Origin: Cornus controversa
Taxonomy: Eukaryota; Streptophyta; Magnoliopsida; Cornales; Cornaceae
Assembly (NCBI GenBank): GCA_026545225.1
Contig: CM048848.1
Location: forward strand, 15,613,353-15,677,352
Direction: 5' to 3'
Length of the DNA: 64,000 nucleotides
The notes beneath the pieces are model-generated. The model made no database searches and was not told the origin of the DNA. It was given only the letters and a program-made list of their open reading frames with translations. Positions 1-64,000 of this stretch are shown piece by piece. The position numbers and the translations under genes are program-made. Positions within the stretch are counted from its first letter, which is position 1. Each line of letters starts with the position of its first letter.

Positions 1-2927
1 CCTTTACCGGCTACACTGAAGCATATTTTCTTGGGCTCTAATGAAACCCTTCCAGTCATTATTGCTTCCAATCTCACCAATGATCAAGAGATGGAACTTC
101 TAAAAGTGCTAAAAGAGTACAAGGAAGCAATAGGATGGAGTGTGGCAGATCTTAAGGGAATAGATCCTTCTATTTGTATGCACTGCATACACTTGGAAGA
201 AGATGCAAAGACCTCAAGAGAGGCACAACGTCGATTAAATCCAAATATGAAGGACGTTGTAATGAAGGAGGTTGTGAAGTTACTAGATGAGGGAATCATT
301 TACCCCATCTCAGATAGTAAGTGGGTTAGTCCCACTCAAGTGGTTCCTAAGAAGTCCAGTATTACGGTGCAACCAAATGATAAGGGTGAATTGGTTCCCC
401 AACGCACCACCACGGGATGGAGAGTTTTCATAGATTATCGTAAACTAAATTCAGCAACTCAGAAAGATCACTTCCCTCTTCCATTTATTGATCAAATCTT
501 AGAGAGATTAGCTGGTCAAAGTTTTTATTGCTTCTTAGATGGATATTTTGGCTATAATCAGGTTGCTATAGACCCGAGGGACCAAGAGAAAACCACCTTT
601 ACATGTCCTTTCAACACATTCACTTATAGACGCATGCCCTTTGGGTTGTACAATGCACTTGCTACTTTTCAACGGTGTATGATGTCTATCTTTTCGGACA
701 TGGTGGAAAATTTCTTGGAAGTGTTCATGGATGATTTCTCCGTGTTTGGACCTTCATTCGAATCATGCCTCCAAAATCTATCCCGTGTTCTCACACGATG
801 TCAAAAAACCAATCTAATCCTCAATTGGGAAAAGAGCCATTTTATGGTTCAAGAGGGCATTGTCCTAGGGCACATTGTGTCTAAGAGAGGAATTGAGGTT
901 GACAAAGCCAAGGTTGAACTTATTTCCAAACTTTCTCCACCATCAACGGTGAGAGAGATTCGTTCATTCCTTGGGCATGCGGGCTTTTATCGCCGTTTGA
1001 TCAAAGACTTTAGCAAGATCTCTCGGCCTTTGTGTCGTGTTCTTGAAAAAGAGTCTTATTTTACCTTTGATGAAGCGTGCCTTAACGCTTTTGAAAAGCT
1101 CCGCACCATGCTTACAACCGCTCCAATTCTCATCCCTTCAAATTGGGCTCTCCCATTTGAGATCATATGTGATGCATCTGATTATGCTATGGGTGCGGTT
1201 TTAGGGTAACGGGTAGACAAATTACCACATGTTATCTACTATGCAAGTAAAACCCTTTCCGAGGCTCAAATCAATTATACCACAATGAAAAAGGAGTTGC
1301 TTGCGGTAGTATTTGCCTTGGACAAATTTTGAGCTTATCTATTAGGTTCCAAGGTCATTGTCTATTCGGACCATGCTGCCGTTCGGCATCCTTTGGCCAA
1401 AAAGGACACTAAGCCTAGATTAATTCGGTGGATACTCTTGTTGCGAGAGTTTAATTTTGAGATTAGAGACAAAAAGGGAACCGAAAATGTGGTGGCTGAC
1501 CACCTCTCTAGAATTCTTGTTGAATCCCTCAATGATTCCATTCCAGTTTGTGAATCCTTTCCGGATGAGTAATTTTTTGTAATCTCTCAAGAGAGTATCC
1601 CTTGGTATGCGGACATTGTCAACTACTTGGCAACCGACAAAATACCGTCTTCTTGGACCAAGCAAGAGAAGGATCGATTTTTCTCCCAATCACGATCATA
1701 TTATTGGGACGATCCTCAATTGTTCAAATATTGCCCCGATCAAATAATCCAAAAATGTGTACCCAACAGTGAATTCCAAAGCATTCTAAAATTCTGTCAT
1801 ACATTTGCTTATGGGGGACACTTTAGTGCTAAGAAAACCGCAACAAAGATTCTTCAATGCGGATTTTTTTGGCCAACACTTCATCGGGATGCATACTCAT
1901 TTTGCTGCTCGTGTGAGCGATGTCAGCGCCTTGGCACGATGTCTCGGAAGGACATGATGCCTCTCAACCCTATTCTTATTGTTGGGATATTTGATGTGTG
2001 GGGCATCGACTTCATGGGACCTTTTCCACCATCTACTGGTCATGAGTACATACTTGTGGCGGTGGACTACGTTTCTAAATGGATAGAGGCCGTTGCTACC
2101 AAAACCAATGACCACGCAGTCGTGGTTAAGTTCATTCTAGCTAATATCTTTAGCCGTTTTGGTACACCTCGGGTCCTCATCAGTGGCGGAGGTAAACATT
2201 TCTGTAATCGGTTCCTTCGAACCTTGCTTACCAAATACTCTATCACACACAAAGTAGCCACCCCATACCATCCTCAGACTAGTGGACAAGTGGAAGTATC
2301 CAATAGGGAGATAAAGAACATCCTTGAGAAAACAGTTCGGCCTGACCAGAAAGATTGGTCATTGCGACTAAATGATGCATTATGTGCTTACCGAACTGCT
2401 TATAAGACTCCCATTGGAATGTCACCTTACCGGTTGGTTTATGGTAAAACATGCCATCTTCCAGTTGAATTGGAGCACAAAGCTATGTGGGCCACCAAAA
2501 TGTTCAATTTTGACATGCAAATGGCCGGCTCTAATCGAAAGCTTCAATTGAATGAATTGGAAGAATTGCGACATGATGCGTATGAGAACACTAAAATCTA
2601 TAAGGCAAAGTCTAAAACCTTTCATGATCGCAATATTCAAGTCAAAACATTTTCTCTGGGACAGAAAGTATGGTTGTATAACTCACGCCTCATTTGTTTC
2701 CCGAAAAACTTCGCTCCCGTTGGGATGGTCCATTTTTGGTTAATTCTGTTGCTCCCCACGGAGCGGTGGAATTGAAGGACTTGAAAGATGGAACGTTGTT
2801 CAAAGTGAATGGGCAGTGCTTAAAACCGTGCGTGGATGACCAAGTTACCATGGAGTATGTGGATGTCGTCAATTTGACGGATCCCGTTTATTTTGACTCG
2901 AGAACCGATTCCAACGTCATGCCATAG
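1..2927 (+). pseudogene. Broken pol of element A (RT, RNase H, integrase)
   Basis: Reverse transcriptase occupies roughly 330-850 and still has its catalytic block in the form FMDD (near 727-738), as in the intact relative. RNase H follows at about 1160-1500 ([12 protein letters not shown], then YSDHAA). The integrase zinc-binding region and core lie at about 1790-2330. Lesions: in-frame stops near 1207, 1330 and 1570, and one lost C near 2690 compared with the intact copy, which shifts the last 75 or so codons into another frame (2694-2927). The integrase core also has GGG where the intact copy has DGG (near 2185), so one of the three catalytic acidic residues is gone. The protein would normally copy element RNA into DNA and insert it. 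This copy cannot encode a working enzyme. Confidence 0.92.
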
Positions 2928-4108
2928 ACGTATAATTTGGCGCGACCATGGTAGCTATCATGCTTCTATGATGTCCCTCTAATCCAAAGCAATTTTGTAT
3001 CTAAGTCCCATAAGTTCAAGTCCATGAGGTTCTAAATCAAGCTGATCAACAAGGCTATTTTTCAGAATCTCGATTGATCAAAACAAGGATCTCGATCAAT
3101 CGAGATCTCGATTAATTGAGATTTTGGTCTCGATTGATCGAATTAATTGAGATTTTGGTCTCGATTGATCGAAATAATGCAGAGATTTTGGAATATTTTG
3201 CAAAGTGCAAAGTACCGAGAGGTGTTTTTTCTCAATAGCACTTCGATAGGTACTCGATCAATCAAAATCTCGATCAATCGAGATCCCAAGATCTTGATTA
3301 ATCGAGATGTGCATCTCGATTAATCGAGATTGCCACTATGACTGCACGTGTTTCACTTACATATTCAAAACCGTTGGCTCCCTCTCATTTCTCCGTTCTT
3401 ATCGCGACCATCCAACTTCTTCCTTCAGTCTGAGAGCTCCAAAGCCATCCCCGATCACCTTCCAACCTTTTTCGATCATTCCCGACCCTCCGCCTTTGTT
3501 CTCCGTTGTCCGAGCCTTCCGCAAATTCGTGCGAGTTCGTATCTTCGCGGCTGCGTGTTGGGTTTCATTTTCTTGCACCGTTCATCATCTTCACCTTGAG
3601 GTAAGTTGATGCATACTTTATTTTGTTTGATTTGCCGCTATTCTTGTTAGTTTACCGGCTTAATAAGCATAGATAGATGATGTTGGGTTAAAGTGGCTTG
3701 CAGTCACTACGTTCATAATGGGAACTTACGAATTATGGGGATAGGTGTGCAAGAGCGATTGAGATCCTGTATATTAATTTTATTTCGGGTGCTTGATGTT
3801 CGGTTTGAAACCACGACTTCATTGTTCGGTTGCATCCACTTATTGCCGCTTGGTTGAGAGCGGAATGAGAGATATATTTGTGCGGGTCGTGTTAGCTTTC
3901 GAGTTGCATTGTACATCCTGTGCATTACACGGGTTGCATGTTTTTGATTCCTCGTAGGCCTAATCGAGTTGATTCGAGCATGTTTTGGCGTGCATATCTT
4001 GGCATCATGGACTAGAACTTCTTTTTACTTTTTATTTTTATTTTAGTATTCATTTTATTTTATTTTTATTTACTTTATTTTTGGAATAAGTGCAAACTGT
4101 TACAGATT
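2928..4108 (+). other. Non-coding spacer of element A between pol and accessory ORF
   Basis: Apart from the palindrome array at 3068-3327, this stretch holds no convincing coding region. Short overlapping open frames at 3307-3609 have no recognisable domain. The last 80 bases before the accessory ORF are T-rich, and an AG-ended sequence lies just before its ATG, so a splice acceptor for a subgenomic transcript is possible but not shown. Confidence 0.6.
3068..3327. repeat. Array of TCGATYRATCGA near-palindromes in the spacer of element A
   Basis: About ten copies of a short near-palindrome such as TCTCGATCAATCGAGA, or its complement, lie irregularly in the spacer between pol and the accessory ORF. 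The same kind of array occupies the corresponding spacer of element B (27721-28102), and shorter ones lie in both elements' LTRs. The arms here are mostly CTCGA/TCGAG, unlike the TTCGA/TCGAA arms that dominate in B. The function is unknown. Confidence 0.85.
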
Positions 4109-5334
4109 ATGGCGCGTGTGAAGAATCCCATCGTTGTTATTCGAGATGTGCCTAGGTGAGCCTTCCAGAGTCGGAAGTTCCACCCGGAGCACCGATTTGA
4201 TTTGGCAGAGTTCGAGAGCCGTCCCGATTGCTCATGGGCGGTAGCAGAGCTTCGATGGCGCCGGCTCGACCGGCTATGTGTGCCACCCACCGATGTGGCA
4301 TATGAGCGATTGGTGCGGGTTTTTTACGAGCGCATAACCTATTCATGCACCGAGCCCGACACTTTAGAGAGTCGTGGGGGGCTCGACGATTACCATTACG
4401 TCGAGTCAGATAGCACAGATGATCGGTATTCCACACGAGCAGCCCCCGAACATGGTTGACCAGGATGGTCAGCTGCTCTACAGGCTCGAGTTTCTGGCCA
4501 ACATGACCCTTTTCTCCATCGTCATGGACATGTGTGGCGGGGTGTTTACCACTCCCAGTCACAACTACACGTCCAAATCGATGTGCCCGAGCATTTTATG
4601 GTTTTTGGACACCGTTCTCATCAAGAACACGTGTCCTTTACAACATGTGGCAGAGCGCCGGGGCGACCTTCTCCGTTACCTGTACGCTTTCCACACAGGC
4701 ACATGGTTTTTTGTCCCGTCATTGATTTGGGGACAGATGTACAAAGTCTGGGACGGGCTCGTCAAGAAGAAGATGAGTCGGGCGTCGAGTTGGTGGCTTC
4801 CCTTCCCTTTCCTAGTCGCAGTTTTCCTCAGCCATGCCAATATACCGGTCAGTGACACTGACATCCAGTTGTCACCCGCCCTCCCGCTTCACGCATACTC
4901 AGTGGATGCGGGTGAGGAGGCACTTGGAGCGCCAGGACCACCAGGGCGATCCACCAGAGGACATGGACATGGATGCTCCGGTGGAGATGGCTGAGGATGC
5001 GCCCGTAGAGGGTGAGGCATCCGGTGAGGAGCTGGAGGATGATGAGACTGACATCGCCGTAGAGCGGTATGAGATTCTGGCGACGGGATATTCCTATCTG
5101 GCAGCTGACGTTGAGCATCTCTAGTAGGGTTTTGAGGAGTATGTCCAAGTGACGTAGAGTCAGCTGGCGGCTATGAGGATGGACATTACGTTTTTGACAC
5201 AGGGTCAGAGGGTGCTTTTAGATGAGTTTCGGACTTTCCGACAGGACCTGCAGTTCATGTTTGCCAGCTGAGCTTCCACCTCCACCTCTACTCCACCCAC
5301 CGAGCCACCTCCACCACCACCCACCCTAGAGTAG
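4109..5334 (+). pseudogene. Broken accessory ORF of element A (putative plant transposon protein family)
   Basis: This is the counterpart of the intact 407-residue ORF at 25836-27059 (minus) in element B. It starts with ATG-GCG-CGT-GTG-AAG, matching the MARVK start of the intact copy, and ends with a proline-rich tail and a stop at 5332-5334. A stop codon follows only about 16 codons after the start, and several frameshifts split the rest among three frames (pieces at 4202-4459, 4374-4994 and 4834-5124). Recognisable islands include the CVPPTD block, the SKSMCPS block and the LIWGQM block. The family is commonly annotated as a putative plant transposon protein and its biochemical role is unknown. 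Confidence 0.85.
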
Positions 5335-7129
5335 CTTTATCTTTTCGTATTTTCTACTTTACTTTATATTGTTTTTCTTTCTTTGCTTTTTGATAGGCCA
5401 TGTTGGCCATGTTAGTTTTTGTGTATTCCAAATGCATGTACCCTTTTGTACTGAAACTCATTTTGACATATATGGAATACAGTTGTCATTTCTTTTATAG
5501 CATGTGTTCTATTTACTGTCTTTCTTTTTACTTTCTGCCAATATCTCTGCTATCTATACTTTGACTATGTATGTAGTACCACTTGCCTAATTGTTATATG
5601 CGATTCAATTGATGATTTCCGTTTATTACCGCCTGGTTTCAATTCCTAATACTGTTGAGATTGCTTCAACGTAGTATGGCGTTAATAAAGAAAGGCAGCC
5701 CCTTTGAATGCTATACGTTAGCGTGCCTGGATAGTCAATATCTTATCGCATAGACCTCTTAGTCAATTTGGAAACACCAGTTCAGAGCCTTGGATGTGCA
5801 GTGATCTCGGCATTGTCAACTTGTACATAATTCTTTTATCATGTTCTTTTCATGTGCTTTTTGTTCCATTTAATGCTCGTGGTATCTAGTTGGTGTTCCG
5901 TGCAGGTTTTTCTCATTTACAGGATGACCGGTCGTGTTGGAATGCCATTTTTGTCGAGTTTTGCAGTCCCGGTAATTTCTTTCCTTGTTCTTCTTGTCCA
6001 AGCATTGAGGACAATGTTGCATCTAAGTTTGGGGGTGCGGTATGCTATACCACTTGCATATGCATGCAAATGTTCAATCTTTGTATTGATTGTCATTGTA
6101 GAGCAGTTTTTTTCTTGATATTTTTGCATGCTTGCTATGATGTCTTGTTTTTTAAGGGAAGATCATTCGAATAAATGTCCGAGGTAAATGTAGCAGGTAG
6201 TTAAGAGCTTTAACATTGTAAATACCCGCACTTTTGCAAGCTATGTAATAAGTTAGAACGGTCCACATTTTTGTTCAAATATGAATATGTACGGTTCTTG
6301 CCCTAAATTTGTCCTTAACCGCACAAATTCACACACATGCATTTTAAATTGTGGGGTATAAGTCTGATGGAGTATTTTATAAATTTCTGTTTTTATTTGA
6401 ACAGCTTAAAGAATGAGTTTTTCCGGTTTTAAAAAAAAATGAAAAAAAAAGAGAAAAATATGCAATAAGCCTTCTCACTCAATAAATCGGATCTCTATGC
6501 CTCATTAAGCATGGAGTATTCGCGTATAAGTGTGCAAGGTTGAGCAATAATAAGCGGGTGGCTTATTTAAGCTCATCGCCTTGTAAGCTAGGTTATTAAG
6601 TCCGAGGGGTGTTTCTTCACCTAATACCCTAAAACCAATTGGTTTGGGAGTCATTGGCCCAATGCCGCTACATGGGCTTGCAAGAAAGGAAAAAGAGCTA
6701 AGCATTGCACGGTCATCCGCACATGAGCATTCATGTATATTTTGCGGTAATAAACAACAGTGTCGAGCTTTTTCAATGAGTTTTTCTTTTAAAAATAGAT
6801 TTGTTCTTACTTTTCTTCAAATATGACAAAGTCACGCGTTAGAATGCATGTTCACTTTTCAAAGAGGATTTTGGGGTTGGAATCGGTATTTTTATTCGGA
6901 CTGGCCATTATGTGGGGACCTTCATCTGTTTGTAGTTTGTGAAGGTCCATTTTTGCTAATGACCGCATAGTTCTGTAATACTTGTTGCATTTGTCAGGTG
7001 TGAAATGAACGGATAATCATCCTTTATCTAGTTGATGACAAGCATGATTCAATTTTTGTATAAGATAGTTCATTTCATTTTTGTAACATTACATTGCTAA
7101 GGGACTAGCAATGTATAAGTTTGGGGGTG
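5335..7129 (+). other. 3' non-coding tail of element A with two polypurine-tract-like motifs
   Basis: No coding region is supported here. The motif AAGTTTGGGGGTG occurs twice: at 6025-6037, preceded by TTGAGGACAATGT, and at 7117-7129 immediately before the LTR. The latter is the expected plus-strand primer site. A block around 6628-6653 (CCAATTGGTTTGGGAGTCA) is also found in elements B and C. The tail is otherwise AT-rich. Confidence 0.75.
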
Positions 7130-8534
7130 TGATAAGTGTTCGATACTATGCATTTGAACCCTCTTTATTGTATATGTTAGTCCCGTTATTATGTTTACCG
7201 AAATACGTTTACGGTATTTTTGTGTTTGTGATGTATTGCAGGTTTTGTACTAAAAGGAGCAATGTTTGAGGCCATTTGTAGTTGAAGAGCAGAATTTAGA
7301 AATGAAGCTAAGACATCTCGATCAATCGAGATGTTGATCTCGATCAATCGAGATCTCGATTGATCGAGACATGCATTACGATTAATCAAAATCTCAAACA
7401 ATTAAGATTCCAATCTCGATCAATCGAGATTCTGCAGACCCACTTGCCCACTTGCTCACCTGTTCTCCCACTTGCAACAAAATCCACCTTTTTGCACGAC
7501 TTGGATGAATTTTCTGACTTGAAGAAGACACATGGAGATATTATTGATTTAGTTGGTATATATATTGCTATATATATATATACATGGTGGGTCCCAAGGA
7601 TGGAAAGTAGCCAAATATGCACAAAATGAGCCATTTCTCTCATATATCACATACCATACATTAGAGATTTACGGGAGAGGAGAAGGAGAAGCTGAACCAG
7701 ACCTTGAAGCTTCATTTTCTCCATCAATGGAAGAGTGCAAGGCTGCCATGATCAACTAACTTCTCTACTAGGGTGTGGGTGAAACCTCTAGCCATGTAAA
7801 CTTGTTCATTTTTGTAGCATTATTTGGGATTTGTATTTAAATGTTGATTACTTAGTCTAGTGATGATGTACACTTATACATTTCTTATATATATTCATAT
7901 GATGTTGTTTTTATTCTTGTCTTAGAGTAGAATCCATCTTATGAATGCACAACACTTGCATCTTCTACAAAAAGTGTAAGTGATGGCTAAGCAATGGTGT
8001 TTAAATTGAATGTGTTGTTCTTGCTTGTATAAACCATGCCAAAATGAGGTAATTTGGATGCATTTAGGTTCACTTAGAGAGTAGGGTAATTAGTTAGGTT
8101 GAAGAACTATGCTTGTTGAAGATGGGTTATGATAGGTTGGAAAGCACATTGATCTTTTGATATGTTATTGAGGTCACAAGCCTAATGACATTGTTAGGCA
8201 TTTCATTTTATAAATCCCAAGCTTGCTACATTTATGGACATGTGAATGGCTAGTGGTGGAAACCACCCCTAGTTCTCTCTCCCAATTTACAACTCTTTAA
8301 ATTTAGTGTTTTTACATTTCATGTAATAGTTTTAAAACAAAAATCAAAACCTTGTTTTTAGAATTAAAGTGGAATTAATCTCTCTTCAAGACAATTAACA
8401 ACTAGTTCTCGTGGGATCGATACCCTCTATATAGAACCGTATCTACAAAGATTCGTGCTCTTGCGAGTGGTTAAATTATATTTTGAAAAAGGGCAAAAAT
8501 AAGCTTACAATTATAATCATGTTTAGCCACATCA
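7130..8534 (+). repeat. 3' LTR of element A
   Basis: The LTR begins TGATAAGTG directly after the polypurine tract and ends in CCACATCA. It corresponds end to end, in reverse complement, to the 1420-1422-bp LTRs of element B, with clear divergence. It is 1405 bp. It carries a six-copy palindrome array at 7315-7431 and an AT-rich, TATA-like stretch near 7557-7582 that may be the promoter. Confidence 0.9.
7315..7431. repeat. TCGATYRATCGA palindrome array in LTR A
   Basis: Six near-palindromes with mostly CTCGA...TCGAG arms lie in the U3 part of the LTR, about 130 bp upstream of the TATA-like run. The B LTRs have six motifs at the same place, with TTCGA...TCGAA or mixed arms. Confidence 0.85.
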
Positions 8535-8689
8535 GCAAGCGTGAATCTTGCCCCCTTGCCAAGGGTATTTCATATGAGAGAGTTGGAAATAAGCTTTGTA
8601 TGGAAGGTTTGCCCCCTATCTGTCCAGTCTTTTACCAAGGTTTTCTTGACTCAATGCCTTATGTAACTGAGAACCATCAAATGAAGTCA

Positions 8690-10178
8690 CTGAAGCAACG
8701 TGTTGATATAAGATTTTAGAGACGATGCTTCTAACATAAGATGTATCTTTTTCATTGTCTGAGTTAGGCAGTACTTTGTCTTTCTCTTGGACTTATCCGC
8801 TTCATCTTTAAGACAGTTGTTAGACATATTGGACAAGACAAGAGCCTTTGCACCATAACTTATTATGTTAAGCTCCATATCATGGGCATGAGTAACCAGT
8901 TCTTCAAATGTACGAGGCCTGATTCCTTGTAGAATGTAGAGAAGCTCCCAATACATGCCTTGCATACACATTTTGACTGTTGAGACTTCAAAAAGATGAT
9001 CTTTGTAATCAAGACTTAGAGCTCACCAGCGGTTGATATAGTCGACCACAAGCTCATCCTTCATTTGTTTAGTGTTAGTGAGTTATAGCATGCTTACTAT
9101 TCTGCGAGTACTGTAGAAGCGGTTGAGAAACTCTCACTCCATCTGCTTCCAACAGTTAATACTTCCAGCTTTGAGGTCTGTGTACCAATGAAATGCATTC
9201 CTTTTGAGGGAACGAACAAATTGCTTGACTAAGAGGTCCCCTTTAGTGCCAGTGTTATTGCAAGTCTCCACAAAGTGTGCAACATGTTATTTGGGATTCC
9301 CTTTTCCATCAAATTATTGGAACTTTGGTGGTTAATACCCCACTGGCATTTTTAAGTTGCCAATTCTTTCGGTGTAGGGTTTTGAGTACATAAGAGTGCT
9401 TTGAGGGGTGCTACGATACTATGCTCAGATTGTGTTCGTTATTATATCATATAATTGTTGGACAGATAGTGAAGCGACTGGCGAAGCATGATTAGTTTCA
9501 ACCACATGTCCTGACGCAGATGCGTGACGACGATCTTTTGATTGGGTACCTTAAAGGGATGAATTTGAAGTATTCACAGGTAGTTGTGTTGACTCATCAG
9601 GATTTTAGATTTCAAGCTTACTTATTAGTGCGACGATCTGCAAGTCTTTCTCTTCAACAGTTTTGTGAGGTTTTTTTATTGTGGGTGCCATCACTGTCAG
9701 TTGGTCTTCCACCGAAGTTGTTCCAGTCATTATGGCTACGACAACATTCAAATAGAAAATTCCTTGAGGGCCAACATTCTTTGAAGTGACCGATTGTTCT
9801 AAAATCTCAAGTAACAAATTCGAGAGCAAACCAATGCTAGAGTTGGCGTTAGAGATGGAGTGGGGGTGAATGTGGTGGCGCCAACATTTCTAAAACAACG
9901 TCAAAATTCATTACCCCCTGAAGATCAATGGTGTTAACATGTTTAGTTTTCACATCCGTTGGTTTAGCAAGATTAGTTTTCACCAAATCTTACTGATTCT
10001 TGAGCGAAGCAATTGCTTTGGTCTTGCTACGCGTCATAGGACTTGTTGAGGTACTGCTAGCACTCGATGGGTTCTTAGTGTTCTTGCCACTGCTTGCGGC
10101 ATCTTTGATGTTGGCCAATGCAACAACAGTGTCTTTTGAGATTTTTTTGTTTATAGTCAGAACCTTGGGAGGAGCCAT
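8690..10178 (-). pseudogene. Decayed Ty3/gypsy gag, minus strand
   Basis: Read on the minus strand from an ATG at 10178 (MAPPKVLT...), this contains a Ser/Thr-rich N-terminus with an SPMTRSK motif, a segment near 9829-9605 with EDQL and EEKDLQIVAL, and then a retrotransposon gag capsid-like region at about 9300-8870 including the block GIRPRTFEELVTHAHDMEL. Frameshifts and stops break it into at least three pieces. Gag would form the virus-like particle. The 3' side is cut off by the insertion of element A at 8534/8535. Assignment to Ty3/gypsy is firm from the gag pattern; the lineage is not resolved. Confidence 0.75.
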
Positions 10179-10262
10179 AAATTCTGATGAACGAATTTTG
10201 GGATGTATGATGTAGGAGACAGAGATGAGTGGTAGAGATGGTCCCACCAGGCATGCCAGAAA

Positions 10263-11279
10263 TGTGTACGCACAAATTTTGAGTCTGATAATAAGATCAA
10301 AACATGTGGACAAATATATCAAAGATATTAATTTCAAGAAATATGTGTTATAAATCTCTGTAGATCTTTACAAAAGAAAGATAAATCCTCTAATTTGATC
10401 TCCTTGGTGATCTGGATTCAAGGGTTGTTGGAGCTTGATCTTGAATTAAATTGAAACTTTGCTGAAGAACGACATGTGGTTGATGTGCTTGTTGTTCTTC
10501 TCTTTTAGGGTTTAGATGCTTTGGAGCTTTGGATTTTGAGTGAAGAATTCTGCAGAGTTTCAGCTTTCTCTAAGAGTCTTCTGGTTGTCTTTCCTTTTTC
10601 TTCGAATTCAAGGGCTACTTGAGCTTAAACTTAAATCAGGTTGTTGAGAGTCCTCTTCAAGTTTTTGTTGTTGAACAAAATCGATGAGAATTTCTGATCG
10701 AGGGCTGAAGAAGTTTGATCTTGAGCAGTCTTGTTGATGATTCTTTGAATTTGTTGAATCGTGGAGAAAGAATGACATGAATTTGAATATGCTTGTTGTT
10801 ATTATTTTTCAAAACTTTGAGGGTTGATTGAAGGCAGAGTGTGGCAGAGCTTCAGTATTCTGTCAGAGTCTTCTCTCCCCTTCTCCCCCACCTCTGGACC
10901 TTTATTTATAGGCTCACCAAAGGGGTAGATTTGTAACTTTCTTTTCTTCTGATAATTATCCTATAATTATCTTTTATGATAATTGTGATAATTATCCAAT
11001 ATATATATAATAATTATCTTTTATGATAATTGTGATAATTATCCCATATATATATAATAATTATCTTTGATGATAATTACATATATATATATATATATCC
11101 ATATGACCCATTTTCAAGTGGACTTTTTAAACAATTTAGATCAACTCATAACCCATTTATTTGTGCTGAGTCTGGACTTTGAATTATCTTACTCATTGGG
11201 ACACCTTCTAAAGTGGGATAAACTGAAGATAAGCCCAAATTATATTTTGGGTCTATCATGTAATTTTTTAATGTCTACA
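10263..11279 (-). repeat. Probable 5' LTR of the decayed minus-strand element
   Basis: On the minus strand this begins TGTAGACATT (at 11279) and ends ...GTACACA (at 10263), followed after four bases by TGGCATGCC, which could be a primer binding site, and then the gag. A TATAAATA box on the minus strand near 10900 fits an LTR promoter. No second LTR copy or target-site duplication is visible, so the ends are inferred. Confidence 0.45.
10955..11095. repeat. Tandem repeat of GATAATTAT-rich units
   Basis: Two to three copies of a unit of about 55-60 bp, containing ATGATAATTGTGATAATTATCC followed by a TATATATA run, lie in the U3 part of the probable LTR. GATAATTATC is itself a perfect palindrome. 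Confidence 0.7.
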
Positions 11280-12490
11280 CTTATGTTTAAAATTAAATCA
11301 CTTCTTAATTAGATATGTTGACCACTAATGCGTTGATTATAATTATATGGCCATTTAGAATATTTTGACTCTTATATTTATTGTCAAATTCATTTTGAGT
11401 GAGCGAGTGATTTGTTTGTAAAGACTACTAGTGATTAATTAGTTACAAGGTTTTGAATTAATGTTTGTAAAGAGGGAGCGAGTGATTTGTTTGGAACATA
11501 TGATTCATATTCTTTATGGATGGCGAAAAAACTGATCAATCCATTTCTTGTTTGAAGGATGAATTTGAGAAAAGGAAGTGGTGGGATCTGCTAGGTAATC
11601 ATATTGTGCATGCATATCCCTTACTTTGTTCATGTTTGCTTGTCTTTACTAACTAATTATAAATATTTTAATTTATCACTTTAAGTGAAGGTAGTATGAA
11701 TTAATTTTCAATTGATCTAATGTTCCTTTAATTTCTTGGTTTTCTATAAATTTTATAAAGTAATTTTGATTATCTATTATGGTTTTGGTTTGTGAAGAAA
11801 TGAGCATAGAAACCAAGTAAACAATTATTGGTCCACAAGTGTTTGACATAAGATATATGTATTTTGTTGTTTTGAAGGTATTTGATTCTTTGAATGCTCG
11901 AGCATCCCCACATCAAGTTTCTAGTCGTGGCAATTCATCTACAGTTAGTACTTTAATTTTTTTTTATGTTAAATTCATTTTCATTATATTTTATTATGAT
12001 GTGCACTTAATGAATTATTAAAAAAATGTAGGGTAATTGAAATCAGGTGGACAAAAGTCAAAGTTGAAGATGCGCTTATTAAAGAGAGAAAAAAAGTTCG
12101 AAGATACATTGGTCGTGTTTCTCAAATTTTATTTATCGCATCTATGTCACTTTAGTATAATGTAAACTCTTTATTTTGTTTTCTTTTTGGTTGCATAAAT
12201 CTATATATTAGTACTTGACATATTTTAAAGTTTGACAATGGGGTGTTGTTGCAATTGAGTTTTAAATTTGAAACAACTCTCTTGCTTAATTATGTATGGT
12301 CAATTGCTGCTTCGATATTTTTTGCTATTGGTTTTCTAAGATGTATTAGTTTTCTTTGGTTTCTATTTCTCATAATGTTAGGAACCTTGTTATGGCTACG
12401 GTGGACTTCGAGATTCATAGAAAGTGCTTACTTGATAATTGTTTGATTTATGAACATGGTTAAATTCATAAGCAAATGGTTTTATTTAGG
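11280..12490. other. Unassigned AT-rich stretch with possible exon-like fragments
   Basis: I recognise no complete gene here. On the + strand a short open piece near 11515-11605 reads ...EFEKRKWWDLLG and is followed by GTAATC, which resembles a coding exon with a donor site. A second piece near 11877-11943 reads VFDSLNARASPHQ. They may be fragments of a decayed or captured gene inside the CACTA element that ends at 12935. I cannot name the source. Confidence 0.25.
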
Positions 12491-12935
12491 GATAAGAAAT
12501 ATTCCACCCAAAAAAAGAAAAAAAATAGTACTAGCATTTTATAAACACTGCTGATAAATGTGTAGAAATTCCGTTGCCAATGTTTGGAAAATGCTAGTCA
12601 AAATTTTAAAAAAAGAAATTATGCTGCCAGCGTTTGAAAAATGCTGGTCAAAATTTAAACTATAACCGGCGTTCAAGAAATGCTGGTAAATATGAAAGTA
12701 TGATGATTATTTTAGTCTACAACGGCATTCAAAATTGTCGCTAAAGTAAATTTTTACTAGCATTTGGTCTTAGACCGCTTGTTCATGAAAGAATACCGGT
12801 AATCGCCTTGTGACATAGGAAATACCACCGGACTTTCACGAGTGTTGGTACATCATTGGTAATTCTTTTACCAACGTTTTTGATTACTTTCACCAGCGTT
12901 TCTACGTGGTGGTGAAAACCAAAAATGTTGTAGTG
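12491..12935. mobile_element. Terminal region of a CACTA (En/Spm-type) DNA transposon
   Basis: The stretch ends AAAAATGTTGTAGTG at 12935, the reverse complement of the CACTACAA terminus typical of CACTA elements. The last 450 bp carry many direct and inverted copies of a short subterminal motif (GCCAGCGTTT / AAATGCTGGT), the usual transposase-binding arrangement in this superfamily. The opposite terminus and the transposase gene are not recognisable, so this is a fragment or a very decayed copy. The 3-bp flank is GTC. Confidence 0.65.
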
Positions 12936-12937
12936 GT

Positions 12938-13600
12938 CATCCCCTTTAGACATCGAAATTAACCTTTGTAAAATTCATTCTCTTTAGACATCTAAATCAA
13001 CCTTCCTAAAATTCATTCTCTTTAAACATTGATATCGAACTTCGAAACGATCATTCTCTCAGACATTCGTATTGACCTTCATAAAGGTCATTCTTTTAGA
13101 TATTCATATCGACCTTCATAAAGGTCAATTTCTTAGTCATCAAAGTTAACCTTCGTAAAGGTCATTCTCTTTAGACATTGACATTGACCATCACAAAGGT
13201 TATTCTCTTTGGACATCGATGTTGAATTTCATAAAGATCATTCTCCTTAGACATTAACAATTGGCCTTCGTAAAGGTCATCCTTTCTAGACATCGACATA
13301 GACCTTCATAAAGGTCACTCTTTTTAAACATTGTACATCGACCTTTGTAAAGGTCACTCTCTTTAAGGCATCATCTTCGACCTTCATAAAGGTCATTTTG
13401 TTCAACTCAAAACAAACTTTTTAGAGGTTACTCTTTCCAAAACACACCTTCGTAAAGGTCATCTTCTTTAGGCATCGATATCAACCTTCGTAAAGAGAAT
13501 CCTCTTTAGAAATCAATATCAACCTTCATGAAGGTCATTTGTTTTCAAATCAAATCACGACTTTCCTAAGAGTTACCCTTCCCATTTGACTTTCTTAAAA
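12938..13600. repeat. Degenerate minisatellite with a GACCTTCATAAAGGTC hairpin motif
   Basis: About 13-14 degenerate copies of a unit of roughly 45-55 bp, with the pattern TTCTCTTTAGACATCGATATCGACCTTCATAAAGGTCA and variants (given only as a pattern), run head to tail. The best conserved part of each unit is the 16-nt near-palindrome GACCTTCATAAAGGTC (6-bp arms, 4-nt loop). The array starts three bases after the CACTA terminus. Confidence 0.85.
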
Positions 13601-14290
13601 AGTCATCCCCTTTCATCGTCAAGACAATCTCTTCGTGATAACTTTTAAGTTGCATATGTTATCTAGGTACAATTCTTAGCTATTCATTTGTACTAGAGTT
13701 CGAACTACGTTTGACCTAATTCCTATGACACTACTTTTACCTGGGATACGTAGACAACTTGGATAAACTCTAGGTTCGGTCATACCACCTTCAATATTTC
13801 ACTTTCCAAAACTCTTAAGTTCAAACACCACTTCCCAATATGCCAATTAGAGTGTAGATCTTATCACTAATCGATATGATTTACCTCTTAAGGGTAACAT
13901 TGACTAAAGCATCACTTGATCCGACATTCCTTAGAATGACAAAATCTATGACTTAGGAAAACGATTATGCAATGAAATGAAATGCAACATGAAAAATAGG
14001 TAATCTTATATGGTACAAATATGTGGGGTGCCTAACACCTTTCTCATCTATAATCAAATTTCTGAATCTATTAATTTGGTTTACAAAGACTAGATGATAG
14101 TCAAATATAATTAGAGTTCACATCCAACAATACGTATATGTGACCTAACATATGACAAGGCAATGTTAGGTGGTGACTCAAAACATGTCCAATTGGCCAT
14201 ATTCACAACTGGATGTAGCCACCTTGTTGCACTTATGCATGACGACCTCGAGCAACACCTCCGGTGCGACAAGGTGTGTGTAATTTACAC
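13601..14290 (+). other. LTR-retroelement-like remnant, unassigned
   Basis: No ORF is supported. The phrase CCTGGGATACGTAGACAACT near 13739 and the CGAGCAACACCTCCGGTGCGA block near 14249 resemble LTR or leader sequence I associate with large plant Ty3/gypsy elements. This is a weak, memory-based resemblance. The preceding minisatellite may belong to the same LTR. Confidence 0.3.
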
Positions 14291-14463
14291 ATCTAAGTAT
14301 GTAATGCAATAACAAATTTCATAATTAAATGCACAAATACAATAAATAAATTGATTTTCAAAGACGTATATGTCTTGTAATGAAAACGGTAAAAAATATA
14401 ACACATCATCATTGAGTGATACACGAGTTGTCTCGATAGACTAATAAAAAAAAAGATTCAAAT

Positions 14464-14597
14464 GAGAAATTATTATATAATTTCTACCAATCACAGGTTC
14501 ACACATAAGCAAATGTGTAAGCTTTATTCAGTTTTTTCTTACGTGTGAGCCTGTGATTGGTCAGGACCACTGGTCCGAGACCATGTAATAATCTCTC
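14464..14597. repeat. MITE-like inverted repeat upstream of the NPH3 gene
   Basis: Two inverted pairs are nested. The outer ends GAGAAATTATTATAT (14464-14478) and ATGTAATAATCTCTC (14583-14597) pair with two mismatches. The inner 24-nt arms at 14486-14509 and 14538-14561 (ACCAATCACAGG... / ...CCTGTGATTGGT) pair with only a few mismatches around a 28-nt loop. The whole is about 134 bp. No clean target-site duplication is visible. It lies about 780 bp upstream of the NPH3 start codon. Confidence 0.55.
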
Positions 14598-15378
14598 GCT
14601 CGGGGCCCATTGATTCACATGTGACATGTTATTTTAATAGTTAGGCTTACTCTCAGCCTCTATGATTAGTAGGCGGGGCGAAAAATACAAAGCAAGGGAA
14701 CCAAATTGCATACTATATGACAGCGGAATACTTGTATATTGAAAGCAAGGGTTCTTGACTTGCAGAGTCTGTCTCTGTCACCTGCAACAGACAAAATCTC
14801 CACATTTTCCTTTGTATTCATTGCACCTAACATGTATATTATAATTTAAAACATGTTGCAATTTTTTTCTAATAAATCTTTCAATAAAATTTCACTTGAT
14901 TGGCTACACAGCACAAAAGACAACATATTTATATAATTCAAAGTTCATTCCTCCGACCTGAAAAACCACATAAAATTAAAGGAAAAAAGAAGTTAATGGT
15001 GAGAGCCATAATTTTCCATGCAATTGGGATTACAGATTATTTTATTTTTGTAAATTTGTCGTCCTGTCATCTAAATTGGATATAGACAAAAGATGAAAAA
15101 TGAAATTATATATTTAGTATAGGAGGCGTTACCCGTGATGCTGCCATGAGATGAGACGTAATATACTCCTATACAGGTAGCCCTTTATAAATAATATTTA
15201 TATATATGTATACACACTTGTGTACAAATATATAGACCATTCCATATATAATAATAATAAAAAAACAAATTGTTTCACATGATTTGTTCAGTACAAACAG
15301 ATATCCTTTGAGCATTTTTCTTCTAATACAAAAACAGAGGTCGGTCTTCATCATTCAATTCCTTGCAAAGCATCAGCC
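14598..15378 (+). promoter_or_regulatory. Upstream region of the NPH3 gene with a candidate TATA box
   Basis: No ORF is supported. A TTTATAAATAAT box lies at 15183-15194, about 190 bp upstream of the ATG, and would put transcription start near 15215-15225. Another AT-rich run at 15241-15262 is an alternative. I see no other regulatory element I can name. Confidence 0.35.
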
Positions 15379-17648
15379 ATGAGAGAGCTTTGTGATTTGC
15401 AAATCCTTGTAAATGGTCATGAAACGTTCATTCTGAACGAGGTGAGGTAATCTAATCCTCCCTGCCCAAATATATACATATATTATATATTTTGTCAAAT
15501 AAATTGTAGTATTCAGTCTCGATAAAGTTTTTCAATTTTTACGAACAGGAGATCATTTCAAGGTTCTCAGGAAGGTTGAGAAATATAAGCAAGCAAGAAA
15601 AAAGACGAAGTGGTATTAGGAAATCGACGGGAATAATTGAAATGGATGATTTTCCGGGAGGCCCAGATGGGTTTGAGCTGGTTTCAAGATTCTGTTGCAA
15701 TCAAGGCACAATCACAATCACAGTGTCAAATGTTTCTCTCCTCCATTGTTGTGCAATATATCTTGGAATGACTAGTGAACAGAAAGCTGTGTCAAACAGC
15801 TGCAATATTATTAATCTCTTGCATCAAACCGAGACCTTTCTTGAAGGAATGTGTTACTGGTCTTGGAATGATATTCTGACTTGTCTCAAGAGCTGCAACT
15901 CATTCTTCTCGTATGCAGATTCATGTGGTCTCCTTCAAAAGCTCATGTGTTCTCTTTTGGCAAAGATATATCCGCAGAATTCTCATCATATAAACCTCAC
16001 TGCTTCTTCAACTTCTTCGTCTTCTTCAATATCTTCTGATCCTGAAAGTACTAGTGATGCATCTGAACTGATGAAGAAGCCATCACGCTCCTCCTCAAGA
16101 AGCAAATTCTGGTGGTTTGATGATCTGACAATTTTATCCCCAAAGATGATAGAATGTTTCGTCAAGACTTTAGGGGCTAATTATGGGATTACTGATAACA
16201 GTAACAACAACTTAATCCTCACAAGATTCCTCGTACATTATCTGAAAACAGCTGTTCAATCCTCCCAAGTGAATTCGAGGTCGTCGTCCTCCGATTATAC
16301 TGGTCTTGCAGATGCAGCTGTTTCTGGGGTGATTTTGATGGGTAATACTTCATTTTCTTGCAGGGGTCTGTTTTGGGTATTGAGGGTTGTGTCTGGTTTT
16401 GGTCTGAACAGAGAGTGCAGAGATGGGTTGGAGAGATTGATTGGTGGGATGCTTGATCAAGCAACTTTGGACGACTTGTTGGTCTCTGGGCATGATGGGG
16501 TGGGTGTTTATGATGTCAATCTTGTGCTGAGATTGATTAGATTGTTTGTTCATGCATATGATGATGACAAAGTTTTGTGTGTGTCCCTACTTAAGATGAA
16601 AAAGGTTGGTAGATTAATTGACAAGTACTTGAAAGAGATATCTCCAGACCAGAACCTCAAGGTCTCAAAGTTTCTTAGAGTTGCAGAGAGTTTGCCAGAT
16701 CTTGCAAGGGACTGCTTTGATGAGGTCTACAGAGCTATTGATATCTATCTTGAGGTGATCATCATTTGTATATATATATATATATATGTTCTTGTCTAAT
16801 TTGTCATTATTTAAACAACTAAATTAGGATATATATAAATAGTACTTGATTCATCTCAAAATGTGTTAATAATATAAACATTACTAGTTTGAATCCTCGG
16901 TAATATTGGTTTATACCTATATAGTTTATGTTGATGCGAATGACATATATGATGAGTAAAATATATTAGAAGCAGGGCCAAATTTAAAACAGCTATGCCA
17001 GGTTATGAGATGATAGATATTTCAGCCATCATTTCTATAATATATTGAATGTTTGAATGCATATGATTGGTAGTTCATTGTTGGAATTCCCTATCTTGAT
17101 CCATGTTCCCATACAGTATTTAATCTCCCTCTCTCTCTCTCTCTCTCTCAAATACAGTTTTGTTAAATTACTTTTCAAATGGTATAGTATATTAAGTATA
17201 TGATAAGATGGTTATACATATATATATATTGCAGTCTCATCCCACTCTTTCATGGGAGGAACGATCGAGGTTATGCAGATGCCTTAATTATAAAAAGTTG
17301 AGCCTCGAAGCTTGTAAAGATCTTGCAAAGAACTCTAGAATTCCTCCGAGGATTGCGGTTCAAGCGCTGGCTTCTCAGCACCCCACTATACCCACAAAAG
17401 AATTTGTCAATGAGAGTCCAATTAGCACAAGCAATACCCAAATGGTTTTGTACAACATTGGGGCTGATGATGCAGAGAGTATTCCAGAAGAGAACAATGA
17501 TATGAGACTAAACCTTCAGAAGATGCAATGGAGGGTTGTGGAGCTGGAGAAAGTGTGTAGGGAGATGAGGGGTCAGATGTCAAGAATGGTGAAGGGTAGG
17601 GTCGTCTCTGCCCCTGCACATCCTAGGGCATTGCCTAGATTCTGCTGA
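15379..17648 (+). CDS. NPH3 / BTB-NPH3 family protein, three exons
   Basis: Exons are 15379-15441, 15549-16754 and 17235-17648, joined through AG|GTGAGG...CAG and GAG|GTGATC...GCAG introns of 107 and 480 bp, both phase 0, giving 560 residues. The N-terminus (CDLQILVNG, ISRFSGRLR, DFPGGPDGFELVSRFC) is the shortened BTB-like region of the family. A Ser-rich linker follows at about residues 150-180. The NPH3 domain starts at WWFDDLTILSPKMIECFVKTL (about 190) and runs through YRAIDIYLE into exon 3 with KLSLEACKDLAKNSRIPPRIAVQAL. A short coiled-coil-like segment (MQWRVVELEKVCREMRGQM) closes the protein. Family members are plasma-membrane-associated or cullin-3 adaptor proteins acting in phototropin and auxin-transport signalling; this member's role is not known to me. 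It resembles the shorter subgroup with a reduced BTB region (Arabidopsis At3g22104 type, from memory). The gene looks intact and is the only clear host gene. Confidence 0.9.
17129..17149. repeat. CT microsatellite in NPH3 intron 2
   Basis: A (CT)n run lies in the second intron, which also has (TA)n runs near 16770-16788 and 17218-17229. The last of these sits just upstream of the splice acceptor. Confidence 0.9.
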
Positions 17649-17990
17649 TTTCTCTTTTCTCCAATACTGAATATTTTCCTTTAACTGTAAAAGAATGTAT
17701 TGTATATGTGATATTTGAGATAAAGAATGTATTTTTATGTGTTACATTTTTTTTTTTTTTGGAAAGTAAGCTAAAGATGTATTACGTAGAAACAAAAGCT
17801 CAAGGCAAAAGGCCATACAATGTATAAAAGCAATAACAAGAAATGTATGAGTTAGTAACATTTTGAACACTAAAAGAGGAAATGCAACTACTGCCATTAG
17901 CCATCCCAGAGAAGGAAGGGGAATGAGAGCAGCTTAATCTACTGATCTGAGAGGCAATAATGGAGATGTCCCAATAACCACAAGACAGAG
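17649..17990. other. 3' flank of the NPH3 gene and possible poly(A)-tailed retroposon end
   Basis: The first 100 bp are probably the NPH3 3' UTR. A 14-base T run at 17747-17760 followed by non-repeated sequence up to 17990 looks, on the minus strand, like the 3' end and poly(A) tail of a LINE or processed retroposon. The Tat element inserted into it, so it should resume at 43993. I could not identify a protein in it. Confidence 0.35.
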
Positions 17991-19309
17991 TGTTGGTATG
18001 GGCCACTCAGGCCATTTAGGGTCTTTCACGTGGGTCCAGGTGGCAACGGTCCCACTTTGACTTTTCCTCCATTTCGAGCTCCTTCAGCCATTCCAGGTGG
18101 CAACGGTCCCACTTTGACTTTTCTCCTATTTTCGAGTTCCTCCGAGCAGAGAGAGTCTCCATCGATCTCCTCCTCGTACGATTTTCCTATCGAGCTCATT
18201 CTCAAATAGGGGATTTTAATCGAGCTCCTCCGAGGAGAGAGAGTCTCCATCGAGCCCCTCTTCGGATAGAGGATTTTAATCGAGCTCCTCCGGTAAGAGA
18301 AATTTACCTTCGAGCTCCTTCCCTTATTGTGAAGGGCACGCCTCAGAGGGGTGATTGCTTTTCTTGGGCAAGTTGTTCTCTGCTAATGACACTTCACGGA
18401 GGTCCTCTCTACGGATCAACCTCCATTTTGCAAGGAGGCACTCCTCTCTACGGATAAAGCCTTGCGAGGAGTTCCTCTATACGGATAAACCTCAAACGAG
18501 TCTCTATCCTTTCATTTGGATACAGCTCGGATGGTGATGAGTTCCTCTCTACGGATAAACATCACGGGAAATTCTCTCTCCGGATCAATTTCCCCCAAAG
18601 CGAGGAGGCACTCCTCTCTACGGATAAAACCTCGCGGAGGTCCTCTCTACGGATCAACCTCCATTTTTACGAGGAGTTCCTCTCTACGGATAAACCTCTT
18701 TTTACGAGGAGTTCCTCCCTACGGATAAACCTCGTGGCGCTCCGCGCTCCTATGGGGGGGTAAGAGCTCGGATCACTGCCTTATGGGAACCAAGGGCTTG
18801 GGTTCGGAGGCTGGAGTCCAAGGTACGCTAAATCCGCGACGGACCTCGTTTCTAGCTAGGATGAGGACCTTGCATCATGGATTGGCCTGTCACAGAGGAA
18901 AGGAGATAACCAGGTGAGGTGAGCGAATCCCTTTTTCTGACAAGTGTAATCTCGGCCCTTGATTCACAGATATTTACCACAGATATTTACCACCGCAAAA
19001 CCTAGACCCTTGGTGAGAAAAGACATTTTTGCCTATAAATAATGAGAGAAAAGTAGAAAACAGGGGGGGATGAAAAAAAAAAAAACAAGGAAGGGAGAGA
19101 GCAGAAAAATAATTTGTTTACCTTCTTTTCGGACAATACCAGACTCCTCAGGATCCTCTCATTTTCCTACCCAATCCTCCCCTCTCCTTACAATCCACTT
19201 AGAACAGTGGGCTCCTCTGTGACAGCTTGGATTCCCACTGGGACCCGCTCTCTGGCGACCATCATCGTGGAAAGTTTGACTTCAGTTCTAACAGAACCTA
19301 CTACAAACA
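17991..19309 (+). repeat. 5' LTR of the Tat element
   Basis: TGTTGGTATG...CTACAAACA, 1319 bp, preceded by the target copy CAGAG. It contains a tandem duplication of a roughly 50-bp block at about 18034-18120 (CAGGTGGCAACGGTCCCACT twice), the hairpin array at 18398-18735, and near 19031 a TATAAATAATG box that is a candidate promoter. GC content and sequence differ sharply from the AT-rich flank. Confidence 0.96.
18398..18735. repeat. Hairpin array with constant core and variable complementary arms (5' LTR)
   Basis: About ten units share a core near TCCTCTCTACGGATAA. The flanking arms differ between units but match within each: GGAGG/CCTCC (18398-18402, 18420-18424), GCAAGG/CCTTGC (18430-18435, 18460-18465), GAGG/CCTC (18466-18469, 18490-18493), GTGATG/CATCAC (18534-18539, 18560-18565), GGGAAAT/ATTTCCC (18566-18572, 18588-18594), GCGAGG/CCTCGC (18600-18605, 18630-18635), GGAGG/CCTCC (18636-18640, 18658-18662), GAGG/CCTC (18671-18674, 18695-18698) and ACGAGG/CCTCGT (18704-18709, 18730-18735). 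A divergent CGAG/CTCG unit lies at about 18497-18528. Function is unknown. Confidence 0.9.
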
Positions 19310-19311
19310 TT

Positions 19312-19329
19312 TGGCGACTTCACTGGGGA
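19312..19329 (+). other. Primer binding site of the Tat element
   Basis: TGGCGACTTCACTGGGGA starts two bases after the LTR. The leading TGG pairs with the CCA end of a tRNA, as expected for minus-strand priming. I think the tRNA is an arginine type, as reported for related elements, but this is from memory and unchecked. Confidence 0.8.
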
Positions 19330-19345
19330 AGCAATCTTTGCCACT

Positions 19346-20593
19346 ATGAGTTTGCAAAACCGGCCAGCGAGCCAAGCACAACCCGCTGACCTCGAGGTCC
19401 CCCCGGAACAGAGCGCGAGCAACATACCGCTTGTGCCAGAGCATGAAGCCCGCTTTGTGTCTCGGGCTCGTTCCACATCGCGATCGTCTCAAGGAGGAAG
19501 TGCCGAGTTATCCCACCGTATGGATCAGCTCGAGCAAAATCAAGCCCAGATTATGACTGCCCTTCATAGTATGGCGGTCAATAGGCAAAGGGTTGATGAC
19601 GAGCGAGAAGTGGTCACGCCGGTGCAAGCATTCGCCTATGCAGACTCTCCGAGGCGTTCCAGAATCGTGATGCCCGAATCATCATTTCGCGGCTCCCAAA
19701 GAGTCCCGGCTCCGCGCCGCGGTCCGGTACGACGAGCTTTGTTTACTACTCCCCTGGACGCGGAGCATCCGTATGAGCAAACCCGCAGAGTGACATGCCC
19801 CGCCGCCAGGGTCGAGCCGGACCCCCTAACAGCACCCTATGCCACGGTAGCAGAGGTTCGAGCCCTTCTGAGTGCAGAGCGGAATAGTCAAGTCTTGGAT
19901 ATAGAGGCCGAGCCACCGTATTCCCGAGCTGTAGCTGCCCTCCCTTATCCAGAAGGCTATTTGCAACCCAAATTTTTGAAATTTGATGGAAGAAAAGGAA
20001 ATCCGCGTGAGCACGTGGTAAGATTCATCGAATCTCTGGGGAGACACGCCCACGATCATAATCTTCGTCTGCGGGAGTTCTCTAAAACTCTGACGGACAG
20101 AGCTTATAAGTGGTATGTTAATTTAGAGCCAGGCTCTATTGTTACTTGGGGACAACTGGTTGCACGCTTCCACGCCAAGTTCTTCCAGGCAGAGGAAAAG
20201 ATTACTACTCTTTCGTTGATAAAGGAGGTCCAGGGGCAGCAGGAGGCTCTGTCCGATTATGTTCGACGCTTCCATAATCAAGCTATGGAATGTTATGAAA
20301 ATACCAATGAAGAAGAGTTGGCTAAAATTTGCGTCCAGGGGATGCAAAGAGATTACCGAATTCATTTGGTGAATCTCAAACTGCACTCGTTCGCCGAACT
20401 GATCACGGCGGCCAGGAATCTGGCAAAAGATGTAACTGCTGCCGCCGGAAACTTGATAGCAGAGGAAAATCGAGGGAGGCGAAGGCCTGTGGTTTTAGTC
20501 GCCGAGGAGCGTAACACTAAAAAAGCAACCAGGGGACTAGCGCCTCGACATCCAGATTCCTTGCCACCGCCTTTTCCTTGCCCCCCCGAGTAG
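19346..20593 (+). CDS. Gag polyprotein of the Tat element
   Basis: This 415-residue frame starts at an ATG 16 bp after the primer binding site. The first 180 residues are polar and low in complexity. The retrotransposon gag capsid-like domain covers about residues 200-370, with the typical WYVNL, WGQLVARFHAKFF and SLIKEVQGQQEALSDYVRRF blocks. Gag assembles the cytoplasmic particle in which reverse transcription happens. The frame ends at a TAG at 20591-20593. The same frame carries one more stop (20612-20614) and then opens again into the protease region, so gag and protease share a frame but are separated by two stops. No classic CCHC knuckle lies before the stop; a Cys/His cluster follows in the next open piece. 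Confidence 0.88.
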   Translation: MSLQNRPASQAQPADLEVPPEQSASNIPLVPEHEARFVSRARSTSRSSQGGSAELSHRMDQLEQNQAQIMTALHSMAVNRQRVDDEREVVTPVQAFAYADSPRRSRIVMPESSFRGSQRVPAPRRGPVRRALFTTPLDAEHPYEQTRRVTCPAARVEPDPLTAPYATVAEVRALLSAERNSQVLDIEAEPPYSRAVAALPYPEGYLQPKFLKFDGRKGNPREHVVRFIESLGRHAHDHNLRLREFSKTLTDRAYKWYVNLEPGSIVTWGQLVARFHAKFFQAEEKITTLSLIKEVQGQQEALSDYVRRFHNQAMECYENTNEEELAKICVQGMQRDYRIHLVNLKLHSFAELITAARNLAKDVTAAAGNLIAEENRGRRRPVVLVAEERNTKKATRGLAPRHPDSLPPPFPCPPE

Positions 20594-20647
20594 GTAGTGG
20601 CGATTGTTAACTAATGGATAACTGATGGGTCGATTACACTTCCTGAG

Positions 20648-21799
20648 GTGGAGATCCTACCCACACCCGAACAAGAGCGCCATCCGCGCTTCTGTATGTA
20701 TCATCGCCATTGTCGCCACCCGACGTACGATTGTTGGGCCCTAAGGAATATGTTTCAGCAGCGGATCGCCAGAAAAGAGCTAACTCTGGATCCACCCGAT
20801 ATCAGGAGTAACCCATACCCCACTCATGAGCAGAATGTAACGGCAATGTTGGTATCATACGAAGAAGATGAAGGACTTGACCCCCAGGCGTTGGCAGTAG
20901 CGCTGGTGGATGAGGAGTATAGCCGGGCCTTTAATTTATTAGAGGAACCGCGCATCAGGGTAGTTCTGGACCAGCTCGGACTGTCATGTATCGCTCAGAG
21001 AGAAGTGGCGAGGGTCCTCGTGCGGGTTATGGGCGAGCTAGTGCGAGAAACACCTTCGGTATGTGAGGTACTTGAACAGCTCGAAACAAAAGGGGCAGTT
21101 ACATTCACGGAGTCAGACAAACAGGTCCAAGTACCACACAATCGGCCGTTGTACGTTCCTGCTGTTCTTAACGGGGTTGAGTTGAAGAGAGCTTTCATGG
21201 ATAACGGCTCATCTTTAAATGTCATGCCTTTGTCCGTTTTTGAAAGAGTTGGTTTGCGAAAAGATCGCCTGGTACAAAAACCCATTGAAATCATGGGATT
21301 TACGAGCAGGTCGTTGAGAACCGAGGGCTACGTGGTGACCCAACTCAAGATTGGCAAATTCTCAGCTCTTACCAAATTTCATGTTATAGATGCAGAGACT
21401 TCGTACCATCTTTTGATCGGGCGAGGGTGGATGCACGAATTCGGGGTGGTCCCGTCGTCATATCATCAGTGTATGAAAGGGACACTAAAAGGGAGAAGTG
21501 TTACGGTCCCGTGCTCGGACCGACCCTTTTTGGCTGGTGAGGTGCACATGGCCGAAGCCAAATTCTTCCAAGAGCTCGACGAAGACGATGGTGTACCCAC
21601 GGAATTTCGCGCTACTCCGCTACCCAAGTGGAAGGATTTGCAGCCCGAGCCCAAGCGAAGCGCGAAGAAAATGAAGTCGAACCCTGACAAGTTCGAACCC
21701 CAGCAGGCTGCGGCAAAGCTCACGATACCCCCACGTAAAACAACATACACCGTCAAACGTTACTTCCTCCCGGATGGAAGAGTGGCATATCGTTCGTGA
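20648..21799 (+). CDS. Protease region of the Tat element
   Basis: This open piece of 383 residues is in the gag frame. It begins with a Cys/His-rich segment (FCMYHRHCRHPTYDCWALR) that may bind nucleic acid. The aspartic-protease-like domain lies at about residues 165-280, with FMDNGSSLNVMP as the active-site block and HLLIGRGWMH near its end. The D-N-G-S form replaces the usual D-T/S-G and the functional effect is unknown. The protease would cut the Gag-Pol polyprotein. The start used here is a GTG after stops and probably not a real initiation site. The frame ends in a TGA that overlaps the next frame by four bases (21796-21799). Confidence 0.8.
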   Translation: MEILPTPEQERHPRFCMYHRHCRHPTYDCWALRNMFQQRIARKELTLDPPDIRSNPYPTHEQNVTAMLVSYEEDEGLDPQALAVALVDEEYSRAFNLLEEPRIRVVLDQLGLSCIAQREVARVLVRVMGELVRETPSVCEVLEQLETKGAVTFTESDKQVQVPHNRPLYVPAVLNGVELKRAFMDNGSSLNVMPLSVFERVGLRKDRLVQKPIEIMGFTSRSLRTEGYVVTQLKIGKFSALTKFHVIDAETSYHLLIGRGWMHEFGVVPSSYHQCMKGTLKGRSVTVPCSDRPFLAGEVHMAEAKFFQELDEDDGVPTEFRATPLPKWKDLQPEPKRSAKKMKSNPDKFEPQQAAAKLTIPPRKTTYTVKRYFLPDGRVAYRS

Positions 21800-22593
21800 C
21801 GGTGCGAGGGGTCCGAATTCCCCCCGGAATATCTGATCCCTTCGAGGCCAACGAAAGCTGGGTGACACAGGAGCTTCATGATGCGTCAGAGCTCGAGGAA
21901 GTTGACCTGGCTGATGATGGAGTCCCGCGGATTACGTATGTGTGTAAACACTTGAAGAAAGAGACGCGAGACTTGCTGGTGTTATTACTCAAGAAGTATA
22001 GAGATGTTTTTGCCTGGACATACGAAGAAATGCCAGGATTAGACCCTCGGTTGGTCTCTCATCATCTCAACATCCGGCACGGTGCCACACCGATTAAACA
22101 ATCTTCAAGGAATTTCAGGCCAGAGTTGGAGCTCCAAATCAAGGAGGAGGTGCAGAAGCTCCTGGCCGCTGGGTTTATCAAGCCCATTTTACATCCTACT
22201 TGGCTCGCCAACGTTGTACCGGTGAAGAAAAAGAATGGTACTATTCGAGTATGTGTAGACTTTCGAGATTTGAATGCCGCATGCCCAAAAGATGAGTTCC
22301 CATTACCGAACATTGACACTATGATAGACTCTGCGGCGGGTCTTAAGATGTTTTCATTCATGGATGGGTACAGCGGGTATAACCAAATTAGGATGGCTCA
22401 AGAAGATGCGGAGAAGACAGCGTTTCGGACTCCGTTGGGCAACTTCTATTTTACAGTAATGCCTTTTGGTTTGAAGAATGCAGGTGCCACATACCAGCGA
22501 GCTATGACAGCTATCTTCCATGATATGCTTCATCAAAGTGTGGAAGATTACATTGACGACTTAGTAGTTAAATCACATCATCGAGATGCACAC
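21796..22593 (+). pseudogene. N-terminal half of Tat reverse transcriptase, cut by nested element
   Basis: This frame lies one base back from the protease frame. It carries the RT blocks [47 protein letters not shown] and the catalytic YIDD (near 22549-22560). It is cut by the insertion of element B right after the CACAC target copy (22589-22593). The codon boundary falls exactly at 22594, and the frame resumes in register at 35615, so the gene was open here when B arrived. Whether the protease/RT frame change is a programmed shift or decay cannot be told; I see no classic slippery heptamer at the overlap. Confidence 0.9.
22589..22593. repeat. Target-site duplication of nested element B, left copy
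   Basis: CACAC immediately precedes the TG of the left LTR. The same five bases follow the CA of the right LTR at 35610-35614. Confidence 0.95.
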
Positions 22594-24015
22594 TGATGTG
22601 GTCGGAACTAAATTATATTGTAAGCTTAATTTTGCCCTTTTTATCAAAATATAATTTAACCACTCGCAAGAGCACGAATCTTTGTAGATAAGGTTCTATA
22701 TAGAGGGTATCGATCCCACGAGGACTAGTCGTTAATTGTCATAAAGAAAGATTAATTCTACTTTAATTCTAAAGAAACAGGTTTTTGGTTTTGTGTTTAA
22801 AACTATTGCGTAAATGAAATGACGATAAAATTAAAGAGTAAAGTTGGGAGAGAGAACTAGGGTTGGGTTCCACCACTAGCCATTCACATGTTCATAAGTG
22901 TAGCAAGCATGGGATTCATTAATTAAATGCCTAACAATGTCATTAGGCTTGTGACCTCAATGACATATCAAAAGATCAATGTGTGTGCTAACCTATCATA
23001 ATCCATCTTCAACAAGCATAGCTCTTCAACCTAACTAACTACCTAATTACTCTACTCTCTACGTAAACACTACATGCATCCAAACTACCTTGTCTTGGCA
23101 TGGTCTATACAAACTAGCATCACACATTCATTTAAACACCATTATCTAGCCATCATTTGCACTTCTTGTGGAATATGCAAATGTTGTGCATTCAAGTGAC
23201 AAAACCTACTCTAAGACAAGAATAAATTCCATATCAAATGAATATATATAAGAAATGTATTTGTGTACATAATCACTAGGCTAAATAATCAACATTTAAT
23301 TACAAATCCCCAAGAGCTACAAAGATGAACAAGTTTACATGGCTAGGGGTTGAAACCAACACCCTAGTAGAAGAGTTAGTTGCTCATGGTTGCCTTGCAC
23401 CCTTCCATTGATGAAGAGAATGAAGCTTCTTGGTCTGGTTCAGCTTTTCTCTTCCTCTCCCGAAGGTCTCTCTTTCCTTCTTCTGATGTGTATGTTGAGA
23501 GATATGAGATATGTGGCTTTTGGTGCTTTATGTATGCTTTTTGGCTCCTTTAGGCCCACCATATATATATATATATATCATTATATATATCTCTTGTATC
23601 AAGAAGGCCCCCAAAAGTCTTGTTCAAGTCAGACAATCCCCCTAAGTCGTGCAAAAAGGGGGATTTTGTTGCAAGTGGGAGAGCAGGTGAGCAAGTGGCC
23701 AAGTGGGCTCTGCAGCATTTCGATTGATCGAAATTGCATTTCGATTGATCGAGATTTTGATCAATCGAAATGAGATTTCGATCAATCGAAATCTCGATTG
23801 ATCGAAATCCACATCTCGATTGATCGAAATGCCTTGGCAACATTTTCTGATTTCATCTCTTGACTACAGAAAGCTTCCAACTTTGCTCCATTTACTCCAA
23901 TACCTGCAATACATCAAAAACACAAAAATACCATAAACATATCTCGGTAAACGCAAAAACGGAACTAACATATGCAATAAAGAGGGTTCAAATGCATAGA
24001 ATTAAACACTTATCA
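22594..24015 (-). repeat. 3' LTR of element B (left copy)
   Basis: 1422 bp, TGATGTGG...CTTATCA on the + strand. It carries a (TA)n run near 23562-23592 and a six-motif palindrome array at 23717-23830. The first about 960 bp on the + strand are identical to the other copy, and all differences lie in the remaining part, which is U3 on the coding strand. Confidence 0.96.
23717..23830. repeat. TCGATYRATCGA palindrome array in LTR B (left)
   Basis: Six near-palindromes, e.g. TTTCGATCAATCGAAA and TCTCGATTGATCGAAA, with short spacers. The matching array in the other LTR is at 35312-35424 and carries several single-base differences. Confidence 0.9.
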
Positions 24016-25835
24016 CACCCCCAAACTTACATATTGCTAGTCCCTTAGCAATACAATATTACAAAAATGAAATCAACTATCTTATACAAAAGTTTAATCA
24101 TGCTCAGTCATCAACTAGATAAAGGGCGCTCATCCATTCATTTCACAATTGGCAAATGCAACAAGTATTACAGAACTATGTGGTCATTAGCAAAAATGGA
24201 CTTTCACAAGCTATAAATGAACGACAGTCCCCACATACTGGCCAGCCCGAACAACTATAACAATTCCAACCCCAAAATCCTCTTTGAAAAGTGAACATGC
24301 ATTCTAACGTGTGACTTTTGTCATATTTGGAGAAGAAAACGAACAAATCTGTTTTTAATAGAAAAACTCATTGAAAATGCTCAACACGGCTGTTTCATTA
24401 TCACAAAACATTCATGATTGCTCATGTGCGGATGACCGTGCAATGCTTAGCTCTTTTTGCTTTCTTGTAAGCCCATGTAGCGGCATTGGGCCAATGACTC
24501 CCAAACCAATTGGTTTTAGGGCATTAGGCGAAGAAGCACCCCTCGGACTTAATAACCGAGCTTACAAGGCGATAAGCGTAAGCAAGCCATCCGCTTATTA
24601 CTGCTCAACCTCACACACTTTTACACGAATATTTCCTGCTTTGAGGCATAGAAATCCGGTCTATTTAGTGAGAAGGCTTATTGCATATTTTTCTCTTTTT
24701 ATTATTATTATTATTATTTTTTTTTCAACAACCGGAAGAACTTATTCTCTAAGCTGTTCAGATAAAAACAGAAATTTCAAAAATTCTCCCTCAGACTTAT
24801 ACCCCACAATTTAAACTGCATGTGTGCGAATTTGTGCGGTTAAGGACAAATTTAGGGCAAGAACTGTACGTGCTCGAGTTTGGACAATAATGTAGACCGT
24901 TCTAGCTTACTATCAAGCTTGCAAAAGTGCGGGTATTTACAATGTTAAAGTTCTTAACTACCTGCTGCATTTACCTCGGACATTTATTCGAATGATCTTC
25001 CTTTAAAAAGCAAGACATCATAGCAAGCATGCAAAAATATCACAGAAAAAAAAACTGCTCTACAATGACACTCAATATAATGACTGAACATTGCATGCAT
25101 ATGCAAGTGGTATAGCATACCGCACCCCCAAACTTATATGCAACATTGTCCTCAATGCTTGGACAAGAAGAGCAAGGAAAGAAGTTACCGGGATGGCAGA
25201 ATGCGAGAAAAATGGAATTCCACAGCAGCGGTCATCCTGTAAATAAGAAAAATCTGCACAGAATACCAACTGGATACCACGAGCATTACAAGGAACAAAA
25301 AGTAGATAAATAGAACATAATGAAATAATTATGCACAAACAGACAATGCCAATATCACTGTAAATCTAATGGTCTGAACTGGTGTTTCCCGATTGTCTAA
25401 GAGGTCTATGCGATAAGATATTGACTATCCAGGCGCGCTAACGTATAGCACGCAAAGGGGCTGCCTTTCTTTATTACCGCCATACTGTGTTGAAGCAATC
25501 TCAACAGTATTGGGAATTGAAACCAGGCGGTAATAAACGGAAATCATCAACTGAATCGCATATAACAATTAGACAAGTGGTACTACATACATAGTCAAAG
25601 TATAGAGAACAGATAGGTTGACGGAAAGCAAAATAAAGACAGTAAAGACAACACATGGCATAAAAGAAAATATAAAGGTATTCCATATAACTGAAAATGA
25701 GTTTTAGTACAAAGTGTACCTGCAGGTGGAATACTCAAAAAGAAACTAAACATGGCCAACATGGCCTATCAAAAAAAAAAAAAAGAAAGAAAGAAAAATA
25801 CAGAAAATAAAGCAGAAAAGATGAATAAAGGGCAG
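24016..25835 (-). other. 3' non-coding tail of element B with two polypurine-tract-like motifs
   Basis: No coding region is supported. On the minus strand AAGTTTGGGGGTG lies next to the LTR (24016-24028) and again at 25123-25135. The conserved block with CCAATTGGTTTGGGAGTCA is at about 24493-24530. This layout matches element A. Confidence 0.75.
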
Positions 25836-27059
25836 CTACTCGAGGGCGGGTGGTGGTGGTGGTGGGTCGGTGGGAGCAGAAGTGGAGGTGGAGGCTCGAC
25901 CTGCGAACAGGAACTGCAGATCCTGCCGGAAGGCTCGGAACTCATCTAAAATCGCTCTCTGGCCCTGTACCAGAGAAGAAATGTCCGTCTGAATACCTGC
26001 CAGCTGACTCTGCGTCACCTGGACGTGCTCGTCAAAACCCTGCTGGAGCCGCTCTACGTCAGCTGCCAGGCAGGAATAGCCAGTCGCTAAGATATCATGC
26101 CGCTCTGCAGTGACATCCATCTCCTCCTCCTCCATCTCCTCGTCCTCTGACTCCGCCCCTGCTGGCTCTCCCTCATCCATCTCCACCGGGGCATCCATAT
26201 CTACATCGTCTGGTGGATCACCCTGATGGTCCTGTCGCTCTAAGTGTCGCCTCACCCGATCCCACTGAGTAGATGTGAAGCGGGCGGGCGGTGCCAACTG
26301 AATGTCAGTCCGACTGACCGGTGTACTGGCACTGTTGAGAAAAGCAGCGATCAGGAATGGAAAGGGAAGCCGCCAACTCACTGTTCTCCTCTTCCTCTTG
26401 TTGACGAGGCCATCCCAAACTTTGTGCATCTGCCCCCAGATAAGCGATGGGACAGAAAACCAAGCGCCCGTATGGAAAGCATAGAGGCAACGGAGGAGGT
26501 CACCCCTGCGCTCGGCCACGTGCTGCAACGGACACGCGTTCTTGAGGAGAACGGTGTCCAGGAACCAATATCTGCTCGGGCACATCGACTTGGACGTGCA
26601 GTTGTGGTTGGGCGTGGTAAACGCCCCGCCACACATGTCCATCACTATCGAGAAGAGCGTGGTATCTGCTGGGAGCGCGGCACTATAGAGTGGCTGACCG
26701 TCCGGGCCAACCATGTCCGGCGGCTGCTGGTGAGGCATGCCGAGCATATGAGCAATCCGGCTCGGCGTAATAGTGATCGTGACAGTGGCCACAGTAGTCT
26801 CGAGTGTATCTGGCGCTGTGCAGGAGTAGGTCATATGCTCGTAAAAGACCTCCACTAGGCGCTCGTGTGCCATGTCGGTGGGAGGCACACATAGCCGGTC
26901 GAGGCGACGCCTCCTGAGCTCGGCAACCGTCCACTCGGTGTCGGGACGCCTCTCAAACTCGGCTAAGTCGAAAACCTGCTCCGGGTGGAACTTCCGAGAC
27001 CGGAAGGCTCGCCCGGGCACGTCACGAACAGCACCGGCGGCGTTCTTCACTCTCGCCAT
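25836..27059 (-). CDS. Accessory ORF of element B (putative plant transposon protein family)
   Basis: 407 residues from the MARVKN methionine. An upstream in-frame ATG would add ten residues, but the MARVKN start is conserved in element A, so it is preferred. The N-terminus is basic (GRAFRSRKFHPEQ). The middle holds the family blocks RLCVPPTD, SKSMCPSRYWFLDTVLLKN, CPLQHVAERRGDLLRCLYAFHTGAWFSVPSLIWGQM and WRLPFPFLIAAFL. An acidic stretch (about residues 285-315) leads into a heptad-like region and a proline-rich C-terminus. No signal peptide or clear membrane segment is visible. The ORF sits where env-like genes sit in Athila elements but does not look like a glycoprotein. The family has no assigned activity that I know of. 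The intact frame in a young element suggests selection on the family. Confidence 0.85.
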   Translation of the reverse strand: MARVKNAAGAVRDVPGRAFRSRKFHPEQVFDLAEFERRPDTEWTVAELRRRRLDRLCVPPTDMAHERLVEVFYEHMTYSCTAPDTLETTVATVTITITPSRIAHMLGMPHQQPPDMVGPDGQPLYSAALPADTTLFSIVMDMCGGAFTTPNHNCTSKSMCPSRYWFLDTVLLKNACPLQHVAERRGDLLRCLYAFHTGAWFSVPSLIWGQMHKVWDGLVNKRKRRTVSWRLPFPFLIAAFLNSASTPVSRTDIQLAPPARFTSTQWDRVRRHLERQDHQGDPPDDVDMDAPVEMDEGEPAGAESEDEEMEEEEMDVTAERHDILATGYSCLAADVERLQQGFDEHVQVTQSQLAGIQTDISSLVQGQRAILDEFRAFRQDLQFLFAGRASTSTSAPTDPPPPPPALE

Positions 27060-28271
27060 GGCCTCGGAACAGTCTGCACTGGATTCCAAAAGGTACGTAA
27101 ATAAAAGATGAATAAAAAGAAGGTTAAACTACTACTAGACTAAAAGAATAAAAATAAAAATGAAGTCCTAGTCCAAGGTACTGACAAAAATGCGAAAAGT
27201 TACACCCGAAGAGGCATTGTGAACGGGCGCAACCGAAACGAAGGTGCCGCGGTTACACACCGTACACTAAGCGTTTGAAATGAAGAAAATGCCAAATTCC
27301 ACTCCTGCTTGAATTCCTACCCCCCGAAACCCACAAAAACTGGATTCAGACATCGCAATCGCAACCATCCACCCCAACATGATCTAACTATGTTTATTCC
27401 GCTATAAAACTATCAAAAATGGCGAGAGAATAAACAAAAAGTAGCCATGCATCACTTACCTCGTGAGGAAGAAGATGAACGGCTCAACCGAAGAAAACTC
27501 CACGCGCAGCCGCGAAGAGAAGATCGCGCAGATGCTAGCGGCGGATCGGACTACGCCGGATGGCGGCGGATGATCGGGAATGGAAGATCGAGTGCTCGGG
27601 AGTGCTTGGAGAAGGCTTGGATCGCACAGAGGGAGAGAAGAAGTCGGATGGTCTTTTAAAATGGGAGGGAAGCCCAACGGTTTAAATAGCTTTTCGGCTC
27701 ACGTGCAGGCTCCGCGCACATTTCGATTGATCGAAATGTGTATTTCGATCAATCGAAATTTCGATTGATTGGAATCTTGCTTCGATCAATCGAAACTAAC
27801 TTCGATGGATCGAGATTGTCTCTTCGATCAATCGAACATTCCTCCCCTGAATCACATTTTTACTTCGATCAATCGAACATTTAATTGATGCAATCGAACT
27901 TTTATTTCGATCAATCGAAATCCCATTTCGATCAATCGAAAGTTTCGATCGATCGAAGACCTATCGAAGTGCAATCGAAGAATACCACCTCTCGGGACTT
28001 TGGACTTGGCAAATCTCTGCAATTTTTCGATCAATCGAAACCAAAATTTCGATCAATCGAAATTTTTGATTGATCGAAATCTTGGTTTCGATCAATCGAA
28101 ATGCTCAAAAACAGTCAGTTTAAAATATGCTTCAGGGACTTGGATATTGGGGAATTAGATACTACATTGCTTAGATACAAACCTACTTTGGATTAAAGGG
28201 ACACCATGGAAGCTTGATAGCCACCATGGCTTCGCCACCTTACACGTCTATGGCGCGACGTCCGAATCGGC
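27060..28271 (-). other. Spacer of element B between pol and accessory ORF
   Basis: No supported coding region. It includes the palindrome array at 27721-28102. Small open frames near 27447-27768 on either strand have no recognisable features. Confidence 0.65.
27721..28102. repeat. Large TCGATYRATCGA palindrome array in the spacer of element B
   Basis: About fourteen copies of TTTCGATCAATCGAAA-like motifs in both orientations over 380 bp, with irregular spacing. One copy is the perfect palindrome TTTCGATCGATCGAA-type (near 27947). The corresponding spacer of element A has the same array with mostly CTCGA/TCGAG arms. Confidence 0.92.
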
Positions 28272-31200
28272 TCACGAGTCAAAATACACGGGATCCGTCA
28301 AAGTGACGATATCCACGTATTCGGTGGTGACTTGGTCATCCACGCACACTTTTAAGCGCTGCCCGTTTACTTTGAATATCGAACCATCTTTCAAGTCCTT
28401 CAATTCCACCGCTCCGTGGGGCGCGACAGAATTAACCAAAAATGGACCATCCCAACGGGAGCGAAGTTTTTCGGGAAACAAATGGAGGCGTGAGTTGTAC
28501 AACCAAACTTTTTGGCCCGGCAAAAATGTTTTGACTCGAATATTACGATCGTGAAAGGCTTTGGACCTTGCCTTATAGATTTTTGCATTCTCATAAGCGT
28601 CATGTCGCAATTCTTCCAATTCATTTAATTGAAGCTTTCGATTAGAACCGGCCTTTTTCATGTCAAAATTGAAGGTCTTGGTGGCCCACATAGCTTTATG
28701 CTCCAATTCAACCGGAAGATGGCACGCCTTGCCATAAACTAACCGATAAGGTGACATTCCAATGGGAGTTTTATATGCGGTTCGGTATGCCCATAATGCG
28801 TCGTTTAGTCGCAATGACCAATCCTTCCGGTCAGGCCGAACAGTTTTCTGAAGAATGTTCTTAATCTCCCTATTGGATACTTCTACTTGGCCACTAGTTT
28901 GAGGATGGTAGGGGGTGGCTACTTTGTGTGTGACGGAGTATTTGAGAAGCAAGGTTCGAAGGAACCGGTTACAGAAATGCTTACCTCCGTCACTGATGAT
29001 GGCCCGAGGCGTACCAAACCGGCTAAAAATGTTAGCTTGTATGAATTTAACCACGACTGCGTGATCGTTGGTTTTGGTAGCAACGGCCTCTATCCACTTA
29101 GATACGTAGTCCACCGCCACAAGTATGTACTCATGACCAGTAGAGGGTGGAAATGGTCCCATGAAGTCAATGCCCCACACATCAAATATTTCAATGACAA
29201 GAATAGGGTTAAGAGGCATCATGTCCTTCCGAGACATCGCGCCGAGGCGCTGACATCGCTCACAAGAGCGGCAGAATGAATATGCATCCCGATGAAGTGT
29301 CGGCCAGAAAAATCCGCATTGAAGAATTTTTGCTACGGTTTTCTTAGCACTAAAGTGTCCCCCACAAGCGAGTGTATGACAAAATTTAAGAATGCTTTGG
29401 AATTCACTGTTGGGTACACACTTACGAATTATTTGATCGGGGCAGTATTTGAACAATTGAGGATCGTCCCAATAATATGATCGTGATTGGGAGAGAAAAC
29501 GATCCTTCTCTTGTTTGGTCCAAGAAGATGGTATTTTACCGGTTGCCAAATAATTAACCACATCCGCATACCAAGGGATACTCTCTTGAGAGATGACAAA
29601 GAGTTGTTCATCCGGGAATGATTCACAAACTGGAATGGAATTATGGAGGGATTCAACAAGAATTCTAGAAAGGTGGTCAGCTACCACATTTTCAGTTCCC
29701 TTTTTGTCTCTAATCTCAAAATTGAACTCTTGCAACAAGAGTATCCATCGGATCAACCTAGGCTTAGTGTCCTTTTTCGCCAAAAGATGCCGGAGGGCAG
29801 CATGGTCCGAATAGACAATGACCTTTGAACCTAATAAATAAGCTCGAAATTTGTCTAATGCAAATACTACCACAAGCAATTCCTTTTCCGTTGTGGTATA
29901 ATTGATTTGAGCCTCGGAAAGGGTTTTACTTGCGTAATAGATGACATGTGGCAGTTTGTCTACTCGTTGCCCTAAGACCGCACCCATGGCATAGTCGGAT
30001 GCATCACACATAATCTCAAATGGGAGAGCCCAATTTGGAGGGATTAGAATTGGAACGGTTGTAAGCATGGCGCGGAGTTTTTCAAAAGCGTCAAGGCACG
30101 CTTCATCAAAGGTAAAGCAAGACTCTTTTTCAAGAAGGCGACACAAAGGCCGAGAAATCTTGCTAAAGTCTTTGATGAAACGGCGATAAAAGCCCGCATG
30201 CCCAAGGAATGAACGAATCTCTCTCACCGTGGATGGTGGAGGAAGTTTGGAAATGAGCTCAACCTTGGCTTTATCAACCTCTATTCCTCGCTTAGACACA
30301 ATATGCCCTAGGACAATACCCTCTTGAACCATAAAGTGACTCTTTTCCCAACTAAGAATTAGGTTGGTTTCTTGACATCTTTTGAGAACACAAGCTAGAT
30401 TTTGGAGGCATGATTCATATGAAGGCCCAAAAATGGAAAAATCATCCATGAACACTTCTAAGAATTTTTCCACCATGTCCGAGAAAATAGACATCATACA
30501 CCGTTGAAAAGTTGCCGGTGCATTGCACAACCCAAAGGGCATGCGTCTATAAGCAAATGTGCCGAAGGGACATGTAAAGGTGGTTTTCTCTTGGTCCCTC
30601 GGGTCTATAGCAACCTGATTATAGCCGGAATATCCATCCAAAAAGCAATAAAAGCTTTGCCCGGCCAATCTCTCCAATATTTGATCAATGAATGGAAGGG
30701 GGAAGTGATCTTTCCGAGTGGCTGAATTTAATTTCCTATAATCAATGCACACTCTCCATCCTGTGGTGGTGCGTTGGGGAACTAATTCACCCTTATCATT
30801 AGGTTGCACCGTAATACCAGACTTCTTTGGAACCACTTGAGTGGGACTAACCCACTTGCTATCAGAGATGGGGTATATGATCCCCGCATCTAGTAACTTC
30901 ACCACCTCCTTCATTACAACGTCCTTCATGTTTGGATTCAATCGACGTTGTGCCTCCCTTGAGGTCTTTGCATCCTCTTCCAAGTGTATGCGATGCATAC
31001 AAACAGAAGGGTCTATTCCCTTAAGATCTACCACACTCCATCCTATTGCTTCTTTGTGCTCTTTGAGCACCTTTATGAGTTCCAATTCTTGAGCATTTGT
31101 GAGATTGGAAGCAATAATGACTGGAAGGGTCTCATTTGCGCCCAAGAAAACATACTTGAGTGTAGCTGGAAGAGGCTTGAGCTCAAGTTGTGGTGGGGAA

Positions 31201-32834
31201 ATTAAAGAAGGAGTTTGGGGAGTTTTGGACAAAGGGGGCAAGGGTTCTCTCGGAACTCTCCACTTAGGCAAATCCATGACAGTATTAACATCGAGCATGG
31301 AATTGACTTCACATATGGATTGCTCAATGTCAAAATCGTCATAGTTAAAATGATTTAGGCATGCCTCTAAAGGGTCCGTGGAAAGAATAGAAGGAAGTGC
31401 TTCTTGAACAAGGTCGTCCACAACATCGACACAAAAGCACTCACTTTCATCGTCGGGTGTGTGGTGGGAAGCATTGAAGATGTTCAAGCGGACTTTCATA
31501 TTCCCAAAAGAGATGTCCATCACTCCAGTACGGCAATTAACGCAAGCGTTTGCCGTGGCCAAGAATGGACGACCTAAAATGATAGGAATATGATGATTCG
31601 GATTTTGGACCGGTTCCGTGTCAAGGACTATGAAGTCCACCGGAAAATAGAATTTGTCCACTTGAATGATGACATCCTCAATGATGCCACGTGGTTGCTT
31701 CACCGAACGGTCGGCAAGTTGCAACACAACCGTGGTATGCTTGAGTTCCCCCAAACCTAGTTGTTGGTAAACTGAGAATGGAAGCAAATTGACACTAGCC
31801 CCTAGGTCAAGAAGTGCTTTTTCAAAAGATTGATTTCCGATGGTGCACGAAATGGTCGGAGCACCCGGATCTTTGAATTTAGGAGGGGCTTGGTGTTGGA
31901 AAATGGAGCTTATGTGCTCAGTTAAGAGGACTTTCTTAGGAACATTATTCCTAGATTTGCGCTTTTGAGTGCATAAGTCCTTCAAGAATTTCGCATAAGA
32001 GGGAATTTGTCGAATAGCATCAAGGAGAGGGAGATTGATCTTTACTTGTTTGAAGATCTCCATCATGTCTTGGATTTTCTCTCCTTGCTTCCCGAAATGA
32101 GAAGGTTCCTTCAATCTTTGAGGAAAAGGAACCAGAGGTTCATAAGAGGTGTCAAGATTTGGAATCGATGATGACACAACTTCACTTGCCTTTCCTTTTG
32201 GATTTGAAGGGGTATTTTGCAAATTTGGATTTAACGGAAACAATTTTGGATTTAATTGGGATTCTTTTGGATTTTTAGGTTGCTCTTGAAATTCCTTTCT
32301 CTCTTCCTCCCCTACCTTGGAGTTAATGATTTTACCACTCCTCAAGGTTGTGATTGATTGAACTTGCTCTGGAGGAGCATTACAAGTTGAAGATGATGGA
32401 TCTTCAATCATATGCACACCCTTGGGATTCGCCACCGGTTGACTTGGCAACTTACCTTCCTCCCTTCTATTTAAGGCATTAGCTAGTTGCCCGATTTGAG
32501 CTTCTAACCTAGCCATAGATTGAGCATTGGCCTCAAGCTTAGAGATTGATTGAGAGTGAGTTTGCAATAAGCGGGTGTTGGCCTCAAGATTGCTTATCAC
32601 TCGTTCTTCAAAGCTTTGGCTTCTTGGAGGAGGTGGTGGTTGTTGGTAATTTGATCTTTGATTGTAAGGTTGAGGGTTTGGCCTATAAAGAGGCTGTTGA
32701 GATTGGGAATTAAAAGAACTTTGCCCTTGGAAAGAGGGACTTGATTCTTGATTCTTCCATGAAAAAGCCGGATGGTTCTTGTAACCAGGATTGTACGTGT
32801 TCGAATATGGATCATTCATTTGTTTAGCGTACAA
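28272..32834 (-). CDS. Pol polyprotein of element B (PR, RT, RNase H, integrase)
   Basis: A 1520-residue open frame. The first about 300 residues are Gln/Pro/Ser-rich. The protease block [15 protein letters not shown] is near residue 342. RT spans roughly 640-860 with [13 protein letters not shown] and the catalytic FMDD. RNase H has [38 protein letters not shown] and NVVADHLSR. Integrase has an intact H-H-C-C zinc site ([11 protein letters not shown] ... CRSCERCQ) and the three acidic residues in [15 protein letters not shown] and GQVEVSNRE. There is no chromodomain. The enzymes convert element RNA to DNA and insert it into the chromosome. The frame is continuous with gag except for one stop codon, so the ATG at 32834 may not be the real start. 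Confidence 0.95.
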
Positions 32835-32867
32835 GGCATTCGCTTGCTCTTGAGCATAATCGGGAGA

Positions 32868-33905
32868 TTACCCGACAATAGGACAATCTCGCACAAAATG
32901 CGAAGTGCTATAGCAAAACGAACACCCCTCCTGATTTTGGACAGATTGGTTAGGAATAGGCAGCCCATTTTTCATGATTAAATCCATTTTTTGGGACAAG
33001 GCTTCTACGTGCATGGCTACCTCATCTACCCGTGAAATCTCATGCACTCCTCTACAAGGTTGGGTGGCCTTCCCTTTCCTAGTGGAGGAGCGTTGAGCTG
33101 AATTGTTGCTTAGGGTTTGAAAAAGTTTCCATGCCTCATCGGGGCTTTTCAAAAGGTACCCACCCCCACACGCGGAGTCTATCATTTGTCTATGTTGCTC
33201 ACTCACCCCATCATAAAAACTTTGCACTAGCTGCCATTTTGGGACAGCATGATGCGGACAAGATTTTAAGAGATCTTTTAACCTCTCCCACGTCTCATGG
33301 AATTGTTCTTGGTCAATTTGGGTGAATCCGGTGATTGCTCGCCGAATATCACTTGTCTTACCCATTGGGAAGTATTTTTTTAAGAACTCTATTTGCATTT
33401 CCGCCCAAGAATGGATTGAGTTGGGTTCTAGGGAATTGAACCAACTTCTAGCCTTATCTTTTAGGGAAAATGGAAACATACGTAGCTTTAGATCATCCTC
33501 CGTAAAGTGTGGTACACGAATGGTGGAACACACGGAAAAGAAGTAATCTAAGTGCCGGTATGGATCCTCATTAGGAAGACCGTGAAAGCTGTTAAGAAGG
33601 TTGAGGGTGGAGGACTTTATTTCAAATTGATTTGCCGCTACATCCAGAAATTGAATACACGAAGGTACTTCAAATGTAGTCGGAAGGTAAAAGTCCATAA
33701 GCAACTCTCCTTGAGGAGGTGGTGGTGGAGGCGGTTGTTCATGATTAAAAGGAGGTAGACCGGGAGGTTGTCTCTCATTTGGTTCCATGTTTTCAGTTCT
33801 AGGCAAAATAGGGTCCCTAGAGGTTCCTCTACGTTGTCTAAGTGTTCGTTCAAGTTCACTATTACAAGGAAGCAAAGGAAGTGACAATGACCGTCTACCT
33901 AGCAT
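32868..33905 (-). CDS. Gag of element B
   Basis: 345 residues from the ATG at 33905, about 260 bp after the primer binding site. The capsid-like gag domain covers about residues 110-270 (DEDPYRHLDYFF-like start, WFNSLEPNSIHSWAEM, EFLKKYFPMGKTSDIRR). A zinc knuckle of the CX2CX4HX4C form (CSFCYSTSHFVRDC) lies at the C-terminus, four residues before the stop (TAA, 32868-32870). The pol frame continues in the same register beyond this stop. The stop could be a recent nonsense mutation or a read-through signal that keeps Gag in excess over Gag-Pol. Confidence 0.93.
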   Translation of the reverse strand: MLGRRSLSLPLLPCNSELERTLRQRRGTSRDPILPRTENMEPNERQPPGLPPFNHEQPPPPPPPQGELLMDFYLPTTFEVPSCIQFLDVAANQFEIKSSTLNLLNSFHGLPNEDPYRHLDYFFSVCSTIRVPHFTEDDLKLRMFPFSLKDKARSWFNSLEPNSIHSWAEMQIEFLKKYFPMGKTSDIRRAITGFTQIDQEQFHETWERLKDLLKSCPHHAVPKWQLVQSFYDGVSEQHRQMIDSACGGGYLLKSPDEAWKLFQTLSNNSAQRSSTRKGKATQPCRGVHEISRVDEVAMHVEALSQKMDLIMKNGLPIPNQSVQNQEGCSFCYSTSHFVRDCPIVG

Positions 33906-34165
33906 GCATTAACAATTGAACAGCACCTCTACACACAAAGTAACAATCATATATACAAAAGAATGTGAATGATTCAAACCACCAATTTTTGAAGTTATAC
34001 TCACAAAGGGTTCCAATTTGAATTCTTCTAGATGCCCGCAATGTGGTATACCTAAAATCAAGAAGTTTGAGATATAAGAACAAGATATATACAAAAGAAT
34101 GAAAGAATTTCTAGCCTAAGAATTAAACCAGATTTAATCTTCCAATGGCGACAATTAAACCGTAG

Positions 34166-34183
34166 TCCCCGGCAACGGCGCCA
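34166..34183 (-). other. Primer binding site of element B (tRNA-Asp type)
   Basis: On the minus strand TGGCGCCGTTGCCGGGGA lies six bases after the LTR end. This sequence is the well-known complement of the plant tRNA-Asp 3' end used by Athila-type elements (established knowledge, recalled, not searched). Confidence 0.92.
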
Positions 34184-34189
34184 AAATTT

Positions 34190-35609
34190 TGATGTGGTCG
34201 GAACTAAATTATATTGTAAGCTTAATTTTGCCCTTTTTATCAAAATATAATTTAACCACTCGCAAGAGCACGAATCTTTGTAGATAAGGTTCTATATAGA
34301 GGGTATCGATCCCACGAGGACTAGTCGTTAATTGTCATAAAGAAAGATTAATTCTACTTTAATTCTAAAGAAACAGGTTTTTGGTTTTGTGTTTAAAACT
34401 ATTGCGTAAATGAAATGACGATAAAATTAAAGAGTAAAGTTGGGAGAGAGAACTAGGGTTGGGTTCCACCACTAGCCATTCACATGTTCATAAGTGTAGC
34501 AAGCATGGGATTCATTAATTAAATGCCTAACAATGTCATTAGGCTTGTGACCTCAATGACATATCAAAAGATCAATGTGTGTGCTAACCTATCATAATCC
34601 ATCTTCAACAAGCATAGCTCTTCAACCTAACTAACTACCTAATTACTCTACTCTCTACGTAAACACTACATGCATCCAAACTACCTTGTCTTGGCATGGT
34701 CTATACAAACTAGCATCACACATTCATTTAAACACCATTATCTAGCCATCATTTGCACTTCTTGTGGAATATGCAAATGTTGTGCATTCAAGTGACAAAA
34801 CCTACTCTAAGACAAGAATAAATTCCATATCAAATGAATATATATAAGAAATGTATTTGTGTACATAATCACTAGGCTAAATAATCAACATTTAATTACA
34901 AATCCCCAAGAGCTACAAAGATGAACAAGTTTACATGGCTAGGGGTTGAAACCAACACCCTAGTAGAAGAGTTAGTTGCTCATGGTTGCCTTGCACCCTT
35001 CCATTGATGAAGAGAATGAAGCTTCTTGGTCTGGTTCAGCTTTTCTCTTCCTCTCCCGAAGGTCTCTCTTTCCTTCTTCTGATGTGTATGTTGAGAGATA
35101 TGAGATATGTGGCTTTTGGTGCTTTATGTATGCTTTTTGGCTCCTTTGGGCCCACCATATATATATATATATCATTATATATATCTCTTGTATCAAGAAG
35201 GCCCCCAAAAGTCTTGTTCAAGTCAGACAATCCCCCTAAGTCGTGCAAAAAGGGGGATTTTGTTGCAAGTGGGAGAGCAGGTGATCAAGTGGCCAAGTGG
35301 GCTCTGCAGCATTTTGATTGATCGAAATTGCATTTCGATTGATCGAGATTTCGATCAATCGAAATGAGATTTCGATCAATTGAAATCTCGATTGATCGAA
35401 ATCCATATCTCGATTGATCGAAATGCCTTGGCAACATTTTCTGATTTCATCTCTTGACTGCAGAAAGCTTCCAACTTTGCTCCATTTACTCCAATACCTG
35501 CAATACATCAAAAACACAAAAATACCGTAAACATATCTCGGTAAACGCAAAAACGGAACTAACATATGCAATAAAGAGGGTTCAAATGCATAGAATTGAA
35601 CACTTATCA
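34190..35609 (-). repeat. 5' LTR of element B (right copy)
   Basis: 1420 bp, followed by the CACAC target copy at 35610-35614. It differs from the left copy by nine substitutions and a 2-bp shorter TA run, all between about 35146 and 35599. The palindrome array is at 35312-35424. Confidence 0.96.
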
Positions 35610-35614
35610 CACAC

Positions 35615-38473
35615 CTCGTCGATTTGGAGCGCGTCTTCTGCCGATGTCGGGCTTATAATTTACGGATGAACCCTTTTAAATGTGCTTTTGGAGTTAGCGC
35701 GGGAAAATTCTTAGGATTCGTTGTGCACGAGAGGGGAATCGACGTTGATCGTATGAAAGCAAGGTCCGTCATAGATATGCCTCGTCCTCAGACCTTAAAG
35801 CAGTTAAAGAGCTTTATCGGGAAAGTTTCCTATCTTCGGCGTTTTATTCCCGCCTTGGCAGAGATGTCTCATGCGTTCGGCTCGTTAATGAAGGGAAAAG
35901 GGCCCTTTCGTTGGCTCCCAGAGCATGAAAAGGCATTTGAGCGAGTGAAGATCGCTATCTCTTCGCCAATTACCATGATTGCTCCTAAGCCGGGGGTGGC
36001 TCTGAAGCTCTACTTAACCTCTACTTCGAGATCGATCGGTGCGTTGTTGGCCCAAGAATTCGGAGGTCAAGAATGCCCAGTTTACTACATCAGTAGAATT
36101 GTAAAGGATGCTGAGACAAGGTACTCGCCCATTGAAAGACATTGTTTATCTCTCATTTTCGCAGCCAGAAAGCTTCGGCATTATTTTTTGTCGCATTCGG
36201 TCGAGCTCATGACAAAATGCAATCCTTTGAGATACATGTTGTCCCGGCCCATCCTGTCAGGTCGCATGGCGCGATGGCTCCTCTTGCTAGCTGAGTTTGA
36301 AATCAAATGCCTCACTCCTAAGGCCATATTGAGCAAAGCTCTGGCGGACCTCATTGCTCAATTTCCTTCGGAGGAGCTCAGGCCACTAGATGATGATCTG
36401 CCAGGCGAGGAGCTGAATTGTTCATGTTTGGCTAAAGTCAAGGAGGAATGGACCTTAGCTTTCGACGGGTCCTCGACCTCCAGTGGAGGAGGAGCCGGAG
36501 TGGTCCTGACATCTGAGGCTGGCGAAAAGAAAAGTTTTTCATACAAACTCGACTTCGCGTGCACAAACAATGAGGCGGAATACGAAGCTTTCATCCTTGG
36601 TCTCTTGGCTGCGCGAGAGCTCGGTATCAGAAGGTTACGAGTCAAAGGGGACTCAAAATTGGTGATAAAGCAAACTAACGGGGAGTACGCTGTGCGAGAG
36701 CCATCATTGGCGGCTTATAGAGGCATACTTCAGAAATTGCGCCGGAGTTTCGAGGAGCTGTTAGTGGAGTACGCGCCTCGTTCTAACAATCGACATGCTG
36801 ACGCATTGGCAACTTTGGCATCCAAGATGGAAATTCCGAGCGAGGTCGTTTCGATACAAATTCAAAAGAGGACCTCTCCGTGTCAAAGTAGCGAGGAAAG
36901 GGACCTCGAGGAGCCCGATTGGCGAGCTCCTATCAAGGCACAGCTTGGAGGAAGCCCATCAGGAATCCCTCTCTCAGCCCTCAAAGACTTCCTGATCTAC
37001 CAAAGAATCCTTTACTACCGAGCCCCGGGAGGGCTGCTCATGAAATGCGTCGGTGAGATGGAGGGTCGTTCTATCTTGGACCTGGTTCATGAGCATTCTT
37101 GTGGGGCAATGGAAATAAGTCTTTATAGGCGGCTTCAGAGACGGGGCTATTATTGGCCATCAATGGCCGAGGAGGCCAAGGCTAAGCAGGAGACTTGCTT
37201 AGACTGCGCAGAGGCGCGAGATAAGCTTGAATGTTTCGTGACTTTGGAGGACCAGGATTGGCGAGCTCCGTTCTTTGTTTTCTATCAGACGGGATCGCTG
37301 CCTCTGGATCGTGTCGATGCTTTTAAGATAAAAAGGAGGGTTAAACGATTCGAGTTGATCGATGGCCAACTCTTTAGAAGAGGATTTGGCGAAAGACTCC
37401 TTCGATGTCTCGGCAAGACTGATGCCCAGCACGTCATGGAAGAGTTGCATAATGCGGAGCATCAAGGAGGTGTGAAGCTCTATACGCATCTCATAAGGTT
37501 GGGATATTACTGGCCCACCATGGAGAAGGACTGCAAGGAGCATACCAAGCGATGTCGTTCATGTCAAATCCATGATCATCGAATCCACGCTCCGGCTACA
37601 GAGCTTCATCCGATTTTAACCCCATGGCCATTTCATACTTGGGGTATGGATTTGATTGGACCAATTTCGCCCAAGTCAAAGGGGAATATGTGGATCCTCA
37701 CCGCAACTGAAATGTATACAAAGTGGGTAGAAGCGATACCTTTAAAGAAGGCAACAGGACCTGCTATCGCAAATTTTATAAAAGAGTACATTGTCTGTCG
37801 TTTTGGGATTCCGAAAGTCATTTTGAGCGATAATGGTACGTCTTTCGTCAATAATCAAGTTGGGCGCTTGATGGACCAATATGACATTCTTCATCATCGA
37901 TCTACCCCTTACTATCCCCAGGGAAATGGCCAGGCTGAGGCTACTAACAAGATCCTCCTTCGAATCCTCAGCCGGACTTTGGAGGATTTCCAACACAAAT
38001 GGGCCGACCACCTCATCCTCGCCTTATGGGCATATCGGAGTTCGTCCAAGCGCTCTACACTCGCTTCGCCGTTCTCACTGGTATATGGGACCGAGGCCGT
38101 ATTGCTAGCCGAGCTTGCTGTCCCCTCAGCGAGTCTCGCTGAGCGAAGTCAGTTAGAGCACGAAGCAGAGCTCGAAGTATTGGACGAGCGTAGAGAGCGA
38201 GCTAGTGAGCACATGAAGGTATATCAAGCGAGGGTAGCTCGAGCTTACAACGCCTTGGTAAGACCTCGAAGTTTTCGAGAAGGTGATCTCGTTTTAAAGG
38301 CCGCCCCTCATGTAATGAGAGGTCTCGCGGCTCCGAAGTTTACACCTAAATGGGAAGGACCTTATGAAGTCAAGCAAGCGTTCGAGGCTGGATATTACAA
38401 AATAGGCGAGCTAGGAGCTGAAATGGTAACAGCTATGTTAAATGTCAAGTGGCTTAAGGCGTATTTTAGTTAG
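35615..38473 (+). pseudogene. C-terminal part of Tat pol: end of RT, two RNase H domains, integrase
   Basis: This frame continues the interrupted RT in register. After the RT thumb comes a first RNase H-like region (SIGALLAQE ... ETRYSPIERHCLSLIFA), then a second one with DGSS, NNEAEYEA, GDSKLVIKQ and NRHADALA, the dual RNase H arrangement known for Tat. Two integrase zinc-site-like segments follow, one degenerate (37040-37210) and one good (about 37400-37570, H...H...CRSC). The integrase core has GMDLIGP, LSDNGTSF and GQAEATNK, so all three acidic residues are present. The C-terminus ends in a GPYEV-type module and no chromodomain. Because the gene is split by 13 kb, no full protein can be made. 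Confidence 0.92.
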
Positions 38474-38757
38474 AATGATAAAGTTGCCTTGGCTTAATCT
38501 ATATAGTGCATTAGTTCCTTTTGTTGTTGGAATTTTGAGTTTTAAAAGAGAAGTTATGTAAACTTTTGGACCTTCCAATGATAGTGCAATGTTTGTGCTT
38601 TGAGCTCATGAGTTGAATAGCGAATGTTGCATGAATAGGTTCGTGTACTGAAAGCAATATGGATATGCACAAATAGTAAAAGGAAATCTTTCTGTATTGC
38701 AAATCAAAGGTTTGTATACAAAAGAGCAAGCATTGCTCGAAAAAAATGTACATTAGA
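38474..38757. other. Convergent intergenic gap between Tat pol and the antisense gene
   Basis: 284 bp separate the integrase stop from the stop of the antisense gene; the two genes are tail to tail. The sequence is AT-rich and may hold the antisense gene's 3' UTR. I see no further feature. Confidence 0.6.
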
Positions 38758-41700
38758 TTAAGGAAGGTCAGTAGGAGACATCTCGGCAGGCCCCATTCTG
38801 GTTATCACGGCATCAATGTCGAGCTTCAACTGCTGGATGCCAGCTTGGTCTTTCCCGAGCTCAGCTTTGTAGTGTTGAACCCCTAACTCAAGCTCTTTCA
38901 ACTTCAGTTCTTTGACTCGAAGAAGGGCTTCCCGGTCGCCGAGTTGATCACGAAGGCCTCGGAGGTGCCTCAGTTCAACCTCTCTCTGCTCGTACCTCCT
39001 CACCCGTTCGAGCACCTGTTTCAACCATTCTATTTTTACTTGAGCTCGTTCAAGAACTCGAACAATACCGTCAAGTTGGTCGAAATCTGAGGCATCGAGT
39101 TGTTTGGTCGACGCCTGTCGAAGAAGGAGGACTCCTCGGCACAGCTTGTTGTATACGAAGACTAAGAATTCTGCATCGGAGTCCAGGTCTTCGAAGGTGT
39201 CTGGATGGTCAGCCTTCAGTTGAGTAAGGAGTTGGGCGCGAGAAGGTGTGACGAGAGCGCCCCCCCATGGCTCTAAAGGGCTTCCAACACTTGGTAGGTT
39301 TCCAAAAAGGTTGCCTTCAGGTAAGGCGATGGTGACCAGAGCTGAGGCTGGAGTCATTTCAGGTTCAGGAGGGGGTCTGGGCTCCGAGCTAGCCCCAGCT
39401 GGGCGAGGGCCTACGTTCCGTCCCAGCCTGGGACTCATCAACCCTCCAAGAGGCCGAGGAGTGGTGGTGGTGCCAAAGGTTAGAGGAGCAGAAGAGGTCA
39501 ACTGCCCAGATGGTCTGAGGAGCACGATACGCCTTTGAGGAATTGCTGGTGTAGAAGAAATTGCGGCGTCAGTGCTCGGAGCTGTAGGGGAAGCTAGAGG
39601 GCTCGCCAAGGGGTCACAACTAGGAGGCTCCACAGTGGCCTTTGGGAAAGAAGCAGTGGCCCCAACACTTGGGCTCTGCCCCACTTGTTCACTTATTTCA
39701 TCCCCAGAGTTTGATTCCAGGGATTGGAAGGAGCCCTCCGCATCTTCCTCAGCAGCTCGGCCATGACTAGGGGGCTCCTCGACAGCCTGACTTTGAGGCA
39801 TAGGCTCGACGGCTCCTTCCTCGACGTTACCAGTTCGGTTTGAAACCTCCTAGAATGCCTGCGACTCTCTGATAAGGCCCTCGAAGGGGACATCTTTGTC
39901 AACTGAAATCAACCAAGGAAGAAATTTTAGGGAAATGATTTGATACATTTTATGAATGGGAAAAGACAGGAGTATCATTCTGTTTACCAGCGCCTATGCT
40001 TAGCGGTGAGAGACTATCCTCGCTATCAAGTTCATCTCGAAGAGATATCGGTATACGAATGAATTCCTTCCCCCTTCCCTGTCTGTGAAGACTGAGAAGC
40101 GCCTCCGCGCTTGTAAGAGGGGCGAGCTCATCCAACAGCCCTCTCAGGTTTTGGCTTGAAGAACTGGGCAATGTCCCCACCAGATCGAGGTCATCCTGGG
40201 GAACTCCTAAACCGCCATCAAGAGGGGCGCTCGAGATAGGTAATGTTTGAGCCCCTACAGTAGCCTCGGATATTTGGGGGACAGGAGGAGGAGAATCTAG
40301 AGGATTTGCCGAGGTGGCAACTGTCAGTGCAAACTAAAACAATAGTTAGATCTATAACGCTATTTGAGACCAAAATCAAGTAGATGCATTTTGGTTATGG
40401 GTTGTTTACCTTTGCTCTTTTTGAGGAATCAGAGGCAGGGACAAAAGAGGACATGTTGGCCTCAGCTCGGCGCTTGCCTTGACCAGCGCCTCGAGAAGAT
40501 ATGGGAACTCTGGAGGGCACTGTACCCTGAAGAGTTACCACGCCTGACGTAGCACCTGTGCTTGTAAGGGGTTGAGATGGAGTATGATTCAGGGCCAGAA
40601 GTCCTGGAGTGGTGCACAAGAACCCTCGAGAAGGTGGGTCAGCCCTATTGCGAAAAATGGAGCTCTTCTGTAGAGACGGAATAGGGTGGCGAGGAACTCC
40701 ACTTTTGACGAAGGCTTGAAATCTGTCAAGTACGCCTCGCCAATACGCCTTCGAGCCCCTCACCCACCGTCCTTTTCTCGTGCACGAGGGCACCACGAGC
40801 TCCGTTCTGTTCACAACCAGGAGCTCAACTTGGTCTTCCAAGAAACGAGCTAGAGCAGAAGAGAAGTTTTGAACTTCGAGCTCATCATGGCCCCTGGGTA
40901 TAGTTTGGTCATAGCCAAATTGACGAGCCTCTCTGTCGGGTCGATAAATTTTGCTGACAGTGGTGGCAGGAGAAGCAAAGCCAGGAAGGTACCCTGGAGT
41001 GATAAATGCCAAGTTAGTAAGAGCCCCGTTGGAATAGAGGTCGTCTCCTTTGAAAACTTGGCCCACGGTCAGGCTGTAAAATGGGGGAGGCGGCCCCATG
41101 AACGATCGAGCTCTGAAGTGCTGCTCTTTGTCAATAAAATGCGCAAATTTCTTGCGAGGAGCTGCCACCCTGTTCCATCTGGCCGAGCGGTGTCCGCCAC
41201 TCCCGGAATTCATACGAGGAGCGTAAGAAGGAAAGTGTTCGTACATGAACATTTGAAGGAAAGTGGCCGAGCCAAACCAAGCTACATGGAGGCGACCCAT
41301 GCATTGCTCATAGTAGGTATGGAAGTTGTCTAAGGCATGATACAGAGTGCCCAAGAAAAGAGGGGCTAAGGGAATATGCACCCCTCGGGCTAATTTGACT
41401 GCGAGTGGCACTAGGTCAGGGCTCGGAGTGTCCTCGGGAGGTCCCGGGAAGATTGAACGAGACAACCAGGACAAGATATAAGCCGCCAAACGTAGAGGGC
41501 TCTCGCTCTGAGGGCCTGCCACCCACTTGCTTGTGTCATTGTGGGAGAAATCTCTATAAAAATGGCGGAGGAGGGAAACCCAGGTACATTTCCCCCCAGT
41601 TTCAGGAGGGGACTCATGCACCACCTCGTTCTTCTTGTTAAAACGAGTTGCCAACTTCGAGGCAGCCTGAATTTCTGCTCGAAGAGCTACCACCCGTCGC

Positions 41701-42261
41701 TCCTCGACCTCACAAAGCGTCCATGTGGAGGGATCAGTTGTACCAAAAATATTAAGTCTTGTGAGAACGTTGACATCTTCCAGTGTTGGAGTGAACTCAC
41801 CCCAAGAAGTGACAAAAGTATGAGAATGGGTGCTCCACCTCGAAAGGAGCACCTGCAGCCCCGCGATATCTCGGTTTATTGTAAGGCTTCGAGTACTTTG
41901 GATAGCTTCGAGGATCCCCGCGTCCTTTCAAGCGCGTTGTATAAGCAGGGACAGAAAAAATGAAGTCTGTCCATTCTTCCCATCCAATGCAGGCAGTGGT
42001 GGGAATGGGAAGGTAGAGGAAAGAGTAAGGAAAATCTCCTCGCTCAATCCTAAAGCGAAGAATAGAATCAGAAGGAAGTCGAGGTCCCTCTACCACAGGA
42101 GGCCTCGAGTCCATGGCCATTGGCTCCTCCACCAGCTCGTCTATGCCTGATAAATCCTGAGTCTGATCCCAGAAAGTATCATCAGGACCGAAGAAGGGAG
42201 CTGTCCTCCATTCTTCGGGAGGAGGTACCTCGAAGACATCATGAGAGCTAGCCTTCGACAT
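38758..42261 (-). pseudogene. Antisense spliced gene in the Tat element: plant mobile domain protein with coiled-coil C-terminus
   Basis: Read on the minus strand, exons 42261-40410, 40333-39988 and 39902-38758 are joined by AAG|GTAAAC...TTTTAG (76 bp) and G|GTAAAC...TTTCAG (85 bp) introns with compatible phases (0 and 1), giving about 1,114 codons. The N-terminal half is a plant mobile domain (WEEWTDFIFSVPAY, HTFVTSWGEFTPTLEDVNVLTRL, LAAYILSWLSRSIFPGP, PLFLGTLYHALD, ATFLQMFMYEHF). The middle is Pro/Ser-rich. The C-terminus (about the last 140 residues) is a charged coiled coil (LERAQVKIEWLKQVLERVRRYEQREVELRHL pattern, spread over heptads). Two lesions are visible: a one-base frameshift near 41930, and a nonsense codon in exon 3 near 39852. 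Plant mobile domains occur both in host silencing-related genes (MAIN/MAIL1) and in transposons. Antisense ORFs are known in some Tat elements; whether this spliced structure is described I cannot say. Confidence 0.75.
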
Positions 42262-42380
42262 GTCTTGAATGAGTTCGGAAGCAAGGGAGAGTTGAGATAA
42301 GAATTCAAAGTTTGCTCTGGAGAATTGGAGATTCAAGGTAAGAAGAATGTAGAAAAATGAAAATTTTCTAAGTTCCCCAT

Positions 42381-42386
42381 TTATAG
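42381..42386 (-). promoter_or_regulatory. Candidate TATA box of the antisense gene
   Basis: On the minus strand CTACTATAAATGGGG places TATAAA 120 bp upstream of the ATG at 42261. The bases in between are CT/AT-rich like a plant 5' leader. It lies outside the LTR, so the antisense gene may have its own promoter. Confidence 0.55.
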
Positions 42387-42656
42387 TAGGGGGAATTCTG
42401 ATCGACAAGACACCGAAGCGACGCAAGGTTCCAAAATCCAAGACACCGAATCGTCACAAAGCGCAAAAAACGAAGCGTCAGGGCATCGCTTAAACCGATG
42501 TCAGTCATTAATGATGATTTGAAAGGTCGGCGACTGTGCAGTTTTTGAGGAAACCGAAGGGACGCCTCGAGATAGCTACATGGAACACCTTTGCAGAAAA
42601 GAGTTCGAGCTTACGCTTCGAGTTGTGTACGAGGACCTACATGTAGGACCTCGCAC
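42387..42656. other. Region between antisense promoter and 3' LTR
   Basis: No coding region supported. It holds short direct repeats (ACACCGAA, CGAAGCGTC) near 42410-42480. Confidence 0.5.
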
Positions 42657-42663
42657 AAGGGGG
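42657..42663 (+). other. Polypurine tract of the Tat element
   Basis: AAGGGGG followed by CTAAT and the LTR start at 42669. This is the expected plus-strand primer position. Confidence 0.75.
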
Positions 42664-42668
42664 CTAAT

Positions 42669-43987
42669 TGTTGGTATAGGCCACTCAGGCCATTTAGGGT
42701 CTTTCACGTGGGTCCAGGTGGCAACGGTCCCACTTTGACTTTTCCTCCATTTCGAGCTCCTTCAGCCATTCCAGGTGGCAACGGTCCCACTTTGACTTTT
42801 CTCCTATTTTCGAGTTCCTCCGAGCAGAGAGAGTCTCCATCGATCTCCTCCTCGTACGATTTTCCTATCGAGCTCATTCTCAAATAGGGGATTTTAATCG
42901 AGCTCCTCCGAGGAGAGAGAGTCTCCATCGAGCCCCTCTTCGGATAGAGGATTTTAATCGAGCTCCTCCGGTAAGAGAAATTTACCTTCGAGCTCCTTCC
43001 CTTATTGTGAAGGGCATGCCTCAGAGGGGTGATTGCTTTTCTTGGGCAAGTTGTTCTCTGCTAATGACACTTCACGGAGGTCCTCTCTACGGATCAACCT
43101 CCATTTTGCAAGGAGGCACTCCTCTCTACGGATAAAGCCTTGCGAGGAGTTCCTCTCTACGGATAAACCTCAAACGAGTCTCTATCCTTTCATTTGGATA
43201 CAGCTCGGATGGTGATGAGTTCCTCTCTACGGATAAACATCACGGGAAATCCTCTCTCCGGATCAATTTCCCCCAAAGCGAGGAGGCACTCCTCTCTACG
43301 GATAAAACCTCGCGGAGGTCCTCTCTACGGATCAACCTCCATTTTTACGAGGAGTTCCTCTCTACGGATAAACCTCTTTTTACGAGGAGTTCCTCCCTAC
43401 GGATAAACCTCGTGGCGCTCCGCGCTCCTATGGGGGGGTAAGAGCTCGGATCACTGCCTTATGGGAACTAAGGGCTTGGGTTCGGAGGCTGGAGTCCAAG
43501 GTACGCTAAATCCGCGACGGACCTCGTTTCTAGCTAGGATGAGGACCTTGCATCATGGATTGGCCTGTCACAGAGGAAAGGAGATAACCAGGTGAGGTGA
43601 GCGAATCCCTTTTTCTGACAAGTGTAATCTCGGCCCTTGATTCACAGATATTTACCACAGATATTTACCACCGCAAAACCTAGACCCTTGGTGAGAAAAG
43701 ACATTTTTGCCTATAAATAATGAGAGAAAAGTAGAAAACAGGGGGGGATGAAAAAAAAAAAAACAAGGAAGGGAGAGAGCAGAAAAATAATTTGTTTACC
43801 TTCTTTTCGGACAATACCAGACTCCTCAGGATCCTCTCATTTTCCTACCCAATCCTCCCCTCTCCTTACAATCCACTTAGAACAGTGGGCTCCTCTGTGA
43901 CAGCTTGGATTCCCACTGGGACCCGCTCTCTGGCGACCATCATCGTGGAAAGTTTGACTTCAGTTCTAACAGAACCTACTACAAACA
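42669..43987 (+). repeat. 3' LTR of the Tat element
   Basis: 1319 bp, same length as the 5' LTR with no indels. The differences seen by eye are at the positions matching 18000, 18338, 18479, 18573 and 18790. The target copy CAGAG follows at 43988-43992. Confidence 0.96.
43076..43413. repeat. Hairpin array with constant core and variable complementary arms (3' LTR)
   Basis: Same array as at 18398-18735, offset by 24,678 bp. In this copy the third unit has TCTCTACGG and the GGGAAAT unit has TCCTCTC, closer to the consensus core than in the 5' LTR. All arm pairs are unchanged. Confidence 0.9.
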
Positions 43988-44037
43988 CAGAGAACTAGAG
44001 CATCTAAAATCTTAGATGGAACCAAATACATAGTATC

Positions 44038-47000
44038 TGTAATACCCGAAATTTGGACTTCAATTATTTTTTTTTAAAAAAATTTGAATTACTTTATATC
44101 TATATTTTTATTAATTCATGTGAAATACCTTATCTCTATATATTTTATCATTTTATGTGAGTTGCTTTTCTTTTATATGCATTTTAGCATTTCATGTGAA
44201 TTGATAAGTTTGATTTTGTTTATCATTTTATGTGGATTGTTGTTGTCTTTATAGATTCCAATTATTTCATGTGAATTTCTTTGTTTTATTTGTATCATTT
44301 TATGTGAATTGTGTATTGATTATGTATTGTCTGATTTAAATTTTAAAATGCTGTGGATTGGGTTGGGGAGGAATTTGGGCTGAAATGGTTGGGCTAGAGA
44401 TATGCTTAAGTTGATGGGCTAGGGTTATAGTTATATTATTTTCTTTTCTTTTGTTTATTTGGTTTTTAGAGAAAAGAAAATATAGAATAATAATATTAAT
44501 TAAAACAAAAGAAAATAAGAGACTAGGGTTTCTGCCGTTTACTTTATGCACAGAAACCAAGAGAGTAAACAAAAGAGAGAAGGGAGTGAAGGAATGATCG
44601 GGTGAACGGATTGTTGAATCGTCAGAGAGACAAGTTTGACTCTTCTCTTCCCCTTTGAATCCGTATGCATAGACTAGGTTTGAGGATTATGTTTATATTG
44701 AAAATTTGTATATAATTGTATGTTTATTTTTTGTTGCTTCCTGTTGATAAATTTCGTGAGAATTTATTATGCTAATTGTATATAGGAGTATAGATATATA
44801 TATGTAATAATATATGCATATATATTTATTGTATGTGTAAATTGTGTAGAAATTTGTTCATGCAATAATTTGGGATGGGAAAAGATGTTAATTCGTAAAC
44901 CTTCTGTGTTGTGATTGTCTAATACACGACCATTGATCTTTAGGAAAATAGATCATTGAAGAATTTGACTTTAATTTTTGAAATTTTACAAAGAACCCTA
45001 GAACTTGTGAATTGGGGTTTCCAATTTGGACCATTGTTGATGGGGCTTTTTGCACCAATGGGTAGAGGGCATCAAGGGGGGAAAGTTTGACACAAAAATG
45101 GGGCTGAACGGAGGTCTGACAAAGCCAGAATCAGGCTGGAAAAGTCCCCCAACGCACTGGGGAAGACAACACAACAGGCTCGTGTCCCCTACGCATGCCG
45201 CCGGCGCGTGGGGGCGCGTGCGACCAGAGTCAGCAGGTGGCCAGAAAATAATTTTTGGGCCCCACTCGCGGGGGCCCACTTTTAGGTCCAATATGGGCCC
45301 ATTCCAAATTGTTTTGATATTTTTTTGTATTTTTGAAATTTTTGGAAAAACTTGAAAATTTGAAAAATTATTTTTTAAAAATACTTTTCTGCATCGAAAA
45401 ATTCTCAAATTTTTATTGTAACTTCCGAGATGTTCAATGAACATGGGTTTAAATTTTCATGTTGAAATGAGCTCCCCTTGTAGTTTAATTGATTTTTAAA
45501 GTGTCCAAAAGTTGGGTTTTCAACTTCTTTTATTTTAGAAAATACTTTTATAATTCCAAAAATTCCAAAATTTTTACTGTAACTTTCTGGAGGTTGAATG
45601 CACTTGGGTTTAAATTTTTAACACAAAATAAGCTTTTCTTAGACTTCATTTGATTTTTAAAGTGTCTAAAAGTTGGGTTTTCACCTTCTTTTATTTTTAG
45701 AATATATTTTAAAATTTCAGAAAATTTTAAAAATTTCAGGTAACTTTATAGGGTTAAAATGCACCTGGGTTTTAAATTTTAGGTGGAAATGAGTTTCTCT
45801 TATGGTTTTATCGATTTTAAAGTATGTCTCAAAATTTATGTTTTATTTTATTTTGTTGGAAAAATATTTTTTTTAAATTTCCAAAAATTCCAGAATGTTT
45901 AAATAGGGTTCTTAGAAGTAGTATAGGCCCAAGAACTTAAATTCTAGTTAGGTTTTGACTCCCTTGAAGGTTTAGATAAATTAGAGGTTTGATTGGGTGT
46001 TTGTTTCTAAAGTGGATAATTGTGTTATTTGATTTACTTGAATGTGTTTTCCTTTGAAGTTATAACTATCCATGAAATACTTGATTATAGTTTACTTGTG
46101 AATGAGTTGTCTTATGGTGATGATCGCAAATCGGATAAGTTAAATCACTTTATTTTGTGCAAATTAAAATCATAATGCACCATATTTTATTTTATGTTTC
46201 ATATTGGGAAGGAGGTATGTAAGGATTGCCAGGCGTGTCAGAATCGCCAATACCTAATAAGGTATCTATACATCATATTTGGCATGTCAGGATTGCCAGG
46301 CATGTCAGGATCGCCAATACCTAATAAGGTATCTATGCATCATATTTGCAGGCGTGTCAGGATCGCCAATACCTAATAAGGTATCTATACATCATATTTG
46401 GCATATTAGGATTGCTAGGCGTGTCAGGATCGCTAATACCTAATAAGGTATCTATATATCATATTTGACATGTCAGGATTGCTAGGCTTGTCAGGATCGC
46501 CAATACCTAATAAGGTATCTATACATTATATTTGACATGTCAGGATTGCCTAGATTTAATAAAATGCATGCATATGTTTCTTTATTTTGAACTTAAAGAA
46601 TGTGTTCATTGTTGAATGATAAGGGTTTGTTGGGATAATGTATAAGATGGTTTTTATCTTTGAAAACATAAACTGAATAAGGAATAACCTGTATGTTTAC
46701 ACCTATAATTATCTCTTGTGTCCCTCACTCTAAGGGTATGTATATTGGTTCTCTGATTGGGATGTAGTAGATAACAATTGCTCGTGGGTTTAACCCACTT
46801 TGTTGATATTTCAGGTCCCAGGCAGGTTCCCCCGCGAGGATAGAGTGTTAGGGTGGGTTGTGGCAGACATCTCTTCTCATTAGTTTCAGGGTAGGAATTT
46901 ATCTTCTTCTTCAAGAATTTGAAACATGGAAATTTTTGGAGACTTTGGTTATTGGTTTTAAAATAGAGTTTAAACTCTTGTTCATTTTGGTTAAGGGGTC

Positions 47001-47212
47001 CTTAGGTTATGGGACTTCCAAATTGTATTACCAAGCACTTATTTAGTTGTTTACTTTTTATTTCAATTCAGTGGGATTTTCTGTTCAGCTTTTAGAATTT
47101 ATTTTAGTCTATCTTTTGCATTATATGCTTATTGCTATCAATTGTTAATATCCCTCAGGTTTTGTGTATGAGACTAGCCACCTCATGCGCGAAATATTCT
47201 GGGGATATTTCA
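44038..47212 (+). mobile_element. Solo LTR, 3175 bp
   Basis: Begins TGTAATACCCGAAATTTGG and ends GGGGATATTTCA, with the 5-bp duplication GTATC on both sides (44033-44037 and 47213-47217). No internal region is present, so the element was reduced by LTR-LTR recombination. It is homologous, in opposite orientation, to the LTR at 49519-53011. It contains about six copies of a TTTTATGTGAATTG motif at 44105-44320 and a minisatellite at 46203-46560. Short ORFs inside it are not supported as genes. Confidence 0.92.
46203..46560. repeat. LTR minisatellite with ATACCTAATAAGGTAT hairpin motif (solo LTR)
   Basis: About five units of roughly 65-75 bp. Each has one or two GTCAGGAT[TC]GCC motifs followed by ATACCTAATAAGGTAT, which can form a 6-bp stem and 4-nt loop. 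Confidence 0.88.
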
Positions 47213-47217
47213 GTATC

Positions 47218-47983
47218 TTTTAGAGAAAGATAGATAAAGGAAGATCCCATTCTCTTTGCAGCCATATGCAGGATTGGCTTGGAACAATTAATTAAAGATC
47301 ATCTCACCAGCATACAAGTATGCCTTTTTTTTTCTGGAAGACCATCCAAGTAGTCATTAGCATACAGTTTTATGTGATTTCATAAAGGGGATTCCTTTTG
47401 ATTTAAAAGTCTTGGGCTACTCATAATGGGCCTTAAGTCTGGGCTTACCCCTAGGGTCCCTTTCAGGAATCCATCCTATTTTGTATGTTGCAGGCCTTCC
47501 TATTGGGCTACTACCTATATTTTATCAGCCTTCAACCGCTTGCCTACTATTCGTAGGTGTTAGGTATTGCGGTTCATATTTCTAATACAATTAGATTTCT
47601 ATATAGAGTTCTATTTTAATAGGTAATTCTTGGAGGACAAGTTGTCCTAGGCTCTAAAAAATTGTAATCCTTGCGCAACAAAGAATGAGTTTGGAGATTC
47701 TATAAATATAGGTAGGGTTAAAGGGAAAAAAGAGAGAGAGAGATGTAAGGGGTTGATGAGTGTTGTAAGGAGAGGAAAGAGTAGATCTAATTACGGGGAG
47801 AAAATGCCAATAGAAAGAGTGTGTGTGGTAGACTACTTTCTGCGTGTTGTATATTCTCTTCTCATTTATAGTGAAATCTCTCTCTCCATAGTGGTAACCC
47901 GAGAGTTGGGTGAACCATGTAAAATATTGTATTATGCGTGGATGTGTTTGATTTTTATCCCTATATATACGCGTGTGGTTGTT
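47218..47983. other. Unassigned stretch, possibly an LTR or retroposon remnant
   Basis: The first part continues the sequence into which the solo LTR inserted. Near 47632-47740 the motif GGAGGACAAGTTGTCC and a TCTATAAATATAGG box look like LTR promoter sequence of a copia-type element, but no ends or ORFs confirm it. The ORFs in this stretch are not convincing. Confidence 0.25.
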
Positions 47984-48260
47984 CACTACAAGAAAAAAAG
48001 TTTTTAATGACATATTTTTTTTACGGCGGACCCGCATACCTATGGTAGAAAGTGAATTTCTACGACAGGCCTGTGGTGAAAAGTTATTTTATACGGCGGG
48101 CTATGTAGGCCCGTCGTAGAAACCCACTTTCCACCATGGATATAGTGGCCCATGGTAGAAACACACTTTCCACCATGGGCTAGGTCCATGATGAAAATAT
48201 TTGTCTTTACCACAGCCTTAGCCCATGATGGAAGGTCTTCTTTTTGGAAAATTAAAATTC
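47984..48260. mobile_element. Left terminal region of a CACTA transposon
   Basis: Starts CACTACAAGAAAAAAAGT at 47984, the CACTA terminus, and is followed by direct and inverted copies of a subterminal motif (TTTCCACCATGG / CCATGGTAGAAA, TACGGCGG). The subterminal motif differs from that of the CACTA end at 12935, so it is another family. No right end or transposase is recognised. Confidence 0.7.
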
Positions 48261-49166
48261 GCGGTGTTTTTTCTTTCTTTTTTTCAGTGAGTGAAAATTC
48301 GCATGGTAGCTAAACCTTCTCTTTTTTTAAGTAAAAAAAACCTCTCTTTCTCATTTGATGCCCCTAATCCTCTCTCTTTATCCCTTCCTTCGATTGAAAC
48401 AAGCCAACTAATGCCCGAACCCTCGTTCGATATTGAAGCCCTAAGCCAAACACCACATTCATGAGATTCTTTGGATTTTAGCCCTCGTTTGATACCCTAA
48501 CCCTCTCTTTCTCTCTGTCACTACTATGCTCCTTCCCGACTGCAATTTTAACATCTACCATTCATCATTATCAGGTTCAGAGAGAGAAGCTTCATTTACA
48601 AGAGAAGCGCCAATGTATTATATTTTTTATTTATATTACCCATGTGTCTATATATTTCTTGTTGCTCAATGCTTTAAAAATATTCATATACTCATGGCAA
48701 TTTCTAATGAAGTGAATAAATATGTAGCTCACTCTAATGTGTTTATTATTAAAGAAAATGCAATAATGTTAAATCTTTAAGCCTAGAAAGAGGCAGATAA
48801 TTCAGTCATGCTAATTCACTTATGTTATATTCCTTGATGCTTTAAGCCTCAGGCCTTCACATGGAGTGAGTGGGAGTGTCCAAACCTGGGCTATATATGT
48901 TTGTTTAGAAACTAAAAACTTCAACATAGTTGGCAAGAAAGCATTTCCTATTTGGTTTGGACTCTTGGATTAATGTATGTATGTTGAAGAAAGCATTAAT
49001 GTATACATGTGAATGCGGCCTAGGAGCACTTTGGGTAGTAAATTTGCTTAAACCTAATTTTTGTGAAATCATAATATAATTAAAGCTTAATTAGAAGTCA
49101 TTAATGGCCGAAGTTGTCACATTTTAGGCATAGTGCATGGCATTAAGGGTTCTATTATTTTCGCTG

Positions 49167-49211
<45 letters not shown>

Positions 49212-49518
49212 AAAACTAACATCCAAACATCATGCACTAAAAGAAAATTTGGACGAGGTCATTGTAAGAATTAATTATCATCCACACGGAGCTTATAATG
49301 CTACCTTTGACTAACAAATGCCTTTTTAGATTAATTATTTCTTATAGCTTTCTTCGAGGTTCTTATATCAGCATTCATTAACCCTTTTAAACAATAAAAT
49401 TGTCTCACTCCCTCTTAAATAAAATTAAGAGACTAATTTATTCTTCATTTGGTTTAAAACAATGAAAAATGTTAAGGGTCTGATGGCAAAAACATTAATG
49501 TATACATGTTGAAGAGTT
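48261..49518. other. Non-coding stretch with a (TA)n microsatellite
   Basis: Probably internal CACTA or older repeat DNA. A CT-rich stretch at 48300-48520 resembles a leader. A (TA)n run lies at 49170-49209. No gene is supported; the 84-residue frame at 48526-48780 has no recognisable feature. Confidence 0.4.
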
Positions 49519-52500
49519 TGAAATACCCCTTACAATTTCACGCATTGCATGGCCAGTCTCACACATAAAACGTAAGGATACTTCCAACTGATAGCATACA
49601 AGCATAGAATATAAGGACAACAGAAAAAGAATTTTAAATACTGAAAGGAAAGTCTAACTAAAGTAAATGAAAATGTTAAACAACATAATACGAGTCTGAA
49701 TAATACAACTTGGAAGTCCCGTAACTCAAGGATCCCTTAACCAAAAATTATAAAAGTAAATACTTTTTGCAAAGATCTAAGTCCCTACACTGAAGTCTGG
49801 TAAGAAATAGATGACTGCCATGCTCTACGAACTCAAGACTCTCACTTCGTGGCGAAAACTGCCTGGAACTTGAAATATCAACAAAGTGGGTTAAACCCAT
49901 GAGCAAGTTCCTCTACTACCACCCAATCAGAGAACTGGAAAACATACCCTCTATATGAGGACAATAAAAACATATAGATACATACCATTTAGTCATTTAA
50001 TCTTCTGTATCAAAAATAATTAGAACTATGTTCTGAACCAACCCATCCATTATCACAGTAAAGGTAGAACAAATTTCTAAGTTCAAACCATAGGCAATCC
50101 TAACATGCTTGAACACACTAAGTTTTCTAATCAGATTCTAGGCAATTCTACCATGCCTTCCTCCATATTTTAAAATTTTCTTACTAGGTAATAGGCAACC
50201 TATCCTACCTCCACCAATAATCCTTCTACAAAACACCAAACTTATGTTTATATACAATTAAATATAACTCACCAACTCATAAACATATTCACAATTGACC
50301 CTGTAACCTAAGAATAAAGCAATCCCACACACTACACTAACCCATATGTTATTACAAAGCATGTGCAGACTAGTTTTAAGTTTACATAAGAGGCAATCCT
50401 AACATGCCCGAATACATATCGAGTAATTTTCTTATTAGATATTAGGCAATCCTGACATGCCCCAAATATAATGTATAAATACCTTATTAGGTGTTAGGCA
50501 ATCCTGACATGCCTGAAAATCCTGAGATGCCTCAAAATATAATGTATAGATACCTTATTAGGTAATAGGCAATCTTGACATGCCTAGCAATCCTGACATG
50601 CGGCAAAAAATAATGTATAGATACCTTATTAGGTATTAGGCAATCCTGACATGCCGCAAAATGTAATGTATAGATACCTTATTAGGCATTAGAAATAAGG
50701 TATTAGGCAATCCTGACATGCCACAAAATATAATGTATAAATAATTATTAGGTGTTAGGCAATCCTGACATGCCTGACAATCATGACATGTCGCAAAATG
50801 TAATGTATAAATAACTTATTAGGTATTAGGCAATCCTGACATGCCTGACAATCCTGACATGCCGCATAATGTAATGTACAGACACCTTATTAGGTATTAG
50901 ACAATCCAGACATGCCTGACAATCCTGCCATGCCGCAAAATATAATGTATAGATACCTTATTAGGTATTAGACAATCCTGATATGCCGCAAAATGTAATG
51001 CATAGATACCTTATTAGGTATTAAGCAATCCTGACATGCCTGGCAATATTGACATGCAACAAAATATAATGTATAGATACCTTATTATGTATTAGACAAT
51101 CCTGACATGTCGCAAAATGTAATGTATAGATTACTTATTAAGTATTAGACAATCCTAACATGTCTCCTTATTACATTTAAATAATAATCTAACATACTTA
51201 AAAGCATGCTAATTAATATCATAAAAATTCTATCGTCACATTTATTAATTAAACAATTAAAAATGACACAACATACCATGAAAGTAACTGAGTTTAACAT
51301 ACTCCCATAATTTGATTTAAACATCATACAATTAATGAAGAACATTTATGATAGCAAAAAAGCAATTAAAGGAAAATAAAAAATTAATTGAAAAGAAAAC
51401 CCCACCATAAAGCGTACATTTCAATTTAAATATCAAGTATATCTAAACCTAGCTCTAGCCTAGGTTTCTGTGCATAATCTATTTTTAAAAGTCTAAAATT
51501 TATTTTTTTGGAATTTTTTGAAATTTTTCGGTAATTTAAAAATATTTTCAAAACAAAAGAAAATTAAAATTCCAACTTTAAAGTACACTTTTGTACTAAA
51601 TCTACAACAAGGAGAACTTATTTCATCTAAAAATTAAAGTCCCATGTATTTTCTATCCAAAAGTTAAATTTGAATTTTTGAAATTTTTTTGGAATTTAAA
51701 AGTAATTTAAAAAAATATTTTTCCTATTCTTTTTTCAATTTAAAAAAATAAAATTATTTAAATATTTCGGACTGGCCCAGTGGTTGGGCTCGAGGAGTGG
51801 GACCAGACCACCATTTTTTCGATCCCCGCTGGTCACTGGAGGCCGTCGGACGCGCCCCCACGCGCTGGCTGTCTGCGTGGGCTTGCGCGGCCCCTGGTTT
51901 CCTTCCCCCTTCAACAGCCTCTGTTCGTTGGTTTTCCTAGCTGTGCGCGTGCCAGGCCTTTCCAGCCATTTTTCGGCTACTTAGCCATCCCAATTTGACC
52001 CAAAAAATGTATGAATCAACTCCTTATCATCAAAGCTTTCAATTAGTATAAAAATCTTCACCAAAAACTCCTTAAATTGAAAATCCCCAAATCAAAGTTT
52101 CTAGGGTTCTTCAACCTAAACCTCAAAATTTTGTCAAATTACTCCACAATTCACAACCCAACAACTCAAGGATCATTCCTAGAGGTGTAACGAACACTTT
52201 GTTTGGGTTACATTCCATCAAACACAGGTTTAACTTGTTCATATGAATTTGCATGATTGTGTATATATAACATATATACATATATATATATATATACCAG
52301 TATATATAACTATACACATATACACAACAACTATCCTCATTAATCTACATAAGCAAAATCCCAATTTAATATACCTAATCATACATAAACCTATATGTAT
52401 ATGTATAAACTTGTATATGCATGAAATCATACAACACAAAATATTTATCTATGTTTACAAGTTCAAAGGGGAAGTGAAGAGATTGAATTTGCCTTTCGAT

Positions 52501-53011
52501 CTTGAAAGATCACATCCTCTCCCTTTTTCTTTGGCATCTACCATTCTCTCCCTGTCTGTGTATAGAAACTCTTTGTGCGTAAGAACGATTGAACCCTAAT
52601 TTCTATTTTCTCTTTTCTAGAATTATTAAAATAATTCCTAAATAATTAAAAATAATAAATATAATATATTTAACCCACCTGTGTGTGTGTGTGTGTATAT
52701 ACATATATATATAGCCCAACCCAACAGTCTAGCCCAACCTGATAATAATTTAAAATAAAAGGAATTGCAGCCCAAAATCCACCTAATTTATTTAAAAGAA
52801 AAATTACATGTAAAACAAATATTTCACAAACATTTAAAATCAATCAACACTTAGCAACAAATCAAACATCCACATTAAACAAAAAGAACAGGCATTGACA
52901 AAATTAACTAAAACATTTAAAACCCCACAAAGTAAACAATTTAAATAATTAACAACCCAATTAAATAATTAAAAATTCAATTTAAATATCCTCAAATTAC
53001 GGGGTATTACA
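49519..53011 (-). repeat. 3' LTR of element E
   Basis: It shares ends and ordered blocks with the solo LTR (for example GGTTTAACCCACTTTGTTGA), but is about 320 bp longer, mainly because the minisatellite at 50395-51170 is larger. Divergence between the two is high. Confidence 0.85.
50395..51170. repeat. Expanded LTR minisatellite with ATACCTTATTAGGTAT hairpin motif (element E)
   Basis: About twelve units of 55-75 bp with AGGCAATCCTGACATGCC and ATACCTTATTAGGTAT. The solo LTR has about five. Some units carry one and others two copies of the AATCCTGACATGCC block. Confidence 0.9.
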
Positions 53012-53235
53012 TTTTTTCCCCCTAAAAAGAGGAATTCCATCATCGGAATTCACTTAATACCTGAAATGAAAACCTCTGGATATTTTGCTTTTATTTCACC
53101 CTCCTTTTTTCAAGTGGACTCTTCCTCATTGTAGTGACTCCATTGAACCTGAACTAAAGGAATAGTCTTGGAATGAAGGACTTGGTTCCTTTGGTCAAGA
53201 ATACAGTAAGGTTGCTCCACATATGTTGCATCTAG

Positions 53236-55041
53236 CTACAATTCAATCTCCCCAACCTCAATATGCTGATAAACATCATCATCCTTAAGGAATTTTTGTA
53301 ACATAGACACATGAAAGACATTATGCACCTTGTGCATTGTGTCTGGTAACGCCAATCTATACTCTACTGCCCAGATCTTATTAATAATCATGAAAGGACC
53401 CAAAAAATGAGGCGACAACTTTCTCATTTTTCCTAAATCGTATTACTCCCTTCATGGGAGAAACCTTGAGTAAAACTTGATCCCCTACTTTGAACTTTAG
53501 TGCTCGAGTTCTCCGATCAGTGATAACTCTCCCGTCTACTATGAGCAGTCCGCATACGATCTCTAATAAGAGTGACTTTCTCAGATATGTCCTTAATGAA
53601 TTTAGGACCGTATCAATAGTATTTTGATAACTATTGTTATAAGTAAACTCAACAAATGACAAATAACTCTCCCAGTGACCTTAGAAGTCGAGTACACATG
53701 CTCGCAACATATCCTCCAGATCTGATGAACCCTCTCAGTCTGACCATCGGTCTTAGGGTGATAGGCTATACTGAGATGCAGAGCTGTACCCATAGCCTGT
53801 TGAAAACTCTTCAAAAATCCTAAAACAAAGTTTGGATATCTTTCCGATATAATGGACAAAGGTATGCCATGGAGCTTCAATCTCTACAATGTAAAGCTTT
53901 GCGTATTGCTTTGAGTTGTACCTCGAGCGAACTTGCAAGAAATGGGTTGATTTTGTCAACCTGTCCACTATCACCCAAATAGCATCATGATTTCGCTATG
54001 AGGTGGGAAGTCCCACAATGAAATCCATAGAAATGTTCTCCCATTTCCACTCTGGTATAGGTAGTGGCTCAAAGATCCCGGTGATCTCTGGTGATAAATC
54101 TTGATCATTTGATAAGTGCTACACTTAGAAAGAAATATAGCAATGTCCTTCTTCATGCCTGCCCACCAAAACTGGCACTTCATGTCCTGGTACATTTTAT
54201 CCCCACTTGGGTGTACCAAAAACTGAGAACTGTGAGCCTCACTCATCACTACCCTCCTCAATTCATCATTGGGAGGAACCACTAACTGCCCTTTGTATCT
54301 CAATCCTCCATCTGTACCCACTGTATAGAATAGTACTTCCCCAAATTTCAGCTTAGCCACTTTCTTTATGCACTGGGGTCAGTAAGTTGATCTGTGATTA
54401 CCCTCCGAATGATAGCAGGTGTCACCACTACACACGATACAAAGGCGCCACTCTGAGGAGTAGCTAGAATAGGTGCAGTTGGCAATCTGCTTTTCAACTT
54501 ATCAAATGTCGCCTGACAAGAGTCATCCCAAACAAAAGACACACCCTTTTTAGTCAGAAGAGTGAGTGGACTCGCAATATTGGAGAAACCCTGAATAAAC
54601 CTGCGATAATAACCAACTAACCTGAGAAAACTATGAATCTATGTAGGTGAGGTAAGCTGCCCCACTCTAACACTGCCGACACCTTGCTTGGATCAACTGC
54701 TATCCCCTTCTCAGATATTACATAACCCAAGAACTTCACCTCCCTCTACCAGAATCACATTCCTCAAACTTTGCATACAATTGGTGATCTCTTAGTGTGT
54801 GCAGAACAATACTGAGATATTTGGCGTAATCCTCCTCTGACCTAGAATTAGGCTTGGTGCTTGGTGTTAAATCAATCACAAAGTTTATCTCACGACTCGG
54901 TGGTAGCCTTGGAATTTCCTAAAAGACATCCTGAAAGTCTCGCGCCACTGGAATGGAATCCATAGAAACTGTAATTTCCTTTAGAGACTCCTCACTAATA
55001 AAGAATGGGTGAGCACTAGACCCTCCATTTGATTGCGACAT
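53236..55041 (-). pseudogene. Decayed pol of element E
   Basis: From the ATG at 55041 the minus strand reads RT N-terminal sequence (VARDFQDVF-like block, PPSREI) to about 54850. It then jumps directly to sequence normally found after the catalytic core (SEEDYAKYLSIVLHTLRDHQLYAKF). The YXDD region is absent, so most of the RT core was deleted. RNase H remains are poor. The integrase zinc site at about 54300-54160 has H, H and C but the last Cys is Tyr (KCSTYQ). The integrase core (53974-53600) and C-terminal module (53427-53236, PHFLGPF ... NVFHVSML) are split by stops and frameshifts. Confidence 0.82.
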
Positions 55042-55128
55042 AGTAATAAAAATAACTAGCTAATTTCAGTGAACCCTAAACCCTAACCCGATATAGCAAA
55101 AAAATAATTGCTTTATTATGGCAATTAA

Positions 55129-56643
55129 TGATTCGTGTGTGAGTGTGACTTAAAAAGTATATCAATTAAAAATTTTCACACTTCGCAATAGAACGAATTC
55201 CTTGCAGAATAGGGTTATCGAAAGGAGTATCGTACCTCAGGGATTATGGTCTGATGAGTTGGAATACGAAATTAATTCTAACTAAATTTATAAGAAAAGA
55301 ATTCTGATTTTTAAACTAAATTAATTAAAAAGGAAAATAAAATAAATCAAAGTAAACAGATAGTGAAGATAATATGAGAGAAATCTAGGGTGTTTGACTT
55401 CACCACTAACTCCACAATCAATGGTCAATTGAATTAACTATAGGGGAATTACATCATGCATAAGTGGTGTCGGTGGCTACAAGCTCACCTTCATCCGTCA
55501 AGAAGATAACATATGATTAAGGCTAAGCCATGGACTATCTTCGATTGGCATGGGCCATCTGCCTAACTACTCTAATCTAGGGTGCAGTATGGTTCATCTT
55601 CTCTAGGCATAATCCATCAAAGCTCTTAACAATATATTCAGTGATTACCATTGTATAATAATCGCTCTCATAATCACAGAAAACAAGAGAGATTGAGTTC
55701 AATAACAACAACTAAATATCTAAGACAAGATAAGAAATCATTGAGATTGAATTTACAAGACTTTTATTGCTCAATTCTATAATAAGAATCCTCTGAATTA
55801 CACAATCTATGCATGTATATAAAGGTCCCCAATAATTAAAACAATCAAACCATTGATGCTTTGTTAGGGCTACATCAAAACCCTAGTGGATGAACTAGCT
55901 GCTCATGGTAGAAGAAGAAGCTTCAACTGTTGAGGAAGAAGGCATCATCTTCATGAATTACGCGTATGACTTCGTTCTCCAATGGCTCTGCAATATGTTT
56001 CTGTTCTCTTCTCAGCCCTCTCAGACTCTCCAAACTCTCTAATCTCTCCCCTCAATTCAGCCTCTTATTCTTCACTTTATTCCCCAAGAGAATACACCAA
56101 AGTCCTAATCCAATTAGGAATAAATTAGGGTTTCCCGCAGCACTAATCAGGTGAATTTTTTCTACTGACTTCGGCCCAACTTTTGACCCACTAGAAGTCC
56201 GATTTACGAAATTTTCGTGAAATACACAAGTGTGCAGAATCATGTCAAATTTCGTTCAACTTTAGGTGAAAATAATGTCGATTTGAGGCTCGAAAATAAG
56301 ACTTCTGGTCCATTTTTCAAAACGGGATTAAGACTGTATTATGCGCAGATTTGGGGTTCAGGCCCGAAACCTTCTTAAGCAGTTGTAATTCTCTTGGACC
56401 TCTTTCTTGGGCTGATTTGAGTTGAAATAAATGGTTGAATGATTCTCCTTGATGTAGGCTTCATCTAACCATCTTGGATGTCTTCTTTAAAAGCCCAAAA
56501 GCTTGGTTTTAACTGAAATAATCATTAAGGCCCTGAAAATACATAAAACACTAAAACGAAGTAAAATAACAAAATAATCTATCACTAAGAGAATAAAATA
56601 CATAAGTTAAGAGGCTAGAATGCGTAACATTCAACGCCTATCA
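55129..56643 (-). repeat. 3' LTR of element C
   Basis: On the minus strand it begins TGATAGGCGTTGAATG right after the polypurine tract and ends CACACGAATCA; 1515 bp. Its U3 half matches the + strand LTR at 63169-64000 closely, and its other end matches 62793-63168 less closely. Confidence 0.9.
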
Positions 56644-58276
56644 CACCCCCAAACTTACATATTGCTAGTCCCTTAGCAATAGAATAAAACAAAACTAAAA
56701 CAAAGAAACTACTAAACACTAAGTAAACTACCCAACTCCACTTTCGTGGGGAGAAACGATTGCATTTAGCATATGCAACAAGCCTTTAAACCCCTAGGTT
56801 CCCCCTAGTGGACGAATATAGTCTCGTGAGGGTTTCCAGAAATGTTACCCACAAACATTCAAAATTCTGTTTCAATCATTAATTCAAGAAGAAGATTACA
56901 ATATATAGTTACAAACTTGCATTCAAGAATAATTTCAAACTTTCAAATTCCATAATTCAAATCAATGGTCCCCATGCATAATTCACAACAACATATCTCA
57001 AAATAACCAACTCTAGCTCCCTCGTGTAAAGTGAACTAGCAATCAACTCATGTAGCATAACCAAGCTTTGAATATGTTAAGGCACATACCCCTTCAACTC
57101 ACTAGCTCCCCTTATTCAACTCATACTTCCCAACATGCATACATGACTTTTTCATTTTTTTTTTCTTCATTCTCTTTTTTTTTTCATTGCTTTATTAGTT
57201 GTGCAATGTCTTGATCTATTAAGCTTTCTGAAAGATGTAGCAAGCTTTCAGTCAGTGACTCCCAAACCAGATGGCTTTAGGGCACTAGGCTTTAAGATAC
57301 CCCGAAGACCTAATTACTCGAATTAGTCAGGCTACAAATCAAGACAACCAATGCTCATCTTTTCTCACCCTTTCACTTTTGACGCGAACACTCCGTGCTT
57401 CCTGAGGCATAGAGGCCCGGTTACTCATGAAAAGGATCAAATTGATTTGCTTATTCATCACTTTTTTTTTCTTTCTTTTTCTTTTTCATTGAAGTCAAGT
57501 AAAACACATTATCGGTACTCATTCTCAAGAGATACTAATTAATATCATAACTCAATAACTCAAAACCAAAGTTTATACCCCATAAGACTATGCTAGTGTG
57601 TCTGTGCATGTAAGGAAACTAAAATTAATCACTTCAAAACATGTTATTGCAACCCATGATTAAAACCACTTAATTCAACCCATAGTTCTCAAGAATTTAA
57701 AACATACTCAAAAATTGCAAGTTAAGCACCTACATAAGGTATTAATCCTTTGAATAATGTCAAAACATTCTATCTAAAAACAAAACAAAAGAAAATAAAA
57801 AAATAAACTATGAAAATAAAATAAAATAAAATCCTAATACAAAAAGAATTTCACACAAATTTTCCCCCATATTGCAATAAAGCACACAAATAGGCATCGC
57901 CTCACCCCCAAACTTAAATTGTACATTGTCCTCAATGTACACCCAATTAAAGCATAGAGAAGAATAAGAACGATGTTACCAGGACCAAGGAGTAGTGGCA
58001 AGAAAATAGAGCACACCAAGTTGTAAGAAGGCAATGCAAGCACACCCCCAAACTTGGATGTTAAAACCTGTCAAAACAAACCACTATACCCCAAAGATCA
58101 AGTGAAATAGTATGGGTGAAAATAAATAGGAAAGAGAAAAATCTTAAAAAAAAAAAAAAAAATTTTTTTTTTTCATTTTTCATTTTTTTTAATAAATAAA
58201 AAATTTAACTACAAAATAAAAATAAAAATAAAAATAATAAAAATAAAATAAAATACAAAAGATGGTTACCTTCCTA
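56644..58276 (-). other. 3' non-coding tail of element C with repeated polypurine-tract motifs
   Basis: AAGTTTGGGGGTG on the minus strand lies at 56644-56656 next to the LTR and again at 57903-57915 (with TTGAGGACAATGTAC just upstream); a third CCAAGTTTGGGGGTG lies at 58043-58057. A block matching the A and B tails lies at about 57256-57290. No gene is supported. Confidence 0.75.
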
Positions 58277-59500
58277 TCAAGGGTGTGGTGGTGACTGAGC
58301 ATCTGAATCCAAGTTCGCTTGGCGCATCAGTGCACGCAGTATCCTCCTCATCTCTAGTTGCTCTTGGTGAGTGTCACGAAAGTGATCCGTCATCTCTGTC
58401 CTCATTACTCCAAACTGTGTGGATACCTCTGTCTGTAGGGTGCCAAACTGGGCTGTCAACCCAGCAATCTGCCCCTCTAAATACTGATAATCATGGCCAC
58501 TAGCTTGTGCATGCACCTCCTCTTCCTCTGCCTCCATCTCCTCAGGATCTTCCACCGGTGGTGGTATATCTACATGCTCTCCTCCCTGGGCCAACCGAGA
58601 TACTTCACCAGGCGCCGCTATGACTATCTGATGCATATGAGACCGGCTCAAATTCCAGTCATGCGTGCCATAATGGAGATCACGTGGAAAGGCAAGCTCG
58701 TCATCATGGACTACATACCCCTGTGAAACAAGCAACTGATGAATAATAGTAGGGAATGGGAACTCCCAGTCACTTGCACTGTCTGGTGCCTTGGCTACAA
58801 CCTTGGAATAGAACTTCTCCATCTGGCCCCAGACAATCTGTGGGAATGACAGCCAATGCCCAAAATGTATGGCATATAAAGCTTTGAGGAACTCTTGACG
58901 TCTCTCGGTCTTATGTCCAATTAGACATACATTCTTGAGTAGAACAGCGTCAAGGAACCATAAATGATTTGGCATTGAAGACTTGGAAGCTGCTTTCCTT
59001 TTCGGCCCGGAAAACTGATTAGCACACAAACGTGCAACCAAATTACCCACTGACAAATCGTCGGGTAGAGGAGTATAGATATGAGATAAATCATCTGGGC
59101 ACTCATGAGGACAACCCATGGCAATGGCAATGGATGACATGTCCACACGAACTATTGTTCCATCTATTGAAGAAGTAAGCACATCCCGCTCATCAGGTGT
59201 TGGCATTAAGTTTTGATAAAATACCTTGACAAGACTCGGGTAAATAGTAGACGAGAGTGGAACAAAAATGGATACCGACCGACGACGACGGATGTCAGAA
59301 ATCCCCCATCGTGTCTCAGGAAACATACCATAGAGTTCGGTGATGTCAAACGTGGTTTCAAAGTTCAAAGCCCTTGGATGCCATCTCTCTTGAATACCTT
59401 CTCGGCGAGATCGTGAAGAACCTGTGGTTGGATCATGCCTCACTCGGCGAGGATTACGTGAACTTGAAGCACCTTGGTGACTTGCTCTTTTTGGTGCCAT
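58277..59500 (-). CDS. Accessory ORF of element C (putative plant transposon protein family)
   Basis: 407 residues and fully open. The N-terminus is basic and Ser/Arg-rich (SSRNPRRVRHD), possibly nucleic-acid binding or nuclear targeting. The family blocks FVPLSSTIYPSLVKVFYQNL, SKSSMPNHLWFLDAVLLKN, HKTERRQEFLKALYAIHFGHWLSFPQIVWGQM and WEFPFPTIIHQLL align with those of element B. An acidic segment (about 310-330) is followed by a coiled-coil-like C-terminus with FGTLQTEVSTQFGVMRTEM. The order of parts (domain, acidic stretch, coiled coil) is the same as in B although the sequences are well diverged. The frame is intact in an element that has lost its RT. Function unknown. Confidence 0.85.
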   Translation of the reverse strand: MAPKRASHQGASSSRNPRRVRHDPTTGSSRSRREGIQERWHPRALNFETTFDITELYGMFPETRWGISDIRRRRSVSIFVPLSSTIYPSLVKVFYQNLMPTPDERDVLTSSIDGTIVRVDMSSIAIAMGCPHECPDDLSHIYTPLPDDLSVGNLVARLCANQFSGPKRKAASKSSMPNHLWFLDAVLLKNVCLIGHKTERRQEFLKALYAIHFGHWLSFPQIVWGQMEKFYSKVVAKAPDSASDWEFPFPTIIHQLLVSQGYVVHDDELAFPRDLHYGTHDWNLSRSHMHQIVIAAPGEVSRLAQGGEHVDIPPPVEDPEEMEAEEEEVHAQASGHDYQYLEGQIAGLTAQFGTLQTEVSTQFGVMRTEMTDHFRDTHQEQLEMRRILRALMRQANLDSDAQSPPHP

Positions 59501-60390
59501 AGAAGTAGAAAAAGTGTGGTTGAGGAATTAAATCGAACACTTGGCGTGCACAATTAACTTGTAACCTTCAACCTCCTCTTTTTGGCAATTTTTTCACCCA
59601 AATTGAGCAAGTAATTACACCAAATTGATCCCCCAAACTTGGTCTTCAAAAGCCCTTAAAAAGAATTGCACAATTTCACCAAAGAAAAACTTCACTTACT
59701 TTGATGTTGAACTTGAAAAAGTGAGAGCTTCCTTTGAGAACTAGTGATTCTTGATCCGGTTTTGATGTTGATGATGATGATCATCAATGTTGAATTCTTG
59801 TTTAATAATCACCAATTGAAGAAATTAATTTTTTGGTTGAAGTAGGACTTGAATTGGAGCTCAAAGAGGTAAAAGATGCAAGTAGTAGCAACAAAAGAGG
59901 AGAGGTGGCCTTTATAGGCCTTAAAAAATTGGGCAGCCCCTCCATGGGCCTGGGCGATCGATCCCTCCTAGGGTGGGCGATCGATCTTCCACCTGCTGGT
60001 GGGGATCTTCAAGAAATAACATGGGGCGATCGATCCCCCTTGGCTGGGGCGATTGATCCCCCCCCTGGATGCCTGTTGGACCCTCCATCGCCCAAGGTCG
60101 ACCGGGACTTGATATTTTTGAGTCTCCATCGCCCAAGGTCGACTGAGAGCACAATTTTTCACCCGTCTTGAGTCCAAATACCTTGGTACACCTCTTGGCA
60201 TCCTCCGGAAGCAACTTATACATCAAAAACTCAAAGAAAAAACATTAAAACGCAACTAGAATTGAAAGAAAACTTAAGAAAACTAAAACTAAAAATTAAA
60301 ATCAAAGAAAACTAAAACAAATAAAGTATAGAAATACATACAAAACCTACAATTTAACGTCCGTAGGGGATGATCAATTCTCCGAAGGGA
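59501..60390. other. Spacer of element C with GGGCGATCGATCCC repeats
   Basis: No coding region supported. Four copies of a GGGCGATCGATCCC-like motif lie at 59952-59965, 59975-59988, 60024-60037 and 60047-60060, followed by two CCATCGCCCAAGGTCGAC copies near 60088 and 60127. The position corresponds to the palindrome arrays of A and B. Confidence 0.8.
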
Positions 60391-62792
60391 TTAAGTCGGA
60401 TAGACGGGATCCGTCAAGTCGACGGGCTCTACGTCTCTTCTTGGCACACATCCTTCCACACAATGTTTCAACCTTTGCCCATTAACTTTCATCAAAGTAT
60501 TATCTCGAAAGCTTCGAATTTCCACAGCACCATGAGGAAAAATTAAAATCACTTGGAATGGTCCATCCCATCTTGAACGCAATTTTTCGGGAAACAACCG
60601 AAGTTTTGAATTGAAGAGCCATACCTTATCTCCTGGAGAGAAAGACTTCCGTGAGATATGTTGATCATGAAACGCCTTCGTCCTCTCTTTGTAAATTTGT
60701 GAACTTTCATAAACATCACGTCTAAACTCCTCTAATTCATTTAATTGCAACTTTCTCTCTTCCCTAGCTTTTCTTGCATCAAAATTGAATTTTCGGATTG
60801 CCCAGAGTGCCTTATGCTCGATCTCTACTGGAAGATGACATGCTTTCCCATACGCCAACCGATATGGTGACATACCGATAGGAGTCTTGTAAGCAGTCCG
60901 ATATGCCCATAGTGCCTCACTCAGTCGCAATGACCAATCTCTTCTATCCAGCCTCACTGTCTTTTCGAGAACATGCTTAATTTCTTGATTGGACAGCTCT
61001 ACTTGCCCACTTGTCTGAGGATTATAAGGTGTTGCCACCTTATGTGTCACTAAATATTTAGCAAGCAAACCTCTCAAGAATTTATTGCAAAAGTGAGAAC
61101 CACCATCACTGATCAAGGCTCGAGGAATTCTGAATCGACTAAGAATGTTCTAATGCATGAATTTGATTACCACCTTGTGATCATTAGTTCGAGTTGCAAT
61201 GGCCTCCACCCATTTGGAAACATAATCCACACCAACCAGAATGTATTCGTAGCCAAAAGAAGGTGGAAAGGGTCCCATAAAATCAATCCCCCAAACATAA
61301 AAAATTTCAACCACGAGAATGGGGCTCATTGGCATCATATCACGCCTCGACATTGAACCCAATATTTGACAACGATCACAAGTCTTATAGAAAATATATG
61401 CATCATGAAACAGAGAAGGCCAAAAGAATCCACATTGAAGTACCTTTGCTGCTGTCTTCCTTGCACTGAAGTGGCCTCCACATGCCAATGAGTGGCAGAA
61501 CTTGGGAATATCTTGAAACTCATGGTCTAGGACACATCGCCGAATAATCTGATCTGGACAATATTTAAATAACTCTGGATCCTCCCAAAAGTAATGATGA
61601 ACTTTAGAGAAGAATCGATCACGTTCTCGCTTGGTCCAGTCTCTTGGCATTTTTCCCGTGACTAAATAATTCACAATATCTGCATACCATGGTGTGGAGT
61701 TGTTGGATACTCCAAACAATTGCTCACTCTGAGAAATTTTGGAAGGTGTAGTGCATACAGAATTTACCACCATGGTAGAAATTTGATCTACAAACATTTT
61801 CTTTTCCTTCTGTTTGTCTAGCACCTTTATTTCATCTGTAGCTTCAGACACATCCTCAGAATCCATGAAGAAAACATCAGTCTGATCTGGAGGATTCTCA
61901 ACAGCATTGAAAATATTAAGCTTAACCTTCATGTTGCCAAATGAAATATCCATGATCCCCGACCTACAATTTATGCAAGCATCAGTAGTAGCTAAGAAAG
62001 GTCGACCCAGGATCACTGGAATGTGCCTCTTTGGATTGTGAACTGGCTCAGTGTCAAGTACAATGAAATCCACAGGAAAGTAAAATTTGTCCACTTTAAT
62101 GAGCACATCTTCTATAATTCCTCGGGGTTGCTTTATTGATCTGTCTGCAAATTACAATACCACCGAGGTAGGCTTCAATTCTGCCAAGCCCAATTGTAAG
62201 TAGACTGAATAGGGTAACAAATTCACACTTGCACCCAAATCAAAAAGAGCTTTATCCACATGGTGCTCCCCAATAATGCATGAGATAGTTGGAGCACCAG
62301 GATCTTTGTACTTGGGAGGAGTACACTGCTGAATTATTGAACTTACTTGTTGTGACAACATCACTTTCTTTGGCACATGGCTTTTAGAACGCCTTTTCTG
62401 AGTGCACAAGTCCTTCAAGAATTTAGCATAAGGAGGAATTTGCTTGATGGCATCAAGGAGTGGCAAATTAATCTTCACTTGTCGAAACACCTCCATCATG
62501 TCATGCAGCTTGTCCCCTTGCTTCCCCAATTTAGATGCTTCAAGAAAACGTTGTGGGAAAGGAGCCTTAGGCTCATAAGGAATTTCATCATTTGGACTTT
62601 TGGTCACTTTTTTTTCTTCTTTCTTCTCACCCACCTTATTGTCAATTATTTTCCTACTTCTCAAAGTGGTAATAGCTTGGACTTGCTCATGGTGTGGGTT
62701 GCTTGTGGAAGCTTGCATCCCTCTTGGATTAGCAATTGGTTGACTAGGGAGCTTCCCTTCTTCTCTTCTACTCAATGAAGTAGCAAGCTGTC
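60391..62792 (-). pseudogene. Internally deleted gag-pol of element C: protease joined to integrase
   Basis: One reading frame runs from 62792 to 60391 with only two stops (near 62150 and 61151). It starts in the gag/pol linker ([14 protein letters not shown]), continues through protease ([15 protein letters not shown], near 62250) and its C-terminal part (ILGRPFLAT), and then passes after about 60 residues of unrelated sequence straight into the region just before integrase ([19 protein letters not shown]). RT and RNase H, about 500 residues in B, are absent. Integrase keeps H-H-C-C ([11 protein letters not shown] ... CDRCQ) and the acidic residues in [15 protein letters not shown] and GQVELSNQE. 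It would need enzymes in trans to move. Confidence 0.88.
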
Positions 62793-63168
62793 TGATTCGT
62801 GTGTGAGTGTGACTCAAAAAGTATATCAATTAAAAATTACCACACTTCGCAATAGAATGAATTCCTTGCAGAATAGGGCTATCGAAAGGAAGGGGTATCG
62901 TACCTCAGGGACTGTGGTCTAATTGAGTTGAATTGTTAGGACTAATTCTAATTAAATTTAAAAGAAATAAATTCTGATTTTTAATTCTAAATTAACTATT
63001 GAAGCAATTGAACAAAAGCAGGAAAGACTAAGGAGTGTAGAGAATATAAGATAAGTCTAGGGTAATTGATTTCACCACTAACTTCACAATCAATGGTCAA
63101 TTGAACTAACTATGGGGCATCATATCGTGCATAAATGGTGTCGGTGGCTACAAGCTCACCTCCATCCG
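62793..63168 (-). repeat. LTR fragment of the element C family, minus orientation
   Basis: Matches the end of the C 3' LTR (55129 to about 55500) from its exact TG terminus, at clearly lower identity than the next LTR piece. It abuts the C pol frame directly, with no primer binding site between. At 63168 it is interrupted by an LTR start in the opposite orientation. Confidence 0.8.
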
Positions 63169-64000
63169 TGATAGGCGTTGAATGTTACGCATTCTAGCCT
63201 CTTAACTTATGTATTTTATTCTCTTAGTGATAGATTATTTTGTTATTTTACTTCGTTTTAGTGTTTTATGTATTTTCAGGGCCTTAATGATTATTTCAGT
63301 TAAAACCAAGCTTTTGGGCTTTTAAAGAAGACATCCAAGATGGTGAGATGAAGCCTACATCAAGGAGATTCACTCAACCATTTATTTCAACTCAATTCAG
63401 CCCAAGAAAGAGGTCCAAGAGAATTACAGCTGCTTAAGAAGGTTTTGGGCCTGAAGCCCAAATCTGCGCATAATACAGTCTTAATCCCGTTTTGGAAAAT
63501 GGACCAGAAGTCTTATTTCTGAGCCTCAAATCGACATAATTCTCAAATGGGGTTGAACGAAATTTGATTCTGCACACTTTTGTATTTCACGAAAATTCCG
63601 TAAATCGGACTTCTAGTGGGTCAAAAGTTGGGCCGAAGTCAGCAGAAAAAACCCACCTGATTAGTGCTGCGGGAAACCCTAATTTATTCCTAATTGGATT
63701 AGGACTTTGGTGTATTCTCTTGGGGAATAAAGTGAAGACTTGGAGGCTGAGTTGAGAGAGCTTACAGAGAGATTAGACAGAGAGCTTACACAGAGAGATT
63801 GGAGAGTCTGAGAGGGCTGAGAAGAGAACAGAAACATATTCGCAAATCCATTGGAGAACAAAGTCATACGCAGAATTCAGAAAGATGATGTCTTCTTCCT
63901 CAACAGTTGAAGCTTCTTCTTCTACCATGAGCGGCTAGTTCATCCACTAGGGTTTTGATGTAGCCCTAACAAAGCATCAATGGTTTGATTGTTTTAATTA
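63169..64000 (+). repeat. LTR of the element C family, plus orientation, cut by window end
   Basis: Begins TGATAGGCGTTGAATG and matches the reverse complement of the C 3' LTR over at least 830 bp with few differences. It is probably the start of another element inserted into the LTR fragment at 62793-63168. The left flank ATCCG (63164-63168) is the candidate target-site duplication. Confidence 0.85.

Follow-up and report, generated by a model that had tools for sequence, protein, structure and literature searches.

A repeat array with a near-constant core and varying, matched arms in the LTRs of a retrotransposon of Cornus controversa

The stretch of DNA analysed here (the window) comprises 64,000 nucleotides of the Cornus controversa genome (contig CM048848.1 of assembly GCA_026545225.1) and harbors a long LTR retrotransposon on the plus strand. 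Two copies of a 1319-bp sequence (TGTTGG...AAACA) at 17991-19309 and 42669-43987 are 99.6% identical over their whole length, with 5 substitutions, and CAGAG can be read directly from the sequence on both outer sides of 17991-43987. The near identity of the copies together with the CAGAG flanks identifies them as the 5' and 3' LTRs of one element. The 5' LTR is followed, at the position of a putative primer binding site, by TTTGGCGACTTCACTGGGGA, which may resemble the primer binding sites of Ogre elements. Gag, protease, and the start of reverse transcriptase are encoded in three open reading frames (ORFs) at 19346-22596 (+), assigned by Pfam matches; the protease ORF ends at 21799 and the reverse transcriptase ORF starts at 21796. 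The pol region is split by a nested Ty3 element (22594-35612) that has an LTR pair of its own and encodes gag-pol on the minus strand. It continues 3' of this insert in an ORF at 35624-38473 (+) with Pfam matches to RT_RNaseH (127-225), RVT_3 (280-398), presumably the archaeal-type RNase H, H2C2 (601-651), and the integrase domain rve (669-765). Among the best 120 of 456 pol relatives, the top one comes from Camellia sinensis (58% identical). Between pol and the 3' LTR lie three antisense ORFs of at least 150 aa (38758-42441, minus strand), one with a plant mobile domain (PF10536, E 2.3e-30; 40395-41852), one with a weak PEARLI-4 match below the Pfam cut-off, and one matchless. Upstream of the element, an ORF of the NPH3 / BTB-POZ family (At3g19850-like; 15576-16799) is probably a piece of a host gene; the top relative among the best 120 of 481 is from Nyssa sinensis (67% identical).

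Judged by its coding domains, the element is a member of the Ty3/gypsy superfamily and of the Tat clade (Ogre/Retand group) of angiosperms. The angiosperm Tat group is marked by an additional, archaeal-type RNase H that follows the first RNase H and precedes integrase (PMC6317226, in the parts covered), and a second RNase H is found at exactly this place. The 5-bp target duplication agrees with the 4 or 5 bp given for the clade, a non-specific trait, as 5-bp duplications flank 93.4% of plant LTR elements in the same source. An extra ORF with a plant mobile domain, present here in antisense orientation, is reported for 57% of Ogre elements, and Ogre elements are described with two polyprotein ORFs (GAG-PROT, then the rest) separated by 274 bp (intron) on average (PMC6317226, as far as covered). 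This gap is absent from the present element, where gag, protease, and reverse transcriptase occupy three ORFs. A Pfam scan of the three antisense ORFs (150 aa or longer) did not reveal the antisense TRP28 domain (PF04195), given for 97% of Retand clusters in the portion of the source covered. The element is therefore filed under the Tat clade without a subclade.

Both LTRs carry an array of nine arm-core-arm units, located at 18398-18735 (+) in the 5' LTR and at 43076-43413 (+) in the 3' LTR, the latter being the copy expected in sense element RNA. The array is 338 bp long, begins 407 bp into the LTR and ends at 745 bp, so that its last unit reaches about 85 bp beyond the middle of the 1319-bp LTR. 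A TATA-box-like motif (TATAAAT, 19034-19040, +), a putative promoter element, lies downstream and places the array in U3. Each unit displays a near-constant 17-nt core, TCCTCTCTACGGATMAA, framed by arms that are unlike between units and pair within the unit. A search with a 15-base version of the core at up to two mismatches yielded nine sites in the 5' LTR (starts 18405-18715) and nine in the 3' LTR at identical offsets, and none elsewhere on either strand of the window. The earlier note had counted about ten units; nine stand at this threshold, and the tenth, a weak match at 18256, emerges with three mismatches when the LTRs are searched at up to three. Two of the five differences between the LTRs fall inside the array (one in a core, one in the base preceding a core), which is unremarkable since the array makes up 26% of the LTR length.

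The spacer between the 5' arm and the 15-nt core occurs in three sizes (2, 5 or 8 nt), and the spacer classes TC or TT, AGTTC, and AGGCACTC correspond to loops of 17, 20, and 24 nt, respectively. Short spacers are found in units 1 (18398-18424, GGAGG/CCTCC), 5 (18566-18594, GGGAAA/TTTCCC), and 7 (18636-18662, GGAGG/CCTCC). The middle class comprises units 3 (18466-18493, GAGG/CCTC), 4 (18534-18565, GTGATG/CATCAC), 8 (18671-18698, GAGG/CCTC), and 9 (18704-18735, ACGAGG/CCTCGT), and long spacers characterize units 2 (18430-18465, GCAAGG/CCTTGC) and 6 (18600-18635, GCGAGG/CCTCGC), all units being read on the plus strand. The arm pairs quoted in the earlier note are thus all present, with only four contiguous pairs in units 3 and 8 and five in units 1 and 7. 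A comparison of units 4 and 9 shows 6 differences among 12 arm bases and 1 among 20 loop bases; units 2 and 6 show three differences over arms and loop, two of which constitute one matched pair. The core spacings are not whole helical turns, and the CpG observed/expected ratio is 0.97 in the array versus 0.71 and 0.52 on its two sides. A coding role was rejected, as each of the six frames contains at least two stops over 18301-18800 (one plus frame is open for 101 codons). Rfam over 17991-19400 returned two matches with E values up to 1, far below the gathering score and outside the array, and one of four 12-base words of the core was matched in published text, in a single paper. The same U3 also holds, within 18035-18330, a direct repeat of 40 bp (GGTGGCAACGGTCCCACTTTGACTTTT), its copies 57 bp apart, and a 30-bp array in which ATCGAGCTCCTCC is near-constant. 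Hairpins in this upstream 30-bp array (18130-18390) were considered and dropped (z -0.50, 56 of 200 shuffles as good).

The arms covary within the units beyond chance. With fixed-length flanks and freely placed stems, the longest stems formed by each unit's own arms sum to 48, versus 37.2 for swapped arms (P 0.0003). Over five flank lengths, P ranges from 5e-5 to 0.002, and a sum of 48 was reached by 1 of 2000 sets of dinucleotide-shuffled flanks. When the register is fixed, Watson-Crick pairs fill 49 of the 54 inner positions, against a mean of 32.9 for swapped arms; 8 of 362,880 arm permutations are as good as the own arrangement, or 4 of 40,320 with the duplicate arm pair entered a single time. 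Since this register was picked with pairing in view, the P values of the free-stem test are the safer ones. Leaving out any one unit keeps P at or below 2e-4, so the result is not carried by a single unit, and without units 4 and 5 it stands at 0.0016. Sliding the 3' arm by one to four bases reduces the Watson-Crick pairs to 9-18 of 54. The core search and the comparison of own with swapped arms hence confirm what had been claimed before, an LTR array with a near-constant core between arms that change and still match, and the shuffled-arm control proposed at that time turned out in favor of the own arms.

The changes affect both sides in five of the six inner pairs, and a one-sided change via G-U is seen in none. 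In an alignment of nine rows, all units of one array and with the class-specific spacers shortened, the covariation score amounts to 0.50 versus 0.17 for shuffled arms (0 of 500 as good) and at most 0.27 for slid partners; further pair types number 7, which is not exceptional (5.9 in shuffles, 136 of 500 as good). G-U pairs are absent from the 54 inner positions, and of the five inner cells left unpaired, three hold C-A, equivalent to U-G in antisense RNA. The seventh, outermost pair contributes three wobbles on the sense strand. Watson-Crick and wobble pairs together amount to 54 of 63 on either strand, so that this count favors neither as the strand of action. All of these values come from one element with two near-identical LTRs. 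The earlier note took changed but matching arms as the pattern expected of pairing that is itself maintained. The covariation bears out the matching of the arms and suggests that either selection or a copying mechanism maintains the pairing; for selection as the cause, one-step template switching is a rival (PMC8794818, in the parts covered).

Ten further arrays in the window served as controls, with P values of 0.06 to 1 for own versus swapped arms. In the 38-bp array at 12935-13545, the arms are complementary, yet own arms hold no advantage over swapped arms (15 units, P 0.55-0.96; 0.28 in the best phase). Six clusters of TCGAT palindromes with 4-10 units each gave P 0.06-1 in a fixed register, and the 71-bp, 67-bp, and 30-bp arrays (5, 3, and 5 units) gave best-phase values of 0.39, 0.32, and 0.19. 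An own-arm excess thus appears in 1 of 11 arrays, the LTR array, where several of the others are too small to have much power and two clusters represent the two LTRs of one element. When all 45 TCGAT palindromes of the window (40 of them in the clusters) are pooled, 141 of 180 positions pair with own arms versus 107.5 with swapped ones, and 0 of 50,000 permutations are as good. This pooled excess arises because the arms differ in a matched fashion between clusters, and it tells against the uniqueness of the pattern in the LTR array.

The window is rich in repeats of other kinds. Palindrome clusters with TTTCGATYRATCGAAAT / TCTCGATYRATCGAGA occur at 23715-23830, 35309-35424, 27720-28102, 3071-3330, and 7319-7440, that is, in the LTRs and the interior of the nested element (22594-35612) as well as within or next to the related elements at 10-3152 and 4008-8535; several of them are among the most strongly folding windows. 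The 38-bp units at 12935-13545 (GGTCATTCTCTTTAGACATCGAAATTGACCTTCATAAA; 15 core sites at up to four mismatches) do not have matched arm changes and exhibit strong predicted structure (z -7.3 in the window starting at 13099). Two related tandem arrays, 46217-46562 and 50431-51164, are oppositely oriented and separated by about 4 kb; their units contain CCTGACATGCC and ATACCTTATTAGGTAT-like stretches.

The predicted folding of the 5' LTR array exceeds that of shuffled sequences on both strands (z -4.19 sense, -4.89 antisense; 0 of 100 shuffles as good per strand). Among 363 windows scanned on the sense strand (30 shuffles per window, pairs spanning at most 80 bases), the array ranks 20th (3' LTR, z -4.39) and 29th (5' LTR, z -3.64), and the strongest windows are the palindrome clusters of the nested element, with z -10.4 at the window starting at 23719. 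Folded singly, 9 of 9 units form the outer stem, in agreement with the stem-loop per unit proposed earlier. The competing inner hairpin that had been pointed out, TCC/GGA, is likewise recovered, in 6 of 9 units on the sense strand; unit 4 has lost it and kept the outer stem. In context, about half of the outer stems are predicted to form, with mean probabilities of 0.45-0.53 (sense) and 0.33-0.51 (antisense). Over six sense settings, the probability is 0.99 for unit 4, 0.89-0.99 for unit 5, 0.82-0.98 for unit 7, 0.53-0.99 for unit 1, 0.37-0.65 for unit 6, and 0.14-0.51 for unit 9, whereas units 2, 3, and 8 never exceed 0.22 (0.26 when both strands are considered). The minimum-energy sense fold pairs unit 2 with unit 3 and unit 8 with unit 9. 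Units 4 and 5 have the most distinct arms; that they fold their own stems while other units cross-pair suggests that arm change may aid local folding, as far as can be predicted from this one array.

Palindrome arrays in LTRs are of a known kind. Sireviruses have eight or more palindromic boxes, of which 3-14 lie in the 3' LTR, and these resemble the present array in forming several clustered copies upstream of the TATA box, in the upper LTR half (PMC2829016, in the parts covered). The earlier statement that there is no described equivalent was hence too strong, as those boxes are found at the same location. The conserved part in Sireviruses is the arms, with a CGG-CCG signature in 12 of 13 elements, and the loops, as read from the consensus list, measure about 0-4 nt (PMC2829016, same parts); here, the core is constant, the arms vary in a matched way, no CGG-CCG frames the core, and the loops have 17-24 nt. 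A small RNA excess has been mapped to the palindrome-cluster regions of Sireviruses (PMC10760457, in the parts covered). Sireviruses belong to Ty1/copia, while the host here is a Ty3 element with reverse transcriptase and RNase H before integrase. The TTTCGATYRATCGAAAT / TCTCGATYRATCGAGA clusters, with constant arms and a tiny loop, are a closer parallel to the Sirevirus palindromes. Retand and Ogre elements share family-specific repeat arrays and extra ORFs, antisense in Retand, with the present element; Retand arrays lie between pol and the 3' LTR and not, as here, inside the LTR, and the parts covered of the two sources make no mention of a matched-arm pattern for Retand/Ogre arrays (PMC11963269, PMC6317226). 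Matched multi-base arm changes around a kept loop are known from RNA hairpins attributed to template switching, found in microRNA and rRNA genes and not in an LTR array (PMC8794818, in the parts covered). For the constant core with varying matched arms, no described equivalent was found in the openly licensed literature, mostly at title and abstract level; this swap of the constant and the varying part was thus not found described. Structured RNA export elements exist in the U3-R region of animal retroviruses, e.g. the RcRE of HERV-K, the RmRE of MMTV, and the RxRE of HTLV-1. There, U3 RNA of the 3' LTR is bound several times by one protein, and the array would work alike. These elements are not known to be built as constant-core repeats with changing stems.

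The reading that we tentatively favor, at somewhat less than an even chance, is a repeated stem-loop that is kept by selection and acts in the RNA of the element. In an LTR element, U3 occurs once in the sense transcript, near the 3' end, and as the array lies upstream of the TATA box, only its 3' LTR copy would be part of the element's own sense RNA. Each unit would be a small stem-loop in single-stranded RNA, most simply in the sense transcript, whose outer stem need only pair, so that its letters could drift in matched steps. The core would be the part that is read, by a protein of host or element origin binding several copies at once, and a multivalent site of this kind, close to the 3' end, would be well placed for RNA export, packaging or 3'-end control; differing arms would help a unit to fold on itself and not with its neighbors. 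This reading is supported by own arms that beat swapped ones, changes on both sides of five of six pairs, near-fixed cores, an array that folds better than shuffles, and outer stems in all single units. A near-fixed core with arms that merely match, variable loops, and unphased spacings is also easier to accommodate in single-stranded RNA than in duplex DNA. Against it stand the approximately half of outer stems formed in context, the modest z rank, and the matching in the pooled palindromes. Selection on RNA pairing is expected to leave some G-U pairs, so their absence from 54 inner positions argues against it as well. The full picture, in which a retrotransposon RNA shows one core nine times on matched, diverged private stems with each hairpin folding on itself, appears doubtful.

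That absence is just what template switching would produce. At quasi-palindromes, a switch during DNA replication or reverse transcription recopies one arm and restores pairing without selection, and mutation patterns consistent with template switching making and mending RNA stems, with matched arms arising in one step, have been described (PMC8794818, in the parts covered). Matched changes would then lack G-U intermediates, as observed, including changes that G-U cannot bridge, e.g. C-G to G-C in column 3 and G-C to U-A in column 6. The preference of the 45 pooled TCGAT palindromes for own arms fits as well, and matched arms may be a wider feature of this region. The core may in that case be conserved as a DNA motif or be young; template switching alone leaves near-constant cores between changed arms unexplained, and the cores of the array are not inverted. 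The six palindrome clusters and the 38-bp array could undergo the same mutation, yet none of them, several being small, exhibits an own-arm excess at P 0.05. Template switching is a serious rival to selection, although we judge it somewhat improbable as the explanation, and both are compatible: switching could supply the matched changes, and selection could keep them. It is rather unlikely that the array acts as a transcriptional enhancer in duplex DNA, with the core as a factor site and the arms secondary. Its nine copies upstream of the TATA box and the CpG ratio of 0.97 against 0.71 and 0.52 in the flanks would suit this role, as would the Sirevirus boxes at the same LTR place (PMC2829016, in part), and cis-regulatory regions of elements are often repeat arrays, sometimes palindromic (Martin et al., PMC10760457, in the parts covered). 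An enhancer gives no account of why changed arms still match, and the varying spacers, loops of 17, 20, and 24 nt, and unphased core spacings speak against a rigid dyad read in duplex DNA. Cruciforms look unlikely too, with arms of 4-6 bp around loops of 17-24 nt. Very improbably, the hairpins act in antisense RNA, driven by a putative promoter in the 3' LTR toward the antisense plant-mobile-domain ORF, with the array in or before the leader. The nearest antisense ORF starts at 42441, some 230 bp short of the 3' LTR, and its transcript may thus start in the LTR, the antisense fold is slightly stronger (z -4.89 vs -4.19), and the three C-A cells become U-G; the wobbles of the outermost pair fall on the sense strand, however, and the totals are equal. 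We know of no antisense transcript or promoter for this element. Chance pairing of short GC-rich arms by composition is hardly credible: most units have similar arms, and 32.9 of 54 positions pair even with swapped arms, but the few permutations (8 of 362,880) and shuffled flank sets (1 of 2000) that do as well and the 9-18 of 54 pairs in slid registers contradict it.

Searches for further copies covered two contig collections. The exact core-plus-arm pattern had no match in the viral collection, where 27 contigs each contained a single match to the bare 15-base core, which we attribute to chance, and the two-core pattern had none in the genome collection. With the pol protein, seven stretches of the viral collection matched a word, none of them a relative, and the genome collection yielded two distant loci, both in records labelled bacterial.

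Two roles have been considered for palindrome arrays of LTRs, that of regulatory regions and that of triggers of silencing by small RNAs (PMC10760457, in the parts covered). With a fixed core on changing, matched stems, natural variation would allow the effects of sequence and of pairing to be told apart. Should the match stem from template switching instead, the array would represent a mutation process that imitates selection on RNA, and this would bear on every use of covariation as proof of function.
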